From IMG/VR virus record IMGVR_UViG_3300025151_000081, positions 1 to 43,312 of that record: 43,312 nucleotides of DNA, one strand, 5' to 3'. Source of the stretch: a virus. Shown piece by piece: positions 1 through 43,312 of this stretch. The position numbers and the translations under genes were made by a program. The notes beneath the pieces are model-generated. The model saw nothing but the letters and a program-made list of their open reading frames with translations. It was not told the origin of the DNA and made no database searches. How positions within the stretch are numbered: the stretch's first letter is position 1; the number at the start of each line of letters is the position of its first letter.

Positions 1-1
1 T

Positions 2-2590
2 AGTGCTAGTCATGTACCTACTCAACAAAGTGTTAAAGCATATGTAGATGCAAATAGCGGTGCAAACACATCTGGTTCTAACAATCAATTACTTACTGAT
101 GATGGTTCTGGTGGTATAACTTCTGAAGGAAGTCTTACTTTTGATGGAACAAGTCTGCAATTAAGCAATAATAAAATTTTAAGCTTAGGTGATGATGACG
201 ATATAAAGCTTTATCACAATAGTTCTTCAGGTAATGCAAATATAGAAAATTATACTGGTAGTCTTTATGTTACTAACTACACAGATGATGGAGATATTTT
301 CTTTAGAGTAGATGATGGTGGTAGTAATGTTATTACTGCATTACAAATAGATGCAAGTGATGCAGGAACTGCAACATTTAATCACGATATTCTCCTAAAT
401 AAAGAATTAAGTGCAATTAGATTTGGTGCAAGTCAACAAGGAAGCATATATGAACACGCAAGTGATATAGTTGTTTCAAATAGTGCAGCAGGTAATGATA
501 CTATATTTGAGAATTTAAATAGTGCTGGTGATACCTATGTAAAGAATTTATTTATAGATGGTAGCACTTCAAGAGTCGGTATAGGAACTAACTCACCTGG
601 TGCATTTCTTGATGTTCATAAAGATAATGATAATTCAGGGAATCAATTTAGAGTAGCAGATACAGAAGGTGGTAGTGCAGCAGTGAGAACATACTCTACT
701 TCTGACGGCACAGGATTAATTATAAATCATTATTACGCTGTTGGTGGTAGTCCATATATGAGATATTCAGATTTTGTATCATCAATGGGAGATGCTGCAG
801 CAACAACAATGAGATTTTTAACAAAACCTGCATCTGCAAATCCTGCAGTTGCTATGGTAATAAACAATTCTCAAAATGTCGGAATAGGAACTGATTCACC
901 TGCAACAAAGCTACATTTAATGTCAGGAGATTTATTTCTTACTGCTAACTCAACTTCTGCTAATTCAGGACAAGGAATATTTTGGCAATCAACAACAAGT
1001 GGTTGGAACACAGGACAAGCATTAGGTGCTATTTATGGTAGACGAGTAGATGCCTCAAATGGATATTTAAGATTTGATACAAGAAGTAGTGGAACAACTG
1101 CAGAAAGAATGAGATTAACAGAATATGGGAGATTAGGTATTGGAACAGATACTCCATCATATAAGCTAGATATTAATGGTAGCACCAGAATTGTTGGAGA
1201 TAGTGAAGAAGTACTTAGATTTCAAAATGGTAGCACAAGCAATGTTCAAAGTATTGAAATGGATAGTTCAAGGTTTTACTTTTACAATAGGACTGCAGGA
1301 GCATTTAATTCTATTGCAGTATTAAATAGTGGCTCAGTCGGGATAGGAACTACATCACCTGCAGGAAAACTACACATAGACCAAAGTTTAGACAACACTT
1401 TAATTGTAAGCGATAATCCTCATTCAACTACTAATGCAACAAGTGGTATTTCTTTTGGTGGGCATAGTAATGGTAATACATATATTGATACAAAAACTCA
1501 TACTGGTGGCTTATTAATTGGCAGAATTGGAGAGGGAACTGAACAAGGATATACAAGAACTTGGTTACAAGTAGATGCTACAAATAGTAATGTAACTTTT
1601 GGTGGACAATTAAATATTGGTGGTGCATTAACTGGTGTTACTGGTTTATATGGTGCAAGTAGTACTCTTACATTATATAACAATACTTATAATTTTAAGA
1701 ATGCAAGTTCTGGTGATATGATGAGTTTAACTTCTACTGGATTAGGTATAGGAACTACATCACCTGATGAAAGACTTTCTGTAGTAAGTGGTAGTTCAAA
1801 TAGAACTGCACACTTTGGTAGATATGCAGATAATGGATTATTCTTACATAGTGAAGCAGCGGCAGATGATTCTCATAAAAATTGGATTATACAAACACAA
1901 GAAAATATAGACGGTGGTTTAGAAATTACACCAAGTGCTTCTAATGGTGGCTATGATTGGGTAAGTGCTGGTGGTTTAGCAATTAAATCTGATGGTCATG
2001 TTGGAATTGGCACAAATGCACCAGGTTATATTTTGCACACTCACGATGGTAGTGCAGATTCAAGACATAAAGTATCTACAAGTAGTCATGGAACATATTT
2101 TGAATCAGGCGTATCATCAGATAGTGCTGGTATTATATTAGTAGCAGGTCATAATTCATCTATATTAAATATTTATTTACAAAATAGTGGTGGTTCAGCA
2201 TCTAATGAATTTCAATTCCAACACGATGGAGATTTTCACGCAGATGGAGATGTTATTGCTTTTTCTACCACAGTATCAGATAAAAGATTAAAAGATAATG
2301 TCAAAACAATAGATAGTGCTTTAAATAAAGTGATGAAATTGAGAGGTGTAGAGTTTGACTGGAATCAAGGTAAAAGAAAAGGACAGCACGATTTAGGACT
2401 TATTGCACAAGAAGTAGAAGAAGTATTACCTGAATTAGTTAGAGAAAAAACTCTTTGCACAGGAGAATACGAAGGTAATGAACAAGAATTTAAAACAGTA
2501 GATTATGAAAAAATAGTCGGTGTTTTAATTGAAGCAGTTAAAGAACAACAAGAACAAATTAACAAATTAGAGGAGAAGTTAAATGGCTAA
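2..2590 (+). CDS. Tail fibre with C-terminal S74 intramolecular chaperone (5' end missing)
   Basis: The reading frame is open from base 2, so 862 residues of a larger protein are present. The first residues carry the TQQSVKAYVD motif that also occurs near the right window end. Six [VL]GIGTxxP repeats start at nucleotides 575, 878, 1133, 1337, 1742 and 2000, each followed by a KLHI-like strand, typical of beta-rich trimeric fibres. The C-terminal ~110 residues are a Peptidase_S74 / endosialidase chaperone: S759-D760 begins SDKRLKDNV, followed by LGLIAQEVEEVLPELV and a terminal coiled coil (IEAVKEQQEQINKLEEKL). In this family the domain trimerises the fibre and then cleaves itself off at the serine. 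It overlaps the next gene by 8 nt. Receptor specificity is unknown. Confidence 0.93.
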   Translation, partial: SASHVPTQQSVKAYVDANSGANTSGSNNQLLTDDGSGGITSEGSLTFDGTSLQLSNNKILSLGDDDDIKLYHNSSSGNANIENYTGSLYVTNYTDDGDIFFRVDDGGSNVITALQIDASDAGTATFNHDILLNKELSAIRFGASQQGSIYEHASDIVVSNSAAGNDTIFENLNSAGDTYVKNLFIDGSTSRVGIGTNSPGAFLDVHKDNDNSGNQFRVADTEGGSAAVRTYSTSDGTGLIINHYYAVGGSPYMRYSDFVSSMGDAAATTMRFLTKPASANPAVAMVINNSQNVGIGTDSPATKLHLMSGDLFLTANSTSANSGQGIFWQSTTSGWNTGQALGAIYGRRVDASNGYLRFDTRSSGTTAERMRLTEYGRLGIGTDTPSYKLDINGSTRIVGDSEEVLRFQNGSTSNVQSIEMDSSRFYFYNRTAGAFNSIAVLNSGSVGIGTTSPAGKLHIDQSLDNTLIVSDNPHSTTNATSGISFGGHSNGNTYIDTKTHTGGLLIGRIGEGTEQGYTRTWLQVDATNSNVTFGGQLNIGGALTGVTGLYGASSTLTLYNNTYNFKNASSGDMMSLTSTGLGIGTTSPDERLSVVSGSSNRTAHFGRYADNGLFLHSEAAADDSHKNWIIQTQENIDGGLEITPSASNGGYDWVSAGGLAIKSDGHVGIGTNAPGYILHTHDGSADSRHKVSTSSHGTYFESGVSSDSAGIILVAGHNSSILNIYLQNSGGSASNEFQFQHDGDFHADGDVIAFSTTVSDKRLKDNVKTIDSALNKVMKLRGVEFDWNQGKRKGQHDLGLIAQEVEEVLPELVREKTLCTGEYEGNEQEFKTVDYEKIVGVLIEAVKEQQEQINKLEEKLNG

Positions 2591-2834
2591 AGTAATCGCA
2601 GAAAAAACACAAGAACAAGTACAGGTTGATTCACCTAAGCAAGTAGAAATAAAGCATACAAGAGTTATGCAAGATGCTTCGGGTAAAGATGTAACAGTAG
2701 TAGACTATGTGGAAACAAAACAAGTAGACCAAGCTATATCACAATGTGAAGCACATAAAGCTAATTTAGAATCACAGCTTACTGAGTGTGAAGCAGAATT
2801 AGCAGACTATATAGCAATAAGAGATGCTGAATAA
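2583..2834 (+). CDS. Small protein downstream of fibre, unknown function
   Basis: 83 residues, acidic, no membrane segment. The ATG follows the ribosome site GAGGAGAAG inside the 3' end of the fibre gene, with an 8-nt overlap. The N-terminal half resembles short beta strands (VEIKHTRVMQD, VTVVDYVETKQ). The C-terminal half is a predicted helix with two cysteines (AISQCEAHKANLESQLTECEAEL), likely coiled coil. Its place between the fibre and virion proteins suggests a minor virion or fibre-assembly factor, but that is inference from position only. Confidence 0.75.
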   Translation: MAKVIAEKTQEQVQVDSPKQVEIKHTRVMQDASGKDVTVVDYVETKQVDQAISQCEAHKANLESQLTECEAELADYIAIRDAE

Positions 2835-2881
2835 TGATTGGCTATCTTATTAGGTTAATTAATCGTATAAAGGGTAAATAA
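2834..2881 (+). CDS. 15-residue cationic amphipathic peptide, possible
   Basis: Reads MIGYLIRLINRIKGK. Its ATG overlaps the upstream stop (TAATG) and its own stop overlaps the next ATG in the same way, so ribosomes could pass through all three genes. The AAAGGG in its last codons serves as ribosome site for the next gene. Hydrophobic residues alternate with Arg/Lys, as in membrane-active peptides. It may be only a coupling spacer that happens to be open. Confidence 0.35.
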   Translation: MIGYLIRLINRIKGK

Positions 2882-3222
2882 TGGCAGGTCCAGCAGTAGG
2901 AACAAGTAATGTAGGTATGAGAGCAATAGGTAGTGCTTTAGGTGAAGCTACTGGTGTAAATGAAACTACAAACCTAAGCTTAGCAAGTTTATGTGGTGGT
3001 ACAGATGGAAGTATTACAAATACATTTCCAAGTAATGATGACAGTGGACCTGCAGATACTTTTAATAGATTAGGTGGTACAAACAATCCTATACAAAGTA
3101 CACAAATAGATAATCCTGATGCTACTTTGTTAAATAATATAGGAACAGCACCATATCACATGAGTCACACTTTTGGTGGGCAACACGCTGACCTTAGTGG
3201 TGGTGGTGGACCAGGTCAATAA
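2881..3222 (+). CDS. Gly/Ser/Asn-rich small virion protein candidate
   Basis: 113 residues rich in Gly, Ser, Thr and Asn with no charged helix, ending in a GGGGPGQ tail. It resembles structural or decoration-type proteins in composition but no family is recognised. The start follows AAAGGGTAAATA and overlaps the preceding mini-gene stop. It lies between the fibre and ejection protein genes, so a tail-tip, fibre-associated or head-decoration role is plausible. Confidence 0.7.
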   Translation: MAGPAVGTSNVGMRAIGSALGEATGVNETTNLSLASLCGGTDGSITNTFPSNDDSGPADTFNRLGGTNNPIQSTQIDNPDATLLNNIGTAPYHMSHTFGGQHADLSGGGGPGQ

Positions 3223-3284
3223 TAATGAAAAAATAGTAGAAATGGTAACTAGTATATTAATAAATTAGTGAGGGTATATATATT

Positions 3285-4247
3285 ATGACAAAAGGATTTT
3301 CACAATATCAACAATCACAACTAGGGGTCTCAGCTGCTAAAGCTAGAGCTATATCTGAACGTAGTCAGGCAAGTACACGTACTGGGCTTACTGGTATACA
3401 GGAAAAAGAAGCTTTAGAAAGAGCAGCAGACGAGCTAGAAAAAATAGCAAAAGAAGCTGAGAGAAACGCAGCAAAGCGTGGAAGAAGAGCTTCTTTTGGT
3501 AGATTACTTGGTAGTATAGCAGGTTTTGCGATAGGTGGACCAGTTGGTAAAGCTGCATTAGGAACAGCATTAGGTGGTCTAGCAGGTACAGCAGCAGCTG
3601 GTGGATTTAGAAGCTATGGAGTAGATGTACCTGATAGTTTAGTTCCTGGTGGTATTTTTTACGGAAGAGAAAGAGAAGCTTTCAGAGAGCGTGCAGAAGA
3701 CCTAGAAAAAGCTTTTGATGACTTAACTGATGCACAAAGAATGGGTATAGCTAAAGATACTTTAGTTGGATATTTGACAGGAAGAGGTTTAGGTAAATTA
3801 GGAGAAGCTAAAATAGGAGATTTAGATACCAGCTTAAATGAATTACTTGAAATGGGTAAAGAAGGAAAAATAGACTATACTAAAATGGATTATTTAAAAG
3901 ACACCTTAAGAGAGGCTGCAGGTGGTATAGGTGAAAAAAGAATGAAAGAATTAGTACCAATGAGTAACGTAAGAAATGTTGTACCAACTGGTACTGCTGG
4001 AAACTTAATGGGTGCTTATAAAGGTGCAGCACCAACTATAGAAATACCTTTTGAACTGCTTCCTAAAACAACTTATGAAGAAATGATGAACCCTTTTGAA
4101 GATATTAATATTTTTAATTTTGATGACAGGATTAAAAATTTTAATCAACGTGGGGATTTTTTGACTGAAAATTTTTTTGGGAGCAGAGGATTAAACAGAA
4201 GAAATAGTTTATTTCAAACTGTTGGACCAATAGGAGGAATATTATAA
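3285..4247 (+). CDS. Internal virion / ejection protein candidate with Gly-rich hydrophobic segment
   Basis: 320 residues; start follows GAGGGTATATATATT. Residues ~45-68 form a charged alpha-helix (EKEALERAADELEKIAKEAE). This is followed by a Gly/Ala-rich hydrophobic stretch at ~72-107 (LLGSIAGFAIGGPVGKAALG) able to insert in membranes. The rest is mixed helical. This arrangement and its place in a run of four large genes upstream of a giant protein match podovirus inner-core proteins that are ejected into the host envelope. It ends TAATG onto the next gene. Confidence 0.7.
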   Translation: MTKGFSQYQQSQLGVSAAKARAISERSQASTRTGLTGIQEKEALERAADELEKIAKEAERNAAKRGRRASFGRLLGSIAGFAIGGPVGKAALGTALGGLAGTAAAGGFRSYGVDVPDSLVPGGIFYGREREAFRERAEDLEKAFDDLTDAQRMGIAKDTLVGYLTGRGLGKLGEAKIGDLDTSLNELLEMGKEGKIDYTKMDYLKDTLREAAGGIGEKRMKELVPMSNVRNVVPTGTAGNLMGAYKGAAPTIEIPFELLPKTTYEEMMNPFEDINIFNFDDRIKNFNQRGDFLTENFFGSRGLNRRNSLFQTVGPIGGIL

Positions 4248-4885
4248 TGCCACATAGACCAGGACATAATAGTGGAATGTTTGACCCTAATCAGTTTGAC
4301 CAACCAAGTGCGTATGAACAAATGGAAATGCCAGAGTTTGGAACATACGACCAACCAGAGTCACCAGCAGGTGCTGTAGATACAAGCAATATGAGTCAAC
4401 AATTAAGATTTTTGACAGAAATGTTTCAACCTTTTGGAGTTACACCTGACCAATTAGGTCAATACAGTAATTTTATAGGTGAAATACCAGAAGAGCTATA
4501 TCAGTTAACAGACCCAAGTGCTGATATTTATCAACAATTTAGACAAGAAAGACAACAAAGGCTATCTGACCAATTAGGAGAAACATACACAGGCTTACAG
4601 TCTAGTTTGTTTCAAGGTCAAAGACAAGCAAGAGGTATGCAAGGTAAAAGAGGTTTTGTTACAGGTAGAGATTTTATGGGTGAAATGAGTCAAGAGGCTT
4701 CTATGAGAGGTCAAAGAGCTGCTTCTGCTTTTGGTAGAGGGTTATATGATATTGAAGAAAATATTGTAGACAGAATAGGTTCAGAAAGAAGATATATAGC
4801 AAATCTTGAAGCACAAAGAAGAAGTGATGCATTAAGACTTGCAGATTTAGCTGGTTTATTTAATGATGAAGGGAGAACAGTTTAA
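4247..4885 (+). CDS. Internal virion protein candidate, Gln-rich
   Basis: 212 residues, rich in Gln, Arg and Met, predicted helical in the second half (FRQERQQRLSDQLGETYTGL; SFAFGRGLYDIEENI-like region). It is coupled to both neighbours through TAATG overlaps at 4247 and 4885. No catalytic motif is visible. Its position between two other putative inner-core genes makes an ejected internal protein the best guess. Confidence 0.68.
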   Translation: MPHRPGHNSGMFDPNQFDQPSAYEQMEMPEFGTYDQPESPAGAVDTSNMSQQLRFLTEMFQPFGVTPDQLGQYSNFIGEIPEELYQLTDPSADIYQQFRQERQQRLSDQLGETYTGLQSSLFQGQRQARGMQGKRGFVTGRDFMGEMSQEASMRGQRAASAFGRGLYDIEENIVDRIGSERRYIANLEAQRRSDALRLADLAGLFNDEGRTV

Positions 4886-5994
4886 TGGCTAGAAAAGTAG
4901 TAGATTCAATTTTAGATGCAGCAGCAATGGCATCAAGACAAGATACTCTTGGAGATATGTTAAACCAGATACCAAGTATTCTACAACAACAGCAGCAAGC
5001 AAAAGAAGCAAGAGAAGATAGACTTCAACAATATGCAGACCAAAAAGCATTTCAAGATAAACAGTTTGAGCAAACTAAAACTTTATCAGAAACAAATTTA
5101 GATTTTAATGTTGTTAACGCTGCAATGGAAATAGATGACCCTGTAGCTAGAGCAGCAGCATTAGGTAAAATTAAACCTAAAACACAAGATGGTTATAGAT
5201 ACTTAAATGCACAACTAGATGGAACAAACTCTATAAATTCAACAATGACAGAGTTTAACACAAACCTTACTGCAGATATAAAAGGTTTTGATGATAAGAG
5301 CTACGAAGAACAAAAATTAATTATAGAGAAATATGAAAATCAAATAGCTTTAAATCCTTCTTTAAAAGGTTTCACAAAGCAAACTGATAACTTGAGAACA
5401 CGTGCAACAACAGCAGAAAACAAAAGAATTGTTCAAGACTTTGCTGCAGGTTTTACACTATCTACATTAAGCGATGAAGAAAACAGGAAAATGCAAGAAC
5501 AAATGAAAAACGCTACTAGTTTTGAACAATTACAAACAATTATAGATATACAACTTAAAGGTAAAGATGGTGGAATGACTGTATCAGAGTTAAATAATTA
5601 TATAGGAAAAATTACTGAAGCAGCAGATGTAGGTATTTATACTGAGGAACAAGCTAGAATAATGATAGACACAGCAATGAAAAAATATGCACCTAAAGTT
5701 ACCCTAGATAATAATAAAAAAGATGAAGTAGACGAAGTAGACACAGCAGGTTATACTACTGTAGCTACAAAAACGCCAATAGGTGGTGATACTATGGTAA
5801 ATACGTACTCTAAAACAGTTAATGGAATAAAAGAATATTACTATGTTGTAATAGACCCAATAACTTTTAGAAGAGAGGGTGAACTTATAAAAATGACTGA
5901 ACAAGAGGCAATAGCTGCAGGCTTAAAGGCTGAAAAAAATAACTCATCTTTATCAGGAGCAGGTGGTCTTACAAACACCAGTCCTCAAAAATAA
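4885..5994 (+). CDS. Internal virion protein candidate, helical
   Basis: 369 residues, strongly helical and Gln-rich near the N-terminus (LQQQQQAKEAREDRLQQYAD). It has long helices through residue ~260 and a beta-containing C-terminal part. There is no transmembrane segment or enzymatic motif. The start overlaps the preceding stop (TAATG). It precedes the 1632-residue giant protein by 16 nt. It may correspond in role to T7 gp15-type inner-core proteins, but I see no sequence-level proof. Confidence 0.7.
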   Translation: MARKVVDSILDAAAMASRQDTLGDMLNQIPSILQQQQQAKEAREDRLQQYADQKAFQDKQFEQTKTLSETNLDFNVVNAAMEIDDPVARAAALGKIKPKTQDGYRYLNAQLDGTNSINSTMTEFNTNLTADIKGFDDKSYEEQKLIIEKYENQIALNPSLKGFTKQTDNLRTRATTAENKRIVQDFAAGFTLSTLSDEENRKMQEQMKNATSFEQLQTIIDIQLKGKDGGMTVSELNNYIGKITEAADVGIYTEEQARIMIDTAMKKYAPKVTLDNNKKDEVDEVDTAGYTTVATKTPIGGDTMVNTYSKTVNGIKEYYYVVIDPITFRREGELIKMTEQEAIAAGLKAEKNNSSLSGAGGLTNTSPQK

Positions 5995-6010
5995 AATTAC
6001 TAAATAAATT

Positions 6011-9000
6011 ATGTCTAATGGAACACAAAATAAAATTGACTGGACCTTATACAAAAAAAATGTTGTTACTCCTACAACAGTAGAAACTCCTACGTACGAT
6101 GTACAACAATTAGACTGGTCTTTATATAAAGAACAAACAAAAGAACCAGAAATAAGAAAAGCTGTAGGGTTTGGTGCGTCTTTTCTTGACGGCTTCACAG
6201 AAGATATGACTTTTGGTCTTATTGATATGGCAGAAGACGGAGATGTATATGCTACTAAAGCAGGAGCAGCAGGACAATTTGGTGGTATGTTTACATCTAT
6301 GATGTTGCAAGCAGCAGCTCTAAGTGCTGTAACTATGGGTGTAGGTGGAGTTGCATTGTTTACAGCAAGAAGTGCTAAAATAGTTAGTGCTGCTAAAAAA
6401 TATAATGCAGCAAAAAAAGCATATCAAGCACAAAAAATTTCTAAAGCTCAATTAATAAAAAAACAAGCAGATGCTTTGAAAAATTCTGGAGTAGGTATAC
6501 CTAATTCTAAGTTATTAGGTAGAAATACCAGCATACTCACAACACAAAAAATGTATTTAGATAAGTTTATGAAACTTGCAGAGACAGACATAAACAGTGC
6601 AAGAAGAATGGTCTTAGGCACAGAAATGATGAGAGAGGGTACAGTAAATGCTGCTATTGGTCAAAAGTTTATTACTGAAGAAAACCTAGGAAGAGAAGTC
6701 ACAGCTGCAGATAGGCTTAAATATGGTGTTCAAGATTTGTTAGCAGGTGGTTTTTTTGGGGCAGGTAGAGCTCATGGTTTTACAAAAGCATTACCTGAAA
6801 TGAGCAAACTTCCAGGAGGAAAATATGGATTATACTTTGCATCTGGATTTACTCAAGCATTACCACAAAAACTAGACGCAGACGAAGAAAGCAACATTGG
6901 AGATAACCTGCCTGCTAGATTTGGAATGGCATCTGTAAGTGCAGTTTTAGGTAGATTTGCAAGAGGTGGTATGGTCACTGAGGCAGTAGATGATGTTCAA
7001 AGAGCAATGAGAAGAATAGGAGCAGATGAATCAACAATAGCAGACGTTACTGATATGTCTTTAAGAATTGCATTAAAAGATGGCGTAGAGCAGATAAGTA
7101 AAGATTTTACTGGTATGTTGTATAAAAGTATAGATGAAAATAAAGATGTTATCATTACCAGAGTAAAAGCTGACGGTAAAGGTGGCAAAAAAAAGTTTTA
7201 TGTTGATTATGATGTTATAGACAAATCTCAAGATAATAAAGTTCTTAGCTCTAAAACTGTAGAAGCAGATAAGTTTTTTCAAAGACATAAAAAACCAGAC
7301 CAAAAATTAATAGACCAGATTAAAAATAATTTAAACCCAGATGGCACTACATCTTCATTTTTTAAAAATCAAAAAGAAGTAAAACAATTTTTAAGCACCC
7401 AAAAATATGGAATATTAACTGCTGAAAATCCTACCAATATAAACTTTCAAGGGTTAGGAGACTATAAACCAAATGCAAAACATAAACCATCAGAGCTTTT
7501 ATTTTCTGAACAAAATGATTTTCTTATTAGAGAGTTGCTAGAAAGAGGATATAAAAGAGAAGACATTATGTCTGTTAAAGGTGTTTGGAAGACTGGTGGT
7601 GAAAACAGTTTTATAGTAAAAAATCTGAAGAAAAAAGATGCTCTAGACCTTATGAAAATATTTGGACAACAAGAAGTTGCAATGAACGATGGTTATTATC
7701 GTTTAATGAAAAATAAAACAACAGGTAAACTAGAGTTTTCTTCTACAAAAAATTTAGATAAAACTAAGGTTGGTGTAAGAGCACAATTTCAAAGAAATGG
7801 GGAAGCAGCAGATTTTTACAGCACAGCAGATTTAAAAAATGGTAAACAAGCAGCGTTTAGAGTAGAATATGATGTTAAAGGTTTTGACGATGATGGTAAT
7901 TTAATTTTTAATAACCCAAGTTATGGTATGCAAGGAGTTTCTTCAAAGCTACTAGCATCACAAGTAGATAATGCTTTAAATGAAGCTGTTGATAGATACT
8001 ATAAAAGATATAGAACTACTGATGCAAGAAAAGATAAAATATATCAAATAAAACAAATGGAATTTGATTTAAAATTAGCTGATGAAACAAACCCTTTTAA
8101 AAATTTAGGAGCAAAATCTTTTAAAGAATTATTATTTGGAACAGAAAGTTTAACAGGAATGTCTAGCAAACAATTAGATTTGTACGCAAGCTTGTTATCT
8201 GGTAAAGAAGATGCATTTGGAAAAAGGTATAAAAGAGGAGACTTTCAAGCTTTTGGAGAAATTCCTGAAGAAATAAGTAAAGTTAGTAGCTTTTTAAACA
8301 ATTATACTTTACCTATAGTTACTAAGTTTAGAAACTTTGCTAAGAAAACAAACAGTCCTTCTTTAAACAAATTAGCAAGCGATTTAGAAAATTATGCCGT
8401 TAGAAAATATAGCAATGAAGGTAAGTATCAAGCTATGAGAGATAGGCAAAAAGAAATATACGCAGAACATAATCTTAATAAGAAAGAAATAAATGAGCTA
8501 GATGAAGTATTAGGTGATTTCATAGAAGAAGGTGACATAGCTAAGTTACGCAAAGATTATTCTAATAAACCACACATGGTAGCTGCTATTAATAAAGCTG
8601 TAGCAGAACATAAAGGATATACAAACGAAATAGTAAATCTTTTAAAAAAAAGAGGAGTACAGGAATTTTACTACAATAAAAAAACTAAACAACTTGAATT
8701 AAGACCTTTAACAGTAGAAGAAAACTTTGTTAGTAGACAAATTACAGAGGAAGCAGCAGAATATTTTAGTTCTATTTCTGGAGATGCAAGACAGGAAATT
8801 ATAAATCAAATTATATTAAGAGATAAAAGATTCCTAGGTAATGGAGAATATGCTCGTTTACCTAGAAGTCAACAAGAAGAAATAGCTGACCTTTTATTTG
8901 GTGTTGCACAACCTAATAATGCAAAGTATGGTGTATACGGACAACAGTTTGCACGTACTACTGACTTACCTCCATTCCTATACATAGATAAAGAAGGTAG

Positions 9001-10909
9001 AGTTATTCAAAATGTAGATAATTTTAATTATGTTAAAGGAAGCAAGATAGGAGATGTTGAGGTAGATAAAGTTATAAAAGTTTATGATAGAAACTACGCT
9101 GCTAATATGGATAGATATGCTTCCAAAGTAGCTAACCTTGAGTCATTCTCTTATTATTTTGGAAATAAAGGTATATTTGATTTTAAATCTGAAAAGAATG
9201 TAAGAGAATTTAACAAGATGTTTAAACAGCGTCTAGATACAATTTTAAGAGAAGTACAAAACCCAAACGACAGAGATAAAATACAAAAAGCTCTTGAGTA
9301 TGATTTTAAAACTTTATTAGGTGGTAATCATGTTGACGAAGCAGTAAATCAATGGTACTCTGCTATAACATCTTGGACAGCTGCTACTGGATTGAGTAGC
9401 CCTAGGTCTGCTTTAAAAAATTTATTACTAGGTAATGTTCAATTATACACAACTTTTGGTGCTAAACCTTTACTAAAAACATGGTTTAATTTTATATTTG
9501 ATTCATCAGCCAGAAAAGAAATGTTTGATATGGCACAAGGTATTAATGCATTGCAAGTAGGTCAAAGAGGTTTAGAAACAGCTATACAAAAAACAGGAAC
9601 ATCTGGTAAAGTACAAAGAGGACTTACTAAATTAATGGGTGTTGCTGAACAGACAAACAGAACAGTGTCTGTAGCAACTGGTACAACGATGGCTGAAGAT
9701 GCTTTAAGGGTATTAACAGGAAAAAAAGCTGGTATGTTTAATATGTCAAAAACTGAAGCACAAAGATTATTAAGAGAAACTTTAGAATTAGATGATATTG
9801 GAGATGCAATTAAAAAAGGGGCTTTTACAAATGCACAAAAACAAAAAATAAGATTTATGTCTCACTCAACAACACAGGGATTAGCAGACCCAGTATTTGT
9901 TCCATCATGGATGAGTAATAGATATGTAAAACCACTAACACTGTTTTATCGTATTGCGTATCGTGTAACAGAAAATGTATACAAAAACGCTTACAAACCA
10001 GCAGTACGTGGTGACGTTGGACCAATGATGAGATATGTTGCAGCATCAAGTGCAGCAGGATATTCTTTACAAACATTATACCATACAATATTTAATACAG
10101 AGCCAGAAAAATTTGAAAACGCAGGAAGTAGATTTTGGCAATCTTTTATTGATGGAGAGGGTTTAGGAGTATTTTCTACTTTACAACAAGTTAGTAGAGA
10201 TTCATCTCAGTTCTATACTCCAGCCATAGTACAGTTTGGTCAAAACTTGTATGGCTCAGTAAAAAGACTAGCAATAGACGTTCCTCTCTCAAACACAGAA
10301 GCAGAACGAAATGCCAACATAAAAATAGCAACAAGAGATTTGACTTCTTCAGTTCCACTTGTTAATGATATACTAAAAACTATTACTAATAATAGTGAAG
10401 AGTTTTATATACCTGGTCTTACACAACCAAAAAAATCTTATCAAGAAATGTTAAACTTTAGAACGCAGGTAAGAAGCTACGATGAAAATGTAAGAAGAAT
10501 AAACCCACCTAGTGGTTTTTCATTTGATGAAGAAAAAAGTTTTATGTATAGACAGATAGAAGCTAATGTATATGCTAATAGACCTATGGAACAAAAAGTA
10601 AAAGATTTTTATGCCTCTGTTTCTTATCTACAACATCAATTAGAATTAACAGGACTGTATACAAAAAACCAAGCTTATAAAATAGCTTATGATAAAACAA
10701 TGAGATATGTTATGTATCATTCTAAACCAGTTGAGTCAAGACTGTCTTCAGAGTCAAAAGGTAAAATAACTTCTTTCAAAGATGACTTTACTGCAAGGCT
10801 AGATAATGAATCAAATCAGTCATTAAAAGAATTAGAAAAGTTACATAGAAAAAACTCAAGAGAATATAGAAGTGCTGTTAGAAACGCAAAAAATAAGTAT
10901 CGCCCTTAA
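6011..10909 (+). CDS. Giant internal/ejection protein (1632 residues)
   Basis: The largest gene of the window. Residues ~10-40 contain two copies of a [IL]DW[TS]LYK motif, common at the start of podovirus inner-core proteins. A Gly/Ala-rich hydrophobic region follows (residues ~80-125, including AAALSAVTMGVGGVALF), then several GxxxG stretches, consistent with a membrane-traversing ejected protein like T7 gp16. I did not recognise a lytic transglycosylase active site. No clear ribosome site precedes the ATG at 6011. It is the last rightward gene before the convergent early operon. A role as the main DNA-ejection conduit protein is inference from size, context and composition. Confidence 0.8.
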   Translation: MSNGTQNKIDWTLYKKNVVTPTTVETPTYDVQQLDWSLYKEQTKEPEIRKAVGFGASFLDGFTEDMTFGLIDMAEDGDVYATKAGAAGQFGGMFTSMMLQAAALSAVTMGVGGVALFTARSAKIVSAAKKYNAAKKAYQAQKISKAQLIKKQADALKNSGVGIPNSKLLGRNTSILTTQKMYLDKFMKLAETDINSARRMVLGTEMMREGTVNAAIGQKFITEENLGREVTAADRLKYGVQDLLAGGFFGAGRAHGFTKALPEMSKLPGGKYGLYFASGFTQALPQKLDADEESNIGDNLPARFGMASVSAVLGRFARGGMVTEAVDDVQRAMRRIGADESTIADVTDMSLRIALKDGVEQISKDFTGMLYKSIDENKDVIITRVKADGKGGKKKFYVDYDVIDKSQDNKVLSSKTVEADKFFQRHKKPDQKLIDQIKNNLNPDGTTSSFFKNQKEVKQFLSTQKYGILTAENPTNINFQGLGDYKPNAKHKPSELLFSEQNDFLIRELLERGYKREDIMSVKGVWKTGGENSFIVKNLKKKDALDLMKIFGQQEVAMNDGYYRLMKNKTTGKLEFSSTKNLDKTKVGVRAQFQRNGEAADFYSTADLKNGKQAAFRVEYDVKGFDDDGNLIFNNPSYGMQGVSSKLLASQVDNALNEAVDRYYKRYRTTDARKDKIYQIKQMEFDLKLADETNPFKNLGAKSFKELLFGTESLTGMSSKQLDLYASLLSGKEDAFGKRYKRGDFQAFGEIPEEISKVSSFLNNYTLPIVTKFRNFAKKTNSPSLNKLASDLENYAVRKYSNEGKYQAMRDRQKEIYAEHNLNKKEINELDEVLGDFIEEGDIAKLRKDYSNKPHMVAAINKAVAEHKGYTNEIVNLLKKRGVQEFYYNKKTKQLELRPLTVEENFVSRQITEEAAEYFSSISGDARQEIINQIILRDKRFLGNGEYARLPRSQQEEIADLLFGVAQPNNAKYGVYGQQFARTTDLPPFLYIDKEGRVIQNVDNFNYVKGSKIGDVEVDKVIKVYDRNYAANMDRYASKVANLESFSYYFGNKGIFDFKSEKNVREFNKMFKQRLDTILREVQNPNDRDKIQKALEYDFKTLLGGNHVDEAVNQWYSAITSWTAATGLSSPRSALKNLLLGNVQLYTTFGAKPLLKTWFNFIFDSSARKEMFDMAQGINALQVGQRGLETAIQKTGTSGKVQRGLTKLMGVAEQTNRTVSVATGTTMAEDALRVLTGKKAGMFNMSKTEAQRLLRETLELDDIGDAIKKGAFTNAQKQKIRFMSHSTTQGLADPVFVPSWMSNRYVKPLTLFYRIAYRVTENVYKNAYKPAVRGDVGPMMRYVAASSAAGYSLQTLYHTIFNTEPEKFENAGSRFWQSFIDGEGLGVFSTLQQVSRDSSQFYTPAIVQFGQNLYGSVKRLAIDVPLSNTEAERNANIKIATRDLTSSVPLVNDILKTITNNSEEFYIPGLTQPKKSYQEMLNFRTQVRSYDENVRRINPPSGFSFDEEKSFMYRQIEANVYANRPMEQKVKDFYASVSYLQHQLELTGLYTKNQAYKIAYDKTMRYVMYHSKPVESRLSSESKGKITSFKDDFTARLDNESNQSLKELEKLHRKNSREYRSAVRNAKNKYRP

Positions 10910-11031
10910 AAAAAGCTTGCGAGAATGCCCCTAGAAGCTCGTAAAATAAATTCTTTGATATAACTATCGCCTAAATAACGAACGTTCTGTGACGATTGAA
11001 TTAGATGCCTAAACTGAATTTTAGCCTAAAA
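10910..11031. other. Convergent intergenic region with weak hairpin
   Basis: About 120 nt where the rightward late genes meet the leftward early genes. A short A/T hairpin (AATTTTA-GCC-TAAAATT) lies at 11017-11033, overlapping the early-side stop codon. There is no convincing GC-rich terminator with a U-tract on either strand. No small gene is visible. Confidence 0.4.
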
Positions 11032-12387
11032 TTAGTCTAATTTCTTATAGAAATCGTTTAAACGGTCTCTAAACTTCTGTTTTGCCTGTTCTGGTGTGTC
11101 TAATATAGATGCACTATCACCGTGATAACCCACATCAAACTTACAAGTTGTTCCATATCTGTTTTTGGCTATAATAATCTGTTGCCCAAACTCTCCATGT
11201 TCAGCTTGCTCATATTCATATACGTATGGGTAATAGTTAAAGATTACAATTTCTGCATCTTGCTCAAGATTACCAGACTCAGCAAGGTCGCTGAGCCTTG
11301 GAATCTTATCTACACGATGCTCTATGTTACGATTTAGTTGAGAGACTAATATAACAGAACAATCAAGTTCTTTTGCAAGCCATTTATATCTTCTTGTCAC
11401 TTCGGCGATACGATGTCTAACATCTCTATTATCACGCTGTGAAAACTCAATAAAACCTATATGGTCATCAATGATTACATCAGGTCTTATCTTTTTGGCT
11501 TCTTGAATGCCTTCATCTAGACCTCTTAAATTATCAAATAAATGAAGCGATTTGTAATACTTTTTTATAAAATCTAAACCTTTTTCTATTTCTTCTCTAT
11601 GTTCTGATGCATTATTACGCATTTGCTTGTTTGGTACGGTAGTATGCATAGCTAAAAACTTTTTAACAATCTCTACTCTTGGCATCTCTCTACTAATAAA
11701 TACTACTTTCTTTCCATCAAGTATCATATTTTTAGTGATGTTAAGAGCTAAAGTACTTTTACCATTTCCAGGTCTACCAGCTATAATAGATATTTCACCT
11801 TTTGTCATACCAACAATAGCTTTATCAATAGATGCAATACCAGTCTGTACTAAGTTCTTTTTAGCAAAGATAGATTGTATCAGCTCATCATCAAGTCCTT
11901 CCATAGACTGATGCTCCATTTTAATCATATCGTTGAACTTCTCTGATATTTTACTTAAATAATCAATGTCTGATGACACATCTTTATATGATGTATCCTT
12001 CTCTATTCTGTCTTTAAATCCTACGATACGCTTCCATAGTTGTCTTCTTACAAATAAATCATAAATTGTTTTACAATGTGTTTTAAATGTAGCTTCTGTT
12101 ATGATGTCATTTTGTAGACCAGAAACATAGTAAGCAAGCTTATGACCTTTTTCTCCTAAAAAGTTTGATACTGTGGCTACATCTATATCTTTGTTTGATT
12201 CGTGTAAATAATACATAGCTCCCCAAATATGCTGGTGGTCATCCATGTAAAACACTTTGCTGGTAGTAATGAAGCTTAACGCCTCTTGCATTTTTTCTGG
12301 GTTTCTTAGCACACAACCTAAAACTTGTTTTTCAGATACGCCACTATACATCTTTGACACATCTATATTTTTATCAAAAGCATCCAT
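11032..12387 (-). CDS. dnaB: Replicative DNA helicase, DnaB-like
   Basis: 451 residues, normal length for DnaB. The N-terminal DnaB_N-like domain (residues ~15-110) begins VSEKQVLGCVLRNPEKM. The RecA core shows Walker A AGRPGNGKST (203-212), ISREMP (usual SxEM motif), Walker B DVIIDDHIGF, CSVILVSQLNR and the late motif RLSDLAESGNLEQDAEIVIF. It unwinds the fork as a hexamer. The start follows AAAGGAGGATTAG and abuts the upstream gene. It is the last gene of the leftward operon. No phage DNA polymerase or primase is recognised, so it would have to work with the host replisome. A CGTTTAAACG palindrome lies 21 nt from its stop codon, read as DRLND. Confidence 0.95.
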   Translation of the reverse strand: MDAFDKNIDVSKMYSGVSEKQVLGCVLRNPEKMQEALSFITTSKVFYMDDHQHIWGAMYYLHESNKDIDVATVSNFLGEKGHKLAYYVSGLQNDIITEATFKTHCKTIYDLFVRRQLWKRIVGFKDRIEKDTSYKDVSSDIDYLSKISEKFNDMIKMEHQSMEGLDDELIQSIFAKKNLVQTGIASIDKAIVGMTKGEISIIAGRPGNGKSTLALNITKNMILDGKKVVFISREMPRVEIVKKFLAMHTTVPNKQMRNNASEHREEIEKGLDFIKKYYKSLHLFDNLRGLDEGIQEAKKIRPDVIIDDHIGFIEFSQRDNRDVRHRIAEVTRRYKWLAKELDCSVILVSQLNRNIEHRVDKIPRLSDLAESGNLEQDAEIVIFNYYPYVYEYEQAEHGEFGQQIIIAKNRYGTTCKFDVGYHGDSASILDTPEQAKQKFRDRLNDFYKKLD

Positions 12388-12738
12388 CTAATCCTCCTTT
12401 AAATCTGGTGGTAAGCTATCTAATCTCTTACGCTCTATAATTAATTTATTCTCATACTTCTTATTCTCATTCCTTAATATACCTATAAAATAATATACAT
12501 CATAGCCTTTTCCAGCTAAGTCTTTGCGTTCCCAAATAGTAATACAATGTTTGATTATTTCGTCGTCAATGTCTTGACAAGCTTTAAGTAAAGTATAGGC
12601 TGTTAGGTCATCTAACGCTGATATGAAGAGGTCGTTTAAACGCTCTAATGTATTATCATCTAAATTCTTTTGTAGCCTTGCTATCATCTTTGGATAGTTT
12701 TTCAAGGCGTTTGACCAGCCACAAGCTGGACATCTCAT
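12388..12738 (-). CDS. Small zinc-finger-start protein next to helicase
   Basis: 116 residues starting MRCPACGW, a single CxxC, followed by a helical body with no further Cys pair. It sits directly upstream of the helicase (adjacent stop and start) and overlaps the preceding gene by 4 nt (ATGA). A helicase-loader or primase-accessory role is suggested only by position. It carries one palindrome copy in-frame (LERLND). Confidence 0.75.
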   Translation of the reverse strand: MRCPACGWSNALKNYPKMIARLQKNLDDNTLERLNDLFISALDDLTAYTLLKACQDIDDEIIKHCITIWERKDLAGKGYDVYYFIGILRNENKKYENKLIIERKRLDSLPPDLKED

Positions 12739-13049
12739 TTACGCTCCTTACAAGGAAGCTCTTCTGGGCATTCACGTTTATCTAAAGGAACACGCTTACC
12801 TAAGAACTCCCTCATAGGAACTTTCCCTTTTGGCAATGTATAATACCTCCAAGGTCTTTCGCATCGTGGACAACGATAAGGCTGGAACTTTGACTTATTG
12901 CTGTAAGATACTTCATTCTTCTTACGCTTCTCTGATTCAATGTATTCATCATCAAACCACTCATCATCAAAGTAATTTCTAAGAGTTTCTTTAGAGTATA
13001 AAGATTCATAGAGATATAACCATACCTTCTCTGCGAACTTCTTAATCAT
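12735..13049 (-). CDS. Zinc-ribbon protein, unknown
   Basis: 104 residues from the ATG at 13049; a GTG at 13061 is an alternative start but lacks a ribosome site. The ATG overlaps the preceding small gene's stop as ATGATTAA. The N-terminus is aromatic and charged (VWLYLYESLY). A CPRCERPW knuckle lies mid-protein and two more Cys near the end (CPEELPCKERK), giving a likely four-Cys zinc ribbon. Function unknown; it lies in the replication block. Confidence 0.75.
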   Translation of the reverse strand: MIKKFAEKVWLYLYESLYSKETLRNYFDDEWFDDEYIESEKRKKNEVSYSNKSKFQPYRCPRCERPWRYYTLPKGKVPMREFLGKRVPLDKRECPEELPCKERK

Positions 13050-13185
13050 CGCAAACTTCACAATTAGGGTTTACTTGTGAAAGTTGCATTTCTTTTTGTT
13101 TTTTCTCTTTATCTATTGCTTCAATAATCTTTTGAGCAATTTTTATAAGAGTACTAATATCGTTCTTATCAAGCTCAATTCTCAT
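13042..13185 (-). CDS. 47-residue helical protein with CxxC end
   Basis: Begins MRIELDKNDISTLIKIAQKI and ends with NCEVCDD. It is a charged helix followed by one C-x2-C pair, which could dimerise around zinc. The start lies 11 nt inside the end of the upstream gene and its stop overlaps the next ATG by 8 nt, the usual coupling in this operon. It fills a gap that would otherwise be non-coding. The ribosome site is weak (GCAGAG). Confidence 0.6.
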   Translation of the reverse strand: MRIELDKNDISTLIKIAQKIIEAIDKEKKQKEMQLSQVNPNCEVCDD

Positions 13186-13378
13186 AGCTATACTCTGCTA
13201 CTACTTTGCCTTGAGGTGTTGATACGTGTCTAGTTTTTATAGGGTGTCCATCATTACGTAAATCCCAAATCCTAGCACTTAAACGAAAACATCCGAACTG
13301 CTCTAAAGCTGACAATGGCGTAATACGTTCACCATTTTTTAGAGCCACTAAAATCATATCATTCTGTGTTCTGTTCAT
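13175..13378 (-). CDS. Winged helix-turn-helix protein
   Basis: 67 residues from the ATG at 13378, preceded by AAGGAG. The span MNRTQNDMILVALKNG, ITPLSALEQFGCFRLSARI and WDLRNDGHPIKT matches the small phage winged-helix domain common in marine and enterobacterial phages. It probably binds DNA or packs on a replication protein. Because it is the only clear small HTH protein in the early region, it is a candidate reader of the GTTTAAAC sites, but nothing in the sequence proves that. Confidence 0.8.
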   Translation of the reverse strand: MNRTQNDMILVALKNGERITPLSALEQFGCFRLSARIWDLRNDGHPIKTRHVSTPQGKVVAEYSYEN

Positions 13379-13655
13379 CTTCTGTTTTCTCCTTATCACC
13401 ATCTAGTTCTTCAAGAACATTATTAATGTAGTTGTTAGCCAAAAACCTTTTTTCATTAAGTTGTTGTTCTAACATTTGTGTTTCTTGAGCTATTTGATTA
13501 GCTCTTACGTAAGCCATTTTTCCTTCATTACTTAAATCGCTTAAGTAGAACTTAATTTCTTCTCCATCACGATTAATGACTTGCTCACGCTCTTGTGGTT
13601 CTTGTATAGCATCTAATTCTTGTTTTGCCATATCAAGCTCTTTCATTTTTCCCAT
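13359..13655 (-). CDS. DUF6447-like small phage protein
   Basis: 98 residues; ATG at 13655 follows GGAGGAATGAC. The core VINRDGEEIKFYLSDLSNEG followed by a long helix with QIAQETQMLEQQL resembles a short protein found in many cyanophages and pelagiphages (DUF6447 type): a small beta hairpin then a coiled-coil helix. The C-terminal tail is acidic. Function unknown. The last 20 nt overlap the HTH gene. Confidence 0.68.
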   Translation of the reverse strand: MGKMKELDMAKQELDAIQEPQEREQVINRDGEEIKFYLSDLSNEGKMAYVRANQIAQETQMLEQQLNEKRFLANNYINNVLEELDGDKEKTEDEQNTE

Positions 13656-13656
13656 G

Positions 13657-13929
13657 TCATTCCTCCATATTTAAATCGGCAAAGTTTGCTCCGTCATAAC
13701 ACTCAGAGCATAAGCCTGTTTTTTCTTCTTCTATGAATGAGTTTCCGAAGGGAGGGGCTGTACAGCAAGAGCTTTGCCAATCCCTGTCATCACACATTTC
13801 ACACTTGTCAATAGAGATAGTAGGGCTATCTCCTTTCTTGCTATTTCCACAATAAGAACATTGAATTTCAGGAACATACATTCCGTACTTATCACTTTTT
13901 TCTTTTTGTACAAATTCTAAATAGCTCAT
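13657..13929 (-). CDS. Cysteine-rich zinc-binding protein
   Basis: 90 residues with four Cys groups in order: CSYC, CEMC, CC and CSEC. This suggests two or more zinc sites of rubredoxin/zinc-ribbon type. Aromatic and acidic residues surround them. It overlaps the nuclease gene upstream by 4 nt and is followed at 1 nt by the next start. It might bind nucleic acid or a host enzyme. Confidence 0.75.
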   Translation of the reverse strand: MSYLEFVQKEKSDKYGMYVPEIQCSYCGNSKKGDSPTISIDKCEMCDDRDWQSSCCTAPPFGNSFIEEEKTGLCSECYDGANFADLNMEE

Positions 13930-14252
13930 TCTTCTTTATCCTTAAATTGTTTAATCATCGCAATTAAACTTAAGTAATAATCCTGAGACATAATAGCTAA
14001 ATCTTCACCTCTATCTTCACCTACAAATTGTACGTGTATTTCTTTTGTTGGCTTTAAGTGTTTAGCTAATACTTTTCTTTTCTTGCATTGAACATAGATA
14101 TTATCTTCAATAACCATATCTACTTCTTGAGCTAAACCTCTTGACCTACCATCACTGCCCCAAGTTCTTTCTGCTTTTAAATCAAATCCTTGTGCTTTTT
14201 CAACACATCTTCTTTCGTAATACGTTCCTCTTAATTTATTCTTCGCTGGCAT
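13926..14252 (-). CDS. Holliday-junction-resolvase-like PD-(D/E)XK nuclease
   Basis: 108 residues from ATG 14252 (ribosome site GGAAGG). Visible motif: GTYYERRCVEKAQ with a conserved Glu, then QEVDMVIEDNIYVQCKKRK, i.e. the E-VD-(x)8-QCKK core of archaeal Hjc-like and related junction resolvases. Length fits the family. It would cut branched DNA made by replication or by the annealing recombinase encoded nearby. A TTG at 14258 is an alternative start. Confidence 0.78.
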   Translation of the reverse strand: MPAKNKLRGTYYERRCVEKAQGFDLKAERTWGSDGRSRGLAQEVDMVIEDNIYVQCKKRKVLAKHLKPTKEIHVQFVGEDRGEDLAIMSQDYYLSLIAMIKQFKDKEE

Positions 14253-14484
14253 CGTCAAACCTTCCCTTCCAATATTGCATCATCCATAGTTTATCTTTTT
14301 TATTATGTCTAATATCCATTCCAGCAAATATCCACCAAGCTCCATACTTTTCTCTAAACTCTTCTGATGTATCTTGTCTCCATTTGGCATCTTGAACTAC
14401 TAAACTTTTTCTTTCTTGTAAATGCTTTGGCACATTTTTTTCTTTTCGTTGTTGCCAAGCTAATTCTCTTTTATTTAAATCCAT
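14236..14484 (-). CDS. Unknown basic/aromatic protein
   Basis: 82 residues from ATG 14484 (GGGGAGTTTA in front). It starts MDLNKRELAWQQRKEKN and is rich in Lys, Arg and Trp (YGAWWIFAGMDIRHNKKD), with no Cys. It is coupled to the upstream gene by TAATG and overlaps the nuclease downstream by 17 nt. No family recognised; possible nucleic-acid-binding accessory of the nuclease. Confidence 0.68.
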   Translation of the reverse strand: MDLNKRELAWQQRKEKNVPKHLQERKSLVVQDAKWRQDTSEEFREKYGAWWIFAGMDIRHNKKDKLWMMQYWKGRFDDASEE

Positions 14485-14636
14485 TAAACTCCCCAATCGC
14501 TTATGTCGTGTTCATCTTCAGATAATCTAATTATCTCATTATGTCTTCTTTCTTCATCATCAATACGTTTACGTAGCCATAAATATCCTTTGTAAAAAAA
14601 ATATAATGTTGTTGCTACTACGATAAAATCAATCAT
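14484..14636 (-). CDS. 50-residue single-pass membrane protein
   Basis: MIDFIVVATTLYFFYKGYLW forms an N-terminal membrane segment, followed by a positive patch (LRKRI) and an acidic cytoplasmic tail ending DISDWGV. The start follows CTAAGGAGTAAAC, one of the strongest ribosome sites in the operon, and the stop overlaps the next start (TAATG). The CUAAGGAG site is the exact complement of the exposed stretch of the small RNA at 17033-17123. Function unknown. Confidence 0.72.
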   Translation of the reverse strand: MIDFIVVATTLYFFYKGYLWLRKRIDDEERRHNEIIRLSEDEHDISDWGV

Positions 14637-14655
14637 GTTTACTCCTTAGAGTGAT

Positions 14656-14713
14656 GCGTGGAAGTCTCGTATGAGATGTAGTAGATGAGCTAAGAGGTAT
14701 AAGACCCCCACGC
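14656..14713 (-). other. Intergenic inverted repeat, possible structured leader
   Basis: In the 88-nt gap between the SSB gene and the next gene, GCGTGG (14656-14661) pairs with CCACGC (14708-14713). Inside these, GTCT (14664-14667) pairs with AGAC (14702-14705), with a small CTC-GTAT-GAG hairpin in the loop. It lies just upstream of the CTAAGGAG ribosome site of the membrane-protein gene. No U-tract follows, so it is not a simple terminator. Confidence 0.45.
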
Positions 14714-14724
14714 TAAGTTATTAA

Positions 14725-15264
14725 TTAAAATGGCAAGTCATCTTCTACATTAACAATGTTATCCTCCATTATTGCTTCTTTGCCTCTTGTTTCTGCTTTT
14801 AACACCATTTTAACTCTAGGTGTTTTCATGTCGTTTCCTTCTCTTCCTACCCACTCTTCAATTACTACTTCAACATCAAATAGAAAGCGTTTAAACGAAG
14901 CCAAGTCTAGCTCTGGCAATACTAGCTTGTCATCCATTTTTTGAACCATACCCATCATATCACAAAGAGCATGATAACCAGCATTACTTCCCATATCGCT
15001 TTGTAGCTGTGGGTATTTTGCTGGGTCAGGTTTCTTAAATCTAAAAAACCCTTTGTGTTTTACTTCTTTACCTTCAATATCAAACACTGGTTCATAGATG
15101 TCAGCTAAAAACTTACCACTAACCACTATGTCTTTCTTAACATTTAGGTGTTTTACAAGTACACCATTGTACTTTCCAGCTTTGACAGAACTTCCACCAC
15201 CCTGTGATTTTGGCTCATACCAAGCATCTTGTCCAAGTATATTATCTAAATCAGTATTATCCAT
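14725..15264 (-). CDS. Single-stranded DNA-binding protein-like
   Basis: 179 residues. The C-terminal tip VEDDLPF is the acidic-aromatic peptide (DDxPF) by which SSBs recruit partner enzymes. The body has the beta-strand pattern of a phage OB-fold (KAGKYNGVLVKHLNV, KHKGFFRFKKPDP, FDVEVVIEEWVG). It follows the DUF1071 annealing protein with an 8-nt overlap, the usual pairing of SSB and annealase. One palindrome copy is read in-frame as SFKRF. The host-like C-terminal tip suggests it can dock host replisome proteins. Confidence 0.8.
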   Translation of the reverse strand: MDNTDLDNILGQDAWYEPKSQGGGSSVKAGKYNGVLVKHLNVKKDIVVSGKFLADIYEPVFDIEGKEVKHKGFFRFKKPDPAKYPQLQSDMGSNAGYHALCDMMGMVQKMDDKLVLPELDLASFKRFLFDVEVVIEEWVGREGNDMKTPRVKMVLKAETRGKEAIMEDNIVNVEDDLPF

Positions 15265-15868
15265 TCTTTACCTCCTTCTTAGGTTTCTTCTTTTGTAGCT
15301 GTTCTACATAGCCATCAAAATTATTTGTGTTTAGTTTTTTACTTCTTATTGCTACTTCAATGCTTTCAACAAAAGCTTTGTCTCTACCTTCTAATAATGT
15401 CATCAAGTAATCATATTGTTCTTTTGATATTTCTTGAGGTTTATCATCTTCTGGTAAATCTTCGCCCCTATAAATATAAAGACCAAGACCAAATAAAGCA
15501 AAACATTTTACCAAACATCTTTTAATAGAGTTGTTAATCTGTGTTGCTGTTGGTTCTAATATAGCTTTATTATAGTTATCCATAACAGCGTGAACTTCTG
15601 TTCTTGTAATACCTTCAATACATACAGATACTTTAACAAAACATCCACTATCTGTTATCATATATGGACATTTATGCCATCCAAAATCTTCTCCTTTATT
15701 CATAGGTACATCAAATTCATGAGTTTCCCAAGTAGCATCTGGGTATACAGATAGAACATATTGCACTGCATCACTCCAAGATAGATAATCATAACTACCT
15801 TTCTTTTCTTTAAACTCATTTACATTTATTTTATTAAGTGTTTCAAACACTGATAGTTTCTTTGGCAT
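15257..15868 (-). CDS. ssDNA-annealing recombinase, DUF1071 (Sak3-like)
   Basis: 203 residues from ATG 15868 after GAGGAGGATTACG. The sequence SVFETLNKINVNEF, YLSWSDAVQYVLSVYPDATW, TRTEVHAVMDNYNKAILEPT and NNSIKRCLVKCFALFGLGLYIY is the DUF1071 signature, a Rad52-related phage annealase family. It anneals complementary single strands for recombination-dependent repair or replication. It is flanked by the SSB and, two genes upstream, a Cas4-like exonuclease that would supply single strands. The C-terminal tail is Lys-rich. Confidence 0.85.
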   Translation of the reverse strand: MPKKLSVFETLNKINVNEFKEKKGSYDYLSWSDAVQYVLSVYPDATWETHEFDVPMNKGEDFGWHKCPYMITDSGCFVKVSVCIEGITRTEVHAVMDNYNKAILEPTATQINNSIKRCLVKCFALFGLGLYIYRGEDLPEDDKPQEISKEQYDYLMTLLEGRDKAFVESIEVAIRSKKLNTNNFDGYVEQLQKKKPKKEVKNG

Positions 15869-16079
15869 CGTAATCCTCCTCATATAGTTCTATAAATTTA
15901 TCTACACTCACCCAGCTATCTGAATTACCTTCGTGTACCATTGGTATTCCAGCTATATCTGGTCTCATCGTAAAGTCTCCGTAATTATTACTATTCGCCC
16001 AATCCATTAACATAAGGGCAAAGTCCTCTGACCTCACAATATTTTTCACATTTTTTTCCGTTCCAAGTTTCTTCATCAT
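15843..16079 (-). CDS. Overlapping small protein between exonuclease and annealase
   Basis: 78 residues starting MMKKLGTEKNVKN. The ATG follows a strong site (GAGGAGGTGTA) located inside the exonuclease gene, so its first ~29 codons are read in a second frame through the exonuclease's cysteine cluster region. It also overlaps the annealase start by 26 nt. Composition is acidic and ordinary (SWVSVDKFIELYEED). Function unknown. The good ribosome site favours a real gene. Confidence 0.62.
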   Translation of the reverse strand: MMKKLGTEKNVKNIVRSEDFALMLMDWANSNNYGDFTMRPDIAGIPMVHEGNSDSWVSVDKFIELYEEDYDAKETISV

Positions 16080-16869
16080 TACACCTCCTCGGTATTGTGT
16101 TAGTATTTAGATGCTCTAAAAGTACATCTCTCTTGTTCGTAAAATACGAAACAATTTCTTTATTGTCAACCATTGGTATATTAACAAAATAAATATTTTT
16201 ATCTACCCCTCTGGCAATAGCTGAATGTGTACCAGCATCTCTGACATTCATTTGTAGTTTCATTGCTTTAACTTTATGTCCTTTCTTCTCTAATAAATAT
16301 CTATACATATTTACTTGATATAGCCAATCTCCAAAGTCTGCTTTGCTTTCGTCTCTATGAAATACTTTAACCTGTTTAAACGCTCCCTTCCTACCCCAAG
16401 CTCCTGACTTTTTGTATCTTGCTCCTGATGGGTCTGGCATCATAACGTGTGTCATTCCTAGTACTTTAGATGCTTTGAAACTACCTGTGTTTTTATAATC
16501 AATAAGTGTTTCCGTATCTTTATCATAAAAGTCTAAGATACCTGTAATATCTAATCCTTCTAATTTTTCTTCCTGTATTGCACTATCATCAAGCTCTTGG
16601 CTTTCTAAGTGCAAGTGATGAATAGTTCCCATTACAGCAAATGCCATATCTTGTGGGTCAACATAATATTCTTCAGTTCTTTTTAGATAAGCCTCACAAG
16701 TTCCAGACAATAGTTCTGTTGTGCTTGGAGGTCTGTCGTTTGGTCTCTGGTCTGACATCATCTTTAATGTGGCTACACTCATACAACGCTCTGACATACG
16801 ACATTCTTTTAGACATCGTTTAAACGCTATCTGTTCTCCATCTGGACAAATAAATCCTACTGCACCCAT
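15991..16869 (-). CDS. Cas4/RecB-like PD-(D/E)XK exonuclease
   Basis: 292 residues from ATG 16869, chosen because AAAAAAGGAGTTTTT precedes it; the frame stays open upstream to 16914 but into an inverted repeat. N-terminal Cys near CLKECRMSERC and three more near the C-terminus (CEKYCEVRGLCPY, plus RRC) form the Fe-S type cluster of Cas4/AddB-like nucleases. The catalytic core shows LDITGILDFYDKDTETLIDYKN (GxxD, then DYKN). It resects DNA ends for the annealase encoded next. Two palindrome copies are read in-frame as AFKQ and AFKR. Confidence 0.85.
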   Translation of the reverse strand: MGAVGFICPDGEQIAFKRCLKECRMSERCMSVATLKMMSDQRPNDRPPSTTELLSGTCEAYLKRTEEYYVDPQDMAFAVMGTIHHLHLESQELDDSAIQEEKLEGLDITGILDFYDKDTETLIDYKNTGSFKASKVLGMTHVMMPDPSGARYKKSGAWGRKGAFKQVKVFHRDESKADFGDWLYQVNMYRYLLEKKGHKVKAMKLQMNVRDAGTHSAIARGVDKNIYFVNIPMVDNKEIVSYFTNKRDVLLEHLNTNTIPRRCNDEETWNGKKCEKYCEVRGLCPYVNGLGE

Positions 16870-16890
16870 AAAAACTCCTTTTTTAAAATT

Positions 16891-17013
16891 TTCTGGAGTA
16901 GGTCGCCAAACCAATGTATTTGCAAAATTTAATTAACTAGGGTAAACAGGACTTAAACCTGCAACACTCCTTTTAAGTGCTATTAAATTTTAATTTACAA
17001 ATCTACTCCAGAC
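16891..17013 (-). other. Long inverted repeat enclosing tRNA-like stem-loops
   Basis: TCTGGAGTAG (leftward strand, 17012-17003) pairs perfectly with CTACTCCAGA (16902-16893), about 100 nt apart. Between them on the same strand are ATTAAAATTTAAT, GCACT-TAAAAGG-AGTGT and GCAGG-TTTAAGT-CCTGT, three consecutive hairpins bracketed by GTAA and TTAC. The last is close to a tRNA T-arm. It lies between the small-RNA terminator and the exonuclease ribosome site. No complete canonical tRNA can be folded (no D-arm, no U33), so this may be a degenerate tRNA, an attachment-site relic or a structured leader. Confidence 0.5.
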
Positions 17014-17032
17014 AAAAAATATAATAATTTAA

Positions 17033-17066
17033 AATAAAAGAGGCAAGAAATAAATCTCGCCTCTTT
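17033..17066 (-). terminator. Rho-independent terminator of the small RNA
   Basis: AAAGAGGC (17037-17044) pairs with GCCTCTTT (17059-17066). AGA/TCT extends the stem inside one mismatch. On the leftward strand the stem is followed by TTTTATTTT-type sequence. It separates the promoter at 17129-17157 from the exonuclease block. Confidence 0.8.
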
Positions 17067-17123
17067 CCACACACACTAAGGAGTTCAATGAAAAAACGTC
17101 ATTGAAGTTGTCTGATTGACAAC
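17033..17123 (-). ncRNA. Candidate phage small RNA, ~90 nt
   Basis: A leftward promoter (17129-17157) places the 5' end near 17123. The RNA would start with hairpin GUUGUC-AAUCA-GACAAC (17123-17107), directly followed by hairpin UUCAAUGA/UCAUUGAA (17106-17084). Next comes a single-stranded stretch CUCCUUAGUGUGUGUGG (17082-17066), then the terminator hairpin and U-tract. No protein of useful length is encoded. The exposed stretch is complementary to ACACACA plus AAGGAG, the pattern of early-gene leaders at about 22660-22675 and 21445-21460. An anti-Shine-Dalgarno regulator is therefore inferred. Confidence 0.62.
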
Positions 17124-17128
17124 GCTTT

Positions 17129-17157
17129 AGTTTAACACCTTTATATTTAGGTGTCAA
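17129..17157 (-). promoter_or_regulatory. Sigma70-type promoter with internal operator-like repeat
   Basis: -35 TTGACA (17157-17152), 17-nt spacer, -10 TAAACT (17134-17129). The spacer holds ACACCT...AGGTGT, a 6-bp inverted repeat that could be an operator. It points into the small RNA. Confidence 0.65.
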
Positions 17158-17162
17158 ATGAA

Positions 17163-17369
17163 TTATAAATTATTATTTAGATTAATTAGTCTATGACCTT
17201 TACTCTTATCAAACTCTATGTCATAGTCTTGCATCAGTCTCACTATCGCATCTTTTTTGCTTTTAGCTACGTAGTGATAGGTAAATGAAGTTTTATTTTT
17301 TGGTATAAAAAATACAAAACATCCAAGTATACCTTTATCAATCTTTTTATATGTCTCAATATCTAGCAT
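17163..17369 (-). CDS. Unknown 68-residue protein
   Basis: Starts MLDIETYKKIDKGILG after GAGGATTTAACG. It is mixed alpha/beta with a central aromatic strand (GCFVFFIPKNKTSFTYHYVA), then a helix (SKKDAIVRLMQDYDIEF) and an Asn-rich end, a compact fold typical of small phage regulators. It has its own promoter at 17407-17435 and is followed by the small-RNA promoter. Family not recognised. Confidence 0.68.
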   Translation of the reverse strand: MLDIETYKKIDKGILGCFVFFIPKNKTSFTYHYVAKSKKDAIVRLMQDYDIEFDKSKGHRLINLNNNL

Positions 17370-17406
17370 CGTTAAATCCTCATATTGTTATAGTTATAGT
17401 CTCTCG

Positions 17407-17435
17407 TTAATAATATACATTAGTTTTATGGTCAA
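17407..17435 (-). promoter_or_regulatory. Promoter for the 68-residue gene
   Basis: -35 TTGACC (17435-17430), 17-nt spacer, -10 TATTAA (17412-17407). The 18-bp composite element TTTGACCTCGTTTAAACG (17449-17466, plus strand) lies just upstream, the palindrome 21 nt from the -35. Confidence 0.5.
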
Positions 17436-17459
17436 AGTCTACTATTATTTTGACCTCGT

Positions 17460-17708
17460 TTAAACGTCTTTAGCGTTATATATTTTTTGAATTTCTAACA
17501 GCTGTTCAGTAAATGCTTTTATAGTATATGGTATATCAATATATACTTTTTTTAATCCTTTGTCATCTGTTTCCATTACATAGAATAGCTCTTGCTTTAC
17601 AATAGGTATTGCATTGCTGTCTAGATGGTCTTGTAGTTTTTTTACTTTACCTTCAACAGCATCATTATAGTTTTTGTTTTGTAGTTCTATATTTTTTTCT
17701 TTTTTCAT
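17460..17708 (-). CDS. Unknown charged protein; stop codon supplied by palindrome
   Basis: 82 residues, Lys/Glu-rich at the N-terminus (MKKEKNIELQNKNYNDAVEG), then an alpha/beta body (ELFYVMETDD, KKVYIDIPYTIKAFTEQLLEI). Translation ends GAC GTT TAA inside a CGTTTAAACG palindrome (17457-17466), so the repeat provides the stop. It overlaps the upstream gene by 4 nt. Function unknown. Confidence 0.72.
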   Translation of the reverse strand: MKKEKNIELQNKNYNDAVEGKVKKLQDHLDSNAIPIVKQELFYVMETDDKGLKKVYIDIPYTIKAFTEQLLEIQKIYNAKDV

Positions 17709-17941
17709 TTGTCCTCCTTGTTTGTAAAAAAATCTGCTAAACTAAATATCCCTAATTTATATTTCTGATGTTGTAATTTTTTTCTTTTTACTTCTTTCTT
17801 TTTATATAGTTTTTTTAAACTTTTATCACTCCACGACCTATCAATTTTTATTTCAAGTTCTTTAATTTCATCTTTTAGTTCTGATACTCTTTTTCTAAGA
17901 TGTTTAATTGTTGTTTTAATGTTTTTAGATGTTTTGCTCAT
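17705..17941 (-). CDS. Coiled-coil basic protein, unknown
   Basis: 78 residues, almost entirely Lys/Glu/Leu helix (KHLRKRVSELKDEIKELEIK, LKKLYKKKEVKRKKLQHQK), predicted coiled coil, with a short hydrophobic C-terminal segment (LGIFSLADFF). Overlaps of ATGA type at both ends place it in the operon. Nucleic-acid or protein bridging is possible; nothing specific is visible. Confidence 0.68.
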   Translation of the reverse strand: MSKTSKNIKTTIKHLRKRVSELKDEIKELEIKIDRSWSDKSLKKLYKKKEVKRKKLQHQKYKLGIFSLADFFTNKEDK

Positions 17942-18072
17942 TTTCTTTTAACCCTTATTGATGTTCCACCTGGAAAAAGCATAAACTCATACCCAAGTTC
18001 ATCTAGTTTTATAATTAACTTTTTAATTAATTTGTGTATTTTTAAAGCTCTTTTTGAATTTTCTTCTTTCAT
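17938..18072 (-). CDS. 44-residue basic protein, unknown
   Basis: MKEENSKRALKIHKLIKKLI begins a basic helix, followed by ELGYEFMLFPGGTSIRVKRK, a beta hairpin with a Gly-Gly turn. Its start overlaps the upstream stop (TAATG) and its stop overlaps the next start (ATGA), so translational coupling is clear on both sides. The helix-hairpin layout could be a small DNA- or RNA-binding fold. Confidence 0.65.
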   Translation of the reverse strand: MKEENSKRALKIHKLIKKLIIKLDELGYEFMLFPGGTSIRVKRK

Positions 18073-18317
18073 TAGTTTAGTCCTTTCATTTCATCCCAAG
18101 TTTGTATATACGAACAATAGCTACAAGCTTTCTTATCTCGTTTAAACGCTGTCTTCGTCATAGTGTTAATTCTATCTATTAAGGTTATTGCTAACTCTTT
18201 ACGACCTCTGATGATGTCTGCTGTACCATCAGTGATTAAATCTATCTCAGTCTCTGATACAAGCTCTTCATCTAAAAAATCTCTAATTGTATTTAAAATT
18301 TCTCTATTTGTCATCAT
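18072..18317 (-). CDS. Unknown protein with C-terminal Cys pair
   Basis: 81 residues; two adjacent ATGs (18317, 18314) follow GGAGGTAG. The N-terminal two-thirds is helical and acidic (REILNTIRDFLDEELVSETE). The C-terminus has KACSYCSYIQTWDEM, a CxxC that could bind metal with a partner. One palindrome copy is read as AFKRD 67 nt from the stop. Function unknown. Confidence 0.7.
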   Translation of the reverse strand: MMTNREILNTIRDFLDEELVSETEIDLITDGTADIIRGRKELAITLIDRINTMTKTAFKRDKKACSYCSYIQTWDEMKGLN

Positions 18318-18660
18318 CTACCTCCTCTTCTATGGTGTCGTTTAAACTATCCAACATATCTATCAAATTGTTTTTCATATTGATGAAATTATCTGGGTCT
18401 TTAAAGTTAGTAGATAAACCTCTTTCTTGAACACTACGCAATCTTGCTGGAATGACTTTGGTATCATTACAAAAATTACAGCATCTTCCATTTGCCTTTG
18501 GCTCTGCATTGTGTCCGTCTGTCCATATTGCTACGCCATTTTTGTACAGCACATCAAGAGCATCTCCACAAAGCACGCAGAATTTTTTTGCTTTACCTAC
18601 AACTTTTTCGTTCCACTCTCCGTATCCAGTACGGCTATAAAATTTTATCTTATCGCTCAT
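18304..18660 (-). CDS. Zinc-binding phage protein (GHNAxPxxxGRCCxxC family)
   Basis: 118 residues from ATG 18660 (AGGAGTGTGGAA in front). CVLCG is followed by VAIWTDGHNAEPKANGRCCN and FCNDTKVIPARL, a widespread phage zinc-knuckle signature of unknown role. The C-terminal tail is acidic and helical. One palindrome copy lies 36 nt from the stop, read as DSLND. It overlaps the genes on both sides by a few nucleotides. Confidence 0.78.
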   Translation of the reverse strand: MSDKIKFYSRTGYGEWNEKVVGKAKKFCVLCGDALDVLYKNGVAIWTDGHNAEPKANGRCCNFCNDTKVIPARLRSVQERGLSTNFKDPDNFINMKNNLIDMLDSLNDTIEEEVDDDK

Positions 18661-18845
18661 TTCCACACTCCTGTATGTTTCTTATTTTTATCTTCAAAGA
18701 GCTGTCTTATAGCTCCCATCTTCACATCAAATTGTTCTACCATATCATCATCAGACAATAGATAGTTGCCGTCTTCATCTATGTAATAGTAAACATTTAG
18801 TGTTATTTCAAATGGTACGCCTTTAGTGTCTTTTTTCTTTTTCAT
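18657..18845 (-). CDS. Unknown 62-residue protein
   Basis: Starts MKKKKDTKGVPFEITLNVYY and continues with YIDEDGNYLLSDDDMVEQFD, a short beta-rich piece followed by an amphipathic helix. It is coupled to both neighbours by ATGA overlaps. No motif recognised. Confidence 0.62.
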   Translation of the reverse strand: MKKKKDTKGVPFEITLNVYYYIDEDGNYLLSDDDMVEQFDVKMGAIRQLFEDKNKKHTGVWK

Positions 18846-19264
18846 TTTACCTCCTCCAACGCATCTTCACAAGCGTCTGCAAAAGCAAGTTCTTTTTCAT
18901 TAACAAATTCTTGCCATTCTTCATCAGACATATTTTCATCTACGTGTTCTTTTTCATACCACTGACAAAGAAATACACCTTTGTTAATCAAATCAGTGAA
19001 ATGCTTGCTTTCTTCTTCTGTTAACAATCCTATTGTTAGATGATTTTTTAGATGAGGTGGAGTATCAGGTGTCAATATTTTAACAGCCTCTTGTAGCCCT
19101 TTGATATAATTAATATCTCCACGATTTTCGTTATACCAAATTTTGTAAGCTACTTTATCTTCAAAGTCTCTTTCTTCCGTGTCTGCATTATATCCAGACC
19201 ATTCTTTAAGTGCATCTTGTTCTTTATTTATTTTTGTTTGTATTTCTTGTATTTTTTTTTGCAT
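18842..19264 (-). CDS. Acidic helical protein, unknown
   Basis: 140 residues, strongly acidic. The N-terminus is a coiled-coil helix (KKIQEIQTKINKEQDALKEW) and the C-terminus an acidic helix (DACEDALEEVK). The start follows AACAAAGGAGTTTGAT and has its own promoter at 19317-19346. The DNA-mimic-like charge could suit an anti-host or anti-defence protein, but this is speculative. Confidence 0.72.
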   Translation of the reverse strand: MQKKIQEIQTKINKEQDALKEWSGYNADTEERDFEDKVAYKIWYNENRGDINYIKGLQEAVKILTPDTPPHLKNHLTIGLLTEEESKHFTDLINKGVFLCQWYEKEHVDENMSDEEWQEFVNEKELAFADACEDALEEVK

Positions 19265-19316
19265 ATCAAACTCCTTTGTTAGTCTTAGTGTTCTGCTAGC
19301 TTGCTAGCTCTTTGTT

Positions 19317-19346
19317 AGTTTAGCTAGTATGTTAGCAACTTGTCAA
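19317..19346 (-). promoter_or_regulatory. Promoter upstream of the 140-residue gene
   Basis: -35 TTGACA (19346-19341), 18-nt spacer, -10 TAAACT (19322-19317), the same -10 as the small-RNA promoter. The leader contains repeated GCTAG motifs. Confidence 0.55.
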
Positions 19347-19627
19347 GCATTTTCTCTTAATTTTTTCATTCTTATATCAAACTCTTTTTCTGTCTCGTTT
19401 AAACGCTCTATGTGTGTATGGTCATCATATATTTCTCTAGATAGTTTTCTAACTCTACCTTCTCTGTTATCTTCAGTTTTAAAAACAAACCAGCGATATA
19501 CATCATTAGTTTGCCAAGCCATCGCAATAGCCTCGTTTATATCCCAATCAGATAAAAATCCCCTTATCTCAATCTCATATTCACAAGTCCACAATCTAGT
19601 TTCTTTTATTTTGTGTTTTTTACTCAT
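19343..19627 (-). CDS. Unknown small protein
   Basis: 94 residues, alpha/beta (RLWTCEYEIEIRGFLSDWDI, then MAWQTNDVYRWFVFKTEDNR) with a charged C-terminal helix. A palindrome copy is read as ERLNE 54 nt from the stop. It starts with a 4-nt overlap of the upstream gene, after AAAGGAGGAAGT. Function unknown. Confidence 0.68.
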   Translation of the reverse strand: MSKKHKIKETRLWTCEYEIEIRGFLSDWDINEAIAMAWQTNDVYRWFVFKTEDNREGRVRKLSREIYDDHTHIERLNETEKEFDIRMKKLRENA

Positions 19628-20115
19628 ACTTCCTCCTTTGTTATGTTATGTAAAAATGTTGGTGGTACAAATACTTCTTGTTCCTGTTCCCAATAAACCA
19701 AAAAGTCAAGAGCGTTTAAACGACCTGTGTAAACTACTGGTTGTTTGTCTTTCTTGACCTTTGCAAACCTAGTTGCAAACCAATAGGCTCTGTTCTTATC
19801 CAGTGTCCAGCTAAAGCCGTGTTCATACTCTCCAAGAGTACCTCTGTATAAAAGTATCTCATCGTGTTCCATCAGTATATCTTCGTATATCTCATACTCT
19901 CTTGTATCCATAGTATAGCCTATATCATCGTAGTAGTAAGTTAGTATGTTCTGTAAGTCTTTGTTCGTCATCATCGTGTGAACATTATCAATAGCTGTGT
20001 AGTCTTGTCTGAAATACTGCCAAAACTTTGATGGCTCTATCTTGTTCTTAGCTAGGTCTTGTACCATCATAGCTATGCCACCCTGTTGATAGTAGTTATT
20101 TATTATGTCTTCCAT
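19624..20115 (-). CDS. Unknown 163-residue early protein
   Basis: Start set at ATG 20115, where GGAGGGTAT precedes it; an upstream start at 20148 would run through the promoter. The central part reads TREYEIYEDILMEHDEILLY then GTLGEYEHGFSWTLDKNRA and WFATRFAKV, weakly recalling ADP-ribosyltransferase-like folds (RG...W/S...A-W-F), but no catalytic Glu can be assigned. One palindrome copy is read as GRLNA. It has its own strong promoter. Confidence 0.7.
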   Translation of the reverse strand: MEDIINNYYQQGGIAMMVQDLAKNKIEPSKFWQYFRQDYTAIDNVHTMMTNKDLQNILTYYYDDIGYTMDTREYEIYEDILMEHDEILLYRGTLGEYEHGFSWTLDKNRAYWFATRFAKVKKDKQPVVYTGRLNALDFLVYWEQEQEVFVPPTFLHNITKEEV

Positions 20116-20140
20116 ATACCCTCCGTGTGTTAGTGAGTTG

Positions 20141-20174
20141 CTTGACATTAGCTAATCCTAAAACCAATGTCAAG
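20141..20174 (-). promoter_or_regulatory. Promoter inside a 9-bp inverted repeat (operator-like)
   Basis: -35 TTGACA (20173-20168), 17-nt spacer, -10 TAATGT (20150-20145). The arms CTTGACATT (20141-20149) and AATGTCAAG (20166-20174) are perfect inverted copies 25 bp centre to centre and cover both promoter boxes. The composite TTTGACCTCGTTTAAACG (20182-20199) lies 16 nt upstream of the -35 when measured from the palindrome. Confidence 0.65.
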
Positions 20175-20203
20175 CTATTTGTTTGACCTCGTTTAAACGA
20201 TGT

Positions 20204-20515
20204 CTACAACCATATACAATATTGATTAGTGTGTAATTTAAAGATTTTTCTCCAAACTCTAATCATCAAGTTCCCTACAATCGTTATGACACTTATCCAA
20301 GTAAAGAATAACAAGATGTTTTCCAGAAATATATGTCCAGCACTCGTTAGATATGTGTAGTCGTGATGACTTAATAACAGCACTAAAAATACACATACCA
20401 TTTGAGAGTAGATAAATACACTCATCAATACTCTGTTTATACTTGTTAATGATTTACTTAAATCGTTTCTAAATTTCATTTCTGAGCTTTTGCTCATACC
20501 TGTTTTATTATTCAT
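20204..20515 (-). CDS. Membrane protein with two transmembrane segments
   Basis: 103 residues from ATG 20515 (AAGGAGGCAAT). A basic N-terminal region is followed by TM1 (VLMSVFIYSQMVCVFLVLLL) and TM2 (IFLENILLFFTWISVITIVG), then a basic tail. The two-TM hairpin is holin-like in shape, but the location in the early operon argues more for superinfection exclusion or envelope modulation. A CGTTTAAACG copy lies 5 nt past the stop. Confidence 0.75.
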   Translation of the reverse strand: MNNKTGMSKSSEMKFRNDLSKSLTSINRVLMSVFIYSQMVCVFLVLLLSHHDYTYLTSAGHIFLENILLFFTWISVITIVGNLMIRVWRKIFKLHTNQYCIWL

Positions 20516-20528
20516 ATTGCCTCCTTTG

Positions 20529-21440
20529 TTAAGCACTAATATATCCACTTCTTGACCAATTCCAATGTTCTCTATCTTGAACAATGTCTAAGTAAGATGT
20601 TTGAAACTCTTTTGCTCTTTGATTAATGTAGTAAGATGCGTCGTATCTATGACCTCTGCTTTCCTTACGCTCTTTCTCATAAGCTTGATAGCTTTTGATT
20701 AAGTTCCTTAACATACCAGCAAATCTTGACTGCTCATCATAAGGACCATTGTTAATTACAAAGATACAAGTCTTTCTAGCTTTTCTAAATTTATTCTTAA
20801 TAGACACTGGGTCGTTTAAACGGCTCTTGTACATTGCTGATAATTTTGCCCAGAACTCTTCTTTTATCTGCTTATCGTCTTTCCACTTCAGATTATTTTC
20901 TAGGTGTTGTCTTCTCTCACTTGCTTTGTCTTGAGCTGTCATATACGGCATATCTTCTTTCAAAGATAGATGTAAGTATTTAACTACTAATCCGTCTTCA
21001 TTCACTGCTCTTCTAATACCAGAAATACTCTGCAATCCTTTGATATTACTTCCAAAAGTATATGTGCTGTAAGAGTAAGAACTTCTTCCACATATACTAG
21101 CTGTGTATTCTCTTCCTCCGTGTGCTCCTCTGTGTCTAAGCCACTCTTCTCTGTACCACATAGGTTTACCATCTTTAAGAACTAATACCACTTCATCTTT
21201 TTTAATATGAATAGTCTCATACCAATTATGGCTACGACCTCGTAGCTGTCTCCATTCTACATCCTCTTGAGCAATGATAAATACGATACCCTCTTTTACT
21301 ATGGTGTCGTTTAAACGGAGCTCATCGTCTTGCAATTTGTTCCAATCTATTCCTAGTTTTGCTCCAAGATTTTTAAACCTTTTTAACTGGTGTCTAGTGT
21401 TCCAGTGGCTCAGTTTTAAGTTGTTAATTGTTTTATTCAT
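20529..21440 (-). CDS. Unknown 303-residue early protein
   Basis: Basic, rich in Arg, Trp and Tyr (EWRQLRGRSHNWYETIHIKK, WYREEWLRHRGAHGGREYTA). A Ser/Tyr-rich centre and a long helical C-terminal half follow. Start at 21440 after AGGAGGTATT. Two palindrome copies are read in-frame (SRLND, LRLND). It is the first gene behind the promoter at 21468-21496. No family or catalytic motif recognised; nucleic-acid binding would fit the composition. Confidence 0.72.
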   Translation of the reverse strand: MNKTINNLKLSHWNTRHQLKRFKNLGAKLGIDWNKLQDDELRLNDTIVKEGIVFIIAQEDVEWRQLRGRSHNWYETIHIKKDEVVLVLKDGKPMWYREEWLRHRGAHGGREYTASICGRSSYSYSTYTFGSNIKGLQSISGIRRAVNEDGLVVKYLHLSLKEDMPYMTAQDKASERRQHLENNLKWKDDKQIKEEFWAKLSAMYKSRLNDPVSIKNKFRKARKTCIFVINNGPYDEQSRFAGMLRNLIKSYQAYEKERKESRGHRYDASYYINQRAKEFQTSYLDIVQDREHWNWSRSGYISA

Positions 21441-21467
21441 AATACCTCCTAGTTTGTGTGTTAGCTA

Positions 21468-21496
21468 ATACTATTAAATTCTAAAACAAGTGTCAA
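21468..21496 (-). promoter_or_regulatory. Strong sigma70-type promoter
   Basis: -35 TTGACA (21496-21491), 17-nt spacer, -10 TAGTAT (21473-21468). The spacer CTTGTTTTAGAATT is nearly the same as in the promoters near 20160 and 22710. The composite TTTGACCTCGTTTAAACG (21505-21522) lies upstream with the same 16-nt palindrome to -35 gap as at 20190. Confidence 0.7.
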
Positions 21497-21515
21497 GACT
21501 TTTTTTTGACCTCGT

Positions 21516-21743
21516 TTAAACGCCCTCTTTCATTTCTTTCAGTTGTCTGTTTATTGTATCTAACATAATCTCTGCTTGTGTGTTTTCAGTTTCAAAGATA
21601 GTATACTCTACTCTTTCTTCATCATAATATCTGCCATCATAATCTTTGAACTCTCTATCCATTACTTCTTTGTTGCGTTTTAGCGTATTCTCGCAACTTG
21701 ATTTAATACCCATTACTATTGTTTTATAATCTGGTCTTTCCAT
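21516..21743 (-). CDS. Unknown 75-residue protein; stop from palindrome
   Basis: Helical and charged (MERPDYKTIVMGIKSSCENT, ENTQAEIMLDTINRQLKEM). It ends GGC GTT TAA within CGTTTAAACG (21513-21522). It lies between two other unknown early genes; the start is preceded by GAGGACAAT. Function unknown. Confidence 0.68.
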   Translation of the reverse strand: MERPDYKTIVMGIKSSCENTLKRNKEVMDREFKDYDGRYYDEERVEYTIFETENTQAEIMLDTINRQLKEMKEGV

Positions 21744-21770
21744 ATTGTCCTCCTCTCGTTTAAACGCTGT

Positions 21771-22331
21771 CTACAACAGCTTAGTGCCTACACCAAATTT
21801 ATCTTCTACTAACTCATTGATTTTTTTGACTAAATCCCTATCGAATAAATAGCTATCATAACTACCATTATCTAGTTTTTTTCTAGAATTATTAATAGTA
21901 TTGTAGTCTCTGAAAAATAAGTCAGCCTCATCCATTAGTTTTATTGTGCTAGCTATAACATCACTCATACTATCAAACTCTCCATTATTAGCGTAAAATC
22001 CAATAACATAATATCCTTCCATATCCTTATTAAATCCTCGCTTTTTGTCGTGAGCCCATTGCCAGCTGTCTGGTTCTTTTACCAAGTGAAATCCAGCTGT
22101 TAGCTCTCTGTCATAAAAAGGTATTTGTTTTACTTTGTTTTCTTCACCAGTCATAGCATCGTAGTTTGCTAAGTCTGGGCTATAAGCAAATAAATTTTCA
22201 TTAGCCCAAGGGTGTCCTGGAGGTAAAGCTACATAACCACAGCCCCATCCATTTCTTGTATCATTTTCTTTAATAGTCCAGTAGTAAATTGTACCATCTG
22301 CTTTTGTTTCCTTTATCCATCTCTCTTTCAT
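21771..22331 (-). CDS. Conserved phage protein of unknown function (GYVALPPGHP)
   Basis: 186 residues. The segment WGCGYVALPPGHPWANE is recognisable in many tailed-phage and metagenomic proteins of unknown function. Downstream come GFHLVKEPDSWQWAHD, a Gly/Asn region and a C-terminal helical part. Start after AAGGAGGACAAT. A palindrome lies 5 nt past the stop. The Cys-Gly-Tyr and Trp-rich core suggests an enzyme or binding domain, but no active site is clear. Confidence 0.75.
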   Translation of the reverse strand: MKERWIKETKADGTIYYWTIKENDTRNGWGCGYVALPPGHPWANENLFAYSPDLANYDAMTGEENKVKQIPFYDRELTAGFHLVKEPDSWQWAHDKKRGFNKDMEGYYVIGFYANNGEFDSMSDVIASTIKLMDEADLFFRDYNTINNSRKKLDNGSYDSYLFDRDLVKKINELVEDKFGVGTKLL

Positions 22332-22352
22332 ATTGTCCTCCTTAGAGCTCGT

Positions 22353-22658
22353 TTAAACGCTCTGTGTTTTATTTTTCTTTGTTCCATTTTCGTTTCTACC
22401 AAACATCCAAGCTTTACTAAAATTGTTCAAGCTGTCCAGTGTCTCTGGGTCTGTTGGTAAAAAAGACATAAGAAATCTTTTTTGTTCTGCTGTTTGACCC
22501 CAAGCATCAGCATTGTTTATAACTGGTCGCATTGGGTTATTCTCATCTCTGCCAGCATCAGAGAAAAGCATATTTAAAGCCATCTCTCCGTCTTCAGCTG
22601 TCATACTCAAAGTTATATCTCTTTTTGTAAGATGACAAAATATAGTTAAAGTTTTCAT
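22353..22658 (-). CDS. Unknown early protein; stop from palindrome
   Basis: 101 residues from ATG 22658, after ACACACAAAGGAGGCGAT; an open frame upstream to 22724 would cover the promoter. N-terminal beta strands with Cys/His (MKTLTIFCHLTKRDITLSMT) precede a helical part (WGQTAEQKRFLMSFL). Its stop is provided by CGTTTAAACG (22350-22359). The leader is a possible target of the small RNA. Confidence 0.7.
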   Translation of the reverse strand: MKTLTIFCHLTKRDITLSMTAEDGEMALNMLFSDAGRDENNPMRPVINNADAWGQTAEQKRFLMSFLPTDPETLDSLNNFSKAWMFGRNENGTKKNKTQSV

Positions 22659-22691
22659 ATCGCCTCCTTTGTGTGTTTTGCAATATGTAGG

Positions 22692-22720
22692 AAATTTGCA
22701 AATCCTAAAACCAATGTCAA
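22692..22720 (-). promoter_or_regulatory. Promoter-like module, weak -10
   Basis: TTGACATTGGTTTTAGGATT (leftward from 22720) is the same block as in the promoter at 20173. At 17-nt spacing the -10 would be AAATTT (22697-22692), which is poor. It probably serves the gene starting at 22658, perhaps with an activator. Confidence 0.45.
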
Positions 22721-22750
22721 GCAAAAAAATAAAAATATTTTTAAAAAGTT

Positions 22751-22779
22751 TTCATAGTATAAAAAAGCCCAGATGTCAA
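22751..22779 (-). promoter_or_regulatory. Promoter overlapping a terminator hairpin
   Basis: -35 TTGACA (22779-22774), 17-nt spacer, -10 TATGAA (22756-22751). The same DNA forms hairpin CCCAGA (22797-22792 strand complement) / TCTGGG with six T after it at 22766-22761 on the leftward strand, so read-through from upstream could be stopped where new initiation begins. Confidence 0.45.
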
Positions 22780-22797
22780 GAACTTTTTTTTTCTGGG
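22761..22797 (-). terminator. Possible leftward terminator
   Basis: Six-bp stem (22792-22797 with 22768-22773), 18-nt A-rich loop, then CTTTTTT. Weaker than the one at 23029-23054. Confidence 0.45.
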
Positions 22798-23028
22798 TGA
22801 TTTTGCTCCTCTATAAACGCCAGAGAATAGCCCTAGAACGCAATAAAATAAAAAAAAGGTCTTATGGTATGCTTGTTTTTATCTGTCCTCGGAAACCTTG
22901 TTAAAATATTCCAGAATTTAGAGCCGTAAATAAAACGCTGTTTAAACGCTGTTAAGTTATCCACATTTTATTAACAATTTGTGGAAAACTATTTAAGGTC
23001 GTTTAAACGCTGTTAAGAAAATTTAGAC

Positions 23029-23054
23029 AAAAAAAAAGGGCTATTTCTAGCCCT
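23029..23054 (-). terminator. Strong rho-independent terminator
   Basis: AGGGCTA (23037-23043), loop TTTC, TAGCCCT (23048-23054). Nine T follow on the leftward strand and six T on the rightward strand. It ends the transcript of the 158-residue gene and insulates the candidate origin. Confidence 0.85.
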
Positions 23055-23075
23055 CTTTTTTTAGTTGGTCTTGCT

Positions 23076-23552
23076 TTAGAATGTAAAGCCAGCAACATCT
23101 TCTGGCATTACCCAGCCACAAGCCGTGTAAATAGATTTCATATTTTGAAAATCTTTTACGATGCTCTGGCTGGTGTGTTTGCCTCCGCCTATGACATATT
23201 TTTTATCTGGCTCAATTTCTACAAGCTCTGTTGGTGTAGAGATATAAGCTTTGCCTTTAATCTGTCTTACTCTACAGGTCAAGCCGTAAGTCTCGAACAA
23301 GCCGTTTAAACGCTCTCTAGTCGTTGGTGTGTTCCAGCCAGCTAAAGAGAACCAAAGCCCCTTGCTGATTTTATTGAATTGAGCTATCCAATTATTATGA
23401 AGATACATATCCGATTGTATAGCGTTCTTCTCTATTTTTGAGCCGTTTAATACTGGCATTTCTATTGTTCTTACTTCTACTCTGGTATTATCCATTTTCA
23501 TTGGCTTTTGATTTAAAAAAGCCTCTGCTGTTTTTAGTGTTATTTTTCTCAT
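23076..23552 (-). CDS. Unknown 158-residue protein
   Basis: Starts MRKITLKTAEAFLNQKPMKM. Central part NWIAQFNKISKGLWFSLAGW, then ERLNGLFETYGLTCRVRQIK and a beta-rich C-terminus. It resembles small phage single-domain proteins of unknown role. The start overlaps the 48-residue gene's stop (TAATG). One palindrome is read as ERLNG. Transcription ends at the strong terminator 22 nt downstream. Confidence 0.72.
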   Translation of the reverse strand: MRKITLKTAEAFLNQKPMKMDNTRVEVRTIEMPVLNGSKIEKNAIQSDMYLHNNWIAQFNKISKGLWFSLAGWNTPTTRERLNGLFETYGLTCRVRQIKGKAYISTPTELVEIEPDKKYVIGGGKHTSQSIVKDFQNMKSIYTACGWVMPEDVAGFTF

Positions 23553-23698
23553 TATTTCGCCTCCTGTCTTCTAGCTTTCGCTCTGTTTAAACGCTGTTTA
23601 ATCTTCTTAGCGTCTCTGTTCTCTCTGGCTTGTCTGCCTTGCTCTGCTTGAGCCTCTAAGCCCTTAATTTGTACTGCTGTTAAGCCTGTATAGTTCAT
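23552..23698 (-). CDS. 48-residue basic helical protein
   Basis: MNYTGLTAVQIKGLEAQAEQ begins it and QRLNRAKARRQEAK ends it. It is a Lys/Arg/Gln helix, starting after CTAAGGAGGTATT, an excellent ribosome site, and coupled by TAATG to the next gene. A palindrome copy (23584-23593) is read as QRLNR 33 nt from the stop. A small nucleic-acid-binding helix is possible. Confidence 0.72.
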   Translation of the reverse strand: MNYTGLTAVQIKGLEAQAEQGRQARENRDAKKIKQRLNRAKARRQEAK

Positions 23699-23742
23699 AA
23701 TACCTCCTTAGGTATGGTTGTTTAATTTAAGCCTAAGACTAG

Positions 23743-23765
23743 AGACGCCGTTTAAACGACGCCCC
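23743..23765. repeat. Extended palindrome hairpin around CGTTTAAACG
   Basis: The core (23749-23758) is extended on both sides by GC-rich partly paired sequence (gacgcCGTTTAAACGacgcc), giving a ~11-bp imperfect hairpin downstream of the metalloprotease stop. There is no U-tract, so simple rho-independent termination is unlikely. Confidence 0.55.
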
Positions 23766-23791
23766 CAGTTTCGCCCTTGTGGGCTCGTCAG

Positions 23792-24628
23792 TTAGGCATC
23801 CTCCCATTTTAGCTCTTCTGTGATGTTGCCGATAGTGTCGTCAAGGTTTTGCTTGCCGTTGACTTTCTCGTTATCATTCACCAGACTAAAAAACTTGTCG
23901 ATGCTAATAATAGCTCCGCCGTATTTTTTGCCTAGTTGAATGTGATAATCGCCCTCACCACAGCATAAACAAGTTCTGCTGGTCATCTGCTCTATTCTCA
24001 AACGATTTGTATTAAATCCGTGGTCGCAATCGTTCTCTGTGCCGTGGCAAACAACTTTTAAATTTCTGTTTGTATCACGGCGTAAGCCCTCAAGATTTAC
24101 CTCTTGAAGTGGGAACTTTCCGATGGTCTTAATGATGCCGTTTAAACGACCTTTAAGTTCCTCTCCAGCGTATGTGCTGGTTAGCTTGCCCTCAAGTCCG
24201 ATAGTTCTCGCCATCTTGTCGAACGCTCCGCCTTTTTTGTGTCCACTTTTATTGTCGTCAATAGCGTGAATTAATTCGTGGGCTAATGTGTCCAGAACAT
24301 CGACGCTGTTATTTGTGCCTGTCGTCGCAATATTCATCTGAATAATATTGACAACCTCTTTTTTTGGTTTGTCTTTGCCAGCCGTGTAGTGCGTTGGGTA
24401 GCATAGCCCTAGTGTCGTGTGTCCGTGGGTTTTGTTCGCTGTTCTAAGCTGTGAAACATTGATACGAATATTCTTCGGAACTTTAAAGCCGTGCGGTCTA
24501 AAAACTTTGTCGCTTAACTCTTGCGTCGCTTTTTCAAACCATTTCGTAATTGCTACATCGTGATTAATTACCTTGAACTGCTTAACTTTTTTCTGTGCGT
24601 TTTGGGTCGCCACCACTTTTTTCTTCAT
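23792..24628 (-). CDS. SprT-like zinc metallopeptidase
   Basis: 278 residues from ATG 24628 (CGGAGAAACAA). The zinc site is LAHELIHAIDD (HExxH) followed by KSGHKKGGAFDKMARTIGLE, as in phage SprT-like proteins. A C-terminal zinc ribbon shows CHGTENDCDHGF and CLCCGEG. Family members cleave or bind DNA-associated proteins; a target here is unknown. The gene uses clearly more G and C (GCC, CGC, GAC codons) than its neighbours, a sign of recent acquisition. It has the best promoter of the region. One palindrome is read as GRLNG. Confidence 0.85.
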   Translation of the reverse strand: MKKKVVATQNAQKKVKQFKVINHDVAITKWFEKATQELSDKVFRPHGFKVPKNIRINVSQLRTANKTHGHTTLGLCYPTHYTAGKDKPKKEVVNIIQMNIATTGTNNSVDVLDTLAHELIHAIDDNKSGHKKGGAFDKMARTIGLEGKLTSTYAGEELKGRLNGIIKTIGKFPLQEVNLEGLRRDTNRNLKVVCHGTENDCDHGFNTNRLRIEQMTSRTCLCCGEGDYHIQLGKKYGGAIISIDKFFSLVNDNEKVNGKQNLDDTIGNITEELKWEDA

Positions 24629-24661
24629 TTGTTTCTCCGTTTTATGTGTGTAAATCAAGTT

Positions 24662-24690
24662 AATATAATGATTATTTTTCAATCTGTCAA
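24662..24690 (-). promoter_or_regulatory. Near-consensus sigma70 promoter for the metallopeptidase
   Basis: -35 TTGACA (24690-24685), exactly 17 nt, -10 TATATT (24667-24662). A palindrome-centred hairpin (GGGGGCGTTTAAACCCCC, 24691-24708) abuts the -35 on the upstream side, 5 nt away, where a bound protein would touch RNA polymerase. Confidence 0.8.
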
Positions 24691-24710
24691 GGGGGCGTTT
24701 AAACCCCCTC
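24691..24710. repeat. G/C-extended GTTTAAAC hairpin at promoter
   Basis: GTTTAAAC (24697-24704) is flanked by GGGG(G)C and CCCCC, giving a ~9-bp stem with one mismatch. It lies between the stop of the 148-residue gene and the -35 of the metallopeptidase promoter, so it may act as terminator, operator, or both. Confidence 0.6.
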
Positions 24711-24726
24711 AACATTTCGCCTTGGC

Positions 24727-25173
24727 TTAGTATAATTCCCAATCTAATGGTCCGTATTCTATGCCATTTTCAATGGTCTTATAATTAATCCAGAGTGAAC
24801 GGAATTTATCGCCGTCAAACTCTATATTAACAAAGCGAATTTTATATAGCCATTGGTCTTCATTATTTGGTGAAGATATAAACCATTCTAACCATTCCTC
24901 TTGTTCATCTAAAAGACCTGGGCAAATATCCTTTTGAAATACTTCTACTCCGTCTTGAAATTTGCCGACTTTTGATAGAACTTTCAAGAATGTATCTATC
25001 TGTTTTTGGTCATATTCTCCAGTACAAAATCTGTTTTCGCCTGGCTCATTTGAGTAATAATGACCCTCAATTTCCTTAAATCCTAGCGTCAATAAGGCTT
25101 GTTTTATTTCGTTTTTTCTCATCGTTGTTTTTTCTCCTACTTTTTCGTAGCTGTTTATGTGTGTATTTTTCAT
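24727..25173 (-). CDS. First leftward gene, unknown 148-residue protein
   Basis: Start after AAAAAGGAGAAAAACTA. Mixed alpha/beta with an N-terminal helix (KNEIKQALLTLGFKEIEGHY), then an acidic centre and a beta-rich end (YKIRFVNIEFDGDKFRSLWI). No motif is recognised. As the first gene behind the divergent region it is probably expressed immediately after infection. A single transcript from the promoter at 25390-25417 could feed it. Confidence 0.72.
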   Translation of the reverse strand: MKNTHINSYEKVGEKTTMRKNEIKQALLTLGFKEIEGHYYSNEPGENRFCTGEYDQKQIDTFLKVLSKVGKFQDGVEVFQKDICPGLLDEQEEWLEWFISSPNNEDQWLYKIRFVNIEFDGDKFRSLWINYKTIENGIEYGPLDWELY

Positions 25174-25325
25174 TAGTTTTTCTCCTTTTTGTGTTAATAA
25201 TTAATCTAATTTTCAAATACATAAGAACTTACTTTTTCTGACGATAACATACAAGATATTTCTATTCGTTCTCTGGGAGTGAAGGCATCTGGGGGCTGTT
25301 TAAACGGAGTTATATATATGTATGA

Positions 25326-25346
25326 GGGGTCTAGATGGGGTCTAGA
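25326..25346. repeat. Tandem GGGGTCTAGA repeat, 11-bp period
   Basis: Two exact copies, 25326-25335 and 25337-25346, each containing palindrome TCTAGA and phased by about one helical turn, next to a TATATATATG stretch. Suggests cooperative protein binding. Confidence 0.45.
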
Positions 25347-25389
25347 AATAACAACTATATATAATTTCAGGCGTATGAAAACGGGCTGT

Positions 25390-25417
25390 AATATAATAAT
25401 AATCTAGCATTTGTCAA
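25390..25417 (-). promoter_or_regulatory. Early leftward promoter
   Basis: -35 TTGACA (25417-25412), 16-nt spacer, -10 TATATT (25395-25390). It lies about 215 nt upstream of the first early gene, so the leader would cross the TCTAGA repeats and a palindrome copy. Confidence 0.6.
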
Positions 25418-25728
25418 GTCTCCTCGGTGAGCTATCATCTGGCTCTATGGTTTCAAAATAGTTGTCCACTAGTTATCCACATTAAGTAGAACTTTAACCT
25501 AGTCTTCTATCTCTAGCAATATGAAGAGTTAAACCGAATTTCAACCAATTATACATAATCCTAACTAGAAAAAGACTGGGGGTCTGATTTAAAAAAAAGA
25601 ACCTCACACAAACTTGGGCTATTTTTTTAGTTTGTATTGTGTCTGGAAGTGTTGATATTGCTAGACTTACGAGAACGGCTAACTATATAACTATACTAGC
25701 TAGTAGGTTTGTACAGTTATCCTAACTA

Positions 25729-25757
25729 AAGTTAACAAAAAAAACGGCAGATGTCAA
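25729..25757 (-). promoter_or_regulatory. Second leftward promoter candidate
   Basis: -35 TTGACA (25757-25752), 17-nt spacer, -10 TAACTT (25734-25729). Its leader would cross the DnaA-box-like sites, a possible source of an origin transcript. Confidence 0.4.
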
Positions 25758-25835
25758 GTACAAAGTAATTAAGGGTGTAAAAAATATTATAATTTTTTTC
25801 TTGACTTTTTCCAATCTATAGGTTTAAGCTTTAAT

Positions 25836-25979
25836 ATGTTCAAAGGACCGAATGGAGCAGGTAAAGGCGATAAACCAAGACCTACATCTATATCTAGAAA
25901 AGAATACGAAGAACGCTGGGATAAAATCTTTAGAAAGGATAAAAAGAATGCCAATAAAAAAACCAAAAAAACCAACTAA
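25836..25979 (+). CDS. Small conserved phage protein (GKGDKPRP...RWDKIF)
   Basis: 47 residues: MFKGPNGAGKGDKPRPTSIS followed by RKEYEERWDKIF and a Lys-rich tail. The GKGDxxRP...EYxxRWDxIF pattern is a short protein seen in many phages, of unknown function. It is the first rightward gene. Its 3' end overlaps the next gene by 32 nt in another frame. The ribosome site is weak. Confidence 0.72.
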   Translation: MFKGPNGAGKGDKPRPTSISRKEYEERWDKIFRKDKKNANKKTKKTN

Positions 25980-26169
25980 AAAAGATATACTGTATCATAT
26001 AGCTCTCATTAGACAGGATATATTTAAACTACATGAGAAAACGATGTTAATAGAATCAGTCATTAATAAATATATTAAAATGAAAAAAGATACAGATAAA
26101 TTTAATAAATTTTTACAAGACGAAATAAAGGGAGCTAAAGTTGAAAAAACTAAAGAAGATAAAAAATAA
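25948..26169 (+). CDS. Basic coiled-coil protein, unknown
   Basis: 73 residues from ATG 25948 (AAAGGATAAAAAGA in front); an upstream ATG at 25852 in the same frame would overlap the conserved 47-residue gene fully and is less likely. It begins MPIKKPKKPTKKDILYHIAL, a basic tail and then a helix through KMKKDTDKFNKFLQDEIKGA. The end overlaps the next gene by 29 nt. Function unknown. Confidence 0.6.
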   Translation: MPIKKPKKPTKKDILYHIALIRQDIFKLHEKTMLIESVINKYIKMKKDTDKFNKFLQDEIKGAKVEKTKEDKK

Positions 26170-26482
26170 AACAATGAAGCTACCTATAAACGGTCACGAG
26201 TATACGATTCGTTTTATATCTGGTGCTAAAGTAGACCTAGGTTCAGATGAATCAGAAATACTAGGTGCTATTTCTATGCGTAACTGTGAAATAGTACTAG
26301 AACACGAAATGAAAGATAGTAAACTACTAGAAGTGTTAATACATGAAGTATTACATGGTATTACACACGGAACTAGTTTAGACATGACTGAAACGCAAAT
26401 ACAAGTATTATCTAATAGTTTGTACCAACTGGGTTTTGGTGAATACTTATGGAAAAAAGCAGGAGGAAAATATGATTCCTAA
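26141..26482 (+). CDS. Small HExxH putative metallopeptidase
   Basis: 113 residues with a TTG start at 26141 after GGGAGCTAAAG; ATG 26174 lacks a ribosome site. VLIHEVLHGITHG carries HExxH, then EtQIQVLSNSLYQLGFGE could provide the third ligand, as in short phage gluzincin-like proteins. The N-terminal part is a beta sheet (LPINGHEYTIRFISGAKVDL). Target unknown. It precedes the Nmad1-like gene with an 11-nt overlap. Confidence 0.7.
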   Translation: MKKLKKIKNKTMKLPINGHEYTIRFISGAKVDLGSDESEILGAISMRNCEIVLEHEMKDSKLLEVLIHEVLHGITHGTSLDMTETQIQVLSNSLYQLGFGEYLWKKAGGKYDS

Positions 26483-26801
26483 TTATGATGCAATAATCAA
26501 AAAAGCAAAAGCACTATGTGATGATAAAAATATAGACTATGCACAAGTAAAAGAACCGTTTTCTAACTTTGAAATGGTTGAAGCATTGAAAATATGTGAT
26601 GCACCAACTGGCATTCTTGTTCGCATCTCTGATAAAATAGCTAGAATCTCCAATCTCTTGAAAAGAAATGGCGAAAGAGCTGTGAATGAAGAAAAGGTAG
26701 AAGACACAATGCTTGATTTAATAAATTATAGTGTAATATTGCTGAGTTACACTATGTACAGTAAACAATATGACTCAGAAAACGGAGAACAGAATGATTA
26801 A
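26472..26801 (+). CDS. Nmad1-like (DUF1599) protein, MazG-related
   Basis: 109 residues from ATG 26472, fixed by AGGAGG at 26461. LVRISDKIARISNLLKRNG then EEKVEDTMLDLINYSVILLSY is the signature of the nucleotide-modification-associated domain 1 family, an all-alpha MazG-like fold often linked to phage base modification or dNTP metabolism. Substrate unknown. No DNA-modifying enzyme is visible in the window, so it may act on nucleotide pools. It overlaps the phosphoesterase by 8 nt. Confidence 0.78.
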   Translation: MIPNYDAIIKKAKALCDDKNIDYAQVKEPFSNFEMVEALKICDAPTGILVRISDKIARISNLLKRNGERAVNEEKVEDTMLDLINYSVILLSYTMYSKQYDSENGEQND

Positions 26802-27537
26802 TCCAGGTAAAATATTAGAACACAATACAAAAAAGGCTAAAGTAAACCTACATTGTCTTACTGACATACACGTAGGTAGTAAAGTCTTTGATAGAAGTCT
26901 GTTTTTAAAAGCAGTACAGATGATAGATGAAGACCCAAATGCACTTTGGTTCGGAAATGGTGATATGTTAGAGTTTATACCACCTAATTACCATATACCA
27001 GAGGGCGACCAGTTGTTTGATAACAACGAACAGTACGCTCAATTTGTACAAATGATAAGACCTATCATGAATAAGTGTGTATTTCTACGTGGAGGTAATC
27101 ATGATACGCTACGTTCTGTTAGATTAGCAGGAATTGATATAATTCGTGTGCTATGTGACGACCTTGAAGTACCATATTACCCATTTCCAGGGTATGCAGT
27201 GATTAATTACAAGCATAATCGCTTCACATTTGCAAGTGGACATGGAAAAAGTGGTGCTAAGAACGGAGATATGGAGCTAACTAGACTTAGAAACATATTT
27301 CCAGACGCTGATATGTATTATTTGGGGCATAACCACCAATTATACGCAAAACCAGTAGATTCTTTTGAAATTATGCAAGATAGCGAAGAAGTAAGAAGAC
27401 AATGGTTTGTGCGTGGGGGTTCTTTTATAGGATATGCTGAATATGCACGCTATGCTATGTTTGAACCACAAACAAAAGGATGGGTAGAAGTGCGTTTAAG
27501 TGATAAAAACCCAGAATACATCGTACACCGTAAATGA
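26794..27537 (+). CDS. Calcineurin-like metallophosphoesterase
   Basis: 247 residues from ATG 26794 (CGGAGAACAGA). All metal-binding motifs are present in order: CLTDIHVG (DxH, residues ~24-26), WFGNGDMLE (GNGD), FLRGGNHDT (GNHD), FASGHGKSG (GH) and YLGHNHQLY (GHNH). Family enzymes hydrolyse phosphodiesters of nucleotides or nucleic acids. Adjacent genes (Nmad1-like, terminase) suggest a role in nucleotide or DNA processing before packaging. It overlaps the terminase small subunit by 4 nt (ATGA). Confidence 0.88.
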   Translation: MINPGKILEHNTKKAKVNLHCLTDIHVGSKVFDRSLFLKAVQMIDEDPNALWFGNGDMLEFIPPNYHIPEGDQLFDNNEQYAQFVQMIRPIMNKCVFLRGGNHDTLRSVRLAGIDIIRVLCDDLEVPYYPFPGYAVINYKHNRFTFASGHGKSGAKNGDMELTRLRNIFPDADMYYLGHNHQLYAKPVDSFEIMQDSEEVRRQWFVRGGSFIGYAEYARYAMFEPQTKGWVEVRLSDKNPEYIVHRK

Positions 27538-28307
27538 AGAAAAGAACTATAAAAGGTCAGGAGCACATTGTATATGACAATATCAACGAGCTCAGGCAGG
27601 CTATGCCATTACAAGACGTACTAGAAGATTGGCGAAACGCTCCAGTTAGTTCATGGACCTTAACAGATGATGGGCAGGTTTGTGAGGTGTTAGAACGTGG
27701 GGTTATTAACAATCAACGATATGTACGCACTGCGATTGGAATGTTTAACTGTGCTCCTACCATAAAAATGGAAGGCGAACTACGACAAAGTATATACAAG
27801 TTTAGTGGTAAAAACTCTAATACTGTATTTAAAGAACGTGAGAAGCCTACAAAGAAAGAATTTTTGTTTGCAAAGTATGTTGCGAAGGGAGATGGGATAA
27901 TAGAAGCGTTTAAACAAGCTTATCCTCAATCTAAGTCTGAGCAATATATTAAAGAACAAAGTAGTATGTTATTAAAAACAGAAAGGATAAAAACCTTGAT
28001 TGACAAAGAAATACAAAAAATATTAGAAAAAACAGAGATAACACCAGAGTATCTACTGCTAAAGACAAAAGAGATTGTAGATAATATTGAAGCAAGAGAT
28101 AGCGATAAGATTTCGTCGCTAAAGATGTTGATGGAAATATCTGGGTTACTAGGTAAGAAAGAACAAAAAACTGAATCTATCGCATTGTTTAAGGGTTTTA
28201 GCCCTGAACAACTAGCAGCATTGGAAGGGAAAGATGTCAAAAAAATTGCAAGCCAAGAACGAGAAATACCTCAACTGCCAGATGTGCGAGAGGAAAGTGA
28301 AGATTAA
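27534..28307 (+). CDS. terS: Terminase small subunit
   Basis: 257 residues. The DNA-binding part is TKKEFLFAKYVAKGDGIIEA then FKQAYPQSKSEQYIKEQSS, an HTH-type terminase small-subunit domain (~110-170), followed by a helical oligomerisation region. The N-terminal ~100 residues are an extra domain of unknown fold. It recognises the packaging site and loads the large subunit. A CGTTTAAACA copy (27907-27916) is read as AFKQ inside this gene. The last 74 nt overlap the next gene. Confidence 0.85.
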   Translation: MKKRTIKGQEHIVYDNINELRQAMPLQDVLEDWRNAPVSSWTLTDDGQVCEVLERGVINNQRYVRTAIGMFNCAPTIKMEGELRQSIYKFSGKNSNTVFKEREKPTKKEFLFAKYVAKGDGIIEAFKQAYPQSKSEQYIKEQSSMLLKTERIKTLIDKEIQKILEKTEITPEYLLLKTKEIVDNIEARDSDKISSLKMLMEISGLLGKKEQKTESIALFKGFSPEQLAALEGKDVKKIASQEREIPQLPDVREESED

Positions 28308-28470
28308 GAAGTCGCCGATAACGTATAGTGACTTTTTGTTAAATACTATCATGAATATCCCTATGGATAAGTATATTACTGTTGATTGTGCGTGTCTTTG
28401 TATGTATGATGAAGATATGGACTTAATAGGGTTTAGTAAGGAATTTATAGAGAATAATGGAAAAGCTTAG
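28234..28470 (+). CDS. Small Cys-containing protein between terminase genes
   Basis: 78 residues starting MSKKLQAKNEKYLNCQMCER, with CQMC near the start and DCACLCMYDED later: four to five Cys that may bind zinc. The ATG follows GGAAGGGAAAG within the small-terminase gene, so 74 nt are read in two frames. It ends 14 nt inside the large terminase. Possibly an accessory of packaging; function unknown. Confidence 0.65.
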   Translation: MSKKLQAKNEKYLNCQMCERKVKIKKSPITYSDFLLNTIMNIPMDKYITVDCACLCMYDEDMDLIGFSKEFIENNGKA

Positions 28471-30022
28471 TTTATCTGATAAGGAGGTGCTGTTACATAA
28501 AGCCTCTAAAGATTTAATACTGTTTGGTAAGTTGTTTTTACCAAATGATTTTTTACATAAATCAGCTTCCCCTCCTTTTCACTACGACCTTGGTAAAAAA
28601 TTAATTAGTACAAAACCTGGAGCACGTATTTGTAATGTGCTTCCAAGAGGTTTTGGAAAATCAGTATTAATGAAGGCAGCAATCATGCATAAGCTGTGCT
28701 TTACACCAGAAGACCAATCTATGTTTATGGCTTGGGTAGCTGAAGAACAAGGTCAGTCTATTGACCACGTAAAGTATATACGTTCACATTTAGAAACAAA
28801 TCAAGCTATTAGATATTACTTTGGCAACCTATGTGGAGGTGATGTAGGTAAGAGATGGACAGAAAAAGACTTAATTACAACAAAAGGACATCGTATTATA
28901 GCAAAAGGTACTTCACAACGTCTTAGAGGTCGTGCTGAGGTAGATACACGTTATACAGGTATCATACTAGATGACTTTGAATCAGAGTTAAACACAAAGA
29001 CTGCTATACGTAGAGATGAGATTAAACAATGGATTGTGTCTACAGTATATCCATCACTAGAAGAAAGTCCTGGTAAAGAAGGATGGATATGGCTATCTGG
29101 TACGATTGTACATTATGATGCATTCTTACAAAACATTGTAGATGGATGGAAAGATTCAGAAAAAGCTAAAAAGAAATATCCATGGGATGTAACCTTTATT
29201 CGTGCTATAGAAGATGGTAAACCAGCATGGGAAGAACAGTTTCCACTATCTAAGTTAAATCAAAAAAGAAAAGAATACATAGAGGCAGGTAAAGTAGATA
29301 AGTTTGCTCAAGAGTATCTAAACGATGCTAGAGATGCTGCTTCAGCCTCTTTCAAGATGGATAACATACATTACCATAATTATGAGTTTCATACAGATGG
29401 ACAGTTTACTTACTTAAAAGACGATAAAGAAATGATACCTATTTATACTTACATGGGTGTTGACTTAGCACACACAGCATCTAGTACCTCTGACTATCAA
29501 GTTATTGTAGTAATGGGTATGGATGCAGATAAAAACAGATATGTTATAGATTATTATCACGATAAGATACCAGCATTTGATATGCCAGAAGAAATATTAA
29601 AAATGGCTAAGAAATACTCACCAATACGTAGATGTGCCGTAGAAACAGTAGGTGCACAAGAAATGGTGCGTGATATGGTAGAGCGTATGGCACGTAAAGA
29701 AAAAAGATTACTACCTGGTATTAATAAAGGAGTAAGACCACCACATGGTATAAAAAAAGAAGACAGGTTAGAAATGGCTTTAGGTAGTATTATTAACAGC
29801 AAGAAGCTGTATATTAAAAAAGAACACTCAGAACTAATTGATGAAATCTTTGAGTTTCCTAAAGGAAAGAATGATGACTTGTTAGATGGATTGTATTATG
29901 CAGACTTTTTTGCTAAAGCACCTAGAAGTAGAGTTATCAAGAATGATGAGTACGAAAGACCAGATGATTTTCCAACACAAGCACGTACAAAAATAAATTG
30001 GATGACAGGATTAAAAATATGA
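28457..30022 (+). CDS. terL: Terminase large subunit
   Basis: 521 residues. Walker A PRGFGKS (63-69), Walker B GIILDDFE (168-175) and the RNase H-like nuclease start MGVDLA (333-338), with later acidic residues at NDDLLDGLYYADFF, show an ATPase-nuclease that packages and cuts concatemeric DNA. Length is usual. Start after GATAATGG, inside the previous gene's end. It overlaps the lysozyme by 4 nt. Confidence 0.95.
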   Translation: MEKLSLSDKEVLLHKASKDLILFGKLFLPNDFLHKSASPPFHYDLGKKLISTKPGARICNVLPRGFGKSVLMKAAIMHKLCFTPEDQSMFMAWVAEEQGQSIDHVKYIRSHLETNQAIRYYFGNLCGGDVGKRWTEKDLITTKGHRIIAKGTSQRLRGRAEVDTRYTGIILDDFESELNTKTAIRRDEIKQWIVSTVYPSLEESPGKEGWIWLSGTIVHYDAFLQNIVDGWKDSEKAKKKYPWDVTFIRAIEDGKPAWEEQFPLSKLNQKRKEYIEAGKVDKFAQEYLNDARDAASASFKMDNIHYHNYEFHTDGQFTYLKDDKEMIPIYTYMGVDLAHTASSTSDYQVIVVMGMDADKNRYVIDYYHDKIPAFDMPEEILKMAKKYSPIRRCAVETVGAQEMVRDMVERMARKEKRLLPGINKGVRPPHGIKKEDRLEMALGSIINSKKLYIKKEHSELIDEIFEFPKGKNDDLLDGLYYADFFAKAPRSRVIKNDEYERPDDFPTQARTKINWMTGLKI

Positions 30023-30591
30023 GAAATCGGCTAAAAGGCTGTTTTAAATTAAACAGGGTTATGGTATCTGATTATACATTAGAAAAATACATTGACTACT
30101 TAAAAAGGGTAGAAGGGTACGCAAATAAAGTAGGGGAAAAGTTTTATCCGTATGACTCACCAGAAGGTGGGCTTAAAACTATTGGTTACGGCTACAAGCT
30201 AAAAACGCTTGAAGAACAAAATACTTATGAGAAAACAGGTTTGAGCGAAAGAGAGGTAGAAGACCTCTTATTACACGAAGCACAACTATCTGTTGTAAAA
30301 GCTAAAAACTTCTGTATAAGCAGAAATAGAAAATGGTCTGATGTGGATGATAGGCTGAAATATGCCTTAGCTGATTACTGTTTTAACTTAGGGGGATTAA
30401 AAAAGTTCCCAACTACTGCAAAATTCTTAATGCATAACAATGTAGAGGGTGTATTAGAAGACGACCCAGGAAGACCTGGGTTTAAGCAGTATGAAAGAGT
30501 ATTTAGAGACCCAGAGGGTAAAAGAAGAAGATTAGGTAGAAACAAAGAGTTCTACAAAGAATTTTTACAACCGTATACGGAGAAAGCATGA
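30019..30591 (+). CDS. Endolysin, T4-lysozyme family
   Basis: 190 residues from ATG 30019 (ATGA overlap with terminase); a later ATG at 30061 is possible. The catalytic region KRVEGY...YDSPEGGLKTIGYGYKL gives the Glu, Asp and Thr of glycoside hydrolase 24, though spacing between Glu and Asp is longer than in T4. Conserved later motifs: LKYALADYCFNLG and the C-terminal GRRKEF-like region. It degrades peptidoglycan at lysis. No signal peptide; N-terminus basic. Confidence 0.85.
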   Translation: MRNRLKGCFKLNRVMVSDYTLEKYIDYLKRVEGYANKVGEKFYPYDSPEGGLKTIGYGYKLKTLEEQNTYEKTGLSEREVEDLLLHEAQLSVVKAKNFCISRNRKWSDVDDRLKYALADYCFNLGGLKKFPTTAKFLMHNNVEGVLEDDPGRPGFKQYERVFRDPEGKRRRLGRNKEFYKEFLQPYTEKA

Positions 30592-30827
30592 AAATAGATA
30601 CACAAGGTTTAGGAAGAAGACTTTACAACTTTGGTAAAAAGACCAAAGATAAAACAAAAAAGTTTATGGATAGATTCACTGTTGACGCAGAAAATTTAAG
30701 AAGAGCAGAATATAATGCTCAAAGAGATGCAGGAAAAGTAGATTATTTACCAACTAGAGGTCTAATGAAAGAGCAAAAAGCTATTAAAGAAGATAGAAAA
30801 CGCAGACAACAAATGAAGGTAAGATAA
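30588..30827 (+). CDS. Basic small protein upstream of portal
   Basis: 79 residues, Lys/Arg-rich (KKTKDKTKKFMDRFTVDAEN), helical. Coupled by ATGA to the lysozyme and TAATG to the portal. No family recognised; possibly a head-assembly factor. Confidence 0.7.
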   Translation: MKIDTQGLGRRLYNFGKKTKDKTKKFMDRFTVDAENLRRAEYNAQRDAGKVDYLPTRGLMKEQKAIKEDRKRRQQMKVR

Positions 30828-32824
30828 TGTCACGAATCAAAGAAGACGATAAAGCGAGAGAAAATAGAGAAATTTTTCAACGTTATGCAGAAGCTAGAAG
30901 AGACTGGGATGTTGAAGCTAGAGACGCAATAGATTTTACACTAGGAAATCATTATACAAAAGAAGAGTCAGAAGTATTACAATCTGTAGGTCAAGCAGAC
31001 TTTACTATTGATAGAATATATGCTGCTATAGATAAGTTAAAATCTCTTATGACATCAAGACCTGTAAAGTTTGGTGTAACAGCTAGAGAAGATTCAGATA
31101 CTAAGTTAGCTAATGTTTGGAGAACATTATTAGAATATATCTATGATATATCAGATGGGCAGCATCACTTCAAACAAGCTGTACACGATTATGCTACTGC
31201 TGGTATTGGTTACTTTTATGCATACACAGAACCAGAAGCAGATTATGGTAGAGGAGAAGTTATGTTTACTCACGTAAATCCATTCAGAGTGTACGTAGAC
31301 CCTGCTTCTAGAGACAGGTATTTTAAAGATGCTGCAAACATTTTAATGTCTACTATCTTAACTAAAGAGCAGTTATTAGACTTATATCCAGATGTAGAAG
31401 AGTTTTTACCTAATATTGAAACACACAATATGTCTGACTATTATGACGATTACCCTGACTCACAGCAAAAGAACTCACAAAATATATTTACACCTGCTGA
31501 AGTAGAAGATAAAGATTATGAAAGTACAATAGCACAACGTTATCGTATTATTGAACGTTTCAGTAAAGTAAGAGTACCTTACTATAGAGTAGCTGACCAA
31601 CAACAGAATACTGAAACAATTATGAGTGCAGAAGCATTTCAAATATTTATGGCTGACAATGAAGCTAAGTTTAACAATAATACTTATGCTTTTGTAGAAA
31701 TACCACAAACAAGAATTAAAGTTACAGCATCATTAGGGCAAGTCCTTCTATATGAAACTATATTGGACACTGATACTTATCCTATCGTTCCTATACCAAA
31801 TATATGGACTAATACACCATATCCTAAATCAGATGTGAATAAAGTTAAAGATATGCAAAGATTGCTTAATAAGTTATTCTCTCTTGCATTATCTCATGCT
31901 CAAACTTCTGCTGGTCTAAAATTATTAGTACCACAAGGAAGTGTGGAAAGTATTTCACAACTTGAGAAAGATTGGGCTAATCCTAATGCTGTAATTGAAT
32001 ATGACCCAAGTTATGGAGAACCACATTTTCCTTCTCCACAACCTTTAACAAGTCAGTTTTATGCTCTTATTAATCAAGTAGAGCGTTATATTGACTTAAA
32101 CTTCGGAGTTCCTGAACTATTGCAGGGGTTCAAAGAGGGTGCACCTCAAAGTGTTCGTGGCACAATGCTACTAGCACAAATGGGAGAAGGTCGTGGTGCT
32201 TCAAAGTTGCGTGACATTGAAATGGCATTGCAACAGCTTGGGAAGGTTTTATATCAAATGTCTAAAGAACACTACACATTTGAAAAGAAATTTAGAATCG
32301 TACAACCAAACAATGATATTACACAGTTTGCTATTAATAATAGATTGTATGATGATAAAACAAAAGAATTGGTCAAAATAGAAAACGATATAACTGCAGG
32401 ACAATTTGATGTTCGTATTATTTCAGGCTCAACAATGCCTAACAATAAACATGCTGAATATCAAATGTATCTAGAAGCATATCAACTAGGATTGATTGAT
32501 AGAACTGAAGCATTAAAGAAAACAGAAATCTTTGATAAAGAAGGAGTTCTGCAGCGTACTGGAGAAGTACAGCAAATGCAAGGTATTATTAAACAATTAC
32601 AAGACCAAATAAAACTTCTTTCTGGTGATTTACAAACTGCCCAAAGAGAGTCTATGTCTGACAGAAAACGTGTTGAGGTACAGAAATTTAAATCTGAACT
32701 TGATAAAGTGGTTACTGGAACAAAGGCTCAACAGAAAGTAGATACAGAAAGAAGAAAACGTCAACAACAAGAAGAGGTGAAGTCTGAGTTTAATTCATTA
32801 CTGTCGCAAGATATTCTTGATTAA
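30827..32824 (+). CDS. Portal protein, P22-type
   Basis: 665 residues. N-terminal helical region, then HVNPFRVYVDPASRDRYF, IIERFSKVRVPYYRVADQQQ, PIVPIPNIWTNTPYPKSDVN and the long C-terminal helix with FKEGAPQSVRGTMLLAQMGEG: the order and spacing of a P22-like portal. The C-terminal ~90 residues are coiled coil (QRESMSDRKRVEVQKFK), like the portal barrel. It forms the dodecameric channel of one vertex, binding terminase and head-tail adaptors. Confidence 0.9.
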   Translation: MSRIKEDDKARENREIFQRYAEARRDWDVEARDAIDFTLGNHYTKEESEVLQSVGQADFTIDRIYAAIDKLKSLMTSRPVKFGVTAREDSDTKLANVWRTLLEYIYDISDGQHHFKQAVHDYATAGIGYFYAYTEPEADYGRGEVMFTHVNPFRVYVDPASRDRYFKDAANILMSTILTKEQLLDLYPDVEEFLPNIETHNMSDYYDDYPDSQQKNSQNIFTPAEVEDKDYESTIAQRYRIIERFSKVRVPYYRVADQQQNTETIMSAEAFQIFMADNEAKFNNNTYAFVEIPQTRIKVTASLGQVLLYETILDTDTYPIVPIPNIWTNTPYPKSDVNKVKDMQRLLNKLFSLALSHAQTSAGLKLLVPQGSVESISQLEKDWANPNAVIEYDPSYGEPHFPSPQPLTSQFYALINQVERYIDLNFGVPELLQGFKEGAPQSVRGTMLLAQMGEGRGASKLRDIEMALQQLGKVLYQMSKEHYTFEKKFRIVQPNNDITQFAINNRLYDDKTKELVKIENDITAGQFDVRIISGSTMPNNKHAEYQMYLEAYQLGLIDRTEALKKTEIFDKEGVLQRTGEVQQMQGIIKQLQDQIKLLSGDLQTAQRESMSDRKRVEVQKFKSELDKVVTGTKAQQKVDTERRKRQQQEEVKSEFNSLLSQDILD

Positions 32825-32850
32825 AACAGAACATCGGAAGGAAAAATAAA

Positions 32851-33582
32851 ATGAGTGACGAATATATAAATGAAAATGAAACTTTAGAAGGTTCTGAAAC
32901 TTCTGAAAATAATGACTTAAGTGAGTCTGAGATTCAGCAGGATTTGAGTTCTGACGTACCACAAGAAGATGAGGTGCGTAAATTCCAGTCTATGTATGAT
33001 AAAGCTCAGGCTGAGTTAAACAAAATACAACCAGTAGCACAGCTATTTCAGGACAATCCTGAACTGGTAGACGTTGTTAGAGACCACTTAACAGGGGGTA
33101 AAGGACAGGACAGAGAAATACAAATAGAAGATGGGGAATTTAATCCTTGGGATGCGTATACAAATCCAAATAGTAAATCGTATCAATTAAGACAACAAGA
33201 GATTGATGATGCTGTTAGCTCAAGAATGAGAGACTATATGGGTCGCTTAGAAGCACAGCGTCAAGTGGACACTCTTAAATTAAGAGCACAAACTGAATAC
33301 AAGATGTCTGAAGCTGATGCAAACGAATTTGTAGATTTTGTTACAAAACCTAAAGAGCAACTTCCTCTAGAGACACTGTTTAACGTATGGAATACAAACA
33401 AAAACGGTTTACCACAAGTAAATGAAAATATTGAAAGCGTAAAGCGAACACAACAAAAACCTAAGTCAGCTGGTTTAGTTCAAGGTGGACAACCTCCTAA
33501 AGCATCTGATGAAGATAGTATGTGGTCCAATATTATGAAAGCTGGTAATACTCGTTCTATACGTGGCAGTATTAAAAAATAA
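32851..33582 (+). CDS. Scaffolding protein
   Basis: 243 residues between portal and capsid gene. The N-terminus is acidic and Ser-rich (NETLEGSETSENNDLSESEI). A coiled coil follows (KFQSMYDKAQAELNKIQPVA), then a helical centre and a basic C-terminal end, as in capsid scaffolds that bind the coat through a charged tail. Start after GGAAGGAAAAATAAA. Identity rests on place and composition. Confidence 0.78.
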   Translation: MSDEYINENETLEGSETSENNDLSESEIQQDLSSDVPQEDEVRKFQSMYDKAQAELNKIQPVAQLFQDNPELVDVVRDHLTGGKGQDREIQIEDGEFNPWDAYTNPNSKSYQLRQQEIDDAVSSRMRDYMGRLEAQRQVDTLKLRAQTEYKMSEADANEFVDFVTKPKEQLPLETLFNVWNTNKNGLPQVNENIESVKRTQQKPKSAGLVQGGQPPKASDEDSMWSNIMKAGNTRSIRGSIKK

Positions 33583-33601
33583 AACGTAAAGGGGAAATAA
33601 A

Positions 33602-34972
33602 ATGGCAATAACAAGTGGAAAACTTATGACAAATAATTTGACTGCTTCCACTACAGCAACTGGTGCTACTGGCACTGGTGTAGCTCCTGACCAAAGAAGA
33701 CTGTTTAACTTCAGCGACAGAATCGCTGAATTAGCACCTGAAGAATCACCATTCTTCGTGTACTTATCAAAAACAGCTAAACTTCCTACTGACGACTCTT
33801 TGTTCCGTTATCTTGAAGATAGGTCAAAGATTAGTTATACAAGTAGAAACTTCTTTATTGATGGAGCTGTAGGCACTGTAGCTGCAGGTACAAATTACAC
33901 AGTAACCGTAGATGACAATGCATCATCACCAGCATCTGTAGACTTTCTTGTAAAAGGGATGGTAATAGCAGTTAGAACTCGTGGTGGAGATGACACACAG
34001 GGTTATGGAAATGCAATATTAAGAGTAGAAAATGCACCAACAGATAATGGTGCTGACACTACATTCTTAGCAAAATGTATTTCAGTATCAGGTGTTTCTG
34101 GTTCAGATTCTATCGCAGATAATGACCCATGTCAAATCATTGGTTCAGCATACGCAGAAGGTTCTGGTTCACCAGACGTATTCTCAGAAGGCATTGATGA
34201 TGGATTTGGATACACTCAAATCTTCAAAACAGCAGCTGAGGTTACAAACACTGCATACGCAACTCAACTTCGTGGATATTCTAACGAATTTGAAAGAGTG
34301 CTAGCTATGAAAATGAGAGAGCACAAAATTGATATTGAAAGAGCTATGCTTTTCAACCAAAAGGCTAGAATTGATGGCATTCAATATTCAGAAGGTCTAG
34401 TAGGACATATTATTAAAAACAGCTCATTCGTAGCTGGAGATGCAGCTTTAACTTATGAACAAGGTAAAGCATACGCAAAAACCTATGACGAAGCTGAATT
34501 AACTTATGACTCACTATTAGGTGACTTTGAAGTACTATTTGACCCAGCAAGAGGTGGAAGTAACGAAAGATTAGCATTAGCTTCTCTACCAGTTATTTCT
34601 TACTTCAATAAAATGGGTGATGGTGCGTTTGTTGATAAATCAACTGAATCAACACAATATCAGATTAATATGGATGAATTAGGTGGAGCGTTTGGTCACC
34701 AGTTAATGGAGATTAACACTGTACACGGTTCTGTTTACTTAGTAAAAGAGCCACTATTCAGAGGTCATTCATCTGGTTTAATGTTGATGGCTGATATGAG
34801 CAAACTATACTACAGACCATTAGTTGGTAATGGAGTTAACAGAGATACTCAAGTTATGACAAATGTACAAGGTGCAGATGAAGACTTGAGAAAAGACATG
34901 ATTCTTACTGAAGCAGGTCTAGAGGTATGTTTACCTGAATCTCATTACTTAATCAACTTGGAAGGAGTATAA
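33602..34972 (+). CDS. Major capsid protein (DUF5309/SU10-like)
   Basis: 456 residues. FNFSDRIAELAPEESPFFVY near residue 35 and the E-loop-like and A-domain region (ERALAFNQKARIDG-like segments, LMVEINTVHGSVYLVKEPLF) match the HK97-fold SU10-type capsid family. Start after AAGGGGAAATAAA. Length is typical. Likely the most abundant protein of the late operon; its 3' end is followed 1 nt later by the decoration gene. Confidence 0.88.
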   Translation: MAITSGKLMTNNLTASTTATGATGTGVAPDQRRLFNFSDRIAELAPEESPFFVYLSKTAKLPTDDSLFRYLEDRSKISYTSRNFFIDGAVGTVAAGTNYTVTVDDNASSPASVDFLVKGMVIAVRTRGGDDTQGYGNAILRVENAPTDNGADTTFLAKCISVSGVSGSDSIADNDPCQIIGSAYAEGSGSPDVFSEGIDDGFGYTQIFKTAAEVTNTAYATQLRGYSNEFERVLAMKMREHKIDIERAMLFNQKARIDGIQYSEGLVGHIIKNSSFVAGDAALTYEQGKAYAKTYDEAELTYDSLLGDFEVLFDPARGGSNERLALASLPVISYFNKMGDGAFVDKSTESTQYQINMDELGGAFGHQLMEINTVHGSVYLVKEPLFRGHSSGLMLMADMSKLYYRPLVGNGVNRDTQVMTNVQGADEDLRKDMILTEAGLEVCLPESHYLINLEGV

Positions 34973-34973
34973 G

Positions 34974-35447
34974 ATGGCTAAAGGAAGAGTACTAGAACAA
35001 AACAGTGCTGCTTTTAATAAACAAGTAGTACAATTAGTGAAAATTGACAACAGTGTTTCACCAAGAGCTTTAACTGCTGACATGAGTGGTGCGTTAGTAG
35101 TTATGGGAGCAACTGGTGGTGCAGTTGATGTTAATTTACCAGCAGCAGCTGATAATGAAGGAGTATATTACGAATTTATTAATAACGCTGCTCTTGATGG
35201 AAAAATCACTGTTCAAGCTAAAGATGGAACTGATTTCTTTGTTGGAAGTATTTCTGACATTGAAACAGCTACACCATCTAATGTTGCATTTAACGGTTCA
35301 TCACACGATGAGCTTGAATTTGCATCAGGTGCTGCTATTGGACACGTTTATATGAAATGTGTTTCTGATGGTAATAACTGGATAGTAGAAGGGCGTGCTC
35401 ACGACGTAAGTGACATTGCTGCTAATACTTCATCAAGCAATACCTAA
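34974..35447 (+). CDS. Capsid decoration protein candidate
   Basis: 157 residues; beta-rich with GALVVMGATGGAVDVNLPAA, YYEFINNAALDGKITVQAKD and AIGHVYMKCVSDGNNWIVEG, resembling head-fibre or decoration domains placed directly after phage capsid genes. The C-terminus is Ser/Asn-rich and likely flexible. Start after GGAGTATAAG. Followed by a palindrome hairpin. Confidence 0.7.
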   Translation: MAKGRVLEQNSAAFNKQVVQLVKIDNSVSPRALTADMSGALVVMGATGGAVDVNLPAAADNEGVYYEFINNAALDGKITVQAKDGTDFFVGSISDIETATPSNVAFNGSSHDELEFASGAAIGHVYMKCVSDGNNWIVEGRAHDVSDIAANTSSSNT

Positions 35448-35465
35448 TAACAGTATAGGCTACTG

Positions 35466-35489
35466 GGGAGGGCGTTTAAACGCTCTCCC
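35466..35489 (+). terminator. Palindrome-centred GC-rich hairpin after capsid genes
   Basis: CGTTTAAACG (35473-35482) is extended to a 12-bp stem: GGGAGGGCGTTT pairs with AAACGCTCTCCC with one G-T. It sits between the decoration gene and the next gene. No U-tract follows, so it is either a weak terminator, an RNA-end stabiliser for the abundant capsid message, or a binding site. Confidence 0.55.
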
Positions 35490-35526
35490 AAAAGCTTAAA
35501 AGAATTTTAAATAATAGGAGAATAAA

Positions 35527-35718
35527 ATGGCAAATTATAGTGGAGCAGAAGTAAAAGTTATTATTAATAACATTAGCGTAAAAGCTAGCAGTAGTAGTGG
35601 TTCATTGTCTAATGAAATTAAAACATTTTTAGCTACATTGACAGATAATACAATTATTTCAATAAACACAGTAAAGTTAGATAGCTCAAGAGTTGCTTAC
35701 ATAGTAGCTTATATGTAG
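35527..35718 (+). CDS. Unknown 63-residue protein
   Basis: MANYSGAEVKVIINNISVKA, then a Ser-rich loop, then KLDSSRVAYIVAYM. Two beta strands flank a helix; a small structural protein is plausible. Start after AATAGGAGAATAAA, an excellent ribosome site, just after the hairpin. Its stop is separated from the next ATG by one base. Confidence 0.68.
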   Translation: MANYSGAEVKVIINNISVKASSSSGSLSNEIKTFLATLTDNTIISINTVKLDSSRVAYIVAYM

Positions 35719-35719
35719 T

Positions 35720-35971
35720 ATGGCTAAGTGTCAACATTGTACTGCACCTAATCCAGAAGGTCATTTTAATTGCAGGTCTTGTGGTAAGCGTGCACATCCA
35801 CCTAAGTGGAGCACGCAATTCGTTATGAGAGATACTCCTATGGCTACAGCTATTAGAAAAGACCAAATAGATTTTGGTTCTAAAAGTATGGGAGACCATA
35901 TAGAACAAACTAAAAAGAAAAATGCAAAGTTAAGAGAAAAGAAGATGAACTCACTGATTAAGTGGGATTAA
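35720..35971 (+). CDS. Zinc-ribbon protein in late operon
   Basis: 83 residues: CQHCTAPNPEGHFNCRSCG forms a clear C-x2-C...C-x2-C ribbon at residues 4-22, followed by KRAHPPKWSTQFVMRD and a basic helical tail. No ribosome site; translation is probably coupled from the gene ending 1 nt before. Function unknown. Confidence 0.72.
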   Translation: MAKCQHCTAPNPEGHFNCRSCGKRAHPPKWSTQFVMRDTPMATAIRKDQIDFGSKSMGDHIEQTKKKNAKLREKKMNSLIKWD

Positions 35972-35987
35972 ATTATAGGGAGATAAA

Positions 35988-36062
35988 ATGTACGCAAAAA
36001 GAATGAAGAAAAAAGTTTATGGCAAGAAAAAGAAAGTCAGTAAAAAGAAAAAAAAGAAGTAG
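35988..36062 (+). CDS. 24-residue polylysine-like peptide
   Basis: MYAKRMKKKVYGKKKKVSKK plus further lysines: about two-thirds Lys/Arg. Start after ATAGGGAGATAAA, a good ribosome site. Its 3' 44 nt are shared in another frame with the next basic gene. Could be a translated leader for that gene or a tiny DNA-neutralising protein. Confidence 0.5.
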   Translation: MYAKRMKKKVYGKKKKVSKKKKKK

Positions 36063-36198
36063 TAAGCCTACACCAAAAAACAAGGCACTATATTCTAGAG
36101 TTAAAGCAGCAGCTAAGCGTAAGTTTGATGTTTACCCATCAGCGTATGCTAATGCTTGGCTTGTTAGAGAATATAAAAAACGTGGTGGTAGATATTAA
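36019..36198 (+). CDS. Basic protein with KFDVYPSAYANAW motif
   Basis: 59 residues: a Lys/Arg-rich N-terminus, then YSRVKAAAKRKFDVYPSAYA and NAWLVREYKKRGGRY, a highly conserved small phage protein end found in many marine phages. The ATG is within the preceding gene. The stop overlaps the next ATG (TAATG). Probably a virion or DNA-associated protein; role unknown. Confidence 0.78.
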   Translation: MARKRKSVKRKKRSSKPTPKNKALYSRVKAAAKRKFDVYPSAYANAWLVREYKKRGGRY

Positions 36199-36479
36199 TG
36201 GCTTACAGAGGTGGACTTAGGAAATGGTTCAGTGAGAACTGGGTAGACATTGGTTCTAAGAAAAAAGGTGGAGGTCACAAAAAATGTGGTCGTAAATCTG
36301 CCAAAGGTAGTAAAAGAAAATATCCTAAATGTGTACCAGCCTCAAAAGCAGCAAGTATGACAGCTTCACAGAAAAGAAGTGCTGTAAGAAGAAAGAGAGC
36401 AAAGAAGCAAGGAGTAGGGGGAAAGCCTACAAATGTGCGTACATTTGCTAGAAAAAGAAATGGAAAGAAAAGAGCATAA
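36198..36479 (+). CDS. DUF5872-like basic protein
   Basis: 93 residues: GLRKWFSENWVDIGSKKKGG, then CGRKSAKGSKRKYPKCVPAS and MTASQKRSAVRRKRAKK followed by GGKPTNVRTF. This is the DUF5872 pattern with two conserved Cys. Very basic. Linked to both neighbours by TAATG overlaps. Function unknown; a packaged-DNA-binding role is plausible from charge. Confidence 0.82.
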   Translation: MAYRGGLRKWFSENWVDIGSKKKGGGHKKCGRKSAKGSKRKYPKCVPASKAASMTASQKRSAVRRKRAKKQGVGGKPTNVRTFARKRNGKKRA

Positions 36480-36622
36480 TGGCAAGACCAAGTTTTGGAC
36501 CACAAGCCAGACATACAAATGGCAAGAAGAAGACAAGACAAGGTCAAAGCGTGAATACAAAGTTTGGAAATAAGATGAGTAGTAAACACTATAAGAAAAA
36601 GTATAGAGGACAAGGTAAGTAA
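36479..36622 (+). CDS. 47-residue basic protein (RHTNGKKKTRQG family)
   Basis: MARPSFGPQARHTNGKKKTR begins it and KHYKKKYRGQGK ends it. The pattern RHTN..K..RQG..TK.G...YKKKYRGQGK recurs in marine phages. Fully coupled by TAATG at both ends. Third of three basic proteins in a row. Confidence 0.75.
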   Translation: MARPSFGPQARHTNGKKKTRQGQSVNTKFGNKMSSKHYKKKYRGQGK

Positions 36623-37248
36623 TGGCTGATTTTGAAAACAGAATAGATGCATTGACAGGATTTGGAATTGGTACTGGTGCAGACCAAGCTGATATAACAG
36701 ATTGGCTTGTTGCAGGAGCTAGGGCAGTTGTAGACGTTTTAAGTCCTACTAAACTACAAAGAGTAGCTTCAACAACTGTTTTTGAGAATACGATTGATGT
36801 AGAAGGTAAAAAAGTAATTGCTGTTATGCGTAAAGATGAAAACAACGGTTTTAAACTTATGCCTTGTAGACAAATTTCTCCTTCATTAAAAGGAAGAGTT
36901 ACTGACTCTAGTTATATGGAAGCAGCCTCTAGTAGTGACCCTGCTTATTGGGTGGATGGAGATACTTTACAGGTATTTCCTACAAGTGCTTCTTCGAATG
37001 ATATGTCATTAGTTAATATAGACGTTTCATTTTCAGGTTTGACTTATGATGATACTTCTATAACAAATTTTCCTGATGAAGCAGAAAATGCTGTAGTGTT
37101 ATTTGCAGCTAGAAATGCTTTAGAAAAAAGAATATCAGATGCAAACGTTGCTGAAGATGTAGAGCTAGTGTCAGGACTAACTGCTCAATACCAAGTAATA
37201 GATGCACAATATAAAGAACAAATACAAACACTACAAGGAGCATTATAA
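36622..37248 (+). CDS. Head-tail adaptor / virion structural protein
   Basis: 208 residues: N-terminal helical (MADFENRIDALTGFGIGTGA, WLVAGARAVVDVL), a beta-rich centre (GKKVIAVMRKDENNGFKLMP) and a helical end (AVVLFAARNALEKRI). This helix-beta-helix layout is found in podovirus head-tail connectors placed between capsid and nozzle genes. Coupled to the next gene by TAATG. Confidence 0.72.
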   Translation: MADFENRIDALTGFGIGTGADQADITDWLVAGARAVVDVLSPTKLQRVASTTVFENTIDVEGKKVIAVMRKDENNGFKLMPCRQISPSLKGRVTDSSYMEAASSSDPAYWVDGDTLQVFPTSASSNDMSLVNIDVSFSGLTYDDTSITNFPDEAENAVVLFAARNALEKRISDANVAEDVELVSGLTAQYQVIDAQYKEQIQTLQGAL

Positions 37249-37583
37249 TGGCTGCAATAGAATTTACAGCAAAAGAGATTTATAGTAGAGTGCTACAGGC
37301 TGTTCCTGGAGTATCAGAAAACTATGTATTGAACTTAATCAATGAAGCGTTAATTGATATGGGTCAATTTTTGCAAAAAGTAGAATATGCAGACACTGAT
37401 TTAGTTCATAATCAGTTGTGGTATAATTTAGACGATGACAGAGCAATTACTGTAAACAAAGTATTTAGATGTGCTATTAAAAATGATGCAGGTGAATATA
37501 TACAAATTCCTAGATTAACAAATCAGGAAATAAAACAGTTTTACAAAGAAGAATTAGCAAAGACAACATGGACAGAGGTATAA
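37248..37583 (+). CDS. Small tail/adaptor protein
   Basis: 111 residues; helical first half (AKEIYSRVLQAVPGVSENYV, LNLINEALIDMGQFLQ), then WYNLDDDRAITVNKVFR strands. Short helical-strand proteins of this type occur as adaptor-associated components. Coupled by TAATG upstream, 1 nt before the next start. Confidence 0.65.
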   Translation: MAAIEFTAKEIYSRVLQAVPGVSENYVLNLINEALIDMGQFLQKVEYADTDLVHNQLWYNLDDDRAITVNKVFRCAIKNDAGEYIQIPRLTNQEIKQFYKEELAKTTWTEV

Positions 37584-37584
37584 C

Positions 37585-38511
37585 ATGGCAGCAGTAAGCA
37601 GTACGTATAAAAACCCATCAACATCATTTGTATGGTGGATTGAAGGAGATAGAATAGCAATAGCTACTGATATAGGTGACGGTGGTACATCAGAAACTGC
37701 TGAAACTAAACTGAAACCAGTACAACTTAGTATACAAAATTCTTTGCAAACAGATGGAAGTACAAAGAATTTAGTAACAGAATCTGTAGATGCAACACAA
37801 ACTACAATAGATATAGATGATGCGTCTGTATTATCTCAATATGAAATTATTCAAATCAATGATGAGATTATGAGAATAGAAAGTATTTCAACTAATACGT
37901 TGACAGTTACAAGAGGTTTCAGAGATACTACTGCAACTACACACGCTACATCAGTTACATCTTTAACTACATTGGGAGCAGCTATATCAGATAATTCTAC
38001 AACAAGTGTAACTTTATCTAGCGTAGATTCACTATCTGTAGATGATATGATTAAAGTAGGAAGCGAGGTATTAAGAGTAACAGCTATTAATACAAGCACT
38101 AATGTTATTACAGTAGTAAGAGGTCGTCATTCTTCTACTGCTGCTTCTCATAGTGACGGTGCTGCTGTTTCTAAATTTGATGATAATGGTCTTATCAAAG
38201 AGCATAATAAAATTACTAATGGTATGGTAATATCATATTATGCAGAGCCAGATAAGGTAACTGCTATACAGGGCTCTGGTAGCACTATTGATATTGACAA
38301 TGTATTACAGCCGTTGTTAATTGATTACGTTAAAGGTAAAGCATTGATGGATGCAGCATCAAGGGAAGATAACCCTGGTATAGCACAAATAAGAATGGCA
38401 TCTGCACAACAGTGTTTAGCAAACTATAAAGAAGGTTTGAGAAAATTTGGTATGAAGAAGAACGATAAATCAGGTGGTACAAGAGGTATTGTGCCAGCAA
38501 ATATGAGGTAA
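37585..38511 (+). CDS. Tail protein with duplicated beta module and adaptor-like end
   Basis: 308 residues. Two tandem copies of a ~70-residue beta module (IIQINDEIMRIESISTNTLT VTRG and MIKVGSEVLRVTAINTSTNV ITVVRG, each followed by T/AxxH) occupy the middle, a motif seen in phage baseplate and nozzle-associated proteins. The C-terminal ~90 residues are helical. Also contains a similar module in the nozzle gene (GEVIHINGEAMRVRS). A tail hub or adaptor role is inferred. Confidence 0.72.
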   Translation: MAAVSSTYKNPSTSFVWWIEGDRIAIATDIGDGGTSETAETKLKPVQLSIQNSLQTDGSTKNLVTESVDATQTTIDIDDASVLSQYEIIQINDEIMRIESISTNTLTVTRGFRDTTATTHATSVTSLTTLGAAISDNSTTSVTLSSVDSLSVDDMIKVGSEVLRVTAINTSTNVITVVRGRHSSTAASHSDGAAVSKFDDNGLIKEHNKITNGMVISYYAEPDKVTAIQGSGSTIDIDNVLQPLLIDYVKGKALMDAASREDNPGIAQIRMASAQQCLANYKEGLRKFGMKKNDKSGGTRGIVPANMR

Positions 38512-38516
38512 AAAAA

Positions 38517-38813
38517 ATGGAAGTAGGAAAAGACACTAAATTTACATTATCTATAGAAACAGGTGTTAGTATCTTAGTTACTGTAGGTATGATTATAGGT
38601 ATGTGGTATTCTTTGCAGGCAGAAATAGAACTTGCTAAAGAATTGCCAGAGCCAGAGGTTTCACGTATGGAATATGATTTAAAAGACCAAATGATTCGTG
38701 ATTCAATATTAAATACAGAAGAAAAAGTAGACAAACTTGAAGATAAGGTAGACTCTGTTAAAGATGATACAAGAATGATTCAAGAAACGCTACTTGATAT
38801 GAATAAAAACTAA
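38517..38813 (+). CDS. Membrane-anchored coiled-coil protein (holin/spanin candidate)
   Basis: 98 residues. One transmembrane helix (TGVSILVTVGMIIGMWYSLQ, ~16-35), a linker with ELPEPE, then an acidic coiled coil (TEEKVDKLEDKVDSVKDD). Such N-in, coiled-coil proteins occur in late operons of marine phages and are often called holin-like. A lysis role is plausible but unproven. The ribosome site is weak. Confidence 0.65.
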   Translation: MEVGKDTKFTLSIETGVSILVTVGMIIGMWYSLQAEIELAKELPEPEVSRMEYDLKDQMIRDSILNTEEKVDKLEDKVDSVKDDTRMIQETLLDMNKN

Positions 38814-38825
38814 TGAGGTTTACAG

Positions 38826-39209
38826 ATGAACAACAAATTTATATCATACTTGGTATTAACAGTATTCTCATCGCTATCTTGGTTGCACTCACAGTCAGTC
38901 AACTTAGATAACTTTGCATCAATACAAGGACTTAATGTGCAAAAATGTGCAGTAGTACAAGTTAATGCATCTTGGAATCACGCAAACAGAGTTAAGGTAG
39001 AAAAACTAGCTAAGCTTTGTTATGTAGGTGAAATAGATTTAAATAATAAAACTGTTGGTGCAGTAATACAAAAAGAATGGAATATTAAGGTTGTACCTAC
39101 TATTATTATTTTAAAAGAAGGTAAAGAGGTTATGAGATATGAACCTGGCATAAGTATGAGATTTGATGAACAAGAGGTGTTCAATAAAATAAAGAAAGAA
39201 ATACAATGA
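38826..39209 (+). CDS. Secreted thioredoxin-fold protein lacking CxxC
   Basis: 127 residues. An N-terminal signal-like segment (FISYLVLTVFSSLSWLHSQS) is followed by a thioredoxin-like core: VVQVNASWNHANRVKVEKLA in place of the WCxxC active site, EIDLNNKTVGAVIQKEWNIK and the cis-Pro strand VVPTIIILKEGKEV. The two redox cysteines are replaced (WNHAN), so it cannot be a normal oxidoreductase. It may be a binding protein of the periplasm or virion. Overlaps the next gene by 4 nt. Confidence 0.75.
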   Translation: MNNKFISYLVLTVFSSLSWLHSQSVNLDNFASIQGLNVQKCAVVQVNASWNHANRVKVEKLAKLCYVGEIDLNNKTVGAVIQKEWNIKVVPTIIILKEGKEVMRYEPGISMRFDEQEVFNKIKKEIQ

Positions 39210-39715
39210 ATAATAAAGATAAAAACAAAGTAAATAAACTTCTTAATAAACTTAGAAAACTGTTAGGAAGAGAGCAATATCAGTCTTTTGAAGGTTCTGA
39301 TATACCAACAAGGCAAGGACCTGCACAACCAGGCAGACTAGTTCCAACAGGTTTTGGAGCATTACGTTCAGATGCTTCACGTATATCAGAATACGCTACA
39401 TTAGAAGGTATGAGACGTTATGGAGATAAAAACGTTCCAGGTATGTTTGATACTATAGATAGTATATATCAAAGATATGGCAGAGGAAGAAGCAATCTTG
39501 AACAGCTTTTACTAGACCAAGGACAATCTAGAGATGGGGCAGCATTTACTGGATATAAAAAAGGTTTACCTTTGACTCGTTCTGGTAATATTGATTTTGA
39601 TGCTATAGAAAAATTTTTAGATGAGCAAGAAAAAATTAATACTATGAACGAAATGATTAAAATAGCTAATCAAACTAGAATACCAGGCGTTGAAGTTATA
39701 GCAAAACCAAGATAA
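39206..39715 (+). CDS. Unknown late protein
   Basis: 169 residues: basic N-terminus (KNKVNKLLNKLRKLLG), Gly/Pro-rich centre (DIPTRQGPAQPGRLVPTGFG), helical C-terminal half. Coupled to the thioredoxin-like gene (ATGA). No motif recognised; probably a minor virion component. Confidence 0.68.
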   Translation: MNNKDKNKVNKLLNKLRKLLGREQYQSFEGSDIPTRQGPAQPGRLVPTGFGALRSDASRISEYATLEGMRRYGDKNVPGMFDTIDSIYQRYGRGRSNLEQLLLDQGQSRDGAAFTGYKKGLPLTRSGNIDFDAIEKFLDEQEKINTMNEMIKIANQTRIPGVEVIAKPR

Positions 39716-39716
39716 A

Positions 39717-40019
39717 ATGGCTACAAGAAAAAAAGCTAAAGCTATAAGAAGAACTACTAAAGGCAAGAATGCGAATTACAGACCTACAAAGAAAGGTGCT
39801 GGAATGACAAAGAAGGGTGTAGCTGCTTACAGAAGAGCTAACCCTGGTAGTAAATTAAAGACTGCTGTTACTGGTAAAGTAAAAAAAGGTAGTAAAGCAG
39901 CTAAAAGAAGAAAGTCTTATTGTGCAAGGTCATTAGGACAACTGAAAAGAAGTTCTGCGAAAACTAGAAATAATCCAAATTCTAGAATTAGACAGGCACG
40001 AAGAAGATGGAAATGTTAA
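39717..40019 (+). CDS. DUF6321-like basic protein
   Basis: 100 residues: GMTKKGVAAYRRANPGSKLK, TAVTGKVKKGSKAAKRRKSY CARS and a C-terminal ARRRWKC. This matches the DUF6321 pattern (KKGVxxYRRxNPGSKLKTAVT). Very basic. One base after the previous stop. It may bind DNA in the virion; function unknown. Confidence 0.82.
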   Translation: MATRKKAKAIRRTTKGKNANYRPTKKGAGMTKKGVAAYRRANPGSKLKTAVTGKVKKGSKAAKRRKSYCARSLGQLKRSSAKTRNNPNSRIRQARRRWKC

Positions 40020-40034
40020 AAAATAGGAGATAAC

Positions 40035-40187
40035 ATGAACATAGTAATCAGTAAATTATTAACAGGTTTATTAAGTGAAAAAATCTTAAAAGCTGTTTTA
40101 ATTAAACTTGGTGACCATTTCATCAAAAGGTCAGATAATAAATTAGATGATGAAATCTGGGCTGAAGTTAAAAAAGCCCTAAAATAA
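40035..40187 (+). CDS. 50-residue helical late protein
   Basis: MNIVISKLLTGLLSEKILKA then VLIKLGDHFIKRSDNKLDDE and IWAEVKKALK. Amphipathic helices without a full membrane span; similar short proteins (KRTDNxLDDEI) occur in marine phages next to tail genes. Start after AATAGGAGATAAC. Confidence 0.7.
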   Translation: MNIVISKLLTGLLSEKILKAVLIKLGDHFIKRSDNKLDDEIWAEVKKALK

Positions 40188-40196
40188 GGAGAGAAT

Positions 40197-40226
40197 ATGA
40201 ACTGTGAATGTGGATGTGGGTGTTAA
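40197..40226 (+). CDS. 9-residue cysteine-rich peptide MNCECGCGC
   Basis: Start after AAGGAGAGAAT, among the best ribosome sites of the late region, and stop TAA three nt before the nozzle start. Four of nine residues are Cys in a CxCxCxC pattern, which would bind a soft metal or be a redox-reactive tag. Alternatively it is a translated leader for the nozzle gene. Confidence 0.5.
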   Translation: MNCECGCGC

Positions 40227-40229
40227 TAG

Positions 40230-42752
40230 ATGCCTAGAAGGTCATTACAATTAAATGATTTTAGCGGAGGACTTAATACTAAGTCCTCTCCTAGGGATAT
40301 TGCACCCAATCAGGTCCAGAAAGCAGACAATGTTTTCTTATCAAATCAAGGTCTTATAGAGGCAACTTCAGATGCTTCTATAAAAACTACTAATCCTGGT
40401 GGAGGCACATCAGAAACAATGACTCATACTCAGCAGGGTAATGGAGCATTTATATTTAACTCACAATTTAATGTAGATTCAAGTGGCACTGCAACACAGC
40501 AATCTCAAATAATAGCTTATCCTATAGATAAAGGTTCTACTGACAAAACTACCATACAATTTTTTAGAAGAGATTTTGACAGTGAAGGTAATTTTGTTTT
40601 AGCAGATGACTCTGGAGACGCTGAAATAGATATGCAAGTAACTGGAGCTGTACAGCCAGTATATTATTTTGTAGATGGTGTACTTCATGTATCTGATAAA
40701 CTTGCAGTAGATTCAAGTATTACAGTAGAACCTAGAAGAATGCCTTATGTAAAAGAATCTAGATTTGGTACAGACGTAACAGGATTTTTAGACACTACTA
40801 TGAAAGTAGAAAGAAGCGCCACTCAGTTTGAAGCTATAACAAAAGGTACAAGCTTTACTGACCCAGGCATTGGTGAGTTTAGCGTTAAGCTACAGACAGA
40901 CCCTACATTAGATTCTCAGTCATTTACCGAGATTATTAAAAACACTGAAAGCAGTAATTATTTAGTAGTTACATCAAATCCTAACGAAACAAATCCAGAC
41001 CCTACTGCTGATATATCTATTACAGATAAATTAATACATTTAAAACTAACAACTCCAGAAGATATGTCTTCTGTTAGTTTAAACTACGGTGCTGATAGTG
41101 GTATAACAACTGGAGGAATAGCAAATCTTGTAGGAGAAGTTATACATATAAATGGTGAAGCTATGAGAGTAAGAAGCACTAATACTTTAGATTTATCTTC
41201 AGGAGGAGATAAGAAAGTTTTACAACTATTAGTAGATAGAAATGTTTTTGGAAATTCACCTACTGGTTTAGAGCATGCAAGTGGAGTAAGAGTTAAAACA
41301 GTTTCAACAACAAGTATTAGTGTTACTGGTGGTGGTTGGGAAGCTGGTTCTTATGAGTTTTGTCATACAGTAATTGATTTACAAGATAATGAAACGCTAC
41401 CACAAGCTCCACAATCAACTTTGTTTCCTATAACATCAGGTGCATATTTTACCAATGTAGGATTTAGAATAAAAGACACTGGATTTGACTTTAGAAAGAA
41501 TGAAAAAGGCGTAAGAATTTACACAAGAAAAAAAGACGGTAATGGCAGATGGATTTTGTTTTTAGATGTTGATTACCAAAGAGGAGTAAGAACTAATTTA
41601 TTTGAAGACTATACTGAACTTACGGTAGCTGATACAGACTTTATGCAAGTAGTAGATATAGATGTAGTTAATCCTTCATTAGATACTTACGAAAGTATAA
41701 ATGGTTACTCTCAAGATGAAAAAAGCATAGACTTTGGTACAAAAGGTGGTTTTAAAGCAGCTACAGTATGTGCTAGAAGAGCATGGGTAGCCAATGTAAG
41801 AAAAGATGACAAAGTATATGATGACAGAGTTTACTACAGTCCAGTAAATAGATTTGCTACATTTCCAGACAGTTATTACTTAGATATTGGAATTAGTGAT
41901 GGTGATTCATTTACAGCATTACATAGTTTAGGAAACAGATTGTTAGCATTTAAACAGAAAAAACTATACATAATTAATGTATCGTCAACATCTGATGCTG
42001 GATGGTTTCTAGAAGCTGAGTACGATGGTATGGGATGTAGACAACAAGAATCAGTATGTAAAACACCATTTGGAGTTTGTTGGGTTAATGATGATGGAGT
42101 ATATGTTTTTTCTGGTTCATCTGCACCAACAGAACTTAGTTTATTTTTAGATGATGCTACTTGGAGAACAAACCAATCTACAAAAAATCCAGCTATTGGA
42201 TATAATAATAAATACAAACAATTAAATGTAGTACAAGATGCAGCAGCAGATACTGATGTGTTTGTATATGATTTTGCTACTAAAGGATGGACCTTAACAA
42301 AGTCAATAGGTAGTTCTGGTATATCAAACTTCTTACCTTCTTTTGATGGTTTGTATTATCTTGAATATGGAAGTAGTAATTCTAAAACTGTAAAACTTTT
42401 AACAGGAGATGTTGGTACAAAACAAATTGTATTACAAACAAAAGATATAGACTTTGGTAATCCTGGTTTAGTCAAAAAAGTTAAAAAAGTGTATGTAACA
42501 GCTAAAGATGACGGAGGAGCTGGAAGTGGAAATACTTTAACTCTAAAATATGCTTTAGATGGTAGTACTTCTTTTGGTAATGCAGCAACTGCAACGCCTG
42601 AAGATGAATTAGGTCAATTTGATACACTAACATATACTATAAATCAAAATTGTCAATCAATCGCTCTAGAATTAACAGACGAAGAAGGCGAAGCTATAGC
42701 TATAAACGATATAAATATAGATTTTAGATTAACTAATAAGAGACCTTCATAA
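40230..42752 (+). CDS. Tail nozzle / tail tubular protein B-like
   Basis: 840 residues. The N-terminus MPRRSLQLNDFSGGLNTKSS then DIAPNQVQKADNVFLSNQGL is the usual start of podovirus nozzle/stopper proteins. A long beta-rich body follows with KGGFKAATVCARRAWVANVR, VYYSPVNRFATFPDSYYLDI and a C-terminal beta sandwich. It probably forms the hexameric tube below the portal adaptor. Its stop overlaps the fibre ATG (TAATG). One GTTTAAAC at 41077-41084 lacks the usual flanks and is probably chance. Confidence 0.82.
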   Translation: MPRRSLQLNDFSGGLNTKSSPRDIAPNQVQKADNVFLSNQGLIEATSDASIKTTNPGGGTSETMTHTQQGNGAFIFNSQFNVDSSGTATQQSQIIAYPIDKGSTDKTTIQFFRRDFDSEGNFVLADDSGDAEIDMQVTGAVQPVYYFVDGVLHVSDKLAVDSSITVEPRRMPYVKESRFGTDVTGFLDTTMKVERSATQFEAITKGTSFTDPGIGEFSVKLQTDPTLDSQSFTEIIKNTESSNYLVVTSNPNETNPDPTADISITDKLIHLKLTTPEDMSSVSLNYGADSGITTGGIANLVGEVIHINGEAMRVRSTNTLDLSSGGDKKVLQLLVDRNVFGNSPTGLEHASGVRVKTVSTTSISVTGGGWEAGSYEFCHTVIDLQDNETLPQAPQSTLFPITSGAYFTNVGFRIKDTGFDFRKNEKGVRIYTRKKDGNGRWILFLDVDYQRGVRTNLFEDYTELTVADTDFMQVVDIDVVNPSLDTYESINGYSQDEKSIDFGTKGGFKAATVCARRAWVANVRKDDKVYDDRVYYSPVNRFATFPDSYYLDIGISDGDSFTALHSLGNRLLAFKQKKLYIINVSSTSDAGWFLEAEYDGMGCRQQESVCKTPFGVCWVNDDGVYVFSGSSAPTELSLFLDDATWRTNQSTKNPAIGYNNKYKQLNVVQDAAADTDVFVYDFATKGWTLTKSIGSSGISNFLPSFDGLYYLEYGSSNSKTVKLLTGDVGTKQIVLQTKDIDFGNPGLVKKVKKVYVTAKDDGGAGSGNTLTLKYALDGSTSFGNAATATPEDELGQFDTLTYTINQNCQSIALELTDEEGEAIAINDINIDFRLTNKRPS

Positions 42753-43312
42753 TGCCAAAATCTGGTGAACATAGAGTTAATAACATTGACTCATTCTTTA
42801 GAGTTAGACCATCTTCTCAAAATTTAAGAGAGGGTGAATCAGTATCATTCCTAGAAGATGGTAAGTTAGTAAAACAAGAAAAAAGAAATGGCGTTGTTTA
42901 TGAACAAGTATTTGCTGAGCAGCAAAAATCAAAACAAGCAGTTGTACAAACTACAGGAGATGTAACAAATCTTATTATAGGAGGCTCTACTGAAGATGCA
43001 GACATAACAGGTATTACTGCTGGTACAGGATTGTCTGGAGGTGGAGCTAGTGGTAACATAACCTTAAACATAGACTCTACAGTAACAACTCTTACTGGTT
43101 CACAAACATTAACAAATAAAACATTAACAAGCCCTGTTATAAATACAGGTGTAAGTGGTACTGCTATTTTAGATGAAAATGATATGTCTTCTGATAGTGA
43201 TACTAAACTTGCCACACAACAATCTATTAAAGCTTATGTAGATTCAGAAATATCAGGTATAGCTGCTCCTGCTAATGCAACTATTACTTTAAGTCCTGGT
43301 GCAGGTTTAGCT
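42752..43312 (+). CDS. Tail fibre N-terminal part (3' end cut by window)
   Basis: 187 residues, open to the window end. MPKSGEHRVNNIDSFFRVRP starts a virion-binding domain. Gly-rich repeats follow (GITAGTGLSGGGASGNITLN), then TLTNKTLTSPVINTGVSGTA and LATQQSIKAYVD, typical of phage fibre shafts. The last motif matches TQQSVKAYVD near base 23, so this is probably the N-terminal part of the fibre at the left end. The two parts do not join in frame directly. Confidence 0.85.
   Translation, partial: MPKSGEHRVNNIDSFFRVRPSSQNLREGESVSFLEDGKLVKQEKRNGVVYEQVFAEQQKSKQAVVQTTGDVTNLIIGGSTEDADITGITAGTGLSGGGASGNITLNIDSTVTTLTGSQTLTNKTLTSPVINTGVSGTAILDENDMSSDSDTKLATQQSIKAYVDSEISGIAAPANATITLSPGAGLA

Follow-up and report, generated by a model that had tools for sequence, protein, structure and literature searches.

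Powerpuff, an Arthrobacter phage of Cluster AZ, forms stable, immune lysogens without an identifiable repressor (PMC8758107). In Cluster A mycobacteriophages, one phage-encoded repressor serves more than 20 dispersed stoperators, which show an orientation bias relative to transcription (PMC9283540). L5-type repressors (L5 gp71/TipsytheTRex) are HTH two-domain monomers that read a 13-bp asymmetric site. The phage protein considered here is instead related to SprT/Spartan (SPRTN, PF10263), with which it shares a HExxH protease subdomain and a C-terminal zinc-binding subdomain. SPRTN is a protease that cleaves DNA-protein crosslinks, and it is not known to bind specific duplex sequences. The phage families that contain the SprT-like proteins analysed here, phrog_6361 and phrog_34373, are listed as 'unknown function'; we propose that they include sequence-specific DNA-binding proteins.

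The window is a 43,312-nt stretch of a marine phage (IMG/VR record IMGVR_UViG_3300025151_000081). It holds 26 copies of CGTTTAAACG at ≤1 mismatch (19 exact, 7 one-off), for a chance mean of 0.65, and none of 100 shuffles gave 26. As in the Cluster A system, the sites are dispersed over promoters and transcribed units. Unlike L5, the putative reader is a SprT-like zinc protein, and the site is an 8-bp palindrome or near-palindrome that also occurs inside genes and in unrelated phages across host phyla. The window system is not counted as an L5-like Cluster A repressor, having an 8-10-bp palindrome and a zinc protein rather than a gp71-like HTH protein and the 13-bp asymmetric consensus. The sites are as follows:

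11055..11064, site inside the DnaB-like helicase gene; kept in 8/8 relatives
12633..12642, within gene 12388-12738
14888..14897, within gene 14725-15264
16373..16382, site TGTTTAAACG inside the exonuclease gene
16817..16826, site inside the exonuclease gene
17457..17466, upstream of promoter 17435 at a gap of 21 nt; shares bases with the stop codon of gene 17460-17708
18139..18148, within gene 18072-18317
18339..18348, CGTTTAAACT copy within gene 18304-18666; kept in 2/3
19396..19405, within gene 19343-19627
19713..19722, within gene 19624-20148
20190..20199, upstream of promoter 20173 at a gap of 16 nt
20813..20822, within gene 20529-21440
21308..21317, within the same gene 20529-21440
21513..21522, upstream of promoter 21496 at a gap of 16 nt, centred near -56.5; shares bases with the stop codon of gene 21516-21743
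21757..21766, site just before the ribosome-binding site of gene 21516-21743, on its upstream side
22350..22359, site that overlaps the stop codon of gene 22353-22661 and lies upstream of gene 21771-22331
22939..22948, site flanking a DnaA-box-like pair
23000..23009, site flanking the same pair
23303..23312, within gene 23076-23552
23584..23593, between genes, on the upstream side of gene 23076-23552
23749..23758, between genes, on the downstream side of the SprT-like gene
24139..24148, within the coding sequence of the SprT-like gene
24696..24705, site GGTTTAAACG (minus-strand reading), separated by 5 nt from the SprT promoter's -35 and centred near -45.5; kept in 5/5 aligning relatives
25297..25306, TGTTTAAACG copy on the downstream side of promoter 25417-25390
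27907..27916, CGTTTAAACA copy within the terminase small-subunit gene 27534-28307
35473..35482, intergenic, the sole site of the structural region; retained by 5/5 relatives that align here

Within the early region, 13/24 palindromes lie in coding sequence, and through coding DNA they are spaced at one per ~300-600 bp. Palindromes within genes occupy all reading frames, several extend across stop codons or gene junctions, and those at 24696 and 35473 are parts of longer inverted repeats. The DnaA-box-like pair flanked by two palindromes is located at 22957-22988. Positions of the palindromes are constant among relatives while their flanks diverge. Across relatives they are retained in 163/168 cases (versus 54%), and the most diverged relative retains 17/17 palindromes versus 21% of the adjoining 8-mers. 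Megablast of the window, or of loci L100, L147 and L127, against known phages gave no matches, and a literature pattern search for GTTTAAAC or GTGTAAAC together with phage returned primers and similar sequences only. Scanning bacterial genomes for three clustered copies of GTTTAAAC yielded scattered matches, the rest being mostly regularly spaced, CRISPR-array-like repeats.

Four leftward promoters lie beside palindromes in the window:

17407..17435, minus strand, weak promoter TTGACC-17-TATTAA, read from the sequence
20145..20173, minus strand, promoter TTGACA-17-TAATGT
21468..21496, minus strand, promoter TTGACA-17-TAGTAT
24662..24690, minus strand, promoter TTGACA-17-TATATT of the SprT-like gene, read from the sequence

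The original observation was of an identical 18-mer, TTTGACCTCGTTTAAACG, directly upstream of a leftward promoter in each of three places. Exact copies do occur at 17449-17466, 20182-20199, and 21505-21522 (chance count 0.02, even with 3 mismatches tolerated). The promoters are present beside the latter two, where the gap from palindrome to TTGACA is 16 nt and the spacer TTGACAyTkGTTTTAG recurs as described, but the copy at 17449 has only the weak TTGACC-17-TATTAA at a gap of 21 nt. The 5-nt gap between the palindrome at 24696 and TTGACA-17-TATATT was confirmed, and palindrome-linked promoters are conserved across related phages. A third copy of the spacer-promoter (22720, minus strand) has no palindrome ≤60 nt upstream in the window phage or four relatives, and promoter-like matches in the region are not commoner than in shuffles (60 vs 57.6). 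Promoter-linked sites in the window sit upstream of -35, centred at about -45.5 and -56.5, a position from which either activation or repression is possible. Since about half of the palindromes are intragenic, 'palindrome plus promoter' is part of the pattern only; the earlier reading covered neither this intragenic half nor the sharing of the system among unrelated phages.

The proposed reader and its proposed DNA-binding part are encoded directly behind the last of these promoters:

23792..24628, minus strand, SprT-like zinc protein, 278 aa from ATG, with HELIHA motif; proposed palindrome reader (PF10263, phrog_6361, co-occurrence with the repeat)
23936..24118, minus strand, C-terminal zinc domain of the SprT-like protein (RRDTNRNLKVVC...C..C); proposed DNA-binding part (alignment with stand-alone 55-aa domain proteins)

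The SprT-like gene is the first behind promoter 24690-24662. Its product matches phrog_6361 at E=1.2e-21 and PF10263 at E=5e-5, the latter with 23.5 bits where the gathering score is slightly higher at 25.6 bits. The SprT-domain fold is supported by an AlphaFold2 model (pLDDT 82.7, pTM 0.60) with a single significant fold match, human Spartan 6MDW (E=5e-4), at a low TM-score of 0.39. A fold search with the 55-aa zinc domain gave weak zinc-ribbon-like matches only, none at E<0.001. Stand-alone 55-aa zinc-domain proteins that align to the SprT C-terminus come from palindrome-rich phages. In contrast to SPRTN, many phage relatives have lost the protease motif or the entire protease domain and have retained the sites; sequence comparison shows both to be dispensable.

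No window protein other than the SprT-like one tracks the repeat. Sister phages (DnaB 65-67% identical) lack the palindromes and also lack this protein, whereas it is present in 65 unrelated palindrome-rich loci and in no palindrome-poor locus, and it alone of all window proteins is found in 13/13 SprT-selected isolates. A profile of its C-terminal domain matches 77/173 palindrome-rich versus 0/115 palindrome-poor loci. Three other window proteins were rejected as readers. The HTH_39 winged-helix protein (13175-13402) and the small HExxH protein (26141-26482) also occur in the palindrome-less sister clade, and the Kyano_Gp96-like protein (23076-23552), found in all members of the palindrome clade, is present in only 2 unrelated rich loci.

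For the site counts, phage loci were retrieved by the SprT protein alone, never through the motif. With a zinc domain of the K.Q.TR type, this protein-only retrieval places GTTTAAAC or GTGTAAAC among the top over-represented 8-mers. The site ranks first among 8-mers in 77/85 L254-like SprT loci (606 sites vs 8 expected) and in 45/46 L111-like loci (807 vs 6.6). Presence of sites depends on the C-terminal motif: all 14 isolates with KQ[STG]TR are enriched, 13 of them strongly (Klebsiella phage KA2-1 weakly, with 4 copies vs 0.2), compared with 0/5 isolates without it, the site-less SprT comparisons representing two or three lineages that are not all independent. A search of Celaena, Bordetella FP1, and Epa5 for an alternative hidden motif found none. 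Family membership alone does not predict the site, because Celaena-type members match both PHROGs yet lack it. In the window clade the motif rule is only loosely valid, since the window protein carries RRDTNR in place of KQxTR. Taken as a putative binding site, the palindrome is very probably that of the SprT-like protein; binding is well supported by these comparisons, from which we infer physical contact.

In phages of Arthrobacter and Microbacterium, the site lies across the promoter core at constant positions, and the SprT gene's own promoter is among those so covered. Powerpuff, whose SprT-like protein is gp49, carries 27 GTGTAAAC sites. The arrangement TTGCG[CT]-N18-TAGACT-GTTTACAC occurs 5 times each in Powerpuff and Tweety19, and TTGCGC-N4-GTTTACAC-N5-TATGAT 9 times in Zeta1847 and 13 times in Honk. 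A site is located at SprT's own promoter in 33/33 L111-like loci (vs 25% at random points), and also in the inspected isolates and the window. Upstream of the SprT gene in L254-like loci, exact sites are depleted (6/80 vs 22% at random points), while sites at ≤1 mismatch are enriched within 80 nt (32/80 vs 13%). Asymmetric sites are oriented with transcription in 56/76 cases (p=4e-5; three AZ/EH phages, the window site being symmetric). Several traits of stoperator systems are therefore present: many dispersed copies, orientation with transcription, and, in AZ/EH isolates and L111-like loci, overlap with core and own promoters.

The SprT-like protein looks like a DNA-binding gene silencer that many unrelated phages use, among them some for which a repressor is known to be required. 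With a probability of roughly 0.6, it binds the palindromes via its zinc domain, regulates its own gene, and silences early transcription at promoters and in operons. The C-terminal zinc domain would contact GTTTAAAC-family sites dispersed over the genome, and the protein would control its own gene and occlude promoters, thereby silencing early transcription; at sites within operons RNA polymerase would probably be obstructed in a stoperator-like manner. We infer both the repressive direction and the block to elongation. The original interpretation is partly supported: the existence of a palindrome-binding protein is strongly supported, with the phage's own SprT-like protein as the specific reader proposed here; as to the choice left between activating and blocking, blocking is favoured because relatives' sites overlap the -10/start or the promoter spacer and recur inside genes. 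A repressor acting on promoters alone would have no need of the many sites found in late or coding DNA. In the window phage, none of whose scanned proteins was recognised as an integrase, the protein's more likely role is to switch off early genes in the course of infection. For temperate Arthrobacter Cluster AZ and Microbacterium Cluster EH phages, this system is a strong candidate immunity repressor.

The spread of sites through coding DNA every 300-600 bp or so, the pair flanking the DnaA-box-like sequences, and the position of the window's promoter sites upstream of -35 could also mean that the protein mainly organises, compacts, segregates, or replicates the genome, or activates promoters, promoter overlap and autoregulation then being by-products. 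We consider this unlikely, though plausible, as two phage groups show exact core-promoter overlap at constant positions and one shows own-promoter sites almost throughout, which points to regulation, and the orientation bias of asymmetric sites is stoperator-like. It is considerably less probable that another phage protein is the binder and the SprT-like protein a protease that removes it, as ImmA cleaves ImmR. The window protein and many relatives do have HExxH, and AZ/EH phages have 'DNA binding protein' genes near SprT, but HExxH is absent in 45/46 L111-like proteins whose loci retain the sites, and zinc-domain-only and HExxH-less phages keep 20-26 sites per 10 kb. No second window protein co-occurs with the sites, and Celaena, which encodes a SprT with the active site and the DNA-binding protein next to it, has no sites.

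A host nucleoid protein or regulator as reader would suit sites that are sequence-specific and dispersed, like host nucleoid sites, but comparison of phages of the same host led us to reject it as very improbable. Microbacterium foliorum phages are split according to the SprT C-terminus, Cen1621 and Honk having sites and Celaena, Eden, and Armstrong lacking them, and the motif is found again in phages infecting Arthrobacter, Microbacterium, Streptomyces, Methylophilales, and Klebsiella. We give equally little credence to recombination boundary sequences, mobile-element remnants, or RNA hairpins. Overlap with stop codons and gene junctions and the two longer inverted repeats would fit these, whereas fixed positions amid diverging flanks, the use of all reading frames, a core RNA stem of only 3 bp, and the lack of any Rfam match do not.

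Silencing by the SprT-like protein, if true, would make the 'SprT-like protease' of well over a hundred sequenced phages a sequence-specific DNA-binding regulator, and phrog_6361 and phrog_34373 would gain a function and a binding site. The C-terminal K.Q.TR together with GTTTAAAC or GTGTAAAC sites provides a simple predictor of phages carrying the system, and a candidate DNA-binding module of roughly 55 residues is offered for study. We found no paper in the open-access literature proposing SprT as a repressor or stoperator binder. For the repressor required by Cluster AZ phage Powerpuff (PMC8758107), a concrete candidate can now be named. More tentatively, and with somewhat less than even confidence, the SprT zinc domain may represent a new class of sequence-specific DNA-binding regulator, down to 55 residues in size, with which many unrelated phages across bacterial phyla silence genome-wide via GTTTAAAC-family sites and which would be the missing immunity repressor of the AZ/EH and related temperate phages.

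The window spans an entire IMG/VR virus record, 43,312 bases long with a GC content of 34%. Its right part contains structural genes (terminase, portal, capsid, and internal virion protein), and its left part a leftward early block that runs from a DnaB-like helicase to about 25.2 kb and also encodes a Sak annealing protein and an exonuclease. The palindrome CGTTTAAACG is present in 19 exact and 7 one-mismatch copies (0.65 expected), almost all within 11.0-25.3 kb. Among 24 early-region sites, 13 are intragenic, 3 lie across stop codons, and 8 fall between genes; non-internal sites, 11 in all, are more numerous than the 13% non-coding share would give (p = 1e-4). The 18-mer TTTGACCTCGTTTAAACG has three copies, at the places named in the original prediction, and the palindrome-promoter gaps described there are likewise present in the window. 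The features discussed here are:

11032-12387: DnaB-like helicase
13175-13402 (-): winged-helix HTH_39 protein
22692-22720 (-): third TTGACATTGGTTTTAG promoter
22939-23009: two palindromes flanking an inverted DnaA-box-like pair (TTATCCACA, 22957-22965; TGTGGAAAA, 22980-22988)
23028-23063: strong terminator-like hairpin adjoining this pair
23792-24628 (-): SprT-like protein
24692-24712: palindrome centred in a longer G+C-rich inverted repeat, AGGGGG-TTTAAAC-GCCCCCT
26141-26482 (+): second small HExxH protein (HEVLHG), without a zinc domain
35468-35487: palindrome centred in a longer G+C-rich inverted repeat, GGGAGaGCG-TTTAAA-CGCcCTCCC

The 22939-23009 region is a possible replication origin.

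Relatives of the window were collected with TerL and DnaB as queries. The repeat occurs in a clade whose DnaB is 83% or more identical to that of the window and is absent from the sister clade (65-67% identical). The 8-base core of window sites projected onto eight relatives is retained in 163 of 168 comparisons, versus 54% of neighbouring 8-mers, and in the most diverged relative in 17 of 17, versus 21%. Alignment of the relatives' promoters, proposed earlier as a check, bears out the 16-nt spacing between palindrome and TTGACA promoter in nearly all instances; the diverged relative L083 also has it, and the exception is a 15-nt gap at one promoter of relatives L008/L075. The third TTGACATTGGTTTTAG promoter has no palindrome within 60 nt upstream in the window and four relatives; it is a natural control promoter. 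The HTH_39 protein is retained in both clades.

A DNA scan identified unrelated phages (GC 41-63%) with extreme counts of GTTTAAAC, for example 34 per 12.4 kb versus 0.27 expected. In profile searches with all window proteins, the SprT-like protein was found in 65 unrelated palindrome-rich loci and 0 poor loci, counts that, like all comparative counts here, should be read with the partial dependence of the phage lineages in mind. It had no matches in the sister clade, and DnaB and TerL matches lacked comparable specificity for rich loci. The small HExxH protein, retained in clades with and without palindromes, does not track the sites. Since the rich loci had been chosen by motif, the test was reversed, and SprT homologues were fetched from sequenced phages and IMG/VR with the protein as sole query. 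Apart from the SprT-like protein, no window protein is common to all isolates selected in this way.

Isolates with a C-terminal KQ[STG]TR motif have GTGTAAAC or GTTTAAAC as the 8-mer of rank 1 or 2. The site is GTGTAAAC in Zeta1847, Soondubu, Tweety19, Maureen, Cen1621, Honk, Phives, Powerpuff, Reedo, IAmGroot, Henoccus, and Marky, and GTTTAAAC in Methylophilales phage Venkman; Klebsiella phage KA2-1 (KPKQSTR) has 4 copies versus 0.2 expected. In isolates that lack the motif (Celaena, Eden, Armstrong, Bordetella FP1, and Pseudomonas Epa5), the count is 0 or 1. Microbacterium foliorum is the host of site-bearing Cen1621 and Honk and also of Celaena, Eden, and Armstrong (0-1 copy), so the presence of sites is not decided by the host. 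In IMG/VR, L254-like SprT loci (85, including five from the Celaena query) contain 606 sites versus 8 expected, with the 8-mer at rank 1 in 77. In L111-like loci, HExxH has been lost from 45 of 46 proteins; these loci contain 807 sites versus 6.6 expected, and the 8-mer ranks first in 45 of 46. The motif of the window clade, RRDTNR/KRDKNR, deviates from KQxTR.

The zinc-domain profile matched 77 of 173 rich fragments versus 0 of 115 poor ones, and several phages with the zinc domain alone (~55 residues, KQTTRLRKVLC..YIARISRSTLITYGSPICPACNQ) have 20-26 sites per 10 kb. The AlphaFold2 model of the SprT-like protein (pLDDT 82.7) has human Spartan as its sole significant PDB match; the 55-residue domain resembles a zinc ribbon, and its structure search gave no significant match.

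Several loci have other C-termini or site contexts. In phage locus L532, the SprT protein has KKQPTR and the top 8-mers are ATTTAAAT and ATTTAAAC, possibly a specificity variant of the same SprT/site system. The L587 SprT protein has the active-site motif and KKKKTYLLK in place of KxQxTR; GTTTAAAC is absent from this locus, and its top 8-mer is CTTTAAAG (4 copies in 6 kb). Celaena, Eden, and Armstrong (L441, L445, and L619) share the SprT C-terminus KSRSG[KR]SIKL, which in Celaena strongly matches phrog_34373, and a search for a dispersed site in them found none. Many bacterial and archaeal matches to three clustered GTTTAAAC (L321-L400) look like CRISPR arrays whose repeats include it.

In Arthrobacter Cluster AZ phages, the site comes immediately after the -10 element (TTGCGC-N18-TAGACT-GTTTACAC; 5 promoters in Powerpuff, 5 matches in Tweety19), and in Microbacterium Cluster EH phages it lies within the promoter spacer (TTGCGC-N4-GTTTACAC-N5-TATGAT; n=9 in Zeta1847, n=13 in Honk). 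A protein bound at either of these places would keep RNA polymerase off the promoter. The promoter of the SprT gene itself carries a site in the AZ/EH isolates inspected, Henoccus, and loci L228/L249, and at about -45.5 in the window; all 33 of the 33 L111-like SprT genes have an exact site in the 110 nt upstream, versus 25% of random points. Upstream of the L254-like genes, exact sites are depleted and those allowing up to one mismatch are enriched (32/80 versus 13%), a pattern that an autoregulatory operator of reduced strength could explain. The asymmetric GTGTAAAC sites are oriented with transcription in 56 of 76 cases, as are the stoperators of L5 (PMC9283540). From the promoter overlap, own-promoter sites, and orientation bias, we infer that the SprT-like protein is a multi-site, autoregulated repressor. 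Its site binding, direction of control, and block of elongation are putative, the evidence being comparative throughout.

Powerpuff, an AZ phage, forms stable, immune lysogens, although no repressor is identifiable in AZ and EH phages (PMC8758107). The Powerpuff genome contains 27 GTGTAAAC sites and encodes an SprT protein with KQTTR. In the regions inspected, serine integrases are present in the site-bearing Arthrobacter and Microbacterium phages and none was found in Celaena, Eden, and Armstrong; this co-occurrence of integrases and sites fits a role in immunity. The scan of window proteins turned up no recognisable integrase, so in the window phage the SprT-like protein may instead act in the shut-off of early genes.
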